DNA from: Diplolepis rosae | Lineage: Eukaryota; Arthropoda; Insecta; Hymenoptera; Diplolepididae | Direction of reading: 5' to 3' | NCBI GenBank assembly: GCA_030998225.1 | Contig: JAPYXD010000391.1 | Coordinates: forward strand, 806,001 to 870,000 | DNA: 64,000 nucleotides | In this document: piece by piece, positions 1-64,000 of the stretch | Layout of the letters: each line of letters starts with the position of its first letter | How positions within the stretch are numbered: the stretch's first letter is position 1 | Notes under the pieces: model-generated | The model's database searches: none | What the model saw: the letters and a program-made list of their open reading frames with translations, nothing else | Told to the model about the DNA's origin: nothing | Made by a program: the position numbers and the translations under genes

Positions 1-104
1 AGATTATTTCTTCAGAAAACGAAAAAACACCTCGTCCCTTTTCCTTCTCCTCATGCACATCATCACTTTTTAGATGCTCTATCAATTACCAATTTATCTC
101 TCAC

Positions 105-1513
105 CTAGTGTTAACTCGATCCATCGGTCTTGACTTAATTGGCCCAAGTGGAATGGACAAATCCTTACTCTGTCCAAGTTTTCGGCTGCAAAAAAAAAAC
201 AAGTTAACACTTCAAATCAATTTTAACGTCAATTCTTCCAGTAAATTTGTTCTCTTCGACAATTAAGCACAGTTACTTTCATTGTAAGAATGTAGCGCTA
301 TTCGTTAAACCGAAGGAAGCAATCTTAAGGAAAAATAATCAACTAAAACTGGCAGAGTGCCAGAGGTTTACTCACGCAGCTGGTTTATGTTTGGTTGGAC
401 TGTCGTTGATTTTATTGCAGTTAGGCAGTGACACGCTTTCCTTGGGCTTGCTCACACTTCTTAAAGGAGTGCTTTTCACAGCGTAGCCCAAATTAGTAGA
501 CGATCCAGGCATGTACTTCTCGCGAATAGTTGGTCTCCGGTTCTTCAGAGCTGGTGCACGATATCTAATCCGAGCTTCCAGCCTTTCCTTAGCTAAGTTG
601 GTTGCAGGGTTGGCCGGAGGCCGAGTGGCTCGTTCTTTGCACCAAGCCACGTGCCGATCATATGCCTTGATTCCGAATAATCGATTACAGGTGGGGCACA
701 TCCCCTTTTCGTTAGATCGTGTCGGTGCACCGGGGGTGACAGAGTTCGATGCCTGTTTGCTTGGAACCTCAATCTGCAAAAAATAATATTTTTCAATATA
801 TATATCAAAAGTAGTCTTCAGTTATTTTTAGATATTAAAAAAAAAATTGAACCTAAGGAGTTCAACGAGTTTATATGCATTTATGCAACCAGCATTTATT
901 CATACCTCGCATAAGCATGATCAAGATCTGAATTAATGAAAGGCAGTAATTTAGAGTCTGTATATCTAAATTTGAATAACGAGCAATAATTAAGCAAATC
1001 AAGTATTATCTTCCATAGAACGACTTTTACGACTTTTTCCCAGAACATATGTAAAACTGGAGTAATAGATAGTTCAAGGCTACTCTAAGAAATAATCGAT
1101 TCTCGAAATTGAAGAAATCTATGGAATGTGAAATAGATGGTAAAATTGATTCACAAATTCAAATATGTTTGGATGAATGAATTTTTATTGATAAATTGAA
1201 TATAGATTTTGAAAAAACTTACAGATTCTCCACGTGCGGCTCTAATTGCTCGAAGGAACTCATCGTGTGTCTGTTTCCAAGTGGACTTGGATTTTCCGAT
1301 TCTTTCTTCTTGATAAGAGCGTTTATTTTCCTGCTTAGGTAGGAACTCCTCGAGCTCTGTGCCCTGAATCCTTTGCTTGGCAGAATCGAAAGGCTTTCGC
1401 TTTTTGATGACAGTTTTCTCGCAGATCTTGATATGCTTCTCCAACGACTGCGGTGCGAATGTCCGTGCGCAAATCGCGCACGGGAGAAGGATGGACGGCA
1501 CATCTGTGTCCAT
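105..1513 (-). CDS. ZC2HC1: ZC2HC1-type double C2HC zinc-finger protein, 3' end outside window
   Basis: Zinc-finger C2HC domain-containing protein 1 family; molecular role poorly known. Exons in transcript order: 1513-1223, 773-376, 185-105. All junctions keep frame (phase 0, then phase 2) and have good donors (GTAAGT, GTGAGT, GTGAGA) and acceptors (TTTGCAG, TTTTGCAG). The first exon carries finger 1 (LLPCAICARTFAPQSLEKH, then C) followed by the basic KKRKPFDSAKQR stretch typical of the family and a WKQTHDEFLRAIRAA helix. The second exon carries finger 2 (CPTCNRLFGIKAYDRHVAWC). The third exon is a 27-residue low-complexity continuation ending at a donor at 104-103, so the gene runs off the left edge. 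The start is either ATG at 1513 (MDTDVPS) or the separate upstream exon at 6117, which splices to 1503. Family assignment is secure; the exact paralogue (A, B or C) is not. Confidence 0.88.
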
Positions 1514-4500
1514 TTACCAATAATTAGTCTCACTATTTACAAATAAGCACTTCAAAAAAACGCTCCCACAATTATAAACACAGTAAATTTTACAATTCAC
1601 TCAAAATTGTCCCCATTTTTATGAAATCAATCAAAATGATTTCTGTCGAAATAAAGCTCTTTGTTAAAGATCAGTTTTTGGTATTGTGAATCTCATCACA
1701 ATTTTATTAGATAGTTAAAGGATTTAATTACATTTTTCAGCTTTGACTCTTCTGCAAATAAACGATTGTGAATCAAGTTCGACATGATTCGAAAAAATAC
1801 AATCATTTTGCTCTATTTAACTTTAACGATTTTAATTGAATTTTATTTATTTCAACTTGTTTTATTACACTTTTATGTATTTATGAACGTAGAACAATTA
1901 AGTAAATCCTTGAACTAATGAGTTTAAAGAAGGAAAATATTTTTCTCGGTTTTTCCACTGGCGCCACATTGAGTTTCGCGCGTTTGCTACCGACATTCGA
2001 ACGAGGCTCGATTTTTCTCGGAGATCGACAAAGAAAAGTCAGGACCCCGTACACCTGCGGAGATTTCTTCACTCTGCGGAGTTGATTCTTAAATCGGAGG
2101 AACGACAGCGTTGCTCGCCCCCGCGATCGAGTCGCCTACAAGAGACAACTTTCCTTTTCAGGCACTATGACTTAACGTGAGTTGATATTGTCAAGAATTA
2201 TATGAATGTTCCAGGTAAACATTAATTTACCTTCAGAAAAGCCCTTTTTCCAAAAACAATTAATATTAAATTTAAAGAGTAGACTAAAAGGAGAAAAGTT
2301 TCCAATCGTTAATTGATAAAAGATACTTCAATTGAAATATTCTTGATCTATAAAAATTTTGCAAACTGAGTCAGAAATTCTAATTAAGTGATTGCTGGAA
2401 AGAAGCAAACTTGTTTAGTGATTTTACGCAAGGTAGAAATCGAGTATGAGAAAAACTATTATTTGCAGATGAAATTAACTTTGCATGAGAAGCATGAGAA
2501 GGCAGTACTTAAGACTTGAACTTCTTTCCTTGTACGATACAATAATTACGTCATGAATTGCGAGTCCCCCCTGTTTATAGAAACGTGAGCTGATCAACTT
2601 GCACCAACGACTGTTCGTTTCTTCCGATTCGGCCTTCCACCTAAGGTAAGATCGTTATGAACCTGCTACCCAGGTCACCTTCAAGATCCATTTGCAATGG
2701 AGGCGTAGTCGGACAATCGAGCCGAGGGACGGGATCCTGACCCAATTTGTCTGGAGCAAAGATTTTAAAGAAATTCTGTTGTCACCTTTTTTTTGCTTCT
2801 ATAAAATAAAAATATTTGATGAGTTATTACCTGGATATCAATCAATCGATTAAAATAGGGATAGAAAAAATCGATCTATGCAAAAATTCAGTTCGTGGTC
2901 AGACAAAATATTTTTTTAGATAATTTTTTATAAATCGTCGATCAATTTATTTTTCCATCGGACAAATTTTTGAAAGAGATAAATCCATAATCAAGATATC
3001 AATCTAAGAAAAATATGGCTAGTACTGTTTATGAATTGTTTTACAAAGTGAAGCATAAAAGTCTTCAACAGTTAAAAAAATTGACCTTTAATGCTAAGAA
3101 TAATTTTTTCTACCTAATTGGCAATAACAGAATTTATTTATATCGATGTTTATCTCTTAAGATGCACGTCCTCATCTTATCAGTTACAATACGCGGACTT
3201 TTTGCAAAATAAAAAAATTCAGGATTGATATGAATTTTTTCTTTATCTTATATTATCAGTGATAATTAACACTTTTATTTTACAGCAATAATTTACTGTT
3301 TTGTACTTTATTCTAGTTTTTTTTCGAAAATTGTATACTTCTATAAAAAATCATTACAGTAATAGTATTAAGATTGAGGAGTAAGATTTATTATTCAAAT
3401 TAATAGTCTAGAGTAAATTGAACAACACATAATTGTACTGAAGGTATTCAAGAAAGGAGAAGATTTAAATGTAAGATTTGAGAAGCGTGGGGCACGAGTA
3501 GGCGGAATAGATTTCTCGACCTTTACATAATTTGACCTCAAACATTTATTTACTCCGAAATTAGTATATACCAGTATTAGTATTATATTAATTAATCAAG
3601 AGTTTAAACTAAATATACACGAATTGTTTTGAAAAAGAACGACCTTTCATTTCTAATAAGTTTAATGCAACGAAGGAGAAGAATATAATAGTCAATTGCA
3701 CGTTTCGACCTTCTCAAATAACTCAAATCCATCTGATTCAAATTCATCAAAAAGTAGATTCTTCATTGAAACAAAATCAATCAAGTAAAATATAAAAATC
3801 CTAACCTACTCTACTATTCAACAAATACAAGAACTAATTTATGAATCAAGTCATAAGAAATAAGATTTGTTATCAGGATTGTCAACGCAAGCATGTCAAA
3901 TAAATTCAGTAAATATTATTTTTTAAATAAAAATAAATAAAAGAAACATTACGGTGTACAATATCATCCCTAGGATCCATAGTTAGTAAACAAGATCATG
4001 TCAACATTACATCATCAACTCCCACCTTCTTTCAGAGGCAATTCAGCCTCCTCTTTAACAAAGAGAGGACACGGTGAATTTCCTATGGTAACTGCAAATG
4101 CGGATATTCGATTTGCATCAATTCCATCACACCGAAAGCCTAGCAAAGGAGGCTCTAAGTCCGCCCCTGCTGCGGCCTTTTTCGAGACGCAACACAACAT
4201 CAGAATATCAGAACCGTCAGAGAGACACTGACTGGAGACTGTAATCTACAATTTTCTCCTTCTGCATTTCCTCGACCCCGCTCCAGACCACGGCTAGTCA
4301 ATTCATAAAGAGTTTATTTTGGTCGTCGACAAGGACCGCGACACTCTTAATTCACCCGAAACAGTAAATGAATATCACTACTGTGAACTTTCCGGAAACA
4401 TTACATATCAGCCAATAACCTAGAAAATAAAAATTACATTTTTATTTGAAAAAAGAGAAGAAAATCTTGCAATCTGATTAAAATCATTTATTTTTTCAAA

Positions 4501-6101
4501 AATAACTTCAAAGACATTTACAAAGCCTATAAAAAACTCTACAAGTATTTTCAAACCTCTAGAAATTATTAAAGTCGTTCCCAAAATATATCTGAGCAAA
4601 TTTACATTTTTGTAAAGAAATTTTAGAAGTTAGAGTCAAATAAATTACTATAAAATCTTTATAAGTGAATACTTGGTATTACATTATTTATAAAAAACTT
4701 TAGCTAGTCAATAATTAAATCTGAATAATCATTTCCAAGATGTGTGCATTAACAGCTAAATTAGCAACGTAATCATTTTACCGCTAAATGCACGGTGCCT
4801 ATTTACAAGATAATGTTCTCCAGACGTTAACTCGGTCGCAGTTGCTGGAAAGTCGTAACCTTTTCTATAAATAAATATCTCATTGATCAGAAATTTTTTT
4901 ATCTCACGTTGTGTCATTAGAATAATACTCTTTTTTTAAACTAAGATGAAATATGTTATTTGTCTTATTAATTAAAAAAATTGAAAAGAGTTCAGAGATG
5001 CAAATTTGGAAGCATTCCAAAAAATAATAACATTCGGAATTTTGATAAAAGTAATTTAATTACAAGACTTAATAGTACATTCGCGGAAATTAGACTTCAG
5101 GCAAAAATATATAATTTTGCTTTCAAGAATAGCAATATTATTATTGAAGGGATCATTTAAAAGATTATTTTCCAAGAAACAAATTTTGAACACACAAAAA
5201 TAATTTTATTAATAAATTTTATTTTTGCCCAAACTTTTTTTTTTGTCGCTTCGAGCCAAAATTTCAAAAATTATGCGATTTCAATAAATCACGGATCGAT
5301 TTTTAATCGTTTTAGCCATTAAAGAATTTATTTACAAAAATTGAAAACGGTTAAGTTGTAGAAAATCTTTTCCCTAAAAAATGATTTGTGATTTATTAAA
5401 ATAGACTCATTTTTGAAATTTTGGCTCGAAGCTACAAGGAAAAAAGTTTGGGCAAAAATAAAATTTATTAATAAAATTATTTCTCTGTGTTCAAAATTTT
5501 TTTCTTGGAAAATAATTTTTTAAATGATCCCTTCAATTATAAGATTGATATTCATGAACGCAAAATTACCTATTTCTGCCCGAGGCCTAATTTTTGCGAG
5601 TCTACTACCTTAAACTAAAAAACATCTCAAACTAAAAATTCGAAATTAAAAATCGTTTGAAATTTTTAACAAAATCATATTAAGAAATTTTCCCCCATTC
5701 AAAATTAAATCCATACTCTTTTTAAAATGTTATGAAAAAATGACAAGTGTCCTTTATCTCTTCACTTTTGAGTTTTTGATTTTTCAGACTGCTGACGATA
5801 AATAATTCGAAAATTTTTTTAACAGTACTTGTTTAAATTTAAAAAAATGGCTTTATATTGAAATATATTGAATATAATTGAAAATACATGTATCCGGAAA
5901 TTTCACATTAATGAAAACACTCACTCGTATATAATTAGAAACTGACTACGAAGGGAAGACGTACTTCACTAAACGGCGACGAAAGACAGCGGTGGATTCA
6001 AAAATATAACTTAACACGGTTTCGAAATTTTTTTACAACCTTTAAATGCTTTAGAAAAGTGATTTAAATAGCACTTGACAATTTGACATGTACAAACTTA
6101 C
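1514..6101 (-). other. Putative long first intron of the ZC2HC1-type gene
   Basis: No coding exon is supported here. The stretch is AT-rich with two GC-richer islands, 1960-2160 and 2560-2760, which could be promoter-like if transcription starts near 1513. A short GC-richer segment lies at 3998-4320, open on both strands for about 60-77 codons but matching nothing I recognise. A palindromic MITE sits at 5073-5607. Confidence 0.45.
5073..5607. mobile_element. Palindromic MITE, about 535 bp
   Basis: The two halves are imperfect inverted copies. The left end TAGTACATTCGCGGAAATTA pairs with the reverse complement of the right end at 5588-5607 (TAGTAGACTCGCAAAAATTA). The arms also share a stretch containing TTATTTTTGCCCAAACTTT and a GGCTCGAAGC core on both sides of a loop near 5290-5400. 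No ORF is present, so it is non-autonomous; superfamily not determined. Confidence 0.6.
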
Positions 6102-6117
6102 CCTCGGCGTCTGCCAT
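6102..6117 (-). CDS. ZC2HC1: Probable first coding exon of the ZC2HC1-type gene
   Basis: The minus strand reads AACATGG, then six codons, then a textbook donor G|GTAAGT at 6101-6096. The exon ends with one spare base (phase 1). It joins in frame to an acceptor ACACAG ending at 1504, giving MADAED followed by VPSILLPC. That is a better family-like start than MDTDVPS, where the ATG codon overlaps the acceptor. The weak point is a poor pyrimidine tract before 1504 and an intron of about 4.6 kb. The same exon could instead belong to another, unseen transcript. Confidence 0.5.
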
Positions 6118-7375
6118 GTTAGTTGTTACGAGAACCGACCGGTTGTCATGACGACCAATGTCGAAACACGCAGAATTAGCGATATTGTTATCGGTAATCT
6201 CACCTATAGAAATAATATTCTAAATTATAATTGCAAGTAACACTAAAGTAATTCTAAAAACTATCCTATTTCAAGAACGGGCTCTTTTTTATTTAAAATA
6301 TGATTTTAAAAATATAAGTTAATTAACTTATATTTTTTAACCATATTTTCTATAATCATAATTATATAAATTGAATTTGCATTTTCTAAATTGAATATAC
6401 AAAATACTAATCAAGTAAGATTCTTTAAGCAAAATTTTATGTAAAATTAAATAACATTTAATTTTGAATAAAGTTGATTTCCTTAAAAATGTATTTATGA
6501 TTTTAAAATAGATCATATTTTTCATACCTTCCATTTAAAAATGATAAAAATCCTCGTAAGTAATGTTTAAACAAATTTAGTTGAATATGGAGTAAAAAAT
6601 AGATTAAAATTGCTTCTTCGACCTTGACTTAAACCTAAGGAAGTTTTATTTAAGTTCCCTAAAGGTTTCGTTTCTATATCAACCATTTCCATATTTTTTG
6701 AGTCTGTTCGTCTGTTGCTTTGTTTTGTCGATTTCTGTAATTATGGTTGTATTTCTTCTATTAATCCATACCAATATTGGAAATCTAAGTGATAATCTCA
6801 TGGGTTCTAGTCAATGTTCACATGTTATGCTTACATTCTTAAAAACACGAGGACAAAGTCTAAAAATTTGACATCACATAACTTATTATTCAAGACTTTG
6901 CACGTGATGCGTATTTAATGTAATCAAGATTGAAGACTTTCCTATATTTCCGAAGAGAGAATCAGTTTGAGATAGTTTTAATAAGAACTTTCAAGGAATA
7001 CAATGAAACCATTTAGTCTTTTGAAATCTCAATCTATATTTATTATATTTATGAATTGCTACTTCCAATATTCCCAGAGTACTTTGTATTTTCATTAAGT
7101 TGTATAAGTTTCAAAATAAAACATTAAAAAATATTTTTAAACATTTAGCTTTTTATTTTTTATGGGATAGGGCTGCCACAAAATTTGAATTACTAAATAT
7201 CCTAACCCATTCCTGACTCAATTTTTTGATTGTTAGAAATTTCAAGTCAGATTAAAGAAATTTTTTGAAATAATTTAAATAGGTCATTATAATATTAAAT
7301 GTATTTTCGCATATAAAATCCAAATCAAGATCCCTAAAAACACGCTACTGACATGCCGTTTCAAAAGTCAGGAAC
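6118..7375. other. Intergenic, no gene seen
   Basis: AT-rich DNA between the putative ZC2HC1 first exon and the Foldback element. It holds only short chance ORFs without splice or codon support. If the 6117 exon is real, its promoter lies at about 6120-6250. Confidence 0.4.
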
Positions 7376-7384
7376 GCCTTTCGG
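7376..7384. repeat. Left target-site duplication of the Foldback element
   Basis: GCCTTTCGG immediately before the left terminal repeat, identical to 10632-10640. The next bases after the right copy (AAGTCGAG) give the inferred pre-insertion sequence. Confidence 0.88.
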
Positions 7385-10300
7385 ATGTCTGTGAAGTTAG
7401 CACTGCAACTATTAAATATCGTAGTATCGTACTTTTTATTTTTGGAATCGTTTGGTGGTCGTTTGGTGGTCGTTAGGTGGTGGTTTTTAATGTTTGGTGG
7501 TTGAAAATAAAAAAAATATAAAATTTTGAAAATTGTAGTGCTAACTTCACGCTTGCACTACACTTTTTAAAATTTTCCAAAAATTTCTTTTGGAGTCGTT
7601 TGGAGGTTGTTTGGTGGTCGTTAGGTGGTGGTTTTTAATGTTTGGTGGTTGAAAATAAAAAAAATATAAAATTTTGAAAATTGAAGTGCTAACTTCACGC
7701 TTGCACTACACTTTAATGTTTTTCAAAAATTTGATGTCGAATCGTTTGGTGGTCGTTAGGTGGTGGCTTTTATGTTTTGGTGGTCAAAATTAAAAAAGAT
7801 ACAGAATTTTATAATTTCACTAGCTTTGCATCTATATAACCTCTTTCGTGTTTATTTTGAACTTATTTTGTTTATAGAAAATAGAAATTCATTTTTTTGT
7901 GGAAAAAGTTATTTTTTTCATCTGAAATTAATTAAGAATGTTTCAAGTATAATTATAATAATTATATTTATTTAAAACTTCTGATGTGATTATATATATA
8001 TATGAGGGCATATAAAACCTCCATGCACTGCCGAATGGTGTCGCTCTTGTGCACTTGTATTCAAATTCAAACTACTTCTTGCTGCAACATTTATTTTTTT
8101 TATTAGAAATAGGACAGGGATTTTGACATTAACTTATTATTGTTTCTATAATAAATTGAAAAGTCAACTTTTAACATACCCAGTTTTTTTAACAAGATAA
8201 GCGTATGCTTTTCTCCTATATTATTTCAAATTTCTTAATCAATAAATATTAGTAAATAAGTTTTTATAATTATATATTATGTATTATAATTATATATTAT
8301 TAATATATTTTCTATTTATAATTGGAATTTCTTTGTAATCTTAGAGAATCATTGTATGTATCTATGTTGGACACTTGTGTTTATCAATTGCTTTCCATCA
8401 TCAGTAATACTTATATAAATTTAAGTAGAAAACTTTTTTAAATTTCGTAAAGTAATAAAGTTTAATAATTTATTTTGAATGAAAATTATTAACAGATTAG
8501 CAGGAATCGTCATTTATTTCCCAAATAATTACGTGGCGTTGTGCAAAAGATCAAATAACAAATGGGAAATGTACAACGATTTGTCGAATGGAAAAATTTC
8601 ATTTGATCCACGAAAAACCGTGACACTGCACGCCGCAATATACATAAAAATTTCATAAAATTAAAAAATCTCTTGCAAAACCAAAAGTAATTTGAATGAA
8701 TGTCATAAATTTTATTTCAACCATTATCGTTCTTTCTTAAAAAATATCTTAGGAATAATATAATTTTCAAGAGTTTTGGACTTTTTCTAGCATAAGTAAC
8801 TTACAAAAAAAATATAAATAAGAGAAAGATATTTTTATGTGATATGGATTAGAACTACACAATTCGACAATAACATTGTATTATAAGTGTTTAATACGTA
8901 CGTAAAATTTAAAAAATCAAAAGGTTTGTTATTAACTCACTTTTTATATGACAGTATAAATATTAACCAACGTTAGGAAATACGAAACTGTGATTGGAAT
9001 CCATCCAAAAACTCACTATACAATGAATTCTCCAAAAGTACAAAGAAATTTAAATTATAAGTTAAGAATGTATTTTTTATTCAATATAAGAATGTTTAAT
9101 TATCAAACAATAAATATTTATGAATCTAGAATTATGGAGCATGAAAAATAATGTATTATTATAATATTTGCATGTGCTATTACTCTCTAAATTTGAATCA
9201 GTCAAAATCTACTGATTATCAGTGAAATTTGACTGATTCAAATAGCTAAAAAGAGGTTACTGTAAATCAGTCAAATTTCACTGATTATTTCAGTGAAAAT
9301 TGACTGATTTGACAGTGAAAAATATTTTTTCTCTGATTAATCAGTGAAAATTAACTGATTTAGCGGTGAAAAATATTTTTTCACTGATGAATCAGTGAAA
9401 AGGCAAATCACTGATTCAATCAGTGAAAATTTGACTGATTCAGATTTAGAGAGTAGTATTTTAAAGTCAATCTTGAAAGTAACAAATTGTGATTTACTCA
9501 AAAAATCAAATTAGTTTATTCATTTAATTAATGGGATTTTTTATTGAAAATTTCATACATGTATTCAATTTTTTACTCAAATAATATTTTTAATCGTATT
9601 TCAACTCGTGCGATAGACGGCAAACGTCCAACAATCTAAGGTCGTCACAATTTAGCTTCTAGCTTCGAAATCATGATAGATTTTTTTAGTGTTGTAGGCA
9701 TAGCCAATAGTTTTTTACATTCGAAGGTAAAAATTAATATCTTAATTAATACCATCTTTATTTGCAACTAGTTTAATTATAAAAACTTATTTACTAATAT
9801 TTATTGATTAAGAAATTTGAAATAATATAGGAGAAAAGCATACGCTTATCTTGTTAAAAAAACTGGGTATGTTAAAAGTTGACTTTTCAATTTATTATAG
9901 AAACAATAATAAGTTAATGTCAAAATCCCTGTCCTATTTCTAATAAAAAAAATAAATGTTGCAGCAAGAAGTAGTTTGAATTTGAATACAAGTGCACAAG
10001 AGCGACACCATTCGGCAGTGCATGGAGGTTTTATATGCCCTCATATATATATATAATCACATCAGAAGTTTTAAATAAATATAATTATTATAATTATACT
10101 TGAAACATTCTTAATTAATTTCAGATGAAAAAAATAACTTTTTCCACAAAAAAATGAATTTCTATTTTCTATAAACAAAATAAGTTCAAAATAAGCACGA
10201 AAGAGGTTATATAGATGCAAAGCTAGTGAAATTATAAAATTCTGTATCTTTTTTAATTTTGACCACCAAAACATAAAAGCCACCACCTAACGACCACCAA

Positions 10301-10631
10301 ACGATTCGACATCAAATTTTTGAAAAACATTAAAGTGTAGTGCAAGCGTGAAGTTAGCACTTCAATTTTCAAAATTTTATATTTTTTTTATTTTCAACCA
10401 CCAAACATTAAAAACCACCACCTAACGACCACCAAACGACTCCAAAAGAAATTTTTGGAAAATTTTAAAAAGTGTAGTGCAAGCGTGAAGTTAGCACTAC
10501 AATTTTCAAAATTTTATATTTTTTTTATTTTCAACCACCAAACATTAAAAACCACCACCTAACGACCACCAAACGATTCCAAAAATAAAACGTACGATAT
10601 TTAATAGTTGCAGTGCTAACTTCACAGACAT
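7385..10631. mobile_element. Foldback/MULE-type element with about 870-bp inverted arms and 9-bp TSD
   Basis: The ends are perfect inverted repeats starting ATGTCTGTGAAGTTAGCAC. The arms run 7385 to about 8272 and about 9774 to 10631 and are nearly identical in opposite orientation; the left arm has a small extra GTTTGGTGGTCG copy. Each arm contains about three tandem units of roughly 147 bp, marked by GTTTGGTGGTCGTTAGGTGG and by GTGCTAACTTCACGCTTGCA. The 1.5-kb loop has no transposase ORF. The insertion is flanked by GCCTTTCGG at 7376-7384 and 10632-10640. Long arms built of short tandem repeats plus a 9-bp duplication are the signature of Foldback elements in the MULE superfamily. The 71-codon ORF present in both arms is a by-product of the duplication and has no sign of being a gene. 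Confidence 0.9.
9181..9455. mobile_element. Palindromic MITE rich in CACTGATTNATCAGTGAA, copy 1
   Basis: The ends are TACTCTCTAAATTTGAATCA and its inverse GAGAGTA. The body is built from repeated TCAGTGAAAATTGACTGATT words on both strands, so nearly the whole 275 bp can fold. A second, inverted copy lies at 57180-57453 inside an unrelated repeat, which shows that it is a mobile unit and not part of the Foldback loop. No ORF. Confidence 0.75.
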
Positions 10632-10640
10632 GCCTTTCGG
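10632..10640. repeat. Right target-site duplication of the Foldback element
   Basis: GCCTTTCGG directly after the right terminal repeat, perfect match to the left copy. Nine bases is the length expected for MULE/Foldback transposition. Confidence 0.88.
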
Positions 10641-10810
10641 AAGTCGAGACTAACCTAAAAACTAACTGGAAACTGGAAAGCTTTACCAGCGAAACCACAG
10701 TAAAACTAAGTGTCATTCATCACATCCATCATTATTGCTTTGTAGAGAATAATTAAGCAAACATTAGAACAAAGTGTGTTAATTAATTGAATTTTTAGGA
10801 AGAGGTCAAA

Positions 10811-13800
10811 ATGTTAGGTTTATTCAGAAAGCGAATCGTTTCTTCTATTCATAGTCAGGTAAATTTTAATCAAATATTACATTTTTGAATTTCAAACAAT
10901 AAAAACATGTAACAACTGAAGCTCGCCATTCAATATGGAATGTGTAGGAGTATGAGGTCAAGACAAATTATATATTTAGTTTATAATTCATTTCCTATTG
11001 CATGACTAGTGTTCCCAAAAAATATAAAATGTTATCAGTCTGTCACTCTACCGCTACCAAAATCATCTTATGAACTTATGAAAGTATATGAAATATTTAA
11101 CTTGAAATGAGAAAAGTGTTTTCAAGTTATAAAAAACTTATAATTTTCACTTATTAAAGCTCTTTAAACGTCATAAACACTTTTTCCTACTTCAATAAAC
11201 TTATTATTTTCAATTTCATAAATTTGAAATTGGCGCTAAAATAAAAGCGAATCAGCGCCTAAGCTGTCCTGGCAAAACTTTGCAGGCGATTTTTGTAGCA
11301 TTTTTTAAGAAAAACTGTTCGTGAACACCTATTGTCCTGTATTGTCCTCATGAAGGAAAGTTCAGGAAACTCCATTGATAAAGAAAAATTATTTTGACGG
11401 CTAAAAAAATTAAACAATACATATTTCATGTGTGAGAAGAATAGACGATTTCAACCAATAACAGTAACCTAATAACACACGAGAAATTTCATTGGCTTGA
11501 AAAAACTCATACTGAAAAGCATTCGAATTTTACGCGGGAAGGATGACGTAAATGATCAAATTTAGTCGAGAATTAATGAATGGCAAGGTAAGATATAAAA
11601 TCACGAGTTTTATGTTTATGCGTTGGATTTCAATGTTACAGGTGGGAGGATCTATTACAAGGACAATATCAATGAGCAAGACGATGTCTTCTCAGGAAAA
11701 ATATATCGAAATGAATCAGATTGATGGAGTGAGTAACTACGCTGATTAAAATAATTAGATAATTATTCATCCTTGATAAAAAAAAATAGTGAATTTGAGT
11801 TTAAAACATATTTTTTAACTTATTTTTTATCGTAAATTATAGGTGAGAAATATAACTCTAAGCAATGAGAAATCACGGAACGCTCTTTCATTAGAAATGA
11901 TAAATATATTATTGTATAATATTACAAGAGATGTGGAAAACCATGAACTTCGTTCTATTGTCATTAAAGCAGCGCCAGGAAAGGTTTTTTCTGCGGGTCA
12001 CAACTTAAAAGAAATGGTGAATTCTTAATTTGATTTATGATAATTGTGTCTGAATGATTTTATACGTTGATTAACTTTTAAGTATTGTTTTAAAGGAAGA
12101 AAAATTCTTTTCAAACTGCATATTCAATCAAATGGCCATAGATCAATCGGACCAAGTGACTCAATTATACATTAATTCGTTCATGTGAGATAACTTTTTA
12201 AATTTACAAAACATCGGCACAAGCACGTCTGTTAACTTCTTTTTAGTAATAATTTTTAAAAAAATTGAAAACTTATAGATAATCACAGTTAGCTGTAAAA
12301 ATGTTTGAAAAATTTTCACTCAAACAAAGTTAAGGAGGTCCACCTGTGTGCTATTTTAAAAAAATCGATTTTTTTTTTAAATTTCTCGCCTCTCTAGAAT
12401 GTGAAAAATGTTGTGGTATCGCCAAAAAATTCTTAAAAACATACCTTTTCTTCACCGAATTACCCCCCTCCCCCCAAGTAAGCCGAATCCAGTGAAAAAG
12501 GGCATGTTTTTAAGAATTTTTTTGGCGATGCAGATAGTGTAAGATTATTCAGTCAATTCCCATATAATAATGCAACATTTGAACAATATTTTCCTAAATT
12601 TTCATTGCAAAATATTGAACATTGAGCTAGTGACAGTGAATATCCGGAGGCGCCTCGAAAAAAAGTTGTTTTGCGGTGTACATCATAACTTGAAACAGAA
12701 TCATTTGAAACAAAAAAATCAAAATGCCTTTGTTAAAGGAGATGTTTCTCGAAGTAACCCAGGGAGGATTTTTTTTCGATTTTTCAATTTTTCTTAGCAC
12801 TTGGAAGCCAAAAAACCGATTTTCGCTAAAAAAATCGGCTAATTTGTTATTGTATAATTGATCATTATTGAAAAAAGAAACAAGCTCCCAGGGATACCTG
12901 GTGAATTATGTGAAGAAGTACTGTACAAAATTTAAAAACGACTGGTCCAGTAGATTTTGAGTTATGGTGTACACGGACTTCAAAAATAACAAGTTTCAGA
13001 AAAACGCTTAAAAGTTTTGCACACTAAAAAATTCAAAATAAAACTCGATAATTCTTTTATACTCACACAGAGTCGTCGATGTTTTCATCAAGATGATCCA
13101 CTCAACTCAAAATTCCTGAAGCACTCGAAGTACCGCCGGCACAGAGGTGGACCCCCTTAACACACATTCTTTATTGTCTTTTCTTGTATATTTAATAAAT
13201 TTTCAAGAAAATATTTTGTGAAATGAAAACATGAACTTTTACGGGGATTTGGTCACATGGCCTGGTTAATCCATGGCCTTGAAGAAACTTTTGTTTATTA
13301 CAATGAACAATCCCTATGTTTTTGAACAATTACTTAATTTTTTTTGAAAAAGTGAAATTGTTACCTTATCACAGATACATTATTGCTTGCGTCATTTAGA
13401 CGTCAGAGGATGGCAGCAGTCACCACCAATTAATTTTTGAGACATTCGAGCTTCTAATGAAAGAAATTATGAAATGTCCTGTTCCTGTAATCGCTGCAGT
13501 TGATGGTCTAGCTGCTGCAGCTGGATGTCAGTTGGTTGCAGCTTGTGATATTGCCCTTTGCACTGAGAATAGTAGTTTTTCAACCCCTGGGTACGTCGAA
13601 TCTGAAAATCAAATTTCATATGAGAAAAGAAAACACCGAATTTCTATTATTTCAAATTTCTGATGTGAATTTTTAATTATTTTATAATTATTCATTTTTA
13701 GAGCAAATTTCGGAATATTTTGTTCGACTCCAGGAATTCCTCTGGTTAGGAATGTTTCTAGAAAAGTCGCAGCCCACATGTTATTCACGGGTTTACCAAT

Positions 13801-14309
13801 TTCGGCAAAGGAAGCCTATGACGCAGGACTCGTTAGCAAAGTTGTACCTAAAGACAAATTTGGTAAAATACAAGAATCTAAACATTTCAACTATTCAATT
13901 TTAATCCATTAAGTAATCATTTTAACAAAATATGGAAAAATTTATTTACTGTTTACAATTATAAATTACTAAAAATCAAAATTTTCGAATTAGTATTATT
14001 GGGAGTAAATTTGTAAATAACACAATTTATTGGTCAAAAAAATATTCATTACTAATCCAATTTATATTTTCAGAGGAAGAAATAAATAAAATCACTGACG
14101 CTATAAAAACTAAAAGTCGGTCTGTAATTCGACTTGGTAAAAGATTTCTCTACGAACAAATGGATCTCGATATATCGACAGCCTATTCTCTTGGGACAGA
14201 AATTATGGTCGGGAATTTAAAACTTAAAGACGCACAAGAAGGAATAAAAAGTTTTTCTGAAAAAAGAAAGCCAACCTGGACCCACGGTTATGAGAAAGAA
14301 GAATTATAG
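10811..14309 (+). CDS. ECHDC3: Enoyl-CoA hydratase domain-containing protein 3, mitochondrial
   Basis: Crotonase-fold protein of the ECHDC3 family, expected in mitochondria. Coding exons: 10811-10858, 11642-11728, 11843-12016, 13400-13590, 13702-13862, 14074-14309, giving 298 aa, close to the vertebrate protein. All splice phases agree. The N-terminus MLGLFRKRIVSSIHSQ is basic and free of acidic residues, like a mitochondrial presequence. Family landmarks: SNEKSRNALSLEM, the first oxyanion-hole motif SAGHNLKEM, the second in PVPVIAAVDGLAAAAGCQLV, CDIAL, STPGANFGIFCSTPG, and KRKPTWTH near the C-terminus. The glutamate used by classical enoyl-CoA hydratase is glutamine in GCQL, as in other ECHDC3 members, so hydratase activity should not be assumed. 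The 1.4-kb third intron carries a TTAA-flanked element. A poly(A) signal AATAAAG follows at about 14324. Confidence 0.93.
12334..13156. mobile_element. TTAA-flanked non-autonomous element in ECHDC3 intron 3
   Basis: Flanked by TTAA at 12330-12333 and 13157-13160. The left end GGAGGTCCACCTGTGTGC and the inverted right end GGGGTCCACCTCTGTGCC form terminal inverted repeats. Inside is a second inverted structure around a C-rich/G-rich spacer (about 12420-12540), with GGCGAT and TTAAGAATTTTTT words in both orientations. The 823 bp encode nothing convincing. TTAA duplication points to a piggyBac-like or another TTAA-specific transposase; ends differ from classical piggyBac. Confidence 0.7.
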
Positions 14310-16063
14310 GTATATTATTGAAAATAAAGACAAGAATAATAATCTATTGTATTAAAATTTAGTTTGTAAAAAGATTTGAATATTTTATTAATTTTTGAAC
14401 GTTACAAAATTTTATAATTTTACTAAGAAATATCAACTTATACGAAAAAGAACTTTGTGATAAATAAACTATAATTGACAACTATGTTTGGATCAAAAAT
14501 AACAGAAAAAACTTTTCTATGTTTTCGCCCACCTATTTTTGATTCGAATGCGGTTTAAAATTTTTAAATGCTCCTACGGATTATAAGAGACTTTTTTTGA
14601 ATACAATATAATTTATTGTACAATTTGATAAATGCTTCTTACATTTTTCTTTGAAAAGAACATTGTTTCAACCTTATAATTTATTGTTAAATTATTGAAT
14701 AAATAATCACTTTAACCAATTTGCTCTATCCACAGATACTAAATGAAGATTGAATCGTATTCATCTACACTGATCCAACCATATTTTCATGGATTATCGC
14801 AGCAAAATGATTGTCCCCACAAAAAAAATATGAGCAGTTTTGCCTAAGAATTCAAGATCAAATTAAGATGTATTTCTAATTAATTTCATTTTACTTGGTT
14901 GTACAGTTTATGCCAAAAAAGATGTTGTTGATCATAATTGTATAACGCAGATAACACAGATTTGAGTTCTCTTTTAGTAGTTCTTAAACCTTATTTTTCT
15001 TAAGCATAATACACGCGCTGCAGATAAAAAATATTAATCGGCAAAGTATAATATATGTATATAAATTGATTACCCCAGCGATGAATAGTAAAAATGATGA
15101 AATTCTTGAATGGCCTATAACTTTGCCAACTTTTAGAATTTTAATTTCCAAAAAATACATTCTTGTAGAAAGTTCAAAAGCGCAACTTTTTTCTCATATG
15201 AAAATAAGTTGTATTTTATGCTATTTTTGAAAAATGCTATACAAAATTGTTTAAATAATTATATATGCTATACTATCCAGAAGCTCAAATGTCAATGTTA
15301 TGGTAATAGAAGTCAAGTGCAATTCTCTCAGGCTGACAAAATTCTTATGTATAAATATTATGTATATTTGAACGATAATATCAATCAGGCATAAGAAGCA
15401 TGCTGACCAACAAATGTAGATCATGACTATAATTAGCCTGATTATAGGAACGAATTAGGCTAACACCAGACAGATTATTACTTTGGTAGAATCGATAAAA
15501 TAGGTAAAAATATCCAGAAAAGTGATAAGAGAAGCACTTTGACCCCACCAGAAGTCAGAAGACTACATTGTATCAGTAGTTTCAATTATTTTAATTGATG
15601 CATTGTGATAAGATGGATAATATCTCTCTGAGTGGTTCAGGACCATTTTTTGCCAAAAGCTTTATCACTCACAAACAAATTATGAAAGTTTTTTTATTGA
15701 AATAAAACAATATTGAATTGTGGAATTAAATTTTAAAAAATTCGATTCCTCTCCTTGCATTATTAGAGTATTTATATAATATATATTATTCAAAGAATTT
15801 GAAAATCTTTCTGCGGAAAAAAAGACGCTTTCGACTCCGCTGGGACTCGAGCCCAGGTCTTTCGATTGCCGAACCTCCGATAATGTAGGTAGTGACAAAA
15901 ATTTCAAACTCACCTAATTAATTTGAAATATATATAATTACACAAAAAATAATTATTAATTTAAATACTACCAAAAAATTTGTTTTCATCCGAATTGTCC
16001 TCAGTTCCTTAAATAACGAATCCAAATTTATTAATTTTTATCAGAGTGATAATGCGAAAATAA
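14310..16063. other. Intergenic between ECHDC3 and the next gene
   Basis: Starts with the ECHDC3 3' UTR. Otherwise AT-rich DNA with no supported gene. A possible tRNA-derived SINE remnant is at 15780-15900. Confidence 0.4.
15780..15900 (-). mobile_element. Possible tRNA-derived SINE remnant
   Basis: On the minus strand about 15880-15830 reads like the 3' half of a tRNA: GGTTCGGCAATCGAAAGACC, then the B-box-like GGGCTCGAGTCCCAGC. A matching 5' half with a clear A box and acceptor stem is not seen, so it is not a functional tRNA gene. Could also be chance. Confidence 0.3.
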
Positions 16064-16097
16064 TTGCGCATAAATAATAAATTGATACTCTGTATTA

Positions 16098-18963
16098 AGT
16101 CAGCGAGACTCCCGCGAACTTTTGGAGTTAGATTGTGGAAACAGGGTAAAGATAAGGCCAACTTTGACGTCGATAACTTTGTAAAGAATACGAAAAAGTC
16201 AGTGTCTGGTGACATTCAGCAACTCTGTTCTTGGTATGTATTCTGATATCGGTATCTACGTCAAGCTAAAGAAATGAGAAATCTCTCAACTAGAAATCAT
16301 CGGACTCATAAAACAAAGATCTTCTCTGAGTACGTGCCAGTTCACAGTTAGTGTTCTGCCTGAATACCAAGCTTTTGAAAACAGTGCTTCATAAACTCAA
16401 AGTGATTCAGTTTTCGGATGTTATCCTTCTGAGTTGAAGAGAAAGTTAGTAACTCTCAAAAGCTCGACATTTTGGAATTTCGTTCATCTATTGCAATATA
16501 CAAATCGAATGAGGTTAAGAAAAAAAGGCAAAGCTCATCGCCTGGGTAAAACAGCCGGAAGTAATCGTCTTCTTGGCGAGAAAATTCAAAAAGAAAACAT
16601 TAGAAAGTATACAAGAAGAGAAATTACGGAACTGCTATTTGAAACTTGCTTCGGTTAGTTTTTTTCTATTTTCAGCAATGTATTAATTATTAATTTTAAT
16701 AAAACGCAAATGTATTCATTCTATTTCTTTAATTTAGTGCATTTCAATTCGTAAATCACTCTTTCTTAATTCAGCTCAAGAAACAATATAGTGTTTAAAT
16801 TAGAATTGTTTTCAATCAGAATCAATCCGAATGAATCCGAGGTCGGAATGATTCGGATTAATTTGGATTGATGTTTTACCGTTTTTCATCAAACGAGATA
16901 TAAAAAGTTTTTCGGATTGGTTCGGAATGATTCGCATTGACTTGGATACAAATATCGGAATAAATCGGAATAGTTCTGATTGGCTCGGAATGGTTTCCTA
17001 TCCGATACTTTCGCCAGAAAAATCTATTCCAAGAAACAGAGAATCTGAAAAAGTTAAACTTTATTTTGATAAATAACTTTTTTCAAATTAAGTTTTATCA
17101 AATTTAAAAAAATAGAATGAAATAAGATTAAATTTTAAATATTTCCTAAGATTTCTTTAATTTAGTGCATTTCAATTCGTAAAACACTCTTTCTTGATGA
17201 AGCTCAAGAAACAATATGGTGTTTAAATTAGAATTGTTTGGCAAATAAGTGGTAGGATTTTAAAAATTTGAAAGGGTTATGAACGAACATTTTGTCTGGA
17301 CTTTAGCCAAGTAAAGCGAATGTAAATAAGTTTCTTGATTATAGAAAACAAACTAAAACAAAATCACTAAACTTGATATAGTTACATCAAAAATTGTGAA
17401 ACAAGTCCATTATCATAAAATGAGTCACTTTACTTATAAATACAATAAAATTCATGATTATTGACATTTTAACTCAAGGTTAATTTTATAATCATACGAA
17501 TTTGACCAACTTAAATAGATTGATAAGTTTCTTATCGTTCTTATTCCTTTTAACAGTTTGATATTTGATTCTTAAAAAACCCAAATTTCAAAAATTAGAA
17601 GTTAATAATAAGCGTAATTAATTTTTAACATTTTGTGATTCACTCAAGCAAAACCCTGGCGAAAGGATCGGATAGGCATTCATTCCGAGCCAATCAGAAC
17701 TATTCCGATTCATTCCGAACCAATCCGAAAAATGTTTTATAACTCGTTTGATGAAAAACGTTAAAAAATCGACAGAATCTAATCCGAATTAATCCGAGGC
17801 AACAATCCGAAAGAATCCGAACCAATTTTTTAATCCAGATCAATCCGATCAATCCAAGCTAGGATTGATCCAAACCAAATTTTCAATTAGAATCAATCCG
17901 AATGAATCCGAGGTCGGAATGATTCGGATTAATTTTGATTAAAAATTCGGTTCTGGTCAATCCGAGATCGGATTGAAAACTTGGTTTCGGATTTGTTCGG
18001 ATTCATTCGGATTGTTGCCTCGGATTAAATCGGATTAGGTTAGATCGATTTTTTACCGTTTTTCATCAAACGAGTTACAAAACGTTTTTCGGATTGGTTC
18101 GGGATGATTCGCATTCACCCGGATACAGATATCGGAATGAATCGGAATAGTTCTGATTGGCTCGGAATGGATTCCTATCCGATAATTCTCCAGGGAAGCC
18201 AAGTAAAATTCAAATCTATTCCAGGAAATAGAAAATCTGAAAAAGTTAAACTTTATTTTGATAGCTAACTTTTTTAAAATGAAGATTTATAAAATTTAAA
18301 AAAATAGAATGAAATAAGATTAAATTTAAAAATATTTTCTAAGATGAATTTAATTATATTTCAGACTGTAATAAAATGTCTTCAATACCACAGGGAGCTT
18401 TTGCATCACGTAAAGTGCGTCAGAATATTGATCAGCTGTCATTAAGATCGAAAGTGGAAAACAAAGGAGAAGGAAAAAAGTATTTCTACCTGAAATCTCA
18501 AGAAGGTGGAATATATTCAATTTTCGTATAGATTAGATAAAAACTTTAATATTCCCCTTTTTCATCTAATTAACTCTTACCATTAGAAAATTTATGAATA
18601 TTATAGGGAAAAAGATAACTGAAAAATATTTTTCGATGATAACATTTGCAAGAATGAACTTCTTACATTTTTAAAAACAATTTCTCAATAAAAATGCTAT
18701 TTAACTAAAACGTATAATTAAAACTGTTGAATAAAAATTAATTTTTCAATCAATTATTTTCAGGAATGGAGTTAACACCTCTTCAATATAACAGCAAGTT
18801 AATGAATAGTATCTGGGGCTTATACAATCGTTACTCGGTGCATAATTTCAAAAAAATTATTGATGCTAATGAAGGGGTTCTTACGGCGGCTTGGGGGGTT
18901 GTTTTTCAAAATAACCCTCCTTCTACGGTCTTAGATAACAAGGTCGCCGTAAAAAATTCTTAA
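16098..18963 (+). CDS. Unrecognised multi-exon protein, 5' end uncertain
   Basis: Four exons join in frame: one ending at 16233 (start unclear, open from 16064), then 16403-16653, 18365-18505 and 18764-18963 (TAA). Junction phases 2, 1 and 1 all match, with donors GTATGT, GTTAGT and GTGGAA; the acceptor before 16403 is weak. The second exon is strongly basic (RLRKKGKAHRLGKTAGSNR). The third has SSIPQGAFASRKVRQNIDQL. The last has LTPLQYNSKLMNSIWGLYNR and a conserved-looking tail with EGVLTAAWGVVFQNNPPST. No signal peptide, membrane segment or named domain is visible, and I do not recognise the family. Retention of the 258-bp last intron would give an early stop after about nine more codons. 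The frame continuity over three junctions argues that it is a real gene. Confidence 0.6.
16813..17020. mobile_element. Truncated TTCGGATT-rich element
   Basis: Shares the AATCAATCCGAATGAATCCG start of the right half of the 17654-18195 element and ends CCTATCCGATACTTTCGCCAG, the family's terminal sequence. It lacks the left half. Confidence 0.6.
17654..18195. mobile_element. Foldback-like element rich in TTCGGATT, copy with ends CCCTGG/CCAGGG
   Basis: Left end CCCTGGCGAAAGGATCGGAT, right end inverse (CCTATCCGATAATTCTCCAGGG, the last 22 bases to 18195). The body alternates ATTCGGATT and AATCCGAAT words in both orientations, so it folds extensively. A related full-length member lies at 55396-56021. 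No ORF. Confidence 0.7.
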
Positions 18964-21025
18964 GTTCTTGGTACTGAAAGTGTCATTAAAGTTGTAGGCA
19001 TGCACAGTTGAAAAATGAAAATTTAGCAGCTGAGTTTATACTGAATGTTTAGCAGAGAACTTTACTTACATATGTTTCACATCAAGTGACTTATGAATAA
19101 AGACATTTTTAATGGAACAAACTTTTATTTTTATCCTTTTTTTATATTAAAAATCCTCAAGGATATACTATATTTATACGTATGAACTGTTTATTATTTA
19201 ATACATAATTATTATTTTATAGGTGCACAAAAGAATATAGATTATAAAATCCTAAATTGAAAAAACTTGAAAGTTTCATCTGAACTAGCAAAATAGTTAG
19301 CATCAGGGCCGAATTTACCGACGAGGGTGCCCTGTGCAAACTAGAATAACCGCCCCTCCCCTCTGTTACTTCAATAAACATTGTCAAGGCACGAGTTTTT
19401 AAAAATAAAAACAGTGATTACGTTCTAATAAGATTCATAGTATAAGAGATCTAGATATTTTGGTTTTTAAGCATTGAAAATTTATATTTAAGAATTTTGA
19501 AGAAAAACGCATATAAACCCTCATTTTTTCCGCCCTCTTTGAGGCGCCGCCCTGGGCAGCTGCCCATATTGATCTTTTTTAAATTCGCCCCTGATTATCA
19601 TACACTCAATAATTTTTTCTAATATCAGATTTCTATAATCTAAAAAAATATTTTTTAAAAAACAAGAAGAAAATTTTTTAAATTTCAAAGATGATTTAAA
19701 ATTATAACCTAAAAAAATATTGCTATACTTTTCTTAAAGAATTTAATATAATTGAGGAAATAAAAAATAATCTTTGGTAATGACTACTCTTTAATATTTA
19801 AAGTAATTTTTCTTCAAATTGAAGGAAATCAGACTTTTTCTCAGAAATAAATTTCCTTCAAAGAATTACTTCGTGTTTTAGATGATTTTCAAAATAAATG
19901 CTATTTTATTTCCTTTTTATCGAATTGGTAAATATTTCCAAAATAGTGTAAATAATCATTATTACATGATTATAAAAGTTCGTTTTGTTGGATATTCTAT
20001 TATTGAAATCGCAGTTTTATTCAGTTATATATTGCATTATACATACAGTGCCGGCTTGAACGATACCAGCGCCCTGTTCGAGAATTTGTAAAAGTACAAA
20101 GCGATTGTATGTATAATGTATATTACAATAAGATGTAAAATTAATACGTATATCACGTAGTAATTGTAATTCTAATTTAATTCTTCTAATTTGTAATTCT
20201 ACGACGAGTAACGTGTTGTATTATTACATTTCGTCTTGAATTCAAACGTGTCACGTAGCATAATTACAATTCGATTATAATTTCACAGAATATAAATAAT
20301 TTTACAACGTGCAATGTAGTATTTTTACAATCGCTTTATATATTTAGAATTGCTTTTTGTAGTTCTACAAAAATATTTTTTTAAAGTGTGGGTTTTTTGA
20401 GTTGAAATAGAGAAATGCAAACCAATTTAACCAATAGGTTAATTTTTTGCTTTTCCTCGTTTGCACAAAAAATGCATACCTGTAAATATATGATTATCTT
20501 ACCAATTAATAAACTTTTTCTGTGCTTGATATATTAGTTAGAAATATTAGAATTAATTACGTTAATTACTTATTAAAATAGTGCTCCGTGAAATCAGTTA
20601 GAAATGTTAGAATTTAGAATTCGAACGATTCAAAACAAGTTGAAACACGGAAAGCACGCGGCACGCGTTCGAACCGGAAATCAATTCAAAGATGGCAGCT
20701 GATATGCAGCAGTTTTAAAATTGTACACGCAGGGGTTGGCGCAGGTGATCTATTAATTTCTGAAATTAGTCGAATATTTTCGCATATGAATGTATATTTA
20801 GTTTTTTCCTACGAATGAAAGTAAAAGAAGGACTAAATTACACAAATGACATGCGAAAAAAGAAATTCGAGCGGTGCTTGAACAGAAAGTAACAGAAAGA
20901 TTCGATATTCGAACCACTTTTACAGCTTCCGTCTTCCGTCTTCCGATCTCTAAACAACCACTTTTTTCACGTTCGCGGTTCGCGGCAGTTCGTTTTTCCG
21001 TGACAGTTCGCGACGAACCGGCAAA
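18964..21025. other. Intergenic, with hAT-type MITE and FBXO45 promoter region
   Basis: Contains the 19304-19593 MITE and a 20087-20345 stretch with loosely inverted GTACAAAGCGATTGTA/TACAATCGCTTTATA ends. The GC-richer 20640-21025 stretch just upstream of the FBXO45 ATG is the probable promoter and 5' UTR. No other gene seen. Confidence 0.45.
19304..19593. mobile_element. hAT-type MITE, about 290 bp
   Basis: Ends are CAGGGCCGAATTTA and the inverse AAATTCGCCCCTG, the CAGGGGCGAATTT termini common in hAT elements. Sub-terminal CCCTGGGCAGCTGCCC (19548-19565) pairs with GGGTGCCCTGTGC on the left. The flanking 8-mers GTTAGCAT and ATTATCAT agree at six positions, a decayed 8-bp target duplication. 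No ORF. Confidence 0.68.
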
Positions 21026-22438
21026 ATGGACGATGTAGTATCCCGATTGTCTGATCATGTTTTAGAAGTGATATTTTCATATTTGGACTTACACTCAATG
21101 AGAAACTGTTCATTAGTCTGCAAAAACTGGTACAGACTTCTTAATGACGAGAATAATGATGTTTGGCGGATGCACTGTATCAGAAAATTGGCCCAGGAAA
21201 TGCTTAGTTCAGACTTGCTGTCATCTGTCCCAACGTATAAAGCAAAGTTACGTGCATTTTATCACGCTTGGAATCCAAATGATTGTTCGCGTAACATTTA
21301 CATCAAGTCTAATGGTTTCACACTGCACAGGTAGATCTACGAATTTTTTTATAATTCCTGCTAGAAAAGTCGATTTCATGTCCATTAAGAACACAAACTT
21401 TTTCAGTTTTCATTGTATGAGCAGAAAATTTCAACCGAAGGGCTTATTTTGATAATATATTTATAATTTCAAAAATTATACTACATTGTTTAATTACCAC
21501 AATTTTAAAGATTGAGGTTAGGATTTTTTACATTGATTATGAAGTATTTACATTTTGTTTATAGTAATGTTACTAAAGGTTTTTTTCTGATGTATTTTTG
21601 TTATGTGCTTTTGTTATGTGCTATTACTTCACATAATTTTACGTAATTAATTTTTAATATTTATTTTTCATTTAATATAAGACGAACTTGTCTCTCAAGC
21701 AATCATACATTTTAGAAATCCAGTGGCGCAAAGTACAGATATGTGTAGAGGCAAAATAGGATTTCGACATGGAAGACATGCATGGGAAGTGATATGGGAA
21801 GGACCTTTAGGAACAGTTGCAGTTATTGGAATAGCAACAGAGGAAGCTCCACTCCTGTGCCACGGATACGTCGCGCTTCTTGGCTCTGATGAGCATTCAT
21901 GGGGATGGAATCTCGTTGACAATCACCTATTGCACAACGGTGATGCGCAAGGAAACTATCCTCTACTCAACAATGCTCCCAAATACCAAGTATATTATTT
22001 TTTAACAACTCTGGAATTCCGAAATTTAAACAGAAAGCGAATAAATATTTGAGCTATTTTTCTCGAAAGTAAACTATTATTTTTTGTAACAAAAATTTAT
22101 TTTTGTTTTGCAGGTCGGAGAAAGAATTAGAGTTATTTTGGACTGCGATGATAATACATTATCTTTCGAAAAAAACTACGAATTCTTAGGCGTAGCTTTC
22201 AGAGGTAAAATATAATTAAATTACTTCAAATAAAAGACAGACGAATTAAGTTTTAATCAAAGAAAAAGTATCTGGTTTTAGAGAAATTTACTTCCGATTT
22301 ACACTTATATTGAGTTAGTTAAATACTTGAATGGTTTTTGCAGGACTTCCAGATAAAAGATTATATCCTTCAGTTTCGGCTGTCTATGGAAACACGGAAG
22401 TTTCAATGGTGTATTTAGGCCCGCCTTTGGATGGCTAA
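21026..22438 (+). CDS. FBXO45: F-box/SPRY domain protein, Highwire-complex E3 subunit
   Basis: Orthologue of vertebrate FBXO45 and Drosophila Fsn. Exons 21026-21330, 21716-21989, 22114-22204, 22344-22438; 254 aa, the usual length, with all phases consistent. Residues about 4-48 form the F-box ([20 protein letters not shown], then [12 protein letters not shown]), which binds Skp1. Residues about 100-254 form the SPRY domain, with [59 protein letters not shown] and the C-terminal [19 protein letters not shown]. In other animals the protein joins Highwire/MYCBP2 in an atypical Skp1-containing ubiquitin ligase that lowers DLK/Wallenda kinase and limits synapse growth. The ATG has a good context (CAAAATGG). 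No defect seen. Confidence 0.97.
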
Positions 22439-24143
22439 CATTTTTGAATTGGCAGAATCATAGACTTGAAAAATCACTGATCGATGCCAAGTTAACGACT
22501 AAATCTACGTTTAAGTAGAATTTTTACATTCAAGAGAAGGGTCCACCGGTTTCTCTTTCAGGAAAGAAGGAACAAAAAAAACTTATTTTCGTTTAAATCG
22601 ACAAGTGATTGGTCGATGTTGTACATAGGCTGAAACTCATTTATATGATAAGTTTACTTTAGCTTTAAGGCTTTTTGCTCGAAAGTACTGAACTTAAATA
22701 TCGTTATTTATTTCCATCGACAATTTCGGTTTTTGAAAAATCGGACTCCATATGCAGTGAAGCAGAACTAGTCATAAAACGATTCGCTGATCTGCGACTT
22801 GTTTTCAGTTACCTAATAGAATCTCTAGATTTATTTAATATCGCTTGCGAAAATACATTCCTACTAAGCTGCGTATTATTTTTAAAATTATGTATTTAAA
22901 ATGTAGGCTATGAATAAGATGAAGATTTTGTAAAGATTTATATCCACAATGCAAAAAAACATGTTTCTTGTATCGAGAAAGAAGTTTTCAATTTGTGCAT
23001 AGCTATATGTGAGATTCTATTTCTCCAGCTTTGAAATATTTAGAATATTGCTCAGTTCTTCCTATTTTTTTTTAACCTAAATCCAGTTAAACTTGTATCT
23101 AATTATGCAAAATATTTTTTTTATTAATGTAATATAACTAACATCCGAATTGTATATTACAATCTGGAAAAACTACCTAGGGGTAGCAACGTTTTTACGA
23201 AAAATCGTACTCACTTAGAATCATTGATAACAGATTGCAGAACACATGACGCTTTAAAAGTACATACATTTTTACATTATTGTATTTCTCATGTAGGTTT
23301 CATCAATTATTTTTTCTAAAATGTTGTACAGAATTGTGTACATAGCGATTATAAATATTTCCAAAATAAACTTTGTTTCATACGCAATCGCGTCATTTTA
23401 ATTGATTTTTAAATTTTTGATTTTCTGAACAATTTTGTGCTAGTTAGAATGAAAATTATAATTTATTAGACATATCAATATAACTAATTACTATATTGGT
23501 AGCCCTCAGCGGGTTGTAAACCTATGACTTTATATGTAAATAAATCTCCTCCATTACGTTCTTTTTCGAGCCTGTAGCTAAAAGAATTACACGAATCCGA
23601 AGTAATGAAAAGTGAAAATAAATGTCACCAGAATATATAACTTTATTTTTTATATTTTCTCATATAATCTTTTGATTGCTCTTAAAAGTAACTTAATATT
23701 CATAAGTAGCGCAATATGATAAATATCTGCAATAAATGAAATACATTTTTTTAATAACAAAACAATTCTTTGATTCTTATGCTAATAATAACATTATAAA
23801 TACTAAATAACGAGTATTTATTACTTTGAAGAAAGAAATAGGGCTACAAAATGGTAAATATTTTTTATGTTTATTTTTGTTTGAAAGGTTTTCCCTTTCG
23901 AATTCAAAAATAAGAATGTTATTTACAACACAAATGAGTTAATAAAAATACGGAATGAGCTATCAAATCTGCAGCATAAGGAACTTTTCTTTAAATGCCA
24001 AGCATGATAATAATTATCATAATTATACTAAATGTCATTCACCGTTGTTCCCGCAGACCACTTGTTCTAATAATATACAAAGTCTCTGACCAGAATTTAT
24101 AGAGTAATATTTTTAATTTGTACAGACTAGGGCTTACAATTAG
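22439..24143 (+). other. FBXO45 3' flank and intergenic DNA
   Basis: Likely holds the FBXO45 3' UTR; a candidate poly(A) signal AATAAA occurs at about 23367. Beyond that, AT-rich DNA with no supported gene. Confidence 0.4.
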
Positions 24144-24363
24144 GGACATGCCATGAATTACGTAAGATTGGATCCCTTCCTATATTATATCATTTTTGAA
24201 ATTATTTCGTTTTTCACCTGCCTAAGTGAGAATTACTATTTTTTTGTTTAAATACGCATTTTTCAATTACTCAAAGTTTTAACTCGATATCTCAATTAAT
24301 GTGGAAATATGAAGGGCGCAAAATGTGTCGGTAAGGTAGGGATCGGATTAGTAATACATGGCC
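24144..24363. mobile_element. GGCCATG-ended MITE, decayed copy
   Basis: Right end GTAGGGATCGGATTAGTAAT then ACATGGCC, with the internal CTCAAAGTTTTAACTCGATA shared by the other members. The left end (about 24144) is diverged. It abuts the TTAA at 24364, so two elements share one junction. Confidence 0.5.
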
Positions 24364-24367
24364 TTAA

Positions 24368-24691
24368 GGTCATGGAGCAACCGGTTGACGTGATTGGATT
24401 TCTACTTTGCTGGCATTTCAGTTTGTGTAAGCCCATTTCTATAAAAATAAGGACAGGTAACTGAAAATTTGTAGAATTAAATAAAATACATTATTATAGG
24501 TCTGTCTAGTCATAAATGTTCATAATTATGAAAAAAAAATTATGACCAGACAGACTTTTCTCAGTGCATTTCATTTACTCTCACAAATTTTCAACTTGTT
24601 ATCTCATTTTTTTTCACAGAAATGGGGTTACACCAATTGAAAATGCTGATAAGGTAGGAATTTGGTCACGTGGTCCGGTTAGTCCATGGCC
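24368..24691. mobile_element. TTAA-flanked MITE with GGTCATGGA ends
   Basis: TTAA at 24364-24367 and 24692-24695. Ends GGTCATGGAGCAACCGGTTG and the inverse (CCGGTTAGTCCATGGCC). The right half includes GGGGTTACACCAATTGAAAA and an internal hairpin around GTCTGTCTRGTCA/TGACCAGACAGAC. A partner copy lies at 25956-26245. Confidence 0.65.
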
Positions 24692-25337
24692 TTAACAAAA
24701 ATTTGTTTCATACAAGGGTCATTTTAAAAGAGTACAATGTACTTATAATTTATTTTTAACACGTATTTCTTTGGTGGAGCATTATGACTGAGTGTAATAC
24801 TTTTTAAGCAAATGTTCGCATGATATTTAACACATTTCAAGAGATCTTTACTAAAAGCTTTCCAGACACCTTCACTCTCCGCTAAACAGTGTACATACAA
24901 ATTTTGAAATCCGCTTTTTTAAAATAACTTTACGTAATTTATGGACAATCTCTCACGATATATTTTCAAGGTGTCAAGCGATTTTCCAACAAAAATTTTA
25001 GGGTTTTTCTGGGCCATTCAGGTTGAAAAATTAAGTTTTCCTAGCGATAAATATTTTTTACATATATCATATGATAAATCAGGGTTGACATGTTATCTGA
25101 TGACATGGAAACTTTAAAATCTTGAGTTGTCATTTTTATTTTATAAAACATTAAGTCTTTGCAATCTAAATAATACTAATTAATAAATTTAATCTAGATA
25201 AGAATCCTGAAAAGTTAATGACACAAAATTCTTTTTTGTAAAAAAAGTAAAAATGAAATGAAATTTCAGATTTTTACAAGCAATTCTGGTTTATTTCCAA
25301 GTTTTAAATGTTCCTAGAAACTCTGTATTTTTGTTAA

Positions 25338-25582
25338 CACTAGAAGTACTGGACTTCGCCATATCCCTTGAAGTCAAAAATGACCCACGTGGTACTTCAA
25401 GTATAACAGGTAAATTTTTCATACTTCTAGGTGGGCTAGAGGGATGAAAGTTTGGTGAGTTGTAAAACCACATAAATGATTAAAAGTCACGGGAGCGTTT
25501 GGTCCTGCGATGATTACGGAGGGGGGTAGGGCCCTCGACAAACCCTCGTAGGTCAAAAATGACCCACGCGGTACTTCTAGTG
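25338..25582. mobile_element. piggyBac-like MITE, 245 bp
   Basis: Flanked by TTAA at 25334-25337 and 25583-25586. Terminal inverted repeat CACTAGAAGTAC. The conserved words GTCAAAAATGACCCACG occur on both sides. TTAA target plus a CNCTAGAA-type terminus fits the piggyBac superfamily. The two overlapping ORFs on the minus strand are chance readings of the repeat. Confidence 0.72.
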
Positions 25583-25638
25583 TTAAAAAATACTTTTTAA
25601 GATCCGATTCGCGACCAGCAATCACATTGTCCATTTAA

Positions 25639-25955
25639 GGCTATATCTTACGTTTCCGATTCCTACCTTATCGACACTTTTTTTCGCCCTTCGCATTTCT
25701 ACATTAATCGAAATATCGAGTTAAAACTTTGAGTAATTAAAAAAAAAGCACTAACAAACGTTTATCTGATCCTAAATGTTAATGACTATGAAAATGTTGT
25801 TTTCCATAATTATAAACATTTAGGAGCAGATAAAGGTTCTTTAGTGCTTTTTACTGAATTACTCAAAGTTTTAACTTGATATCTAAATTAATGTGGAAAT
25901 GAGAAGGGCGAAAAATGTGTCAGTAAGGTAGGGATCAGATTATTAAGACATGGCC
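25639..25955. mobile_element. GGCCATG-ended palindromic MITE, copy 2
   Basis: TTAA at 25635-25638 precedes GGCTATATCTTACG. The arms contain ATTCCTACCTTATCGACAC and its inverse near 25920, with CGAGTTAAAACTTTGAGTAA in both halves. The right end GACATGGCC is fused directly to a GGTCATGGA-type element at 25956. Confidence 0.62.
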
Positions 25956-26245
25956 CATTTCTATAAAAATAAGGATAGGTAACTGAAAATTTGTAGAATT
26001 AAACAAAATACATTATTATAGGTCTGTCTGGTCAAAAATGTTCATAATTATAAAAAATAATTCTTGGAACAAAATTTTGTTTATAATTATAAACATTTAT
26101 GACCAGACAGACTTTTCTCAGTGCGTTTCATTTACTCTCACAAATTTTCAACTTGTTATCTCATTTTTTTAAAGAAATGGGGTTACACCAATTGAAAATG
26201 CTGATAAGGTGGAATTTGGTCACGTGGTACGGTTAGTCCACGGCC
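25956..26245. mobile_element. GGTCATGGA-type MITE, left end missing
   Basis: From CATTTCTATAAAAATAAGGA to AGTCCACGGCC, followed by TTAA at 26246-26249. Nearly the same as the right three quarters of 24368-24691. The left end is replaced by the neighbouring element, so one inserted into or recombined with the other. Confidence 0.6.
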
Positions 26246-26349
26246 TTAACAAAAATTTGTTTCATACAAGGGTCATTTAAAAAGTTTGTAGCCTTATAGA
26301 CAAACAGTCGTAGTAGAATAAAATTTAATTTGCCGTCCTTTAACTTTAA

Positions 26350-26575
26350 CAAATGCATTTTGATTTTTTTGTTTCAGATGATTGTGTTGCGAGTTATGAT
26401 GTACACCGCAAAAAAAACCTTTTTTCGAGGCTCCTCCGGAGATTCACTGTCGCTAGCTCAATTTTCAATATTATAAATTTAATGAACAAACTAACACTAT
26501 CTGCATCACCAAAAAAAATTCTTAAAAACATGCCTTTTTACACCGAATGAACCTTACACTCCTCCCCCTCCCCCC
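26350..26575. repeat. Partial inverted copy of the ECHDC3-intron element's inner module
   Basis: GATGTACACCGCAAAAAAAA, CCGGAGATTCACTGTCGCTA and TTCTTAAAAACATGCCTTTT are the reverse complement of words at about 12495-12690. The same GTNACCGCAA...GGAGCTTCTGGAGAT pattern recurs weakly at 38265-38320. It ends in a C-rich run near 26565-26580. Confidence 0.5.
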
Positions 26576-27122
26576 CCCCGTGAGTTGATACCATAGTCCT
26601 GAGACCAAACAACAGTCAATGTAGCAATCTCGAAAGGCTAGAAACTTTTCAAATAACCTTCGCAGCTCCAAAAAGTGATCAGACGATTTAACTTATCTAT
26701 AAACCTATTAACAGATTATATCTTATAAAAAGATACCTCGATTGAACTGTTTTTAACCTTTACACTGATATTCAATTTTATAATTCATATAAATTTGTAT
26801 ATTTTGCTGATATTTAACTTTATACTGATTTCGAGTATTTTGTTTTAAAATTGTGTGTTATTTACACATGAAACTTGTATACGTTAAATAAATAAATAAT
26901 GATTTGATATACCGCAAAAGTCATGAGAATATCCATTTCTTTTCTATTTCTTTCTGTTTGAACTGGACGATGCATTAAAAAAATATTTTTCAGCCCACGA
27001 GACTAGCAAGTTCTATGATTTCGGGCATTTTATAATTATAGATTTAGAAATCACAGGAGGCGAAAAATTTACAATTCGATTCAATCGTTTTAAATTAATC
27101 TAAATTTTACTATGAGTCGGGA
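26576..27122. other. Intergenic, TMEM164 3' flank
   Basis: No gene seen; candidate TMEM164 3' UTR on the minus strand below 27122. Confidence 0.35.
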
Positions 27123-30100
27123 TTAATCAACGTGTGTGCGTTGGTTAATGAAACCATCAGAAACCTGCTGAGTTTCGTTTGTAACAGAGGATACTTCTTC
27201 TCTCGATATAGGATAGTCGAGAGATGGTTTGACTTTTGTAACAGGAAACCGAGTCAAAAAGAACTCCGCCACTAGGCAAAATACCTTGCCCAGAAGAGGA
27301 CACAGTAGAAATTGGTGAAAGGTTGCCCAGAGCCGGTAGTTTTGACCTTCGAACGGGTCCCGAAGTGCCGGACACAGCATGTGGTTCAAATTCACTTGGA
27401 CAGGCTTGTAAAAGAGAAGTTATTGAAAATTATACCCCCAAAAAGTAGAAATAAATTTTGATTAATTTAGACTTAAAAATACTACATTATTAAAACTGAT
27501 AAAGTTATACAGGGTGTCCCGGTACTCAAGGTAAATATTTATATTTTTGAATTCCAAGAATAAAATGGAGTGAAAAATTCTAATAGAAAAAATTTGTGAA
27601 GTGTATAATTACCGAGTAATTAGCAATTAAAGATTAACCAATCAAAAAATGCATTAGATAGACGACAGTTCATGTGCTATCGCTAACAGAGTTAGCTAAC
27701 TCGGTAATTATACACTTTACGAATTTTTTGTATTAGAATTTTTTACTCCATTTTTTGTTTTTGAAATTCAAAAATATAAATATGTATCTTGAGTAACGAG
27801 ACACCATGTATATTGATACATTATTATTTATCGTATTTATGATTTAAAAATAATTATATTAATTTTTAATAATTGTTAAAATTGGTGTTAAAAAAATTTA
27901 CTTTCTGACTCTTTCAAATACAAAAGGAACTTTTATTATCTTTGGTACTCTTAAGTTTATGAAATTTGAATTAACTAAGGAACTCACCAGAGCAGCTGGT
28001 TGGAGAATCCAAAAATGATACACAAGAGTGAGTCCGTAACTGAATACCGACCAACTCCAGTCAGTAAGAGGTTCGACGTTATAAACTCCTAAAATTCCAG
28101 ATAAAGAAACAAAAAGAGTCAAATAAAGTTGTGTAAAATTGAAATATGAGTGTAAAACAATAATTAATCATTTTATTTACTCCTATAATCTTAATATATT
28201 TTAAAAATTAAATTTACCTCCAAGCCTCAATAGGTAAAATGGAATCACGGCCATCAAGCCATGCTGAATATAATAACAAGCCTTATCAGCTAATATCTAG
28301 AAACATAGTTATAAAATATTTATGACAAATGAAAAATTGTAGCTTCTATATATTTACCCTATTGAAAAAGACAACGTCAGAAGAGACATTGTAAAATACG
28401 TCGAAAAAGACGTCCTAGACTATGTCGTTATTTGGGAGCGAATACAAAATCGTTTACGACGTTGTTTTTATTACAGAGGGAGTCGTGCAAACCAAAGGCC
28501 TATGCAAATAATAAAATTAAATAATAAAAAGTTTCAAAATTAATGAAGCATAAAAAATCGTATTTCTATTAGTTTTTATATTTCTTTAAAATTCCTTTCC
28601 TCCTCCGCGCATATTTGATTTATAATTCATCACTTCTTGCATTATTAAAAACTATTAATTAGATAAGAAAAATATATCAGAAACACCGTAAAGGACATCG
28701 TAAACCACGTCGTATCCCTGCTGGAAGTAAAAAGATAGAGATAATTTATCCAATTCTATCTCTTTTTCATTCTAAATTCATGTCTATCTTTTTCTAATAA
28801 CTACTTTTCTATCCATAAAGTTTTTATGCTTTCTGTAAAGACATCGAATGCGTTTGATTCCGAAAAGTCCATAATCCTTCGATTACTCCGAAGTTCCGGG
28901 TGATTCTAATTCACTTAATTCAACAGTCTCTCGAAATCAATTTGTCTTGTGATATAGAATAGGAATCAAATGGCCTTTGCTGGTTTTTCCATTGCATTAA
29001 AATGTGATACAATTTACTTTGCTTTGTTTTGTAAGCAATAATCTTAAGGCTGACTGAATCGAGCGAATAAAAGTCATACAAAGCCAAGTGTGAACGGTAA
29101 ACTTAGCGCAAAAGTATGTACATATTGAAGTTACATAAAATACTAATTTTCAATTACATTACGTGTGTGATATTTGATAAGTCGCTTCAGAATCGATATT
29201 AAATTTATTATTGCCAAAAACACAGTGGTTGTTTATTTGTTTGTAAGGCTCCTGTAATATTATTGCAATAAACAATTTGAAAGTCTATCCAAAATCATAA
29301 TATAATTTATAATTGAAAGTTATTTAAAATACTTTAAGTAAATTTTGCAGAGACTTCTGAAATAAAGTAGATTTTTATTTGGATCAAATATCTATAAATT
29401 AAATTTTCTACACTGGAATACCCTGCCGAAAGTAAAATGATAGAAATCTTATGCTTTCGAATAATTTGTAATCTTTATTATGGAAAAAGATAGAGATAAT
29501 TTATCCAATTCTATCTCTTCTTCATTCTAAATTCACGTCTATCTTTTTCTAATAACTACTTTTCTATCCATTCCAATCCTTTATCTATCATCCTTGATCT
29601 ATTTCTATCTCTTTATCAATATAAATTCACGTCTATCTTTTCCAATACTTACTTTTCTATCCCTTACAATCCTTAATCAATCCTCCTTAACCTTTTTCTA
29701 TCTCATAGTCCGTTTCTATACACGTCTATCTTTTTCAATCTCCCCTTTTCTATCTCATTCAATCCTTCATCTATCAACGCGTCAACCTTTTTTTATCTTC
29801 TTGCCAATCTAGTCGATGCCTGTCTCACCCTATTGCAAATTTTAAACTCTCTTTCTATTTCTCATTATCTCTCCCTACAACAAAAGAAGATCAGTCCACT
29901 GCTAAGATATTTTATATTCTTTTTCTATATATAGGGATAGAAAAGGATAGATATTCCCGGTCACTCTGGATAAGTGCGGAGATAGAAAAAGATAGAGTTT
30001 TGGGGATGCAAAGTGATGGGTTGGGAGAGATAGAAATGTTCTATCTTTTCCAATCCCCCAGTTCCTATATTTTTCAATTTTTTTACTCCCAGCAGGGATC

Positions 30101-30800
30101 CGCTCCCGACTTACGATACAGTCTACGATGTCGTTTCCTACGTAGTTTACAATATAGTTTGTGACGTAGCTTACGATGTAGTTTGCGACGTATTTCACAA
30201 TGTAATTTGCGTCGTAGTTTACAATCTCATTTTCGACATCGTCTTTTCTTTATAGTGAAAAAGGGATTAAATCTACAAGATGATACTTACGAGTCGAGAT
30301 TCAGTTTCTGGAAATAAGTACGCTAGTAAAGGGCCATTCAGATAATACATTTGCACTCGAAACACGGCAGTAACCATTGGACTTGGATCTGCTGCTAGCA
30401 AGTACAACTGTAAAAAATAAATTTTTTTCATAAATTTTATACTTTATCATCAAAGTATCAAAAGTATCATTGCCAAATTCACCTGAAGCATTGTATGGAT
30501 GTGACAAGGATTCATAATATAAACAAATGTTCGACTAGTCAATTTAAAGCCTATTTCCATGCCTAGCACGAGGGACATTACAAGTAGTAAAACCCTTTTA
30601 CCAACTGTATCTTGATTAACATATGGCATTGGCTTGGGTAATTTAATACGTTTGTAGCTCCATTGCAAAATAAACATAGTTAATATTGACACACAGAAGG
30701 TTTCAACTAATCTCCTCTTGAGACTCAAATAATTGGCACATTCTGGTCCTATGTTACGAGGAATTGAACTGTCCACCCCGTCATAAGCCCACTCCAACAT
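27123..30800 (-). CDS. TMEM164: Transmembrane protein 164
   Basis: Multi-pass membrane protein of the TMEM164 family, reported in vertebrates as an acyltransferase that builds polyunsaturated ether phospholipids and promotes ferroptosis. Coding exons: 30800-30483, 30407-30291, 28296-28218, 28088-27988, 27404-27123; 298 aa, matching the vertebrate length, all phases consistent. Landmarks: MLEWAYDGVDSSIPRNIGPE at the start; GMEIGFKLTSRTFVYIMNPC followed by HIHTML, holding the Cys-His pair conserved in the family; QMYYLNGPLLAYLFPETESR; YYIQHGLM; YNVEPL; YHFWILQ; and VNLNHMLCPALRDPF. The last about 40 residues are hydrophilic. An acceptor GCAG ends three bases before the ATG, so a 5' UTR exon lies upstream, possibly near 31600. 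Intron 2 (28297-30290) is filled with nested repeats. Confidence 0.94.
27510..27808. mobile_element. MITE with CAGGGTGTCCCGGTACTCAA ends, TMEM164 intron 4
   Basis: Terminal inverted repeats of about 45 bp: CAGGGTGTCCCGGTACTCAA and the inverse of TTGAGTAACGAGACACCATG. TA on both sides. The arms share AAATTCTAATA, AATTACCGAGT and TATATTTTTGAATT words. TA target and CAGGGTG ends suggest Tc1/mariner or a relative. About 299 bp, no ORF. Confidence 0.7.
28358..30265. mobile_element. Foldback-like element of 12-bp ACGTCGTAAACT-type units, split by another repeat
   Basis: The right half at 30118-30235 is a run of 12-bp units such as GTAGTTTGCGAC, GTATTTCACAAT, GTAATTTGCGTC and GTAGTTTACAAT. The left half (28366-28480 and 28688-28715) holds the inverse words GTAAACCACGTC, TTTACGACGTTG. 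Ends resemble each other in inverse (CCCTATTGAAAAAGAC and CCCTTTTTCACTAT). A second repeat, 28716-30098, interrupts it. The 98-codon minus ORF rich in Tyr-Val-Asn is only a translation of the 12-mers. Confidence 0.5.
28716..30098. mobile_element. CCCTGCTGGAAGTAAAA element (GATAGAAAAAGA-type), TMEM164 intron copy
   Basis: Outer ends are CCCTGCTGGAAGTAAAA and the inverse TTTTTACTCCCAGCAGGG. A second internal end, CCCTGCCGAAAGTAAAATGA, starts at 29421. The body is a polypyrimidine-rich run of TCTATCTTTTTCTATC-type words, with short chance ORFs rich in Ser, Phe and Leu. About 28817-30098 is repeated in inverted order at 32399-33888. Confidence 0.65.
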
Positions 30801-31945
30801 TTCTGCAATTTTATATCATACATTATGTCTTTATTTGTTGAAAATTTCTTTTCATTAGTGATTAAATTGTGTTCACTAATACACTATCAATAAAAAGTTG
30901 AAATTTTATATTTTTAATTCCAACAGTATAAAGTCAAATTATATGACCAAAAAACGACCAAATTTGGACTTATTTTTCTTTCTTTCTTCCTTTTTTGTTG
31001 GTTTCTCATAATCGTTGATCCTTAGAAATTTGTTTGGTCCAAATTTGGTCGTTTCTTTTTGTATTTTGAAAGTTCGACTTGAAATTTTGAATTATACTTT
31101 TATTTGGACGTTAAGATGAATTTGAGTTTGTAGTGAAATGGGTTCAAATTTAGTTTTGACTAACTTTTGTTTTGTTGATATAATAAAAAAATTACTTAAC
31201 AAGATAATATAATATTAGAACATGTAGTCTACGTTATGTAATATGTATTATAAATTAGTATTGCCACGATATAAATAATTAATTTGGATTATCCTACTTC
31301 TAAGCTGAGCACAATTTAAAAAAAAAGATGCAATATTTTTCAAGCAAGAAAGTATTGCAATAAGTGGGTCAATAATCGACTTATTGATAAATAGTAACCA
31401 TAGGTTAGGAAAATAGAAATGTCTGAAAAAGCTTATATTTACCTTAGCAGTTTATAAAAAATGTTCCACACTGAAAAGTAACTAGTTTACTTTGAGAAAA
31501 TTTAATCAAAACTGTTTGTATAATTCAAAAAGTGCCTTTTATTTCAGAAAATATCCACCTATTCACAACTGCAATGTCAGACTCAGTCAGACTGACATTT
31601 TCCTCTAAACTTAACTTACTTAACTGAACCTTACGGCTTACTGCGGCTTACGCTGAGCGCGTAGAATCCGTAGAATGAAGTCAATGAAGGTCGTGCTGCG
31701 GCATTGCCCATATAACTACATGATTCAAGGATAAAAATCAAAATAATAACTAAAATAATTTTGTTTAATATGATTTTTAAGCAATCAAATAAAAATTTTT
31801 TTTGATTCATGAAAAAAATAATTGAATTACTTTTAATTGCTTTTCAGATTAGAAAATTTAATGCCAATTCCTGGTAATGCGATTTTCTATTCAACACTTC
31901 TTTGATATCACTTTCGCTGTGAAGAAAGCGCGCTATCTTTTAAAA
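30801..31945. other. TMEM164 upstream region
   Basis: No coding exon seen. A GC-richer patch at 31610-31700 is a candidate TMEM164 promoter or 5' UTR exon. A small inverted repeat occurs at about 30945-31085 (GACCAAATTTGGAC on both sides). Confidence 0.4.
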
Positions 31946-31949
31946 TTAA

Positions 31950-32274
31950 GGTAGTCCGGTAGTGGGTGGGAATGGGGGTGGTTGAGTACCCTTTTTTATT
32001 TCATATATCGATAGATTAGACTCCTCCCGATCGAAAATTGGATATCCCGAGTGATTGGCGCAGCGCGGTGATTGCCGAAGTTCACCGAAAGAAATACTCC
32101 GAGAGTCAAATAAAGATTGTAAATTAATGGAATTTTTTTTTTCCAATCGTTATAGGTATTAATAGTAAATTATAACAAAAAAAATTTTCCGCACAATGTT
32201 CGAAATTTTGCAACGCGCATGAAACATTTTCGAAAAATTGTTATATTTGCTCATTTGATCGCTACCGGACTACC
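31950..32274. mobile_element. TTAA-flanked MITE with GGTAGTCCGGTAG ends
   Basis: TTAA at 31946-31949 and 32275-32278. Terminal inverted repeat GGTAGTCCGGTAG against CTACCGGACTACC. 325 bp, no ORF. The ends resemble those of the 12334-13156 element (GGNGGTCC), so both may depend on the same TTAA-specific transposase. Confidence 0.72.
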
Positions 32275-32398
32275 TTAACTCTCAAAAAATTCGTTTAGTT
32301 AGGAATTTTTATAATAATTGTAATTGAAATGTAAAAAAAAAGCTTTAATTTCAAATAAATAAAGGAAGCAATAACTTGTTAAGTCTTTTAACACTACG

Positions 32399-33888
32399 CT
32401 GCTGGAAGTAAAAAGATTGAAAAAGAAAGAACATTTCTATCTCTCCCAACCCATCACTGTGCATCCCCAAAACTCTATCTTTTTCTATCTCCGCACTTAT
32501 CCAGAGTGACCGGGAATATTTATCTTTTTCTATCCCTACGTCTGGTAATATCTTTCTTTTCCTATTGTCTTTTGTTGTAAGGAGGAATAATGAGAGATAT
32601 AGAGTTTAAAATTTGCAATAGGGTGAGATACACATCGACTAGACTGGCAAGAAGATAGAAAAAGTTTGACGCGTTGATAGATGAAGGATAGAATAAGATA
32701 GAAAAGGGGAGATTGAAGAAGATAGACGTGAATTTAGATTGACGAAGAGATAAAAAAAGATTGACGTTGATAGATGTAAAATAGAATGAGATAGAAAAGA
32801 GATTGAAAAAGATAGGCGCGTATTGTGATTGACTAAGAGATAGAAATATATTGACGTTGATTGATGAGGGATAGAACGAGATAGAAATGGGGAGATTGAA
32901 GAAGATAGACGTGAATTAAGATTAACAAAGAGATAGAAAAAGATTGACGTTGATAGATGTAGAATAGAATGAGATTGAAAATAATAGACGTGTATAGTAA
33001 CTAAGAGATAGAAAAAAATTAAGGAGGATTGATTAAGGATTGTAAGGGATAGAAAAATAAGTATTGGAAAAGATAAACGTGAATTTATATGGAAAAAGAG
33101 ATAGAAATAGATCAAGGATGATAGATAAAGGATTTGAATGAAAAGTTGTTATTAGAAAAAGACAGACGTGAATTTAGAATGAAAAAGAGATAGAATTGTA
33201 TAAATTATCTCTATCTTTTTCCATAATAGAGATTACAAATTATTCGAAAGCATAAGATTTCTATCATTTTACTTTCGGCAGGGTATTCCAGTGTAGAAAA
33301 TTTAATTTATAGATATTTGATCCAAATAAAAATCTACTTTATTTCAGAAGTCTCTGCAAAATTTACTTAAAGTATTTTAAATAACTTTCAATTATAAATT
33401 ATATTATGATTTTGGATAGACTTTCAAATTGTTTATTGCAATAATATTACAGGAGCCTTACAAACAAATAAACAACCACTGTGTTTTTGGCAATAATAAA
33501 TTTAATACCGATTCTGAAGCGACTTATCAAATATCACACACGTAATGTAATTGAAAATTAGTATTTTATGTAGCTTCAATATGTACATACTTTTGCGCAA
33601 AGTTTACCGTTCACACTTGGCTGTGTATGACTTTTATTCGCTCGATTCAGTCAGCCTTAAGATTATTGCTTACAAAACAAAGCAAAGTAAATTGTATCAC
33701 ATTTTAATTCAATGGAAAAACCAGCAAAGGCCATTTGATTCCTATTCTATATCACAAGACAAATTGATTTCGAGAGACTGTTGAATCAAGTGAATTAGAA
33801 TCACCCGGAACTTCGGAGTAATCGAAGGATTATGGACTCTTCGGAATCAAACGCATTCGATGTCTTTACAGAAAGCATAAAAACTTTA
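32399..33888. repeat. Inverted duplicate of the TMEM164 intron repeat block
   Basis: Starts GCTGCTGGAAGTAAAAAGAT and reaches the inverse end CTTTCGGCAGGG at 33284. It then continues with about 600 bp that matches 28817-29420 in reverse (for example GAATCACCCGGAACTTCGGA at about 33801). The 158-codon minus ORF at 32639-33115 translates the TCTATC repeat and shows only Ser/Leu/Phe/Ile periodicity, so I do not call it a gene. Confidence 0.7.
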
Positions 33889-34756
33889 TTGAGAGCCTGA
33901 ATGCTTCACAGAAGAAATATTACTTCTGCTATTTTAAAAAAATAAAAATAGTAAAAATATTAATAATACGAAATTCATACAAAACTCAATTGTAAAAAAT
34001 GAATTATATGATTTAATTCACTACGAAAACCCAATTATATGAAATTTTATTTTCAACAATTAAAGAAGACAATACCAACTTTATAAACAAAATTTAAAGA
34101 CAAAATCTCTGCAAAAGAAATTTAAGGGAATTGACAAATGTTTCAAAGATGTCAAACGCAGTTTCTTCCGCGAGTGCGAACGTCACTTTCATTCTAACAT
34201 TCCTGCTCCTCCATACCTTTATTTATACTGGTAATACATCGTACGTATAACCACCCTCTTTCTATATTTATTCGTGTTTTGAAATATAAGTAATTTATCT
34301 CGCCATTTTCTTGTTTGCTTTTCTTAAGATATTCTAAAAATTGTTTTCAATTTTTTAAGAAATTTAGAAAAATTTTATCAACCTTGAGAAACGAAAATAC
34401 CACCAGAAACCGATAATAATTTGTTTATAACTTTGGCCATAATCGCAGTGATTCATTTCAAAACAAGAATATTTCTCTTTCGGGTGTACAGATTTTCACT
34501 AGCCATTAGCTCATTACATAGAACTAATAAGTATTGCTTTTTCTTGACCATCCACCAACTCACGTGGATTTCTTTTAGTGTTAATGGGGAGTACAAATTA
34601 TAAATGTAGCACTCGAAAAATTGTGCTTTTATAAAAGAAATCTCAAATTATTTTTTATCAGACTAACGCCTTTGGATAAAGTTGAATTTCAGGCTGCAGA
34701 AATATACCTTTAATAGGAATAATATAAAATCTTGAAAAGAAGATTTCCGTTTAGAG
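33889..34756. other. Intergenic, LAMP1 3' flank
   Basis: AT-rich, no gene supported. Probably holds the LAMP1 3' UTR on the minus strand. Confidence 0.35.
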
Positions 34757-37700
34757 TTACATACTGAGATAGCCACGAGCCTGTGCGCGCCTACGTCCTA
34801 CCAAGTACGCGATTAATACAATTACTACTAGCGCTGCCAAGGCACATCCAACAGCTATTGGCACAACATCTGGAGTATCAAATGCACAGTCTTCAGCTGA
34901 AAAAAAAATTATAAATGAAAATATATGTAACATTCAAGTGACACTCCGATAAAAATAAATTAAATATTTGATATACGTACCGAGGCCGAAAGCCTCCTTT
35001 TTATCAGATTTGAAGGCTTGGAATTGCACGTCGTCTACTTTAACAAGTCCTACGGTTTCGTTTTTTCCTGCCTGGGTCAAGTTAAAACTTTGCAACTTCA
35101 GACAACGATAGGAGTTGCTCAATCCGGTTGAAAATTGTGGCTTCACGTGTTCGAAGTTCAACGTCATGTCTGGAAAAGAGATAGCATTATTGGTAAGTAA
35201 TTTAAATAATTTTTCAGGCATGTAATTATTTTTAGTTTTTTACTTACTTGATGTAGAGTTGAAGTTAGGCAGTTCCTGTGGCTGAATGGCGAGTGATATA
35301 CGGTTAAGATTGTAATTCTTGGTGGTGTCATTTTTAACAAAGTGAAGAGTGAACGAATCGTTGGAAGATCCTAAAGTCGAGTTCCACGAAAGTGTTATGA
35401 TTTGTTCAGTTTTACCACAGGTTCCATTTACAACTACTTTGTTCACTGGCAAGTTCATTACTTTCCAAGCTTTTGTCTGTAACAAAATTACACAAGCGAT
35501 AAATAAGAAGAAATTATTTTAAAAAACACACCTCAAAGTTTCTTTCACAAAGATAATAATAACTGTATTATTTAATTGCTCAATAATACATTTATCAGTT
35601 TTCAAATCTAAAAAAAATAATCATGAAAACCTTTAAATTTAAAAACAATAAAATGATAAAGCTTTATGATTTGAGATATTTTAGGTCAATTCCATAACAA
35701 TTTTTTGTTTATTCATGTCTTATATTAATTTTAAATTACATTTTCGTTATGCTAGATAATTTTTCATTAAAACATAAAACCACAAGCATTTGGACTGCGT
35801 TAAAAACTTGAATTTTACTGTAGCCAAAATCAAATTCTCAGTTTACAAAAAACAGAATCGTCTAATTTATCTTTTTTTACAAGTTTTATGGTTAAATTTT
35901 TCAATTGTAAGAAGAGAAATAGCTAAGATCTAAAAGAATGTATGCAGATTGAATTTCATATACAGGGTGATCCGCCAATAGTTATAAAGTTTTGAATGTT
36001 AAATTCTTTGTTAAAAACCAAACAAGAAATCATATTGACAAAATGCTGTGCCAATAATAGTTTTCAAACTATTAAGCATTGCAATTGGCAATACTAGAAA
36101 GAATTTTAAAAATCGCTAACAAAATCTATTTGAAAAAAATGTAAAATTACAGTGTTTACTCTCGATTCAATTTTATTTATTTTTAATCCAATTTTTCATT
36201 AAGGTCTAATTGATCAGGTTTCTTCTTCTGAGAAACTACTAGTTAACTATTGATAATATCATAATATCTTTTTATTTAGAAAGCAATTTTTGTAATTCGT
36301 ATTTAAATCGTGGGGAACTCAATGAACAATTGACGGTGATATGGTTTTCAACTTCATGTTGCTTTGCTAACAGTTTGTCTCTTATCTGGCTGAGAACTAT
36401 TTTTCTACTGATCTGAAGTGAATCTTCGTAAAAAAATTTGCGCAGTAAGGGGTTATAGGGGAGAAGCGGCGAAATTGGCGCGTCGTCTAAATTGGCGCAC
36501 CCTATTTTTCAGAAAATGATAACATAACAAAAAATAAAAATAGTTCTATCGTGTGCATTCTTGTATGATATGTATTTGATAGAAAACATTATAAAAATCT
36601 AATTGCTTAATACAGTTTTATTGCGATTAATCGTTTTTTGGCATAATGGTTATGTTCGAAGCCATTGAGTTAAATCGTTAAATAATAGTAATTCAAGGTG
36701 AATTAGATTAATGCAACGATTTTATAATCTTTGATATTTAATCTTACGATTAGGATAGAATATTTGTATGAAAAAATAAGCATTTTACGTAAAAAGTATT
36801 TAATTAATGAACGATACACTTGCGGCAAAATTGGCGCATACGAGATTCAAATCAGAGGCGAAGTTGGAACACGTGTTGTGTTTCTGGAAACCGGTGACTG
36901 AAGTCAAGTGCTCGGATGTTTATGATTGAAAATATAAAGAAGATAATAAGTACACAATTATTAATATATAGATATATACATTTAAATGTTGCTGGACTTT
37001 TCTGCTAATCTTTTTCTTAAGATTTTTTGTGACATGGGAGGTAATGTGGTTCGCAAAACTGATGTAACGACTTTGTAAGGTTATATTCATTTGAACAATC
37101 AGTGGTTAAATTTTTTTTTTAAGTTTGAGGTATTAAGGAATTTTAAAAGCGATTTTTAATAATTAATTTGCAATCTGACAGTGTTTTGAAAGTTTTCTCG
37201 ATTTTAAGATGTGAAAGCAATGTAAGTAAAAAATTTGTATTTTTGATTGATTGTTTCTATTATTTATAAGTCTTCTAAAGTTAATAATTGTATATACTTC
37301 TGATTACAAATTCAAATAATTCTCTATAAACATGATTTCAATTTAAATATTCACTTAAATATCCACAATTGCCAGTATTTTATTGTACAAATATAAAATA
37401 TATTTTAACTTTGGCTGGTTTATGTGAATAAAGGTATAAAAAACTTCACATATCTTGATATACTATCTCAAATTTAGTTTCAAATTATAACTACCTCTTC
37501 TCATCAAGCTTTGCTACTGAAATGTAATTCTAAATCTATGAAAATATAACTAATACGTGGCAAGAGAAGATTATAATATTAGTGCGTCAATTTACCCGAC
37601 ATGGCTGTGGTAAATTGACGCAGGTGCAGTCCTTCGGAAATCTGAATAAAAACCTGCTTTAATAATTTTCAATGCAATCTTTATCCATTGGAAAGTATAG

Positions 37701-40700
37701 AAAAGATATCCAGCTATTAAATAAATATTTTTTCATAATTTTTAGTCATATACTTTCTTTTTAAACTCGCACTTTCTATTAGGTGCGCCAATTTCGCCGC
37801 TTCTCCCCTATACAGTTAGAATTTTCAAAAAATCGATTTTTTTAAATTTAATTTTCGTAATGTACATATATTTAAGTACACACACAGAAAATTTCAAATC
37901 AATCCGGCGATTATTTTCGAAGTTACACGCATATTTGTAAAGATGTGTCAGAGCGTTTGTAAAGTGCTTGTGAAACTTTAAACGCATTTTTCTCAAAACT
38001 GTGTTTTTAAAGTCGGTGACCAAGATTTCTCGAAAACGGCTGAACCGATCAGTCTCAACTTTTAACACAAGCTTCTAGAATATATTTTTTAGTAATTAAT
38101 CAAAGATGTTTTTCACCGATAAATATTTCTTTTTTTGAGAAGCCGTCATTTTGTCAAAAAATGTTATTTTCCTTATTCCGTTGATTAATTACAAGATTAT
38201 ACATTTATTTAACGAAATCCGTTTGGTTTTTTTATTTTAGATGATCCAGTCTAGAGATATAGTGGTCACCGCAAGTCATCTTTTTTGAGAGGAGCTTCTG
38301 GAGATCAGCTATAGCAGCTGTAAAAATTATCATTTTTACAAATAAAAAATGTTAAAATGTAGTTAAAAGTTACCATAATATGTGTACACATTTTTGCATT
38401 AATAAATTTAAAAGTCTTCTCAGGAAAAAATCTTGAAAAATCGCTTTTTTTGGGCCTCCTGACTGTATATAACCCCGTAAGCTTACGGGCGCGCGGAAAT
38501 AATGAGTTTCTATCATCCAATTGCAATGCTTAATAGTTGGAAAACTATTGTTGGCACAACATTTTGTCAATATGATATCTTGTTTGGTTTTTAACAAAGA
38601 ATTTGACATTCAAAACTTTATGACTATTGGCGAATCACCCTGTATAATTATGAGCAGTATAATAAATGTCAGAGCCTACCGTCTTGTTCAAGGGGTAAGA
38701 AATGTTAAACTGAACAGCCATTTGAACGATAATGCAAATTTGATTGGTGCCATTCACGATCCATTTTCCAGTTGTAGGTTTTGGCACTGGAGTGGGTGGT
38801 GCGTTAGTTGTTGGAATTGATGGTGTTGTAGTAGTTATTGGCGTTGTTGTTTCAGGTGGAGCTTCAGAAGTCGTGGAAGTCGTGGAAGGTGTAGTCGGAG
38901 TAGGCGTAGTAGAATTAGGTGTAGTTGTAGTATGTGTAGTTGAAGTGGGTGGTGTTGAAGTAGGTGGTGCTGTAGTTGGTTCAGCTGTAGATGAGTTACT
39001 TGCAGCCGTAGTAGATGGTATTAGAGTTTTTTCATGATCGGCTGCATTACTTGGAATCGTAGTTAATGGTGCTGTAGTAGATGCAAGTGTAACCGTGTTA
39101 CTTGGATTTGTGTTGCTCGCACTTGTAGGCTTAGTAATTGGTTTCACAGTGGGATTGTTTTTTGAAGGATCTGTTATTTGTTCAGAACTCGATCTAAGAC
39201 TATCAGAACCAAGTGTAGCTTTTGTTTCAGAACTGATTGCACCATTTGCTGCTGTAAAAAAGAAACAAATAATGTAATTAATTTCCAAAAGTAGATGGTC
39301 TTATAATAAATTTTAGATTTTCTTAACTTATTTAAATAAATACTTTACTGTTTATATTATAAAATACTTTTCTTAAACAGAACTATCTAAAAAAAAAACT
39401 TGAAAATGATTATTTATTCACTGATAAAAATTTATAAAAACATTTTCAAAGCTCTCAAGTATGGAACGGTTTTTTATTTTGAACATATTGTCAAATAGGT
39501 TTTTATTTGGAGTTCTTGAATTAAATTTATCAGGAGTCAAAACCTTGCTCAGTTTTATTTATAGATTCTTGCACGCACAGATTCCATGAGTAACTGATAA
39601 AGGACCCGGGATATTAAATAACGTAACTTGAAGCGTTACATAGCCATGTTAAGCATAATTTGCAAATTGGCATTCTTTATCATTTCTAATGGTGCAGGTT
39701 TTCGAGTAATATGCTTTTGTTAAAGTAAATAATTTTTAAAAAAGGCTAATTTTAATTCTTACAACATTTAATGTTCTTTGAAACATTTTCTTATTTTAAT
39801 TCTTTCTAAAAATATTTTGTTACAAGGGAAATTGTATTTGCAAAAGCGAACATAAATCACTTTGAATATGATTACTTATTAGAAATATCTAGGTAATGAA
39901 TTATAGAAAAGTAATATGTAGAATTATTTATTGTATTGTAGAATCCCTGTCACACTGAGTATGAAAATATAGCATGAGTGAAAATCTTCGTTGCCATAAG
40001 CTAAAAACTCATATTTACACAAGCTCATTAATCAAAGGTCAAGTTTTGTTTTGATATTTTTTCAAATTTGTTTACAAAATTTAAAATATGCCTGAAGCTA
40101 TTTAGTGACATTCTTTTAATTAATAAAACTGATAACACGCTTGGAAATTCTTAGTATGATGTATTAATTTAATAAATATAATATAATATAAATAAATATA
40201 AATATATTTAATAAATATAACTAAATTTATTTTTCACTTCGAATTTTAAAGATTTCATGGTTCTTAATTACGACAATGTTGTTATCTGCCGTTTCTGGGT
40301 AGTTAAATGGCAATACAGGGGAAAGAGTTTGTGCTACAATATAAATATCTTAAGAAACAAAAACGAATGGCCAATGAAAAATAAATATACCTATAAATCT
40401 GAAATACTATATTTTTAATGCAGAATTATTTGAAAAATCACACAACTTAAGTGCACGATTTATTTTGCTTATCTTTAGTCTTATCTAATAGTGACGCAAG
40501 AACTGTCTACTATTTTTTTTAAACAACGGAATAAATAGTTTACTATAAAATTTGCTTTTAAGTACTTTATGAGCAATAATAAATTAATAAATAAAAAACA
40601 AAGTTTGAATAATAAATAACAAATAATATTAATAATTGTTTTTTGAAATTTCTAAAATACGTTCATAACTGACAGAAGATTACAATATAAAGAAAATAAT

Positions 40701-41428
40701 GTAGTCTAGGGTATGATTATAATTATCATAAAATGTACTTTTATCATATCATTTACATGAGTAGAATCGCTTTCAACGAACTGTTTGTTTCAAACAAAAT
40801 TTTATCTGCAATTTATCAATTACGAAGAAACAATGAAATAATAAGAAATTTAAAAAAAAAAGTTGTGGGTATTGAAATAAGAAAATTCTTGAAAGGGATT
40901 GAAGTAATTTTAAAAGATTGGACGAGAACGATAAGTCATCGAACTTAAATTCAATTGTATAAAGAGTTTGCAATTTAGGTGCTGACATTGCAGTCTCAAC
41001 ATGACATAATTATTTATAAAAAATTGAATAAACTCGTCTTATCTGATTATTTAAAGCGTATTCCTGCAAGACTTTTGTCTCTAAATTTGTAATCGCGAAA
41101 GCACGCAACGTAAGTAAGTCGTCAACGAAAAACAAACAAAGAAACATCTAAATTGTTTCGGGAACAAAGTATGTAGAAATCGGCAAGAAAAGGCGATTCG
41201 TGGAAACATAAAGACACTTGTAAATTTTATGCGCATGCAAATGAAAAGGCGTTTGCAGGCCATCATGAAAAACATAGTGCAACGTCATGAATACTTGCTA
41301 GAGAGTATGATTTTGGGGTTGAAAGTTCTGCATAAATAAAAGATCAGTCAATTAATTTATTAATGATCATAATTACCTGATAGAAGTATCGCAGCAGAAC
41401 ATACCAGAATTAGAGTATTTCGCAGCAT
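34757..41428 (-). CDS. LAMP1: Lysosome-associated membrane glycoprotein
   Basis: Type I lysosomal membrane glycoprotein. Coding exons: 41428-41377, 39251-38680, 35476-35248, 35169-34981, 34896-34757; 393 aa, all phases consistent. Residues 1 to about 20 are a signal peptide ([19 protein letters not shown]). About residues 40-170 are a mucin-like Thr/Ser/Pro-rich stalk ([20 protein letters not shown] region). A single LAMP luminal domain follows, with four cysteines in the contexts TNQICII, NGTCGK, YRCLKL and EDCAF, as expected for two disulfides, and several NXS/T sites ([16 protein letters not shown] region). Then a transmembrane segment ([20 protein letters not shown]) and a short tail [13 protein letters not shown], whose GYLSM is the GYXX-Phi lysosomal sorting signal. 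The 3.2-kb third-to-second exon intron contains nested transposons; the stalk repeats show as a Thr-rich codon run. Confidence 0.93.
35963..38642. mobile_element. 2.68-kb TIR element in LAMP1 intron, non-autonomous
   Basis: Ends CAGGGTGATCCGCCAATAG and its near-perfect inverse CTATTGGCGAATCACCCTG, with the inverted match continuing for about 125 bp (both arms contain TTGACAAAATG and ACTATTAAGCATTGCAATTG). TA lies on both sides, the expected Tc1/mariner-like target. No transposase ORF survives. The element ends 37 bp before the LAMP1 exon donor at 38679. A second element occupies its centre. Confidence 0.75.
36457..37810. mobile_element. 1.35-kb TIR element nested inside the 35963-38642 element
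   Basis: Ends TAGGGGAGAAGCGGCGAAAT and the inverse (GCCAATTTCGCCGCTTCTCC then CCTA). Sub-terminal AATTGGCGCACC / GGTGCGCCAATT words on both sides. TA or TATA duplicated at the junctions. Interior ORF-free. Its presence splits the outer element, so it is the younger insertion. Confidence 0.75.
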
Positions 41429-42329
41429 CTTCTCTAGTCTATCGATGATTGAACTATTATACTACCAGGTCTAATTAATACAAATCAGTCACCGAACAAG
41501 GACAGAAAGAATAAGCCACAATGTACGACTAATCAAGTCTACCAGATTCACTAGGTTGGAGAATGAATAGGTATTTAGGAAAACTGGGGACAGTTGGGGA
41601 ATACCAGAGAAATAGTTGCAAATGTAGATAAGAACAAGCTATAGAAAATAGCAGATGAGAAACGAGCACCGACTCTGTTAGCCGCTCACAAGGACAACTT
41701 ACTACTACGTTTCCATCAGAGTTAGGTAATGACACATCGAAAACTGTTTGTTACGTATGCGTCGGAAACAGATGCATTAAGGTGCCATCCCATGACTGCA
41801 GAAATCGAACAATCAATTATAGAACACCTTTGAGAAGAAAGAAATCTAAAGCTTTTCTGTAATTGGCTGTCCATTTTCTGCTATTTTGGGATTTCACCTT
41901 TATACGTGATTATATACCTAGAAAACGTAATAAATGTCGTATAGTTATTTCTATTGATAACCTATGTAAGCGTAAAAGAGGAATCAGACCTCTGCAAGCA
42001 GAGTAATGCATGGTAATATACAAGAGAAAAAGAGAACGACAATTTTCCTGTTTCCTTCACACTAATATGTTACCACCGTAATCTGCATGCAGGGGTGTAA
42101 TTCCTCCTTAAAGGTCTATTTACACTTTCTGTTGGTCGGTTGTCTGCCAGCAGATGCAAGAAAGAAGGACACATAGTTCTAAATTATCAAGAGTGAGATA
42201 AATGAAAATTCATTAGAGTAGGGAATTTTGTTTATCTCTGTTTTGTCCAATTGATTTAAATGCCCCTCTTTTTTGCGCCTGCCTCTAGACGACCGATCAA
42301 GAGAAGGTATAAATGCACCATGATGCGTT
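41429..42329. other. LAMP1 upstream flank
   Basis: Contains the LAMP1 promoter by position. No other gene. CTGCATGCAGGGGTGTAATT at about 42082 recurs as CTGCATGCAGAGGTGTAATG at about 48118, a shared repeat end. Confidence 0.35.
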
Positions 42330-43092
42330 GCATTCACGAAGGAATAAAAGAAGACCAAACTGCCATGAGAAACTTTTCCGAATCTGTCAGAAGCAACGGC
42401 ACGGTAAGTGTCCGGCTTCTAAGTTGAAACAAGTGGAAAGGAGGGCGCAAGTGCGCAGTTGTCCTCTTCTTACTCACGGGAAAATGTGCCAGTGAGACGA
42501 ACTTGTCAAATTGATCTATGCCAGAGAGGATGTTTATGTTGATATTTTGATTGCATCAAATGCAAAAAAAAATAAACAATATTTTATATTTATAGTTTGT
42601 TTATAGCACTTGTGAAATATTTGTGAATAAATTTTGGGATGAAAAACGTAAGTACCTTTTGAAATTGTAACGTGATAAAGGAATGATGGAAGTAACGTAA
42701 TTTCATTGTAAAGTTTTTATTTTTCGGAGCGTAAATATATTCGATATATACTTACCACTTTTATAATGCACTCCTTTAGCTTTATAGGAGTCCTGAGGTA
42801 ATAGTTTTTTATTTTTTTTAAACTCTAAATTGAAATTGAACAAATATCTGCCGCTTGCAAATGATCAAAAAATCAATCAACATAACCACTCTGACTTAGA
42901 TCAATTTGACAATTTGACAACTTCGTCTGACTCGCACATTTTCCGATGAGTAAGAAGAGGACAACTGCGCACTTGCGCACTCCTTTCCACTACTTTCAAC
43001 TTGTAAGCTGGGCATTTACCGTGCCCTTGCTCCTGCCAAGTCGCTTACACGGAGATAGGTCTCATTATTCCTTCGTGGTTGAATCATATATA
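42330..43092. repeat. Inverted repeat, arms about 185 bp, loop about 390 bp
   Basis: The left arm 42330-42513 and right arm 42905-43092 are inverse copies, for example GGGCGCAAGTGCGCAGTTGT then CCTCTTCTTACTC against GAGTAAGAAGAGGACAACTG. CTTGTCAAATTG closes each arm. The 60-codon plus ORF is not supported as a gene. Probably a foldback or MITE-type element; no clean target duplication found. Confidence 0.6.
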
Positions 43093-45120
43093 AGGATAGA
43101 GATGTGAAATTACCGGTAATTTATTTTCTGGTAATGCAACGTAAAAATTAAAGTTTTATTAAGGTTAATTACGGTAATGCTTTGCAGAAAGATTTTTCGA
43201 CGTAAAAATATCCGTCACATAACGATTGGTAACGCAACGGCAACACAAAATCATTCTGTATGAAAAATTGTAATTAAAAAAAAACATCATTTTTTCCAAA
43301 AATCAAATATATTAATGAAAATAATCGTCCCAAAATACATTTTCTTATTATTGTGCTGCTAAAATTACAAGCCAAATACTACGATGAATATATTAGTGTG
43401 TTTGTGTATTTTGTTACGACCCAGCGCTGCAGTTGGTTTCTCACTTATGTTAATGACGTAGCTGGGCTCTGATTCGTCGATCGTGGAATCCGTTCGCTGT
43501 CGTTGACTCGTTGACACGAGTACCCGCTTGGGAGGATTCGATGTTTGAAATAAATTTGACACTTATTTCACAGTTTAAATAGTCCCTTTGATATATTGTT
43601 AACAGTTTATAACAATATAATCACTTGATTGTTTATATGTATGACTATAAGGCCTTGCTGGCCTGATTTCCCAACAACTTTATAAGTCCGTTCTCGATCA
43701 AAAATTATTCTAAGTCCCAAAGTTTAATTTAATGAACAGAACGTCACAGATTTTGCTTTTGAAAAACGTTTTCAGAGTTGAAAATCTGCCGTTTTTGGGG
43801 TTTGCAGCAATATTTGTAATACGCGTTTGAGTATTGAGTAGTAGGCATTTTCCCCCTCTTTCCAGCCTTGAGCCAATCAAAATGAGGACGAAACGGCAAC
43901 GAAAATGAGAATATGACCAAAAATATAACCATCAGATAAATTCTTTCAGAATTTATGAGAATTTTGTTATTTTTTGTTTAACGTGTTAAACAACGAATAT
44001 GAATTAATACTGCAGTATGAAATCATCTCTTAAACTTTGTATGTACAATTTAATTTGAGCGGAAAGAAGTGGAAAACGAGAATTAAAAGGCTAATAATAT
44101 TATAGGTTATGTTCCAGACATTTAGTTTAAAGTATTATTGTGGAAATTATTGTATGGAAATCTTACATTTTTGTATTAAAGTTGGAATTACTTCGAATCA
44201 GTGAGAGTTAATAAAGGAATTTATTTGTTAAATTTTATAATTATAATGGTTAAATTATAATTATAATTTGTTGAATAAATAAAATTATATGTATATTATA
44301 TGTATATTACATAGATTATATTGTAAATATAATAAAGGATTTTATATATAATCTATGGCTATGGAGATAATATAAATTTGTGTATAACATTAAATTAAGA
44401 TTTTTAGTATTCAATGTACTAAATTCAAAATGAACCTGACGCTAAATTTCAACAATATATAATTTTAATATATTAACAGTAAAATTATTCTTAAGTTCTT
44501 CCTTATTTATAAGGATCGAAAAGGATCCTCTCTAAGGGATGAGGAGAAGTCAATGATTGAGAATGGTTATTGATAATAAGTATGTTTATTGACAATCAAA
44601 TTGAGAAACGAATAAGCATCATGGAATTGGAAATCGAATTGAAATTTAGATGTACCTTTGTAATTACCCCGAGTGAAATTTGTCTGATGATTTATTGAGT
44701 TTAGTGGAGCGAAGGTGGTCAGTTGAGTCTTCGTTGAGATCCTTGAGATAGTACTTGTTTGATGGGAAATTCGTTGTTGAGACGGTTGGTCTAGTCGATT
44801 CTTGATCCAAGTTTAGAGAGAATTTTGGAAGGTGATTCCCCTTCACTTTCTAATGTCGTTGAACTCAGCGTCGGCTAAGAATTCGTCTGAGTAGCGGTAA
44901 AATCTGATGAAGCTGGACTGAACTCGTAGTGTAGAGATAATGAAACTGGACTAAACTGAGCTGAACTCGCCGTGTAGAGATAATGGTACTTGACTCGCGT
45001 TGGTTACATTGTAGAATTTGGATGTCGACTAAGTTACTGAACTGAGCTCGCGTTGGTTACATTGTAGAAATTGGATTCTCTTGGGATTTTTGCCTTTTAT
45101 AGAACTTTTGCAAGGTTGCT
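43093..45120. other. Gene-free stretch, possible LTR-derived DNA
   Basis: No gene supported. TGTTACGACCC at 43412 and GGGACGTGACA ending at 45740 are imperfect inverse termini of the kind that bound Ty3/Gypsy LTRs, but no internal retroviral coding sequence and no matching target duplication is visible. Confidence 0.3.
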
Positions 45121-45123
45121 TAT

Positions 45124-45590
45124 GGTGGGAGCAAAACCAAGGTGTACCACCTTTGGTATTAAGATCGGATGAGTTGCCCTCTCTGATGACTCGTGCTCCA
45201 ATGAAATTCGTTACCTGGCACTAATGTCGCAATCTATTTTATCTGTTATTCGATTCTAACGAAAAGGTCAACTACTGTGGAAGTAAAAACAAGGTGTATC
45301 ATCTTTTCCATATTTGGTATTTTAAGATCGGATGAGTTGCTTTCTCTGATCACTTATGCTTCGATGAAATTTATTACCTGGCATTAGTGTCATAGTCAAA
45401 TATATCAAGTCTATTTTATCTGTTATTCGATTCTAACGAAAAGGTCAACTACTGTGGAAGTAAAAACAAGGTGTACGATCTTTTCCATATTTTGGTGTTT
45501 AAAGTCGAATGAGTTGCCTTTACCGATGAGTCACGTTCCGATGAAATTTATTACTTGGCGTTAATGTCACAGCCAAATATATCTATTTAG
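45124..45590. repeat. Three tandem repeats of about 150-175 bp
   Basis: Successive units begin near 45124, 45279 and 45455. Each has AACAAGGTGTA (first unit AACCAAGGTGTA), a GATGAGTTGC-like core, a GATGAAATTTATTAC-like word and GTNATAGTC/GTCACAGCC. The first two end in GATTCTAACGAAAAGGTCAA. Divergence between units is moderate, so this is not a recent array. Confidence 0.65.
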
Positions 45591-46994
45591 ATTTGCCTTT
45601 CGATTTTAACGATCTTCCTATTCTTGTTAGATTTTGCTGTTGAGTCAATATAATCAAGGACGTGGTAATGTTGCCTTGATCTCTTCATTGGTTTCTTAAT
45701 TTGTTTATTACTCTAGGTGGTAGAGTCGCGGGACGTGACAGTGCTATAAATATTGATAAATAATTATTTAAACCATAAATTCTTAAAATTCCCTTTATAT
45801 TCTCGGTTATATAACTTGAACTTAAATTCTCGAGAATTTAAGAACTCTAATTTTAATTCAAATTTCTGCCACTGCCTACATTATCGGAGAATCACTAGTC
45901 GCGTATCAATGTTACGTGTGACGCATTCGTACATTCAAAATGCTCTTATTGGTAGGGTTGTCGCCAATTAATTATGAACATAAACCCGGGAGTTTAAAAA
46001 GAAAATATAACCTTTAATAAATGTGAAATTATAATTTTATTAAGAAAGATTCACGTTAAACAAAATTAAAGCCAGAGCCGAAATAAATGTTTTAGAGTTA
46101 AAAGCAAACTTCTGACTGACTTCTTTCTCCAAGATCTAAATCTCTCGCGCTAGTCTATTCTCGCTAGCTAGATCTTTGATACTCCCCCACCTCACATTCA
46201 TCCAATTACCGCTTTACATTAAGTTTACGTTAACATACGTCACTCATACGTCCAACCAATAAGAAGGTCTTTATTCTTTATAGAAGGACCACCCTAAGTT
46301 CACAGGCTAGTTTAATAGCTTCCTAGAAAACCTTTTAAATCTCGAGTACGATTCAAATTTCTCTAAGACCTCACGCACTCGCTGTCAAGATAACTTTTAA
46401 TAAACATATCATTCACATATGATAAATTATACGTTGGAAAGTTCATTTGGTAATTAAATCTGATAATTCATTCGGCTTTTCGCTTACAAACGGTTTCTTA
46501 TATCTAAGTTTACATTTTATAAAACCTCGTGCTCGTCCAGGGTTCTCTGAAGCCTTTGCCACGACACTCAAATTTTATTTAGCTTTGATTACTCTATAAT
46601 TTCTTCGTCGTTCTCAAACTAAATATTATGACTTATAATATTAATCATTCCTAATCTAACTACGCACCGAGTGCAACCACTTCTCGAAATTTATGTTATT
46701 AGTTTCTCTTTGTATGCTTCTTCTTTATATTTTTTTACAGTAAGAAAAATTTCAAATATCAATTTATTGCAAATCTTAAATATTCAAATAATTCCGTGCA
46801 AATTTGTACCGGTAAGTGCTTCCCTCTTGCGCAGACACGAGCGTGGGATAGTCGCTCGTCACATCAGATAGAATACGTTGCCGACAGGTGTTCTCGTAGA
46901 CAATTTCAAACTTTTATATCGCCAATAAATGCAAAGTCTTTTTGCTCCTATGTATTTTCTGTCCGCACCGGTCAGGCAGACAGAGGTATAAATG
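45591..46994. other. Gene-free stretch
   Basis: AT-rich and without a supported gene or clear repeat, apart from the possible LTR-like terminus ending at 45740. Confidence 0.35.
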
Positions 46995-48039
46995 CACTGT
47001 AAAAAAATTCAGAGAAATTTTACATCGCAAGACGAAGGACATAAAATGACCCTCGTTAGACGGTGTAAAATTACGGATGGAATGAAAATTACAGACATTT
47101 CGTAAATTTCTATCCTTGATCGTAAAACTCCATCTAGTCGTGAATTTTTCGAACTGCTACTGAATTATTCCTAACCTTGTCCGTAATTATACGTAACGTG
47201 GAACGAAAATTCCGCCTTTGGATGGAAAATTCAATTAATGTGTGGAATTTCCCATCCACATCCCGGATTATTTTATATATATATATGTATATTCATTATC
47301 AATATTCTTTATTGAGAACTTTAGATAATCGTATTTACTTAATAAATGAAATATTTTCAATTTAAACTGACAATAATAAATCTCAAACTACAAAATTGAA
47401 CACGAAGTAATCACTGAAGTTTTAAACGATTTTTACAAACCCTTCACGATTTAATTTCACACATTTCTTATTATTTTATAATTCAAAATTAAATCGTGCA
47501 GGGTTTATATAAATTGTATAAAATTTCAGTTGTTACCTCATTTTGTGGTACAGGATTTATCGGTGCTAGTTGGAATTTAAAATATGTAATGTATTAAATA
47601 AATGATGATTATGTAGAATTATGTATTTCCAAAATGTCGGGTTTATAATAACGACATGAAGAATTGAAAACAACCGAACAGCGAATGCAGAGCTCGGAAA
47701 CGTAAAATTCTGAAAGTTAACTGAAAACTACGAACAGCGAAATGAAGATTAAATTCTCATCCGGAAATTTACAGCTAGGCGGTAATTTTGCGCAAACCTC
47801 AAACAAAATTTCAGTTTACGTTGGTTTACGTTTTGAAAATTCATACGACAGACGATGCGATTTTACATCGCTTAACGAGGGTCATTTTATGTCCAACGCT
47901 GATCGAAGTGATTTTACACACTTGTCGGAAAATCGCATCCTCCATCAATATAAATTTACGGAACTAAGTAAATTTACACAGAGAGGCGCTGTGATTTTAC
48001 GAATCTTCCATAATTTTACCTAGATCATTTTTTACAGTG
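46995..48039. mobile_element. TIR element with CACTGTAAAAAA ends
   Basis: Left end CACTGTAAAAAAATTC, right end inverse CATTTTTTACAGTG. Sub-terminal blocks rich in GTAAAATTACGG and its inverse occur in both halves (47010-47240 and 47750-48030); ATAAAATGACCCTCGTTA pairs with TAACGAGGGTCATTTTAT. The dinucleotide TG flanks each side. No transposase. The chance ORFs inside read only the repeats. Confidence 0.65.
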
Positions 48040-48662
48040 TGCACCATGAGCCTCCTCCAGAAGCACATACGCCTTCCTGACTTCCTGTTTCCTCGGTATG
48101 ATCTCCTCCGTGGTAACCTGCATGCAGAGGTGTAATGGTGCTTTTATACCTCTCCGGCTGAGGGCCGAGAAATTCATTTAGAGTACTTTATTGGCACATT
48201 CAGTTGCTCAGCAGTCAAGATATAGCAGAATAGACCAATCAACTTCTATAGATGAATTAGTCTCAGCCGGAGAGGTATAAAAACACCTTAATATAACACC
48301 TATAAAACCTTCTTCTTCTTCTCTTATTGGCTTCTTGTTCAGAGAACAAATGGCCAGAACAAACACGTGGAGCCTTATCAGCTCAAATTCACTCTCCAAT
48401 TGCGAACAATTAATTAATTAAAGTACTTTGTATCTGATTTCGACATTTCGTAGTCCAAGTTCAGTTCAGTTCAGCCATCCGTGTGACGACTCGACCACTT
48501 CCAATCCACTGAGCACTGCACGAAGCATAAAACCGAAAGCATAAAATATAAAACAACAAGAGTGAAAGAGACACCCATATACACCTCTCTTTTTCTTTCT
48601 AATAATTTTCTGCTTTTTATTTTAGTTTTGCGCGTGTATGGGACGGCACCATGACGGTGCAG

Positions 48663-48785
48663 TCCCAAGCCCACGTTTTTACGTAATGTAAAGCAGAAAA
48701 TCATGAGACAGAAAGAGAGTGGTGCATCTATGTATCTCTTTCTCTCTCATTATTTTCTGCTTTACGCTGCGTAAAAACGCTGAAA
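48663..48785. repeat. Long hairpin, arms about 50 bp
   Basis: GTTTTTACGTAATGTAAAGC then AGAAAATCATGAGA on the left pairs with the inverse TCTCATTATTTTCTGCTTTA then CGCTGCGTAAAAAC on the right, centred near 48724. A diverged third copy of the arm (TAATAATTTTCTGCTTTTTA) sits at about 48598. Confidence 0.6.
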
Positions 48786-49490
48786 TAGGACTGCACCCTG
48801 ACTTTATCACATCGTATTGCGTTACCGCCAGATGTCGCCTAGCCACTCATATTTGGTTTCCAATTTTCATCATTATGCTTCCTTCCATAACTTACCGTGA
48901 CTGCACAGTTCATGGCTCGACACGCAATGCCGTAAATTTTGTGTTCCGGCAAGATTTTTCGTAATATTTGAAGGGATTACTGTGCTTTAAAAACTATGGC
49001 AAATTTAAGCCGCTACAATGACTAATGTGACAAGCAAGACTCGATTGCAAAATTTCTGTCTCTTAAGCACCGAGTTTCGAAAATTGACCGGTGATTGTCA
49101 GGATTTAAGGCGTTGTCGATTCGTTTTTCGACAGTCAAAAGTGAATAACATTTTTTACAAAAGTAAAACTCGGAATTGTGCAATTTTAAATTTCTTATGC
49201 TGAGTTTTAAGGCCTTGCTGATTTTTTAGAAATATTTACCGGTGAGCGGTGAATAAGAGCGTCATGAGTGAGAGAAACTATAGGTTTAACATCGAATACA
49301 CTGGCAGTTTTGTCAGCTGATTAATAGCGAAATACGACATGTGAGTCACAGAAATCGTTCCATTTCATCCTCTTTGAGTGATCTTCGAAAATCGGGTCAT
49401 TCGCTTTCGATCCATCAGCAAAGATAAGCCTAGTGGACCCCTTGCAGACGTCAATTTCTTGAGAAAAAAATTGTTAGGTTGGTGTTAGAA
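48786..49490 (+). other. Cyclin Y upstream region
   Basis: No other gene seen. The stretch 49240-49490 is richer in GC and in CG dinucleotides than its surroundings and is the likely promoter and 5' UTR. Confidence 0.4.
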
Positions 49491-51504
49491 ATGGGGAATA
49501 AAAGTAGTTGCTGTGCTTATTCCAGCCCTCAAGTTGGCCGAAAAGATTTGAGCGGCGATGGCAGTGGTCGGGGTCTTGAAGATCATCTTCCTGAAGGTGA
49601 CATCAGTGTCAACAACCTCCAACATATTAGCGAACGAGAGCCGGAAGTTTGGAGTTCGGACCCTTCTTTGCATCCTTGCGCTGGTACCATATTCATGGAA
49701 AGATCAAAACAATCCATCGAAAGTAAATATATACTTATTTAGTATTTAGAATCTATCCTTATTGAAGAATGTAAAAATGATATTCATCACAAGTTTTTTT
49801 AATTTTACATTTGTTCCATTTAAAGACTCATTTAGACCAGATGTGCACAGTTTTTAGTTTGAAATTATACTTTGGACTTTGGAAAAAATTGCCAAATTTT
49901 AGTAATTATGAATTTTAATGCAAATACCCTACATTTCTATTAAGAAAACTAATGAAAATTAAAAACTTGTTCAAATAAAATTTGTAATAACTTTTCTAAT
50001 TCACTTTAAAATTAGAGAATAGTTACATAAACTGATATTTGAAGATCAAAGATTTTTAAATTGCATTTGGATGAAGATATTGTATTATCAAGACAACGGA
50101 TGCAATCCGTATGATGTAACTAAGATCTTATTATCATATAAACATCCAGTGCACGCTTCAAAGCTCAAGCATTGTTATTTTTATTCTAAAATCTACTGCA
50201 AGCGAAACATGAATAACAACCTTTATTAAAACCAATGAAAATGATTTTAAAATATCTCAATCTAAGTAAAAATAATTAAATATTTATATATGTATATATA
50301 TTTATATATATATTTCAAAAGTTTATTTTACAAATTTATTGTGATGTTATTTTCAGATGGTATGGTGAGAAAAAAAAGTCAACATCAAATAGCTGATATA
50401 AGGCCTTTGAAAAAGAGCAGTAGTTGTAGTACGATTTACTTAGACGATAGTACTGTATCGCAACCAAATTTAAAGAATACTGTTAAATGCGTTGCATTAG
50501 CTATATATTATCATATAAAAAATAGAACCTCTCAGCGGCAAATAGAAATATTTGATGAGAAGCTACATCCGTTAACGGTGAGTTATAGCGAAACTACAAA
50601 TCAGAAAGTAATTTCAAGTTGATATTTAATTTATAATTGAAATTATTTATTTTTCATTTTACAGAGAGACGGTGTTGCAGATGATTACGATAAACACAAT
50701 CCAGAGCACAAACAAATATATAGATTTGTGAGGACTCTTTTCAACGCAGCACAATTAACAGCAGAATGTGCCATCATAACTTTAGTATATCTGGAACGTC
50801 TACTCACGTATGCGGAAATAGATATAACTCCCGCCAATTGGAAACGAATCGTGCTCGGTGCTATTTTGCTAGCTTCCAAGGTGTGGGATGATCAGGCTGT
50901 GTGGAATGTGGACTATTGTCAAATTCTAAAGGACATTACTGTAGAAGACATGTAAGTATTCCATTTATCTCTTTCAGTTTTAAATTATAATAATTACTTT
51001 TTCCTTTTGAATTAACGATGAAACATAGTCCTAATCAAAAAGATGAATTTCTTCTACAAAAAGTATTCAAAATAGTTTAAAATTTGAAAAATGATAGGCT
51101 CTATGCTCTTTTTAATTTTGTTTATCAAGACTGGGTGCCTTAAAAGTTTGTTGAAAGATTTCTGTTTTGATAAATAATATACTTTACACACTAATGTCAT
51201 CTTATTGTCTCCTAGGAATGAATTGGAGAGACAGTTTTTGGAAATGCTTCAGTTCAACATAAATGTTCCTTCAAGTGTATACGCTAAATATTATTTTGAC
51301 CTTCGCACTCTCGCCGAAGCGAATGAATTAACATTCCCTAGTGAACCTCTTAGTAAAGAAAAAGCACAGAAGCTTGAGGCTATGTCTCGCGTATATGAGG
51401 ATAAAGTCACCGCGGAAGCTTTGCGCAACGGTATTAAAAAATGGTCCAGTCTCGACAACGTTTGCATAGGTGGGCCTAGACGTAGCATCGCAATTCTCTC
51501 ATAA
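49491..51504 (+). CDS. CCNY: Cyclin Y
   Basis: Membrane-bound cyclin that activates the PFTAIRE kinase CDK14 (Eip63E in flies) and supports Wnt co-receptor phosphorylation. Exons 49491-49722, 50357-50577, 50665-50951, 51216-51504; 342 aa, matching the vertebrate protein, all phases consistent. MGNKSSCC at the N-terminus provides Gly2 for N-myristoylation and a Cys pair for palmitoylation. [11 protein letters not shown] and [19 protein letters not shown] are family landmarks, the latter holding phosphosites used for 14-3-3 binding in other species. The cyclin box spans about residues 150-280, with [40 protein letters not shown] and [20 protein letters not shown]. The C-terminus [18 protein letters not shown] is less conserved. 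No defect seen. Confidence 0.96.
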
Positions 51505-54500
51505 ATCAATTGTATGATCATTGATCGTACCAGTTTTCCATGCGGTATTTTATTAACAAAGTACATGAATATATTGTTGATTAAAAGATCGTTTTCTTTT
51601 CAATGCAAGAATTTAAGAAACTGTATATTTTCCGGATTTTTTTTCTATATTATAAACATACTTTATAAGAACCAGTGTAATTAATTGTATACTTTACGTT
51701 TTCTAAGTGCTTTGCAAGTGAACAGAACAGATCATTGTACATGTAATTAATTTGCCTAGAAGAGTATCTGATCTCACAATGAGTTTTTTATACAGTACTT
51801 AAAAATCCACTCACGATTAAAATTATGCAAAATTCTACTTCATCTCATTAGTCTCAGAATAGATTCAAAGGCTGATTTAGACTATACAATCAGTTTATCG
51901 AAGAATAGAATAAATTAGGGCTACATTATCAGTAAATATTTCATTCAAATACAAGTACTAGATGAAAATTTGCTTGGACAATTTGGGATCAACTCTGCTT
52001 CGTGCTTGCATTTGCATTTCTCTCAAAATAATATTTGTTTTGTCACTCCTGTGATTTTTTTCGTACTGCATTTGTTCCAATAATTTTATTTTTAGTATCT
52101 TTTAAAGAGTGTATTTTTTGTATAGCGTATATTGCATTATTTTTGAAGCGAATTATCATTTCCTCTGTTACTTGGTGTGTAATTATTGCAATTTTTGGGA
52201 TTTAAAGCCTTCCATTAATTGCCTGATCATTTTTACACTGAGAAAACAGTTTTGTCAAATCAACAAAAATATTTGGTTAGTATTTAGCTAACAAAAATCT
52301 TTTGTTGTGCCAACAAAACATTTTGCTATATCAAACAAATTTTGTTGGTTAAACAAAATGTTTTGTTGGGACAACAAAATATTTTGTCAGGATAACAAAA
52401 AAAGTTTTGTTGGCTAAATTTTTTTCTCAGTGTAAGCATTGAGTTTTCTGTGAACAAGATCAAATTTCAACTGCATAATAAAAGGCTAAGTCTGATCGAT
52501 TTGTGATTAAGAAGTTTGCTATGTAAACTGAACTGATTAGGTACTTTTTTTTTAAAGAACTTCCATTATCTGTTGAGTCAAAAATGTAAGTTCGTACATT
52601 TTTTTATAATTGCACAGAAAAAAATGGCCAGTTAAATTAGCAGGATGTAGCTTGTTTTTTTTGTAATGTCTTTTCTACTAGCTTGATTGCTTTTACTGAA
52701 AACTTCAAAGGCTGCAATTTAGAAGCAAGCTTTTGAAATAGATTTTTAAAACAATTTCGTGTTCATCGACTTTTTTGGACATAATTTTGAGTGATTAAAA
52801 GCATAGTACAATATGAGAAGAAACAATTTGCAAGATTTATTTTCAGTATCAGAATGTGCCAAGAATTATTCAGATTGCACAATTTAATTTTGCTTAACAT
52901 TTATCAGATAACCTATGGAGATTATAATAGACAGGCAATGAATTATTGTATTGTTATTGTAATCAGAGTTCTAAATAAAGTTTTCAAGTACTTGGAATAA
53001 ATCTTGTTCTCAATAAATTTAGAACTCTGGAATTGAAAAAACTTTTGTGTATTTTAGTTTCTAGACACATCTTGATAAATGTTTAACCTTCTTCACTTTA
53101 GTATATAAAATAAAATTTGTTTATTAAAAATTACAGCCGTCTTGCGAATTGACATATCCAAAGGTGCGATCAGAACTATCGAAAATTCGCAATTCGGAAA
53201 TGTTCTGTTTTCAGCCTTGGAAGGTAAATTTGGACTGAAATTGTTTTTTTCTGTGAATCTTGTGCACTTTAATTCGCAAGATTTAGGAGCGTACGCATAG
53301 CTATTTTTATAACTAAAGGATAGTTAGTAAGACAATCTACAATCCCATTGCGTCCTGCAAATGAAAATGAGCGGTTATTGTAAATTGTAGTGCGTGCGAT
53401 TTACTCGACATTGATACTTTATATGGCTTTACTAGATTTAGTGCTGTAATTTAACTCAAAAAATGTACGTATAAATTAACCTTTGAATTTGAACCTTCCA
53501 TCTGAGTAATCGATAGTCACATAATTTTGTGCGCGAACTTGTAAAAGGCCAAATACGACTTGTTGCTAAATAAGAAGGAAAAAAGAAACATAGTTGTGAT
53601 ATTATAGATTTGAAATTGTTAGGGTACTTGAATAAAGGTTGAAGCGAACTAACATTTCTAATTGTGTTGATGCAATGAAATGTTATTAATTAGACGCTTC
53701 ATTGTAGAAAGACTGCGAAAGTACCACCTCATCTTAAAATTCCACCCACTTAAGATGAAACCGAGATAGACGATTTGCAGGAAAATTAGTCCAGATTCTT
53801 TGTAAATACGTGTCTTACTATACCAATGAATCATTCTAATTGTTCAGTTATCGCGATTGTATACAAGCCACTCTGCTTGTATTATCTTATGCTTTATACA
53901 TAGAATATAAAATATAATAATATCGTAAAGCTTAAGGAAAGAAAAACTGTCGACGACTTTTGTACAGACCGTAGCAGTTAATGAACTGTTTTGTCTTGAA
54001 TAACTTTTTTCTTTATATGTCAGTCTCTAGGAAGGTTCTCAAATAAATGTATATACGAGAAAATTGTACGGGGCCAAGATCAACTTAAGTATATGTAAGC
54101 CCTTTTTGATTGTAAAAAGAGCAAAATACTTTCGATTGTTGTATCGTTTTAAATATCTCAAATTATTGAGAAAATTTGTATATCATTTACAAATCTGAGT
54201 AATTTAAGTTCTTTTGAAGGCTTCAGCACCACTAACAACGCAGCTAAGCTGCAGCGGGAGATATGAAAAAATGGAGATTTATTCTTGATAAGGACTGGTT
54301 TGTAATGCAAAACAAGATCTTGCTAAGTTTCAATCTTTAGCATTCCACGTATTTTTTTATCCCTTTCCAAAAGAATGACTAGTGCCTGAAAGATTTTACA
54401 CTGTGTATATTGTAATGTGTCTCCATTTGTATCTTACGCTGAAAGTTTTTACCAATTAACTCATAGGGATGGAGAAAGCAGAATGTTGATTGTGCTCAAT

Positions 54501-54530
54501 AAATAGGATGTACATGAAGAAATTATGAGG
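51505..54530 (+). other. Probable long cyclin Y 3' UTR, with one MITE
   Basis: No ORF here has exon-like support. Candidate poly(A) signals occur, the last being CTCAATAAATAGG at about 54496-54508. Long 3' UTRs are usual for cyclin Y, but no boundary can be read directly. Confidence 0.4.
52236..52432. mobile_element. MITE with CACTGAGAAAA ends, 197 bp
   Basis: CACTGAGAAAACAG and inverse TTTTTTTCTCAGTG, flanked by TA. The body is a run of AACAAAATNTTTTGTTG palindromes. Small TA-flanked elements with CACTGAGAAAA ends are frequent in insects. No ORF. Confidence 0.68.
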
Positions 54531-55395
54531 CTTTTATTTTAATTCATAATTTATTAATTATTTACATTAAAATGCTTGAAAAAAATTTTCTGCCTGTTTT
54601 AGATAGATACTTTTAACAGAACAAAAGACGGATTAATTTTTTTTCATTTAAACGGTTGATAATTAAAATTTACAAGCAACGTAATTTTTTTAAAATAAAA
54701 TCTAACAATATGTTATTTTTAAGTAAAAAATTTGAGAAAAATAAAGAAGACTAAATTTGATATTCAATTATTAAATTTAATTAGTAAAATCATCAGGAGT
54801 ATTTATAATAAATTGAAAGACCAAAATTGAATACATTTTTATTATTCATATTTATTTTCCAGAAATGTGAATTTTCAATAGGGTATAAAGATATTTTGAG
54901 TCTAAATTGATTAAATCTATGAAAATTACACTTCATACATGGTTAAAAAATTAAAATAAGGTACGCACGCAGGAAACAAAAAGCAATAAACTAAAATCGC
55001 TCTGAATTGCATATTTTAAAATTGCAGATTCACAATTTCTCCGTTTAATTGTGTTGTGGGCATTTGGATCGGTAAGCTTTTTGAATCGACAATTTTATCC
55101 CAGAATGACTAAATCAAAACATTGTTGAATTGTTTTTGACGCTTCTTCCAATCGTATCCAATTTATCCCTACGATTCAAATTTTGTAGTCTGTGTCAATT
55201 AATCGTAAAACTACAATTTAACGTCATTGAAACATATTTATATGATTGAAAAGTCCACAACACAATTCAATAATGTTTAGATGCAATCGTTCCCAGATAA
55301 AACTGCAGATTTAGAAGCTTTTAATTGTAAATTTTAGATACACAATTCACAGAAATCGCGACCAATCGTTTCTTGTTTCCTGAGTACATACATAT
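54531..55395. other. Gene-free stretch
   Basis: AT-rich, no gene or clear repeat recognised between cyclin Y and the TTCGGATT-rich element. Confidence 0.35.
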
Positions 55396-56021
55396 CCCTG
55401 GCGAAAGTTCTGGATTGGAATCCAATCCAAGCGAATCAGAGTTATCCCGAGCAGCTGCAAAATCTCTTTCCGTACCAATCTAAAAAACGCTTTGTATCAT
55501 TTCCGATCCGAATCATTCCGACCTCGGAGTTGTTGGTTCGGATTCATTCGGATTGAGCTGGAATGAATAAGATGGAGTCGAATTGATTTTTAGTCGATTT
55601 TCATCAATCTTATTCATTCTGGCTCAATCTGAATCATTCCTACCTCGGAGTTGTTGGTTCGGATTCATTCGGATTGAGCCGGAATAAATAAGATTGAGTC
55701 GAATTGATTTCTAATCGATTTTCATCAATTTTATTCAATACGAATTAATCCGAATTAAAAAATTCGGGGTCGGAATGACTCGGATCGGAAATTGGGTTTT
55801 AATCATTCCGAGCTCGGACTTATTTGGATTAAACACTTCGTTCGGATTCATTCAGATTGAACCCCAATGAATGGGATTGAGTTGAATTGATTTTTAACTG
55901 ATTTGCATCGAACGATGAGTTGTAAAATGTTTTTCGGAATAGTTCGAAATGGTATAGAAACAGCTTTCTAAAAGGCTCCGATTCATTCGGATTGAATTCC
56001 TTTCCGAAACATTCACCAGGG
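55396..56021. mobile_element. TTCGGATT-rich foldback-like element, full-length copy
   Basis: CCCTGGCGAAAGTTCTGG and inverse ACATTCACCAGGG at the ends, ATAT on both sides. The body repeats TTCGGATTCATTCGGATTGA and inverse words. Related to 17654-18195. It stops 13 bp short of the stop codon of the Gag-like gene at 56035, so it may lie in that gene's 3' UTR. Confidence 0.68.
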
Positions 56022-56034
56022 ATATTTTATTTTT

Positions 56035-56937
56035 TTAATTAAAATTTTGAACTGTTTCCAACAACTTCTGTTGTTTTTCTATCAAAACTTCTTGTTCCGT
56101 CGAATACCCATTAAATAATGTAAACAACAAAGTAATTAAAAACATTGAAAAAATACAAACAAGTAATCTTAAAATTATCAACTCATCCTTATTACATTCT
56201 TCTTTTTCTTTCAAAATAGATAATTCTTGCTCAGGTGCTATTTGAGATTCTGATTCATTTTTCATAATTTCATTCTCAGGTTCTAAAGACCTTTCATAAC
56301 TTTCAAAAGCTTCTGCCTTTCTTAAAATAGATAAAGCTTCTTCAATAGTTTCCACTGGGTGTATGTCAAAGAGCTCTTCAATCTCTTCTGGCAAATCAAA
56401 GTGCTGAAGTAGATCAAAAATTACGTCTTCCTCAGGTTGTGGCTTATCCAAAAACTTTGCCTCATTAGCATACTTGAACAAATAATCATCCATCGATAAA
56501 CCACAGTTTTTATCGTATTCTCCATTCCTAAGATGATTTAGAAAAGATCTCTGAACGTCTGCATTCCAGTAAAATTTAATGAAGTCTTCCGTCATTTCCT
56601 CATAAGATCCATAACCACGGAGGTTCAACCATATTCCTGCATCTTCAACCAAAGACTGAATAAAATAATATTCCTTTTCATACTCATTCAGATTTTCATG
56701 CATTGCAAAGTATTCAAAATTTTTTATAAAACGTTTAGGGTGTGTTGAGTCATTTTTTCCGGTAAATTTTAAATTTTTAAAGGGATTGAACTTCTTGACG
56801 AGTTGATTTTCCTGATATGCTAATTCAATTTTCGGTCTTTCTTCTCGTCCTATATGTAATTCATCGCAATTTTCAAAAGCATCTTCAATTTCGTTCATGA
56901 TAGTTCCATCCTCCTCGTTTTCGTTTATCCTGGTCAT
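56035..56937 (-). CDS. Gag capsid-like protein with C-terminal membrane segment, single unit
   Basis: 300-aa protein. Residues about 50-220 resemble the Gag/capsid (Retrotrans_gag-like) domain of Ty3/Gypsy elements: NPFKNLKFTG, HPKRFIKNFEYFA, YYFIQSLVEDAGIWL, EEMTEDFIKFYW and the family-specific CGLSMDDYLFKYANEA. The first about 45 residues and the 220-250 linker are acidic. Residues about 253-275 (LIILRLLVCIFSMFLITLLF) form a strong membrane segment, followed by a 25-residue coiled-coil-like tail EQEVLIEKQQKLLETVQ. No CCHC knuckle, protease or polymerase follows. An acceptor TTTACAG precedes 56975, 38 bases upstream of the ATG, and a donor GAG|GTGAGC at 58346 could close a 5' UTR intron that contains the 57008-58054 repeat. 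About four in five residues over the central 70 match unit 3 of the neighbouring 673-aa protein. Function unknown; a domesticated Gag is my inference. Confidence 0.75.
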   Translation of the reverse strand: MTRINENEEDGTIMNEIEDAFENCDELHIGREERPKIELAYQENQLVKKFNPFKNLKFTGKNDSTHPKRFIKNFEYFAMHENLNEYEKEYYFIQSLVEDAGIWLNLRGYGSYEEMTEDFIKFYWNADVQRSFLNHLRNGEYDKNCGLSMDDYLFKYANEAKFLDKPQPEEDVIFDLLQHFDLPEEIEELFDIHPVETIEEALSILRKAEAFESYERSLEPENEIMKNESESQIAPEQELSILKEKEECNKDELIILRLLVCIFSMFLITLLFTLFNGYSTEQEVLIEKQQKLLETVQNFN

Positions 56938-57007
56938 TTTCCTTGATGAAAATTTACTAATCGTTCAGAGTTAACCTGTAAATAAAATTTAAGAGATATA
57001 CTGTAAA

Positions 57008-58054
57008 CCCTCCTGGAAGTAAAAAGATTGAAAAAGATATAGGAACTGGGGCATTGGAAAAGATAGAACATTTCTATCCCTCCCAACCCATCACTTTGCA
57101 TCCCCAAAACTCTATCTTTTTCTATCTCCGCGTTTATCTAGAGTGACCGGGAATATCTATCTTTACCTATCCCTTAGTCTACTCTCTAAATCTGAATCAG
57201 TCAAATTTTCACTGATTGAATCAGTGACTGCCTTTTCACTGATTCATCAGTGAAAAAATATTTTTCACTGTTAAATCAGTTCATTTTCACTGATTCATCA
57301 GTGAAAAAATATTTTTCACTGTCAAATCAGTCAATTTTGAATGAAATAATCAGTGAAATTTGACTGATTTACAATAACCTCTTTTTAGCTATTTGAATCA
57401 GTCACATTTCACTGATAATCAGTAGATTTTGACTGATTCAAATTTAGAGAGTAGCCGCCAACTGAAGCAGTATCTATCTTTTTCTCTATCTTTCGTGATC
57501 GACCACTTGTATCTTTTTCTATCCCTCATTTATTTCCCCATAGTGCAAATTTTAATCTCTCTCTATATCCCTCAGTATCTATTCTTACCATGAAATAAAA
57601 AGTGCAGTTCTAAAAAGTATTGTGTCCACATTACATAGGGGAAGACTATTACTTCTTTGGCGAATTTAGATTGACGAAGAGATAAAAAAAGATTGACGTT
57701 GATAGATGTAGAATAGAATGAGATAGAAAAGAGGAGATTGAAAAAGATAGACGCGTATTGTGATTGACTAAGAGATAGAAAAAGATTGACGTTGATAGAT
57801 AAAGGATAGAATGAGATAGAAAAGGGGAGATTGATAAAGATAGACGTAAATTTAGATTGATAAAGAGATGGAAAAAGATTATGGATGATAGATAAAGGAT
57901 TGGAATGGATAGAAAAGTAGTTATTAGAAAAGATAGACGTGAAAATAAAATCAAAAAGGGATAGTATTGAATAAATTATCTCTATCTTTTTGTATAATAA
58001 TAATTCAAAATAATTTAAAAGGATAAGATTTCTATCTTTCTACTTCCAGCAAGG
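57008..58054. mobile_element. CCCTNCTGGAAGTAAAA element (GATAGAAAAAGA-type), copy with nested MITE
   Basis: Left end CCCTCCTGGAAGTAAAAAGA, right end the inverse TTTCTACTTCCAGCAAGG. Body of GATAGAAAAAGATTGACGTT-type words and their inverse. The palindromic CACTGATT MITE at 57180-57453 sits inside. It lies in the putative 5' UTR intron of the 300-aa Gag-like gene. The 101-codon minus ORF inside is a repeat translation. Confidence 0.65.
57180..57453. mobile_element. Palindromic CACTGATT MITE, copy 2
   Basis: Inverted relative to 9181-9455 and similar along its length, including CTACTCTCTAAATCTGAATC, the TATTTTTCACTG blocks and the AACCTCTTTTTAGCTATTTG segment. Found in a different host repeat from copy 1. 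Confidence 0.72.
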
Positions 58055-58836
58055 AAGTATTTAGGATTTTAATATTTACTTTCTGATTCAATTATCAGAA
58101 AATTTGTAATTCTAAAAATAATTTCTACCGTACGTTTCATATGAACTAACTAAAAATAAATAAATACAAAAAGATGGAATAAGGCTGTTATAAATATTCA
58201 AGAAAGATTACCTATAATTCTTGTGAATTTGTTTGAATGAGAATAATATAAAGTGAGTTAAATAAATATTTATCAATCGCACAAATGCCTAAGTTTATCT
58301 AAACATACACTAATAATAATAGAGTTATTTATTTTTATATGCTCACCTCTACTTTCAGGATAAAATTTCTTGATTTAGGTCTTCTTAAACAATCAATTTT
58401 GTACAAAATTACAGATTAGATATAAGAGCTTCTAGCGTTGCTTTACGATAGTGTTACATGAGAGGTACTGCAGACAATAAATTACATGAATACTTAGCAC
58501 AACTTGAAATTAAAGGTCTTCGAGACCACCAGGTAAATTAGAATGAAATGGTAGGGATTGACAAAAGTTCTCGCTTGAAATTCGTAATAAACGTAAATGA
58601 AAAGTATCGCATGGAAAAATGAAATGAATAAAATAATAAATAAATAAGAGTAAGATTTATTTGCTTATTAAAGATATGTACATGTGTAGCTAACTCTAAA
58701 TTTAATTCGAAAAGGATTTTATAATTTATACAATTAAAGACATAAATACAGTAAAACCGTGTCAATAAAGCAAAATATTTGTTTTTTTAGACACATATGT
58801 CTTAGACATTATACAATCATATTAAAGATTCAAACA

Positions 58837-60858
58837 TCAACATTTACGAACGAAACTAATAATCGAATAAAATAATGCAGAGTACAGTCCAGAAAGAAAA
58901 TTAAATATATTAGTCCAGAAATCACTTTTACTTTGGCGATTCAAAATCTTGTCGATTTTCAAAGCTTCTGCCTTTCTTAAAATGTTTGATGCTTCTTGAA
59001 TAGTTTTTACGGATGTTGTTTCAAGAAGGTCCTTAATCTCTTCTTGCAAGTCAAAATGATAGAGAAGATTTAAAATTACAGCCTCTTCAGTCAGTGCCTC
59101 GTTCAAAAATTTAGCCTCATTAGCATACTTGAAAAAATAATCATTCATCGATAATCCACAGTTTTTATTGTACTTCCCTTTCATAAGATGGTTTAAAAAA
59201 GTTCTCTGAATATCTTCATTCCAATAGAAATTGATGAAATCTTCTTTCATCTCCTTATAAGATCCATATCCATGAGCATTCAGCCAGTTCTGAGCATCCT
59301 CGACAAGAGATTGAATGAAGTAATATTGTTTTTCGTACTCATTTAAATTTTCATGCGCAGCAAAGTATTCAAAATTTTGAATAAAGCGTTTTGGATGCAT
59401 TCCATTGATTCTACCAGAGAACTTTAAATTTTTGAAAGGGTTGATATTTCTGTAAATTCGAATTTCTGGAAATGTATCTTTGCACAGTTGTTTCTGATAA
59501 CTGACAAGTTGATTTTTAGCCTGTGTTTGCATAAAACCATAAAAAATAATTGCCAAGAAAATAACCAGCAATACAAATATTGTCGAATTAAACATTACTC
59601 TCCACGTTTTACTTTTACTTTTCCAAAAATTTGAAAATTTTGCACTAAATCCTTTGCAGTTAGAATTGTCCAAAGCCTCTGCCTTTGTTATAGTATCCAA
59701 AGCTTCTTCTGCAGTCCTTATTGATTGTAATTCAAATCCTGTTATATTTTCTAATTTAAAGTGCTTTAGCAGTTTGGCAATAACATGTTCCTCACTTGGT
59801 CCTTTATTCACAAACTTTGCTTCATTGAAGTACTTGAAGAAATAGTCTGTCATCGATAATCCACAGCTTTCATCGTATTTTCCATTTTCTAGATGATTTA
59901 GAAAAGATTCTTGAATATCTGAACTCCAATAGAATTCAAGGAATGCGTTTTTCATCTCTTCATAAGATTCGAATGCATGTGCATTCATCCAGTTTTCAGC
60001 ATCCCCGACAAGAAATTGGGTGAAGTAATATTGCTTTTCGTAATCATCTAAATTTCCCTTGGCTGCAAAAAATTCGAAGTTTTCAACAAAGCGTTTCGGG
60101 TGTATCCTATCTGCTTTTCCAGAAAACTTGAAATTTTCAAAAGGGTTAAATTTCCTGAAAAATTCATAATCCTGGGATCCATTTTCATTCTCTTGATTTT
60201 TATAATCGATTAGTTCCTTGCATGAACACTGGTCTTGAATTTTATTGAAAATCCCACTATCTGATCTTGATGAATTATTAGATTCCGAAAAATTATCAGG
60301 TGTTAGGATATTTTCTAAATTTTCTGCATTTGTCAACAGATCCAAAGCTTCCTCAATCGTTTCTACTAATTCAATATCTTTGTGAATATTTTGATCTAAA
60401 TCAAAGTGACGCAAAAGCTCTAAAACTACATCTTTCTCTTCTGGAATTTCGTCTAAATACATTATGTCATCGATGTACTTGATGAAATACTGAGTCATTG
60501 ACAAGCCACAATTTTTATCATATTTTCCAAATATCACATTGTTTAGAAGCAATTCCTGACTATCAAGACACCAATAAAAGTTGAGGAAAGCTTCTTTCAT
60601 TTCCTGGTAAGTTCCATACCCATGTCGCAGCATCCAAATCGCAGCATCCTCAACAAGAGATCTGATGAAGTATTGTTGTTTTTCAAATTCATCCAAGTTT
60701 TCTTGAAGTGCTAATTGCTCGAAATTTTCGATAAAACGTTTCGGATTCATCTTATCGCCTTCTCCAGAAAACTTCAAACTGGCAAAAGGGTTGCATTTTT
60801 TGCAGAGTTGGATTTTTTGGAATGTTTTTTTCTTCTGGTTCTCATTGTAGGAAATCAT
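58837..60858 (-). CDS. Three-unit Gag capsid-like membrane protein, 673 aa
   Basis: Starts at ATG 60858; an acceptor TTTTGCAG ends at 60872, so a leader exon is likely (donor CAG|GTAAAT at 61301). Three capsid-like units lie in one uninterrupted ORF at residues about 20-185, 233-397 and 470-636. Each repeats the same order: NPF.(N/S)(L/F)KFSG, (N/H)PKRF(I/V).NFE, EKQ.YF, an aromatic EDA/GDA..W, a YQEM/YEEM/YKEM helix ending FYW, GKY(D/N).(N/S)CGLSM.(Q/D)YF.KY, and an EEA..(L/I)..AE.L helix. A hydrophobic membrane segment separates units 2 and 3 (residues about 424-445, IFVLLVIFLAIIFYGF). A second weaker one is at the C-terminus (about 648-669, FNFLSGLYSALFYSIISF). The 185-232 linker is Ser/Asn-rich with CSC. 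No zinc knuckle or enzyme domain. Unit 3 is closest to the 300-aa neighbour. Could alternatively be a degenerate retroelement fragment, but three intact units in one ORF argue for selection. Confidence 0.75.
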   Translation of the reverse strand: MISYNENQKKKTFQKIQLCKKCNPFASLKFSGEGDKMNPKRFIENFEQLALQENLDEFEKQQYFIRSLVEDAAIWMLRHGYGTYQEMKEAFLNFYWCLDSQELLLNNVIFGKYDKNCGLSMTQYFIKYIDDIMYLDEIPEEKDVVLELLRHFDLDQNIHKDIELVETIEEALDLLTNAENLENILTPDNFSESNNSSRSDSGIFNKIQDQCSCKELIDYKNQENENGSQDYEFFRKFNPFENFKFSGKADRIHPKRFVENFEFFAAKGNLDDYEKQYYFTQFLVGDAENWMNAHAFESYEEMKNAFLEFYWSSDIQESFLNHLENGKYDESCGLSMTDYFFKYFNEAKFVNKGPSEEHVIAKLLKHFKLENITGFELQSIRTAEEALDTITKAEALDNSNCKGFSAKFSNFWKSKSKTWRVMFNSTIFVLLVIFLAIIFYGFMQTQAKNQLVSYQKQLCKDTFPEIRIYRNINPFKNLKFSGRINGMHPKRFIQNFEYFAAHENLNEYEKQYYFIQSLVEDAQNWLNAHGYGSYKEMKEDFINFYWNEDIQRTFLNHLMKGKYNKNCGLSMNDYFFKYANEAKFLNEALTEEAVILNLLYHFDLQEEIKDLLETTSVKTIQEASNILRKAEALKIDKILNRQSKSDFWTNIFNFLSGLYSALFYSIISFVRKC

Positions 60859-61302
60859 CTTGTGACTCAATCTGCAAAATAAAATGAAAATTGTTTTAAA
60901 GACAGTTTTAAAATGTTAAAAGTGCTGATATTTTATATATAGTGGATATGAAGTATAATCAATTTTTATTAGAACTAGAAATTTGAATTATGTTATGAGA
61001 TACATACTTCAAAATATTATTTGTAATTGATTATTTATAAAACAAAAATTCTGTTCAAATTATTAAATCAAAAAAATATAATGATTAAATCATGTAAATT
61101 TCAAATTCATTTTCAAATTATAAATCAGCTATGATAATATTTATAGATTAACTGCTAATATATACTGATATAATAGTATTGATCAAATCAAATAGGATTT
61201 TCTATTATAATTTTTTCTTTGAAGAAGTATAGAATATATATAAATAAATCCTCCAAAATTTTAATTAATTATTCGGAATTATGTGAATGTGAAAGATTTA
61301 CC

Positions 61303-62221
61303 TGCTTTCTTATTATTCCCACGTTGGACAGATATTAGATAAATTTAATAAATACTACAAAATATTATTGACGTCGTGACGATGTTCAAACCAGGACATC
61401 TAGGTAAATGTAAATAGTAAGCACGTACTGTGAAGGAGAGGTGTCGATATCTGAAGATGAAAACAGTGAACAGTTGAAAAATATCAGAATACCTAATCCA
61501 GGTAACAGAAGGATGCAAACTGTAAATTACATTTCTTGTTCCAAATGTAGAAGAATTATAGTCATTACCGTTGCAACTTTCATACTAAGTTCGATTTCTG
61601 GAAACGATATACCTGCATATAGATAATAATAAATTAGATTTATGAAGCCACGCCCATTTGGCCCAGGAGTGCAGAATCTATGACAATTAGCACATAATTA
61701 TACAAATTCATTATGGGTCTAAGTAGAAGAGTTAAAAGAAATATTTTATCCTTCCGCAAATAAAAAGTGTCGTCTCATAATTGTTTTCATTAAAAAGAAA
61801 TCAATTATTAAATTTTAAATCATGAACCTCTTTTTCATTGATAAATAGGATTTTTTATGGTCATACAATGCTGAATTAAAAGCAGCATGAACTAAATTCA
61901 TGAAAATAGGGTATTTATTAACTCATCATCAATACATCAAATTTGAAAAAGAATGATTGCAAAAAAAAGTAATTTTAGGTAAAAATTATATAAAATAAAA
62001 TAGTACATATTTGTTAATTATTAGCAATAAATACCTGAATACATGCTTAAATTATGATCCAAAATGTCTCAAAAATATTTAAAGAAAGAAACTTAAACTT
62101 CAAAGAAACTTACGTTGATTCAAGTGAATACATGCTTAAATTATGATCCAAAATGTCTGAAAAATATTTAAAGAAAGAAACTTAAACTTCAAAGAAACTT
62201 ACGTTGATTCAAGTGTATAAA
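61303..62221. other. Spacer between Gag-like genes
   Basis: Contains the probable leader region of the 673-aa gene (donor at 61301) and the duplicated segment below. A short plus-strand ORF (61441-61626) with a hydrophobic end lacks an ATG and is not called. Confidence 0.4.
62038..62217 (-). repeat. 89-bp tandem duplication carrying a splice-donor sequence
   Basis: Two nearly identical units, 62041-62129 and 62130-62218 approximately, differing at one base (TGTCTCAAAA versus TGTCTGAAAA). Each contains, on the minus strand, TTGAATCAACGTAAGTTTC with a good donor. The first unit in transcript order starts 4-20 bases after the stop codon of the 260-aa gene. Confidence 0.72.
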
Positions 62222-63004
62222 TTAACGTTTTTCGTTTGTCGAATAAAATTTCGTAACAAAATTCAACACAATGGCACAACAGGCCAAAGAGAGGAAAAAC
62301 CAAGCATATGATGTGGTGTTAGAGTTTTTACTATTTTTCGAAGATATTAAGGCCGAAAAAATATTTTTGTTGGACCTCGTAGGTACATTCTGCTTGAAAG
62401 CAGTTATTAAAACACCCACAGCTTCTTCGATGGACTGCACATTTTTCTTCTGAAACTCCTTTTCCACATGGCAACCAAAATGTTTAGAAAGTTTGTTAAT
62501 TATTTCCTTCTCAGTGGGAGCTTCATCTAAAAATTTTGCTCCATAAGCATATTTGAAAAAATATTTAGTCATTGTCAAACCACTTTTTTTTTCATACTTC
62601 CCAACTTCTAGGTGATTAACAAAGTTTTTCTGAATATCTGAGTTCCAGTAAAACTTGAGGAAAGCTTCTTTCATTTCCTCATAATTTTTATATTCGTGTT
62701 CTTCTAACCAAATTGCAGCATATTTAATTAATGATTGAATAAAATAATTTTGTTTTTCATTTTCATCCATTTCCTCCTGGGCTGCAACATTTTCAAAATT
62801 TTCTATGAAAAATTTTGGGTTTATTAGGTCTCTCATTCCTGAGAACTTTAAACTCTTTATAGGCTGAAATTTATCAAAAAAACGAGTTTCTTGAGATTGG
62901 TTTCTAGATTCTTCTGCTTTTTGATCAACTGTATACATTTCTTGTAAAGTTTCTTGAGTTTCTGTAACATTTTTTTCCTCCTGCAGTTCATTCTTTGAAG
63001 ACAT
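62222..63004 (-). CDS. Gag capsid-like protein with C-terminal membrane segment, single unit, divergent
   Basis: 260 aa. Acidic N-terminus (MSSKNELQEEKNVTETQETL), then a single capsid-like unit at about residues 42-210: PIKSLKFSGMRDLINPKFFI, NYFIQSLIKYAAIWL, YEEMKEAFLKFYW, KKSGLTMTKYFFKYAYGAKF and an EEAVGVL helix. The Cys of the CGLSM motif is Ser here and Met-Ser is Thr-Met, so it is the most divergent member. Residues about 234-252 (YAWFFLSLACCAIVLNFV) form a membrane segment with a short basic tail ending NEKR. An acceptor TTTTTAG precedes 63027 and a donor AAG|GTAAAC is at 63206, giving a short leader intron. Two copies of an 89-bp repeat with a GTAAGT donor follow the stop codon. Confidence 0.72.
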   Translation of the reverse strand: MSSKNELQEEKNVTETQETLQEMYTVDQKAEESRNQSQETRFFDKFQPIKSLKFSGMRDLINPKFFIENFENVAAQEEMDENEKQNYFIQSLIKYAAIWLEEHEYKNYEEMKEAFLKFYWNSDIQKNFVNHLEVGKYEKKSGLTMTKYFFKYAYGAKFLDEAPTEKEIINKLSKHFGCHVEKEFQKKNVQSIEEAVGVLITAFKQNVPTRSNKNIFSALISSKNSKNSNTTSYAWFFLSLACCAIVLNFVTKFYSTNEKR

Positions 63005-63027
63005 TTTACTTGCTCTTCGGTGAATAT

Positions 63028-64000
63028 CTAAAAAGAATGTTTGTTTATTTTAGTTAGAAATTCACATTTCATGTTTAATATTTTCTTTACTGTATTGAGA
63101 AGTATTGAAAAAATAAGATCAAATTTAAAAGAAGCAATTAAAATTTTATAATATAGAAGCTACTTTCTAATCAAAGCGCCTGATAAAAATAAAAAATATT
63201 GTTTACCTTATTCTTTATTGCAGATAATTATTTTCCATGAAACTGTTCATTAACGAAAACGTCATTTTCTACAAATTCACCCTCCAATTTATAAATGTTT
63301 CCGAGAGGAATGTTTGAAATAACTCAAGCGACAACACTTAAAAATCTTATAAATCTTATAATGACATGAATGACTTCTAGTTATCAACGCCATATAGACG
63401 TGAAACCCAAATGCCATGTTTCTCAAGAAACACCAGTAGTTTTAAAAATAGACTTATTCCTATTTCGAGACGGGATTGCAGCTGTGCATTAAATATATCG
63501 CTTAGAATATAAACATTTTTTGAACAAAAATTCTATCTACTTTTTAATCATACGAATATTACGTATTCAATCAAATTAAATAATTAACTACCCTAAGGCC
63601 ATGTCTTACTTATCCGATTCCTACCTTACCGACACTCTTTTTTCGCCCTTTGCATTCCCACATTGAGATATCGAGTTAAAACTTTGAGTAATTAAGTGAA
63701 AAGGAGTAAAAAACATTTATCTGGTCCAAAATTTTTATAATTACAAAAAAAAAAAATATAAACGTTCCTTAGTGTTTTTTACTTCATTACTCAAAGTTTC
63801 AACCCAATATCTGAATTAATGTAGGAATGCAAAGGGCGAAAAAAAAGTGACAGTAAGGTAGGGATAGGATAAGTAAGACATGGCCATAAACATCATTTTA
63901 CAAATCTCCCGTCCAATTGAAAAAAAAACAAGATTCTATTAAAAACTTTATAAAAAAAATATGTCTTTATACGTAGAACATGTAAAAAAATTGTATGGTG
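63028..64000. other. Right edge, upstream of the Gag-like cluster
   Basis: Holds the probable leader exon of the 260-aa gene (ends 63207) and the MITE at 63597-63885. No other gene seen. Confidence 0.4.
63597..63885. mobile_element. GGCCATG-ended palindromic MITE, best-preserved copy
   Basis: GGCCATGTCTTACTTATCCG and its inverse (GGATAAGTAAGACATGGCC). The arms match along almost all of the 289 bp, with TACCTTACCGACACT and GAGTTAAAACTTTGAGTAAT in inverse on the other side. Flanks TAA and ATAA, a decayed TTAA. Same family as 24144-24363 and 25639-25955. Confidence 0.7.

What the first reader, a model, noticed from the sequence alone, without database searches (positions are those of the whole stretch)
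56035..63027. Tandem cluster of three membrane-anchored Gag capsid-like genes
Seen: three same-strand intact ORFs (260, 673, 300 aa) within 7 kb, holding five copies of one conserved domain whose motifs (NPF.NLKFSG, HPKRFI.NFE, EDA..W, CGLSM.DYF.KY) fit the capsid domain of Ty3/Gypsy Gag. Not seen: CCHC knuckle, protease, reverse transcriptase, integrase or LTRs. Known: Arc, PEG10 and other domesticated Gags keep a capsid that can self-assemble and sometimes carry RNA between cells. Inference: a host-retained, expanded Gag family with a membrane anchor, possibly acting in vesicle export or as a decoy that blocks retroelement capsids.
Basis: partly seen in the sequence, partly recalled or inferred. 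Interest (0 to 1): 0.92.

Follow-up and report, generated by a model that had tools for sequence, protein, structure and literature searches.

The report
Membrane-anchored wasp genes from retrotransposon capsids
In a wasp genome, a small cluster of host genes has been built from the capsid protein of an old retrotransposon, copied in tandem and fitted with membrane anchors, which suggests a working role, possibly against live retrotransposons or in vesicle traffic.

Summary
Three intact minus-strand ORFs (260, 673, 300 aa) carry five copies of one Gag capsid (CA) domain. AlphaFold models match Arc, dArc, PNMA2 and Ty3 capsids. LTR-retroelement Gags elsewhere in the same 758-Mb genome are homologous (26-29% identity), but no pol was found in the window. 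Relatives occur in Belonocnema and two Leptopilina species, so the host is probably a cynipoid wasp; they form one clade with the window genes. Paralogue dN/dS is 0.09-0.28 in the 7 of 10 computable pairs. All three ORFs have a hydrophobic anchor segment; 0 of 11 retroelement Gag rows do. A sixth copy just outside the window is the last exon of a predicted five-exon gene. This is an ancient, tandemly expanded, membrane-anchored domesticated Gag family: a new variant of a known kind, with Drosophila Gagr as an earlier membrane-bound case. Function is inferred only: I favour a membrane-tethered capsid trap against related retroelements (0.4) over vesicle export (0.25) or an adaptor role (0.2).

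The parts
62222..63004 (-). Gene A: 260-aa ORF, one CA domain, C-terminal anchor
   Evidence: model; orthologue-like group with P0006-P0010
58837..60858 (-). Gene B: 673-aa ORF (ATG at 60858), order CA-CA-TM-CA-weaker hydrophobic end
56035..56937 (-). Gene C: 300-aa ORF, one CA domain, C-terminal anchor
   Evidence: model
62393..62872 (-). CA domain of A (residues 45-204)
60256..60810 (-). CA unit B1
   Evidence: stretch as used in the trees
59611..60165 (-). CA unit B2
   Evidence: matched by a retroelement Gag
58906..59460 (-). CA unit B3
   Evidence: stretch as used in the trees
56278..56805 (-). CA unit of C
   Evidence: matched by a retroelement Gag
62252..62308 (-). Hydrophobic anchor segment of A (residues 233-251, hydropathy 1.89)
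   Evidence: tail present in 6 of 6 rows of the orthologue-like group
59542..59598 (-). Hydrophobic segment of B between units B2 and B3 (residues 425-443 of the 677-aa frame, 2.73)
58852..58908 (-). Weaker hydrophobic C-end of B (1.48, under the 1.6 cut-off)
56125..56181 (-). Hydrophobic anchor segment of C (residues 253-271, 2.78)
63028..63029 (-). Probable 3' splice site, 23 nt before the ATG of A
   Evidence: by eye, no transcript seen
60872..60873 (-). Probable 3' splice site, 13 nt before the ATG of B
   Evidence: by eye, no transcript seen
56976..56977 (-). Probable 3' splice site, 38 nt before the ATG of C
   Evidence: by eye, no transcript seen

Best explanation
What it is (my probability 0.93): a host gene family made from the capsid (CA) part of a Ty3/Gypsy-type Gag, probably captured once in an ancestor of cynipoid wasps, copied in tandem, without pol, LTRs and the long N- and C-terminal Gag regions of the retroelement, and kept by selection; most copies have a membrane anchor. 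How it works (inferred, about 0.4): the tail-anchored copies hold two-lobed CA domains on the cytosolic face of a membrane. Capsid shells form by many weak CA-CA contacts, so anchored and tandem CA units can enter assembling Gag shells of related retroelements and hold, cap or misdirect them. Shown: fold, homology, no pol found, one clade, open frames, low dN/dS between copies, hydrophobic segments. Inferred: topology, expression, co-assembly, restriction. The confidence below is for the whole statement including the mechanism.
For: Identity. Anchors: 3 of 3 window ORFs and 6 of 8 related wasp proteins pass the hydropathy cut-off, 0 of 11 retroelement Gag rows. Selection: dN/dS 0.09-0.28 in 7 of 10 pairs. 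Mechanism: many related Gags in the genome (123 of 129 matches outside the cluster), two of them 1853 of 1860 nt alike, so recently active; repeated CA units and loss of the rest of the element; CA-only proteins that interfere with particles exist (DRT2, RTL8: abstracts seen); solved Ty1 p22 and Drt2 capsid domains are among the structural matches, which shows fold only.
Against: No expression, particle or mobility data. CA is only 23-33% identical to the genome's present Gags outside the cluster, which makes direct co-assembly doubtful. Anchor position is not uniform: N-terminal in two Belonocnema proteins, none over the cut-off in P0003, P0010 or the sixth copy. If the inner segment of B spans once, its third CA lies on the other side of the membrane. 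Loss of RNA binding is not shown: the last 150 residues of A carry net charge +10. Foldseek E-values are modest (best 1.4e-3, none <=0.001). The tree flags long branches that meet.
Confidence: 0.4

Rival explanations
1. Vesicle or particle export: the membrane-anchored capsid domains form a lattice under a membrane and drive budding of extracellular vesicles, for instance venom vesicles in Leptopilina, carrying mainly protein.
For: Capsid fold plus membrane anchor; relatives in Leptopilina, whose venom holds vesicles of unsettled origin (passages of PMC6945029).
Against: The passages of PMC6945029 say that no convincing viral structural proteins were found in the vesicle proteome; 'gag', 'capsid' and 'retrotransposon' do not occur in the main text of PMC11944595. 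Supplementary tables were not open to me. Belonocnema, a gall wasp, also has relatives.
Confidence: 0.25
2. Gagr-like adaptor: a single-membrane scaffold in the ER or plasma membrane, used in stress or signalling, where the CA fold serves for oligomerisation only.
For: Gagr, a domesticated insect gag, is described as having gained a transmembrane domain and is proposed to sit in the ER membrane as an adaptor (passages of PMC8956099, PMC7231272 and PMC10816282). Genes B and C are acidic (net -21 and -34), unlike a nucleic-acid-binding Gag.
Against: Gagr sequence was not compared here. Several tandem CA units are not needed for an adaptor.
Confidence: 0.2
3. Remnants of a retroelement that inserted several times, not host genes.
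For: The domain is Gag-derived, and such elements are common in this genome.
Against: No pol found in the window or in 30 kb to its right; no DNA match of five retroelement loci to window 50-64 kb or L009; one host group of 14 rows with kin in other wasps; low dN/dS; intact frames despite deep divergence; the six close matches of gene C all lie in this cluster.
Confidence: 0.04

Closest known systems
Drosophila Gagr (domesticated gag of the gypsy retroelement)
   Same: Domesticated insect Gag that gained a transmembrane domain (passages of PMC8956099 and PMC7231272)
   Different: Described as the only gag-related gene in its genome (abstract passage) against a tandem cluster here; its GN repeats, GV-rich region and serine-rich C-terminus differ from the CA-plus-tail-anchor plan here; sequences not compared
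Arc and dArc1/dArc2 capsid domains
   Same: Two-lobed CA fold; best structural matches
   Different: About 10-18% identity in the structural alignments; no sequence hit in PDB; anchors and tandem CA units are not part of Arc (recalled)
PEG10, RTL8 and PNMA genes of mammals
   Same: Domesticated Gag capsids; PNMA2 and the PEG10 C-lobe match the models
   Different: Captures in mammals, separate from this one (recalled)
DRT2 and Ty1 p22 of yeast
   Same: CA-derived proteins without enzymes; DRT2 restricts its parent element (PMC10951436, abstract); C-lobe match
   Different: C-lobe only, Ty1/Copia lineage; restriction is not shown for the wasp genes

Membership tests
Domesticated Ty3-type Gag capsid genes | Two-lobed CA fold | tested here: met
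   E-values modest, none <=0.001
Domesticated Ty3-type Gag capsid genes | Homology to an LTR-retroelement Gag | tested here: met
   Gag of L012 finds genes A, B and C at E 6e-12 to 4e-9; its next ORF has protease, RT, RNase H and integrase domains
Domesticated Ty3-type Gag capsid genes | No LTR or pol at the locus | tested here: met
   three pol queries; five retroelement loci, DNA; the 53 kb left of the cluster were covered only
Domesticated Ty3-type Gag capsid genes | Orthologues in related species | tested here: met
   Gene A grouped with L. boulardi, L. heterotoma and three unnamed-source proteins, 95/99, 90/99; synteny not testable
Domesticated Ty3-type Gag capsid genes | Purifying selection | tested here: met
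   dN/dS 0.09-0.28 in 7 of 10 paralogue pairs, dS near saturation; between species not testable
Domesticated Ty3-type Gag capsid genes | Expression as a host transcript | not testable with these tools
   no RNA data
Active LTR retrotransposon | Gag followed by pol between LTRs | tested here: not met
Arc / dArc family proper | Falls with Arc or dArc by sequence | tested here: inconclusive
   no PDB sequence hit; Arc not in the trees
Gagr | Derived from the same captured gag | not tested
   no Gagr sequence was fetched
Capsid-derived restriction factors (Fv1, DRT2, Ty1 p22 kind) | Blocks particle formation or mobility of a retroelement | not testable with these tools
   needs an assay

The most novel reading that the evidence does not exclude
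The locus is a capsid-built innate defence of cynipoid wasps: tandem, membrane-tethered CA proteins that snare assembling retroelement shells, next to a chimeric gene in which a Cys-rich, perhaps zinc-binding N-terminus (RING/FYVE-like only below threshold) is joined to the same CA domain. Such a protein would aim an effector at capsid lattices by co-assembly, as TRIM5 and TRIMCyp do by binding (recalled).
Probability: 0.18. Interest if true: 0.86.

Novelty: new variant of a known kind. Interest (0 to 1): 0.62.

Why it matters
Domesticated Gags are best studied in mammals and flies. A tandem family with several CA units per protein, membrane anchors and a CA joined to a multi-exon gene, in a wasp genome that still holds over 100 related Gag matches, would give a natural series for asking what evolution does with a spare capsid: build particles, or jam those of its relatives. 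It also puts Gag capsid genes into Leptopilina, a laboratory model whose venom vesicles are of unsettled origin. The listings of eight searches of the held open-access library showed no paper on such genes in wasps. That covers only this library and these terms, and one listed paper on transposons of Drosophila parasitoid wasps (PMC6035795) was not opened.

Tried and rejected
Pfam on the genes alone is weak: Ty3_capsid E 6e-4 for gene C, below the curated cut-off, and unrelated names (EcsB, CarA_N, Metalloenzyme and others, all below cut-off) for the other two, which I take as chance. Sequence searches of PDB gave no capsid. A scan of viral contigs gave 365 pattern matches and no relative. The BFVD fold search gave no E<=0.001; its top rows are mostly coat or polyproteins of plant bacilliform viruses, with a fungal metavirus ORF and retroviral Gags lower down. 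A single-sequence protein search found only gene C itself; profiles were needed.

Alternative terminal exons of one long gene: the donor before the sixth copy is phase 2. Read by eye, that phase meets a stop soon after the acceptors of A and C and stays open only at B, so I dropped this reading.

Between-species dN/dS was not possible (no DNA of the other wasps). Venom-vesicle papers were searched for Gag or capsid terms without support for export. The count of near-identical retroelement copies by DNA search did not complete, so I rely on one compared pair and the match list. The branching order of B1, B2, B3, C, D and P0003 is unresolved; holding B1-B3 and C together costs 0.71 log units, p-AU 0.347. 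The bootstrap had not settled, and warns that long branches meet. Rows dropped: of 12 first-lineage loci fetched (L012-L023), L013 was left out of the Gag set as a near copy of L012 (11 rows); TE_L021 fell out of the tree because its motif was not matched (10 rows); one search used 7 of these 11 (L016, L017, L021, L023 left out), 3 of 4 loci of the second lineage (L029 left out) and 4 of the third; L033 and L035 were not used.
Full report
Observation. The three ORFs are real and lie head to tail on the minus strand, in transcription order A (260 aa, 62222-63004), B (673 aa, 58837-60858) and C (300 aa, 56035-56937). Repeat finding gives one family of five copies: one in A, three in B, one in C. 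As proteins the units are 46-64% identical. Synonymous sites are close to saturation while dN is 0.20-0.46; dN/dS is 0.09-0.28 in the 7 of 10 pairs where it can be computed, and 3 pairs are saturated. If the family had one origin (below), this selection acted after the capture. DNA likeness between the copies is limited to the CA-coding parts, so the duplications are old. Frames of this length are lost quickly under drift.

Where it comes from. The window lies in a 757.7-Mb assembly of 428 contigs. Gene C finds 129 places: six in this cluster and 123 elsewhere at 23-33% identity. Gene A finds 147, the same six among them. Both counts are lower bounds. Twelve of the dispersed places were fetched (L012-L023). 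By eye, 11 of the 12 show pol frames or fragments beside the Gag frame; L017 shows a split Gag and no such neighbour. Only the pol of L012 was scanned: it has protease, reverse transcriptase, RNase H and integrase domains. L021 has a pair of repeats of at least 440 nt, 98.9% identical, 8.5 kb apart, around Gag and pol; of 11 loci tested it alone showed such a pair in the stretch held. Two further Gag lineages were read from loci among the weaker matches. The 11 first-lineage Gag rows have no CCHC pattern and no transmembrane segment (some rows are fragments). The Gag of L012 finds genes A, B (unit B2 only) and C, and the sixth copy, at E 6e-12 to 7e-5, while three pol proteins find nothing in the whole window or in L009-L011. 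Five retroelement loci give no DNA match to window 50-64 kb or L009.

Who else has it. A profile of the five units finds proteins of the gall wasp Belonocnema kinseyi (two), of Leptopilina boulardi and of L. heterotoma, and others from sources without organism names. The window is therefore probably from a cynipoid wasp (inference). In a tree with three Gag lineages of the genome, the 14 host rows form one group at 100/100, nearest to the first retroelement lineage (95/95) but on a long branch. Gene A, the two Leptopilina proteins, P0008, P0009 and P0010 form a subgroup at 95/99 (90/99). The program warns that long branches meet, and retroelements of other species were not sampled, so a single capture is likely but not proven. 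Within the subgroup CA is 56-90% identical and the hydrophobic tail is present in 6 of 6 rows, at 32-100% identity.

Anatomy. Each window gene has a hydrophobic segment over the cut-off of 1.6: A at 233-251, B at 425-443, C at 253-271. Six of eight related wasp proteins pass; P0010 (1.53) and P0003 (0.36) do not, nor does the 462-aa frame of the sixth copy. In A and C the segment follows CA near the C-terminus, as in tail-anchored proteins, so CA would face the cytosol (inference). B reads CA-CA-TM-CA and ends in a weaker stretch (1.48); if its segment spans once, the third CA is on the other side. That CA has no N-glycosylation motif, which decides nothing. The Belonocnema proteins have an N-terminal segment, one of them also a C-terminal one. 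B and C are acidic (net -21 and -34), A is near neutral with a net +10 in its last 150 residues, so loss of nucleic-acid binding is not shown. A probable 3' splice site stands 23, 13 and 38 nt before the start codons of A, B and C, which suggests non-coding 5' exons; no transcript was seen.

The sixth copy. Just beyond the window, C195:870853-871392 holds a sixth CA in a 462-aa frame. It is the last exon of a gene whose four upstream exons can be joined with consistent phases into 778 aa. The N-terminal exons are Cys-rich; RING- and FYVE-type matches are all below threshold (FYVE 0.0083; zf-C3HC4_3 0.026; a FYVE protein of PDB 0.015). Pieces from the N- and C-terminal parts find no second good place in the genome, and the C-terminal part has no Pfam family. 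This is a predicted gene, not a proven one.

How it may work. The two assembly lobes are kept; the enzymes and flanking Gag regions are gone; membrane anchors and extra CA units are new. CA-only relatives of a Gag can interfere with particles: DRT2 in yeast (PMC10951436, abstract and outline seen) and RTL8 in human cells (PMC11684626, abstract and outline seen). The genome holds more than 100 related Gag matches, two of them 1853 of 1860 nt alike. A membrane-tethered capsid trap is the reading I favour, at about 0.4. The low identity to present Gags counts against it. Vesicle export (0.25) and a Gagr-like adaptor role (0.2) remain open. Gagr is the nearest published precedent: passages of PMC8956099, PMC7231272 and PMC10816282 say that its product gained a transmembrane domain and is placed at the ER membrane.

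Verdict. It is a new variant of a known kind: a tandem, membrane-anchored capsid family, so far seen by me only in cynipoid and unnamed sources, with a chimeric neighbour.

Noticed in passing
L009:1149-4517 minus (contig C195:870148-873516), just right of the window: Predicted five-exon gene: Cys-rich N-terminal exons, a Gag CA domain and a unique C-terminal part in the last exon; phases consistent.
   Followed up: partly
7348-10716: The same translated frames occur on the plus strand (7760-7972, 8006-8197) and the minus strand (10074-10286, 9849-10040): a large inverted duplication or long-TIR element.
   Followed up: no
57660-57938: Three copies of a 93-nt satellite-like repeat upstream of gene C; frames of similar low complexity at 29.5-30.2 kb and 32.5-33.1 kb.
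   Followed up: no
62036-62213: Two 89-nt tandem copies, 99% identical, directly behind the stop of gene A.
   Followed up: no
63594-63888: Two nested inverted repeats (71 and 59 nt, 90% and 80% complementary), perhaps a small inverted-repeat element between gene A and the sixth copy.
   Followed up: no
20954-22049 +, 50266-51501 +, 34937-39300 -, 375-1513 -, 11552-14306 +, 30453-30815 -; L009-L010: Ordinary animal genes around the cluster: F-box/SPRY, cyclin, LAMP-like, C2HC zinc finger and enoyl-CoA hydratase by Pfam, some matches below cut-off; TMEM164-like, cyclin Y and the AMBRA1-like WD40 gene to the right are names from recall.
   Followed up: partly
L012-L034: At least three LTR-retroelement Gag lineages in the genome with long N-terminal parts; the 11 first-lineage Gag rows lack a CCHC pattern.
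   Followed up: partly
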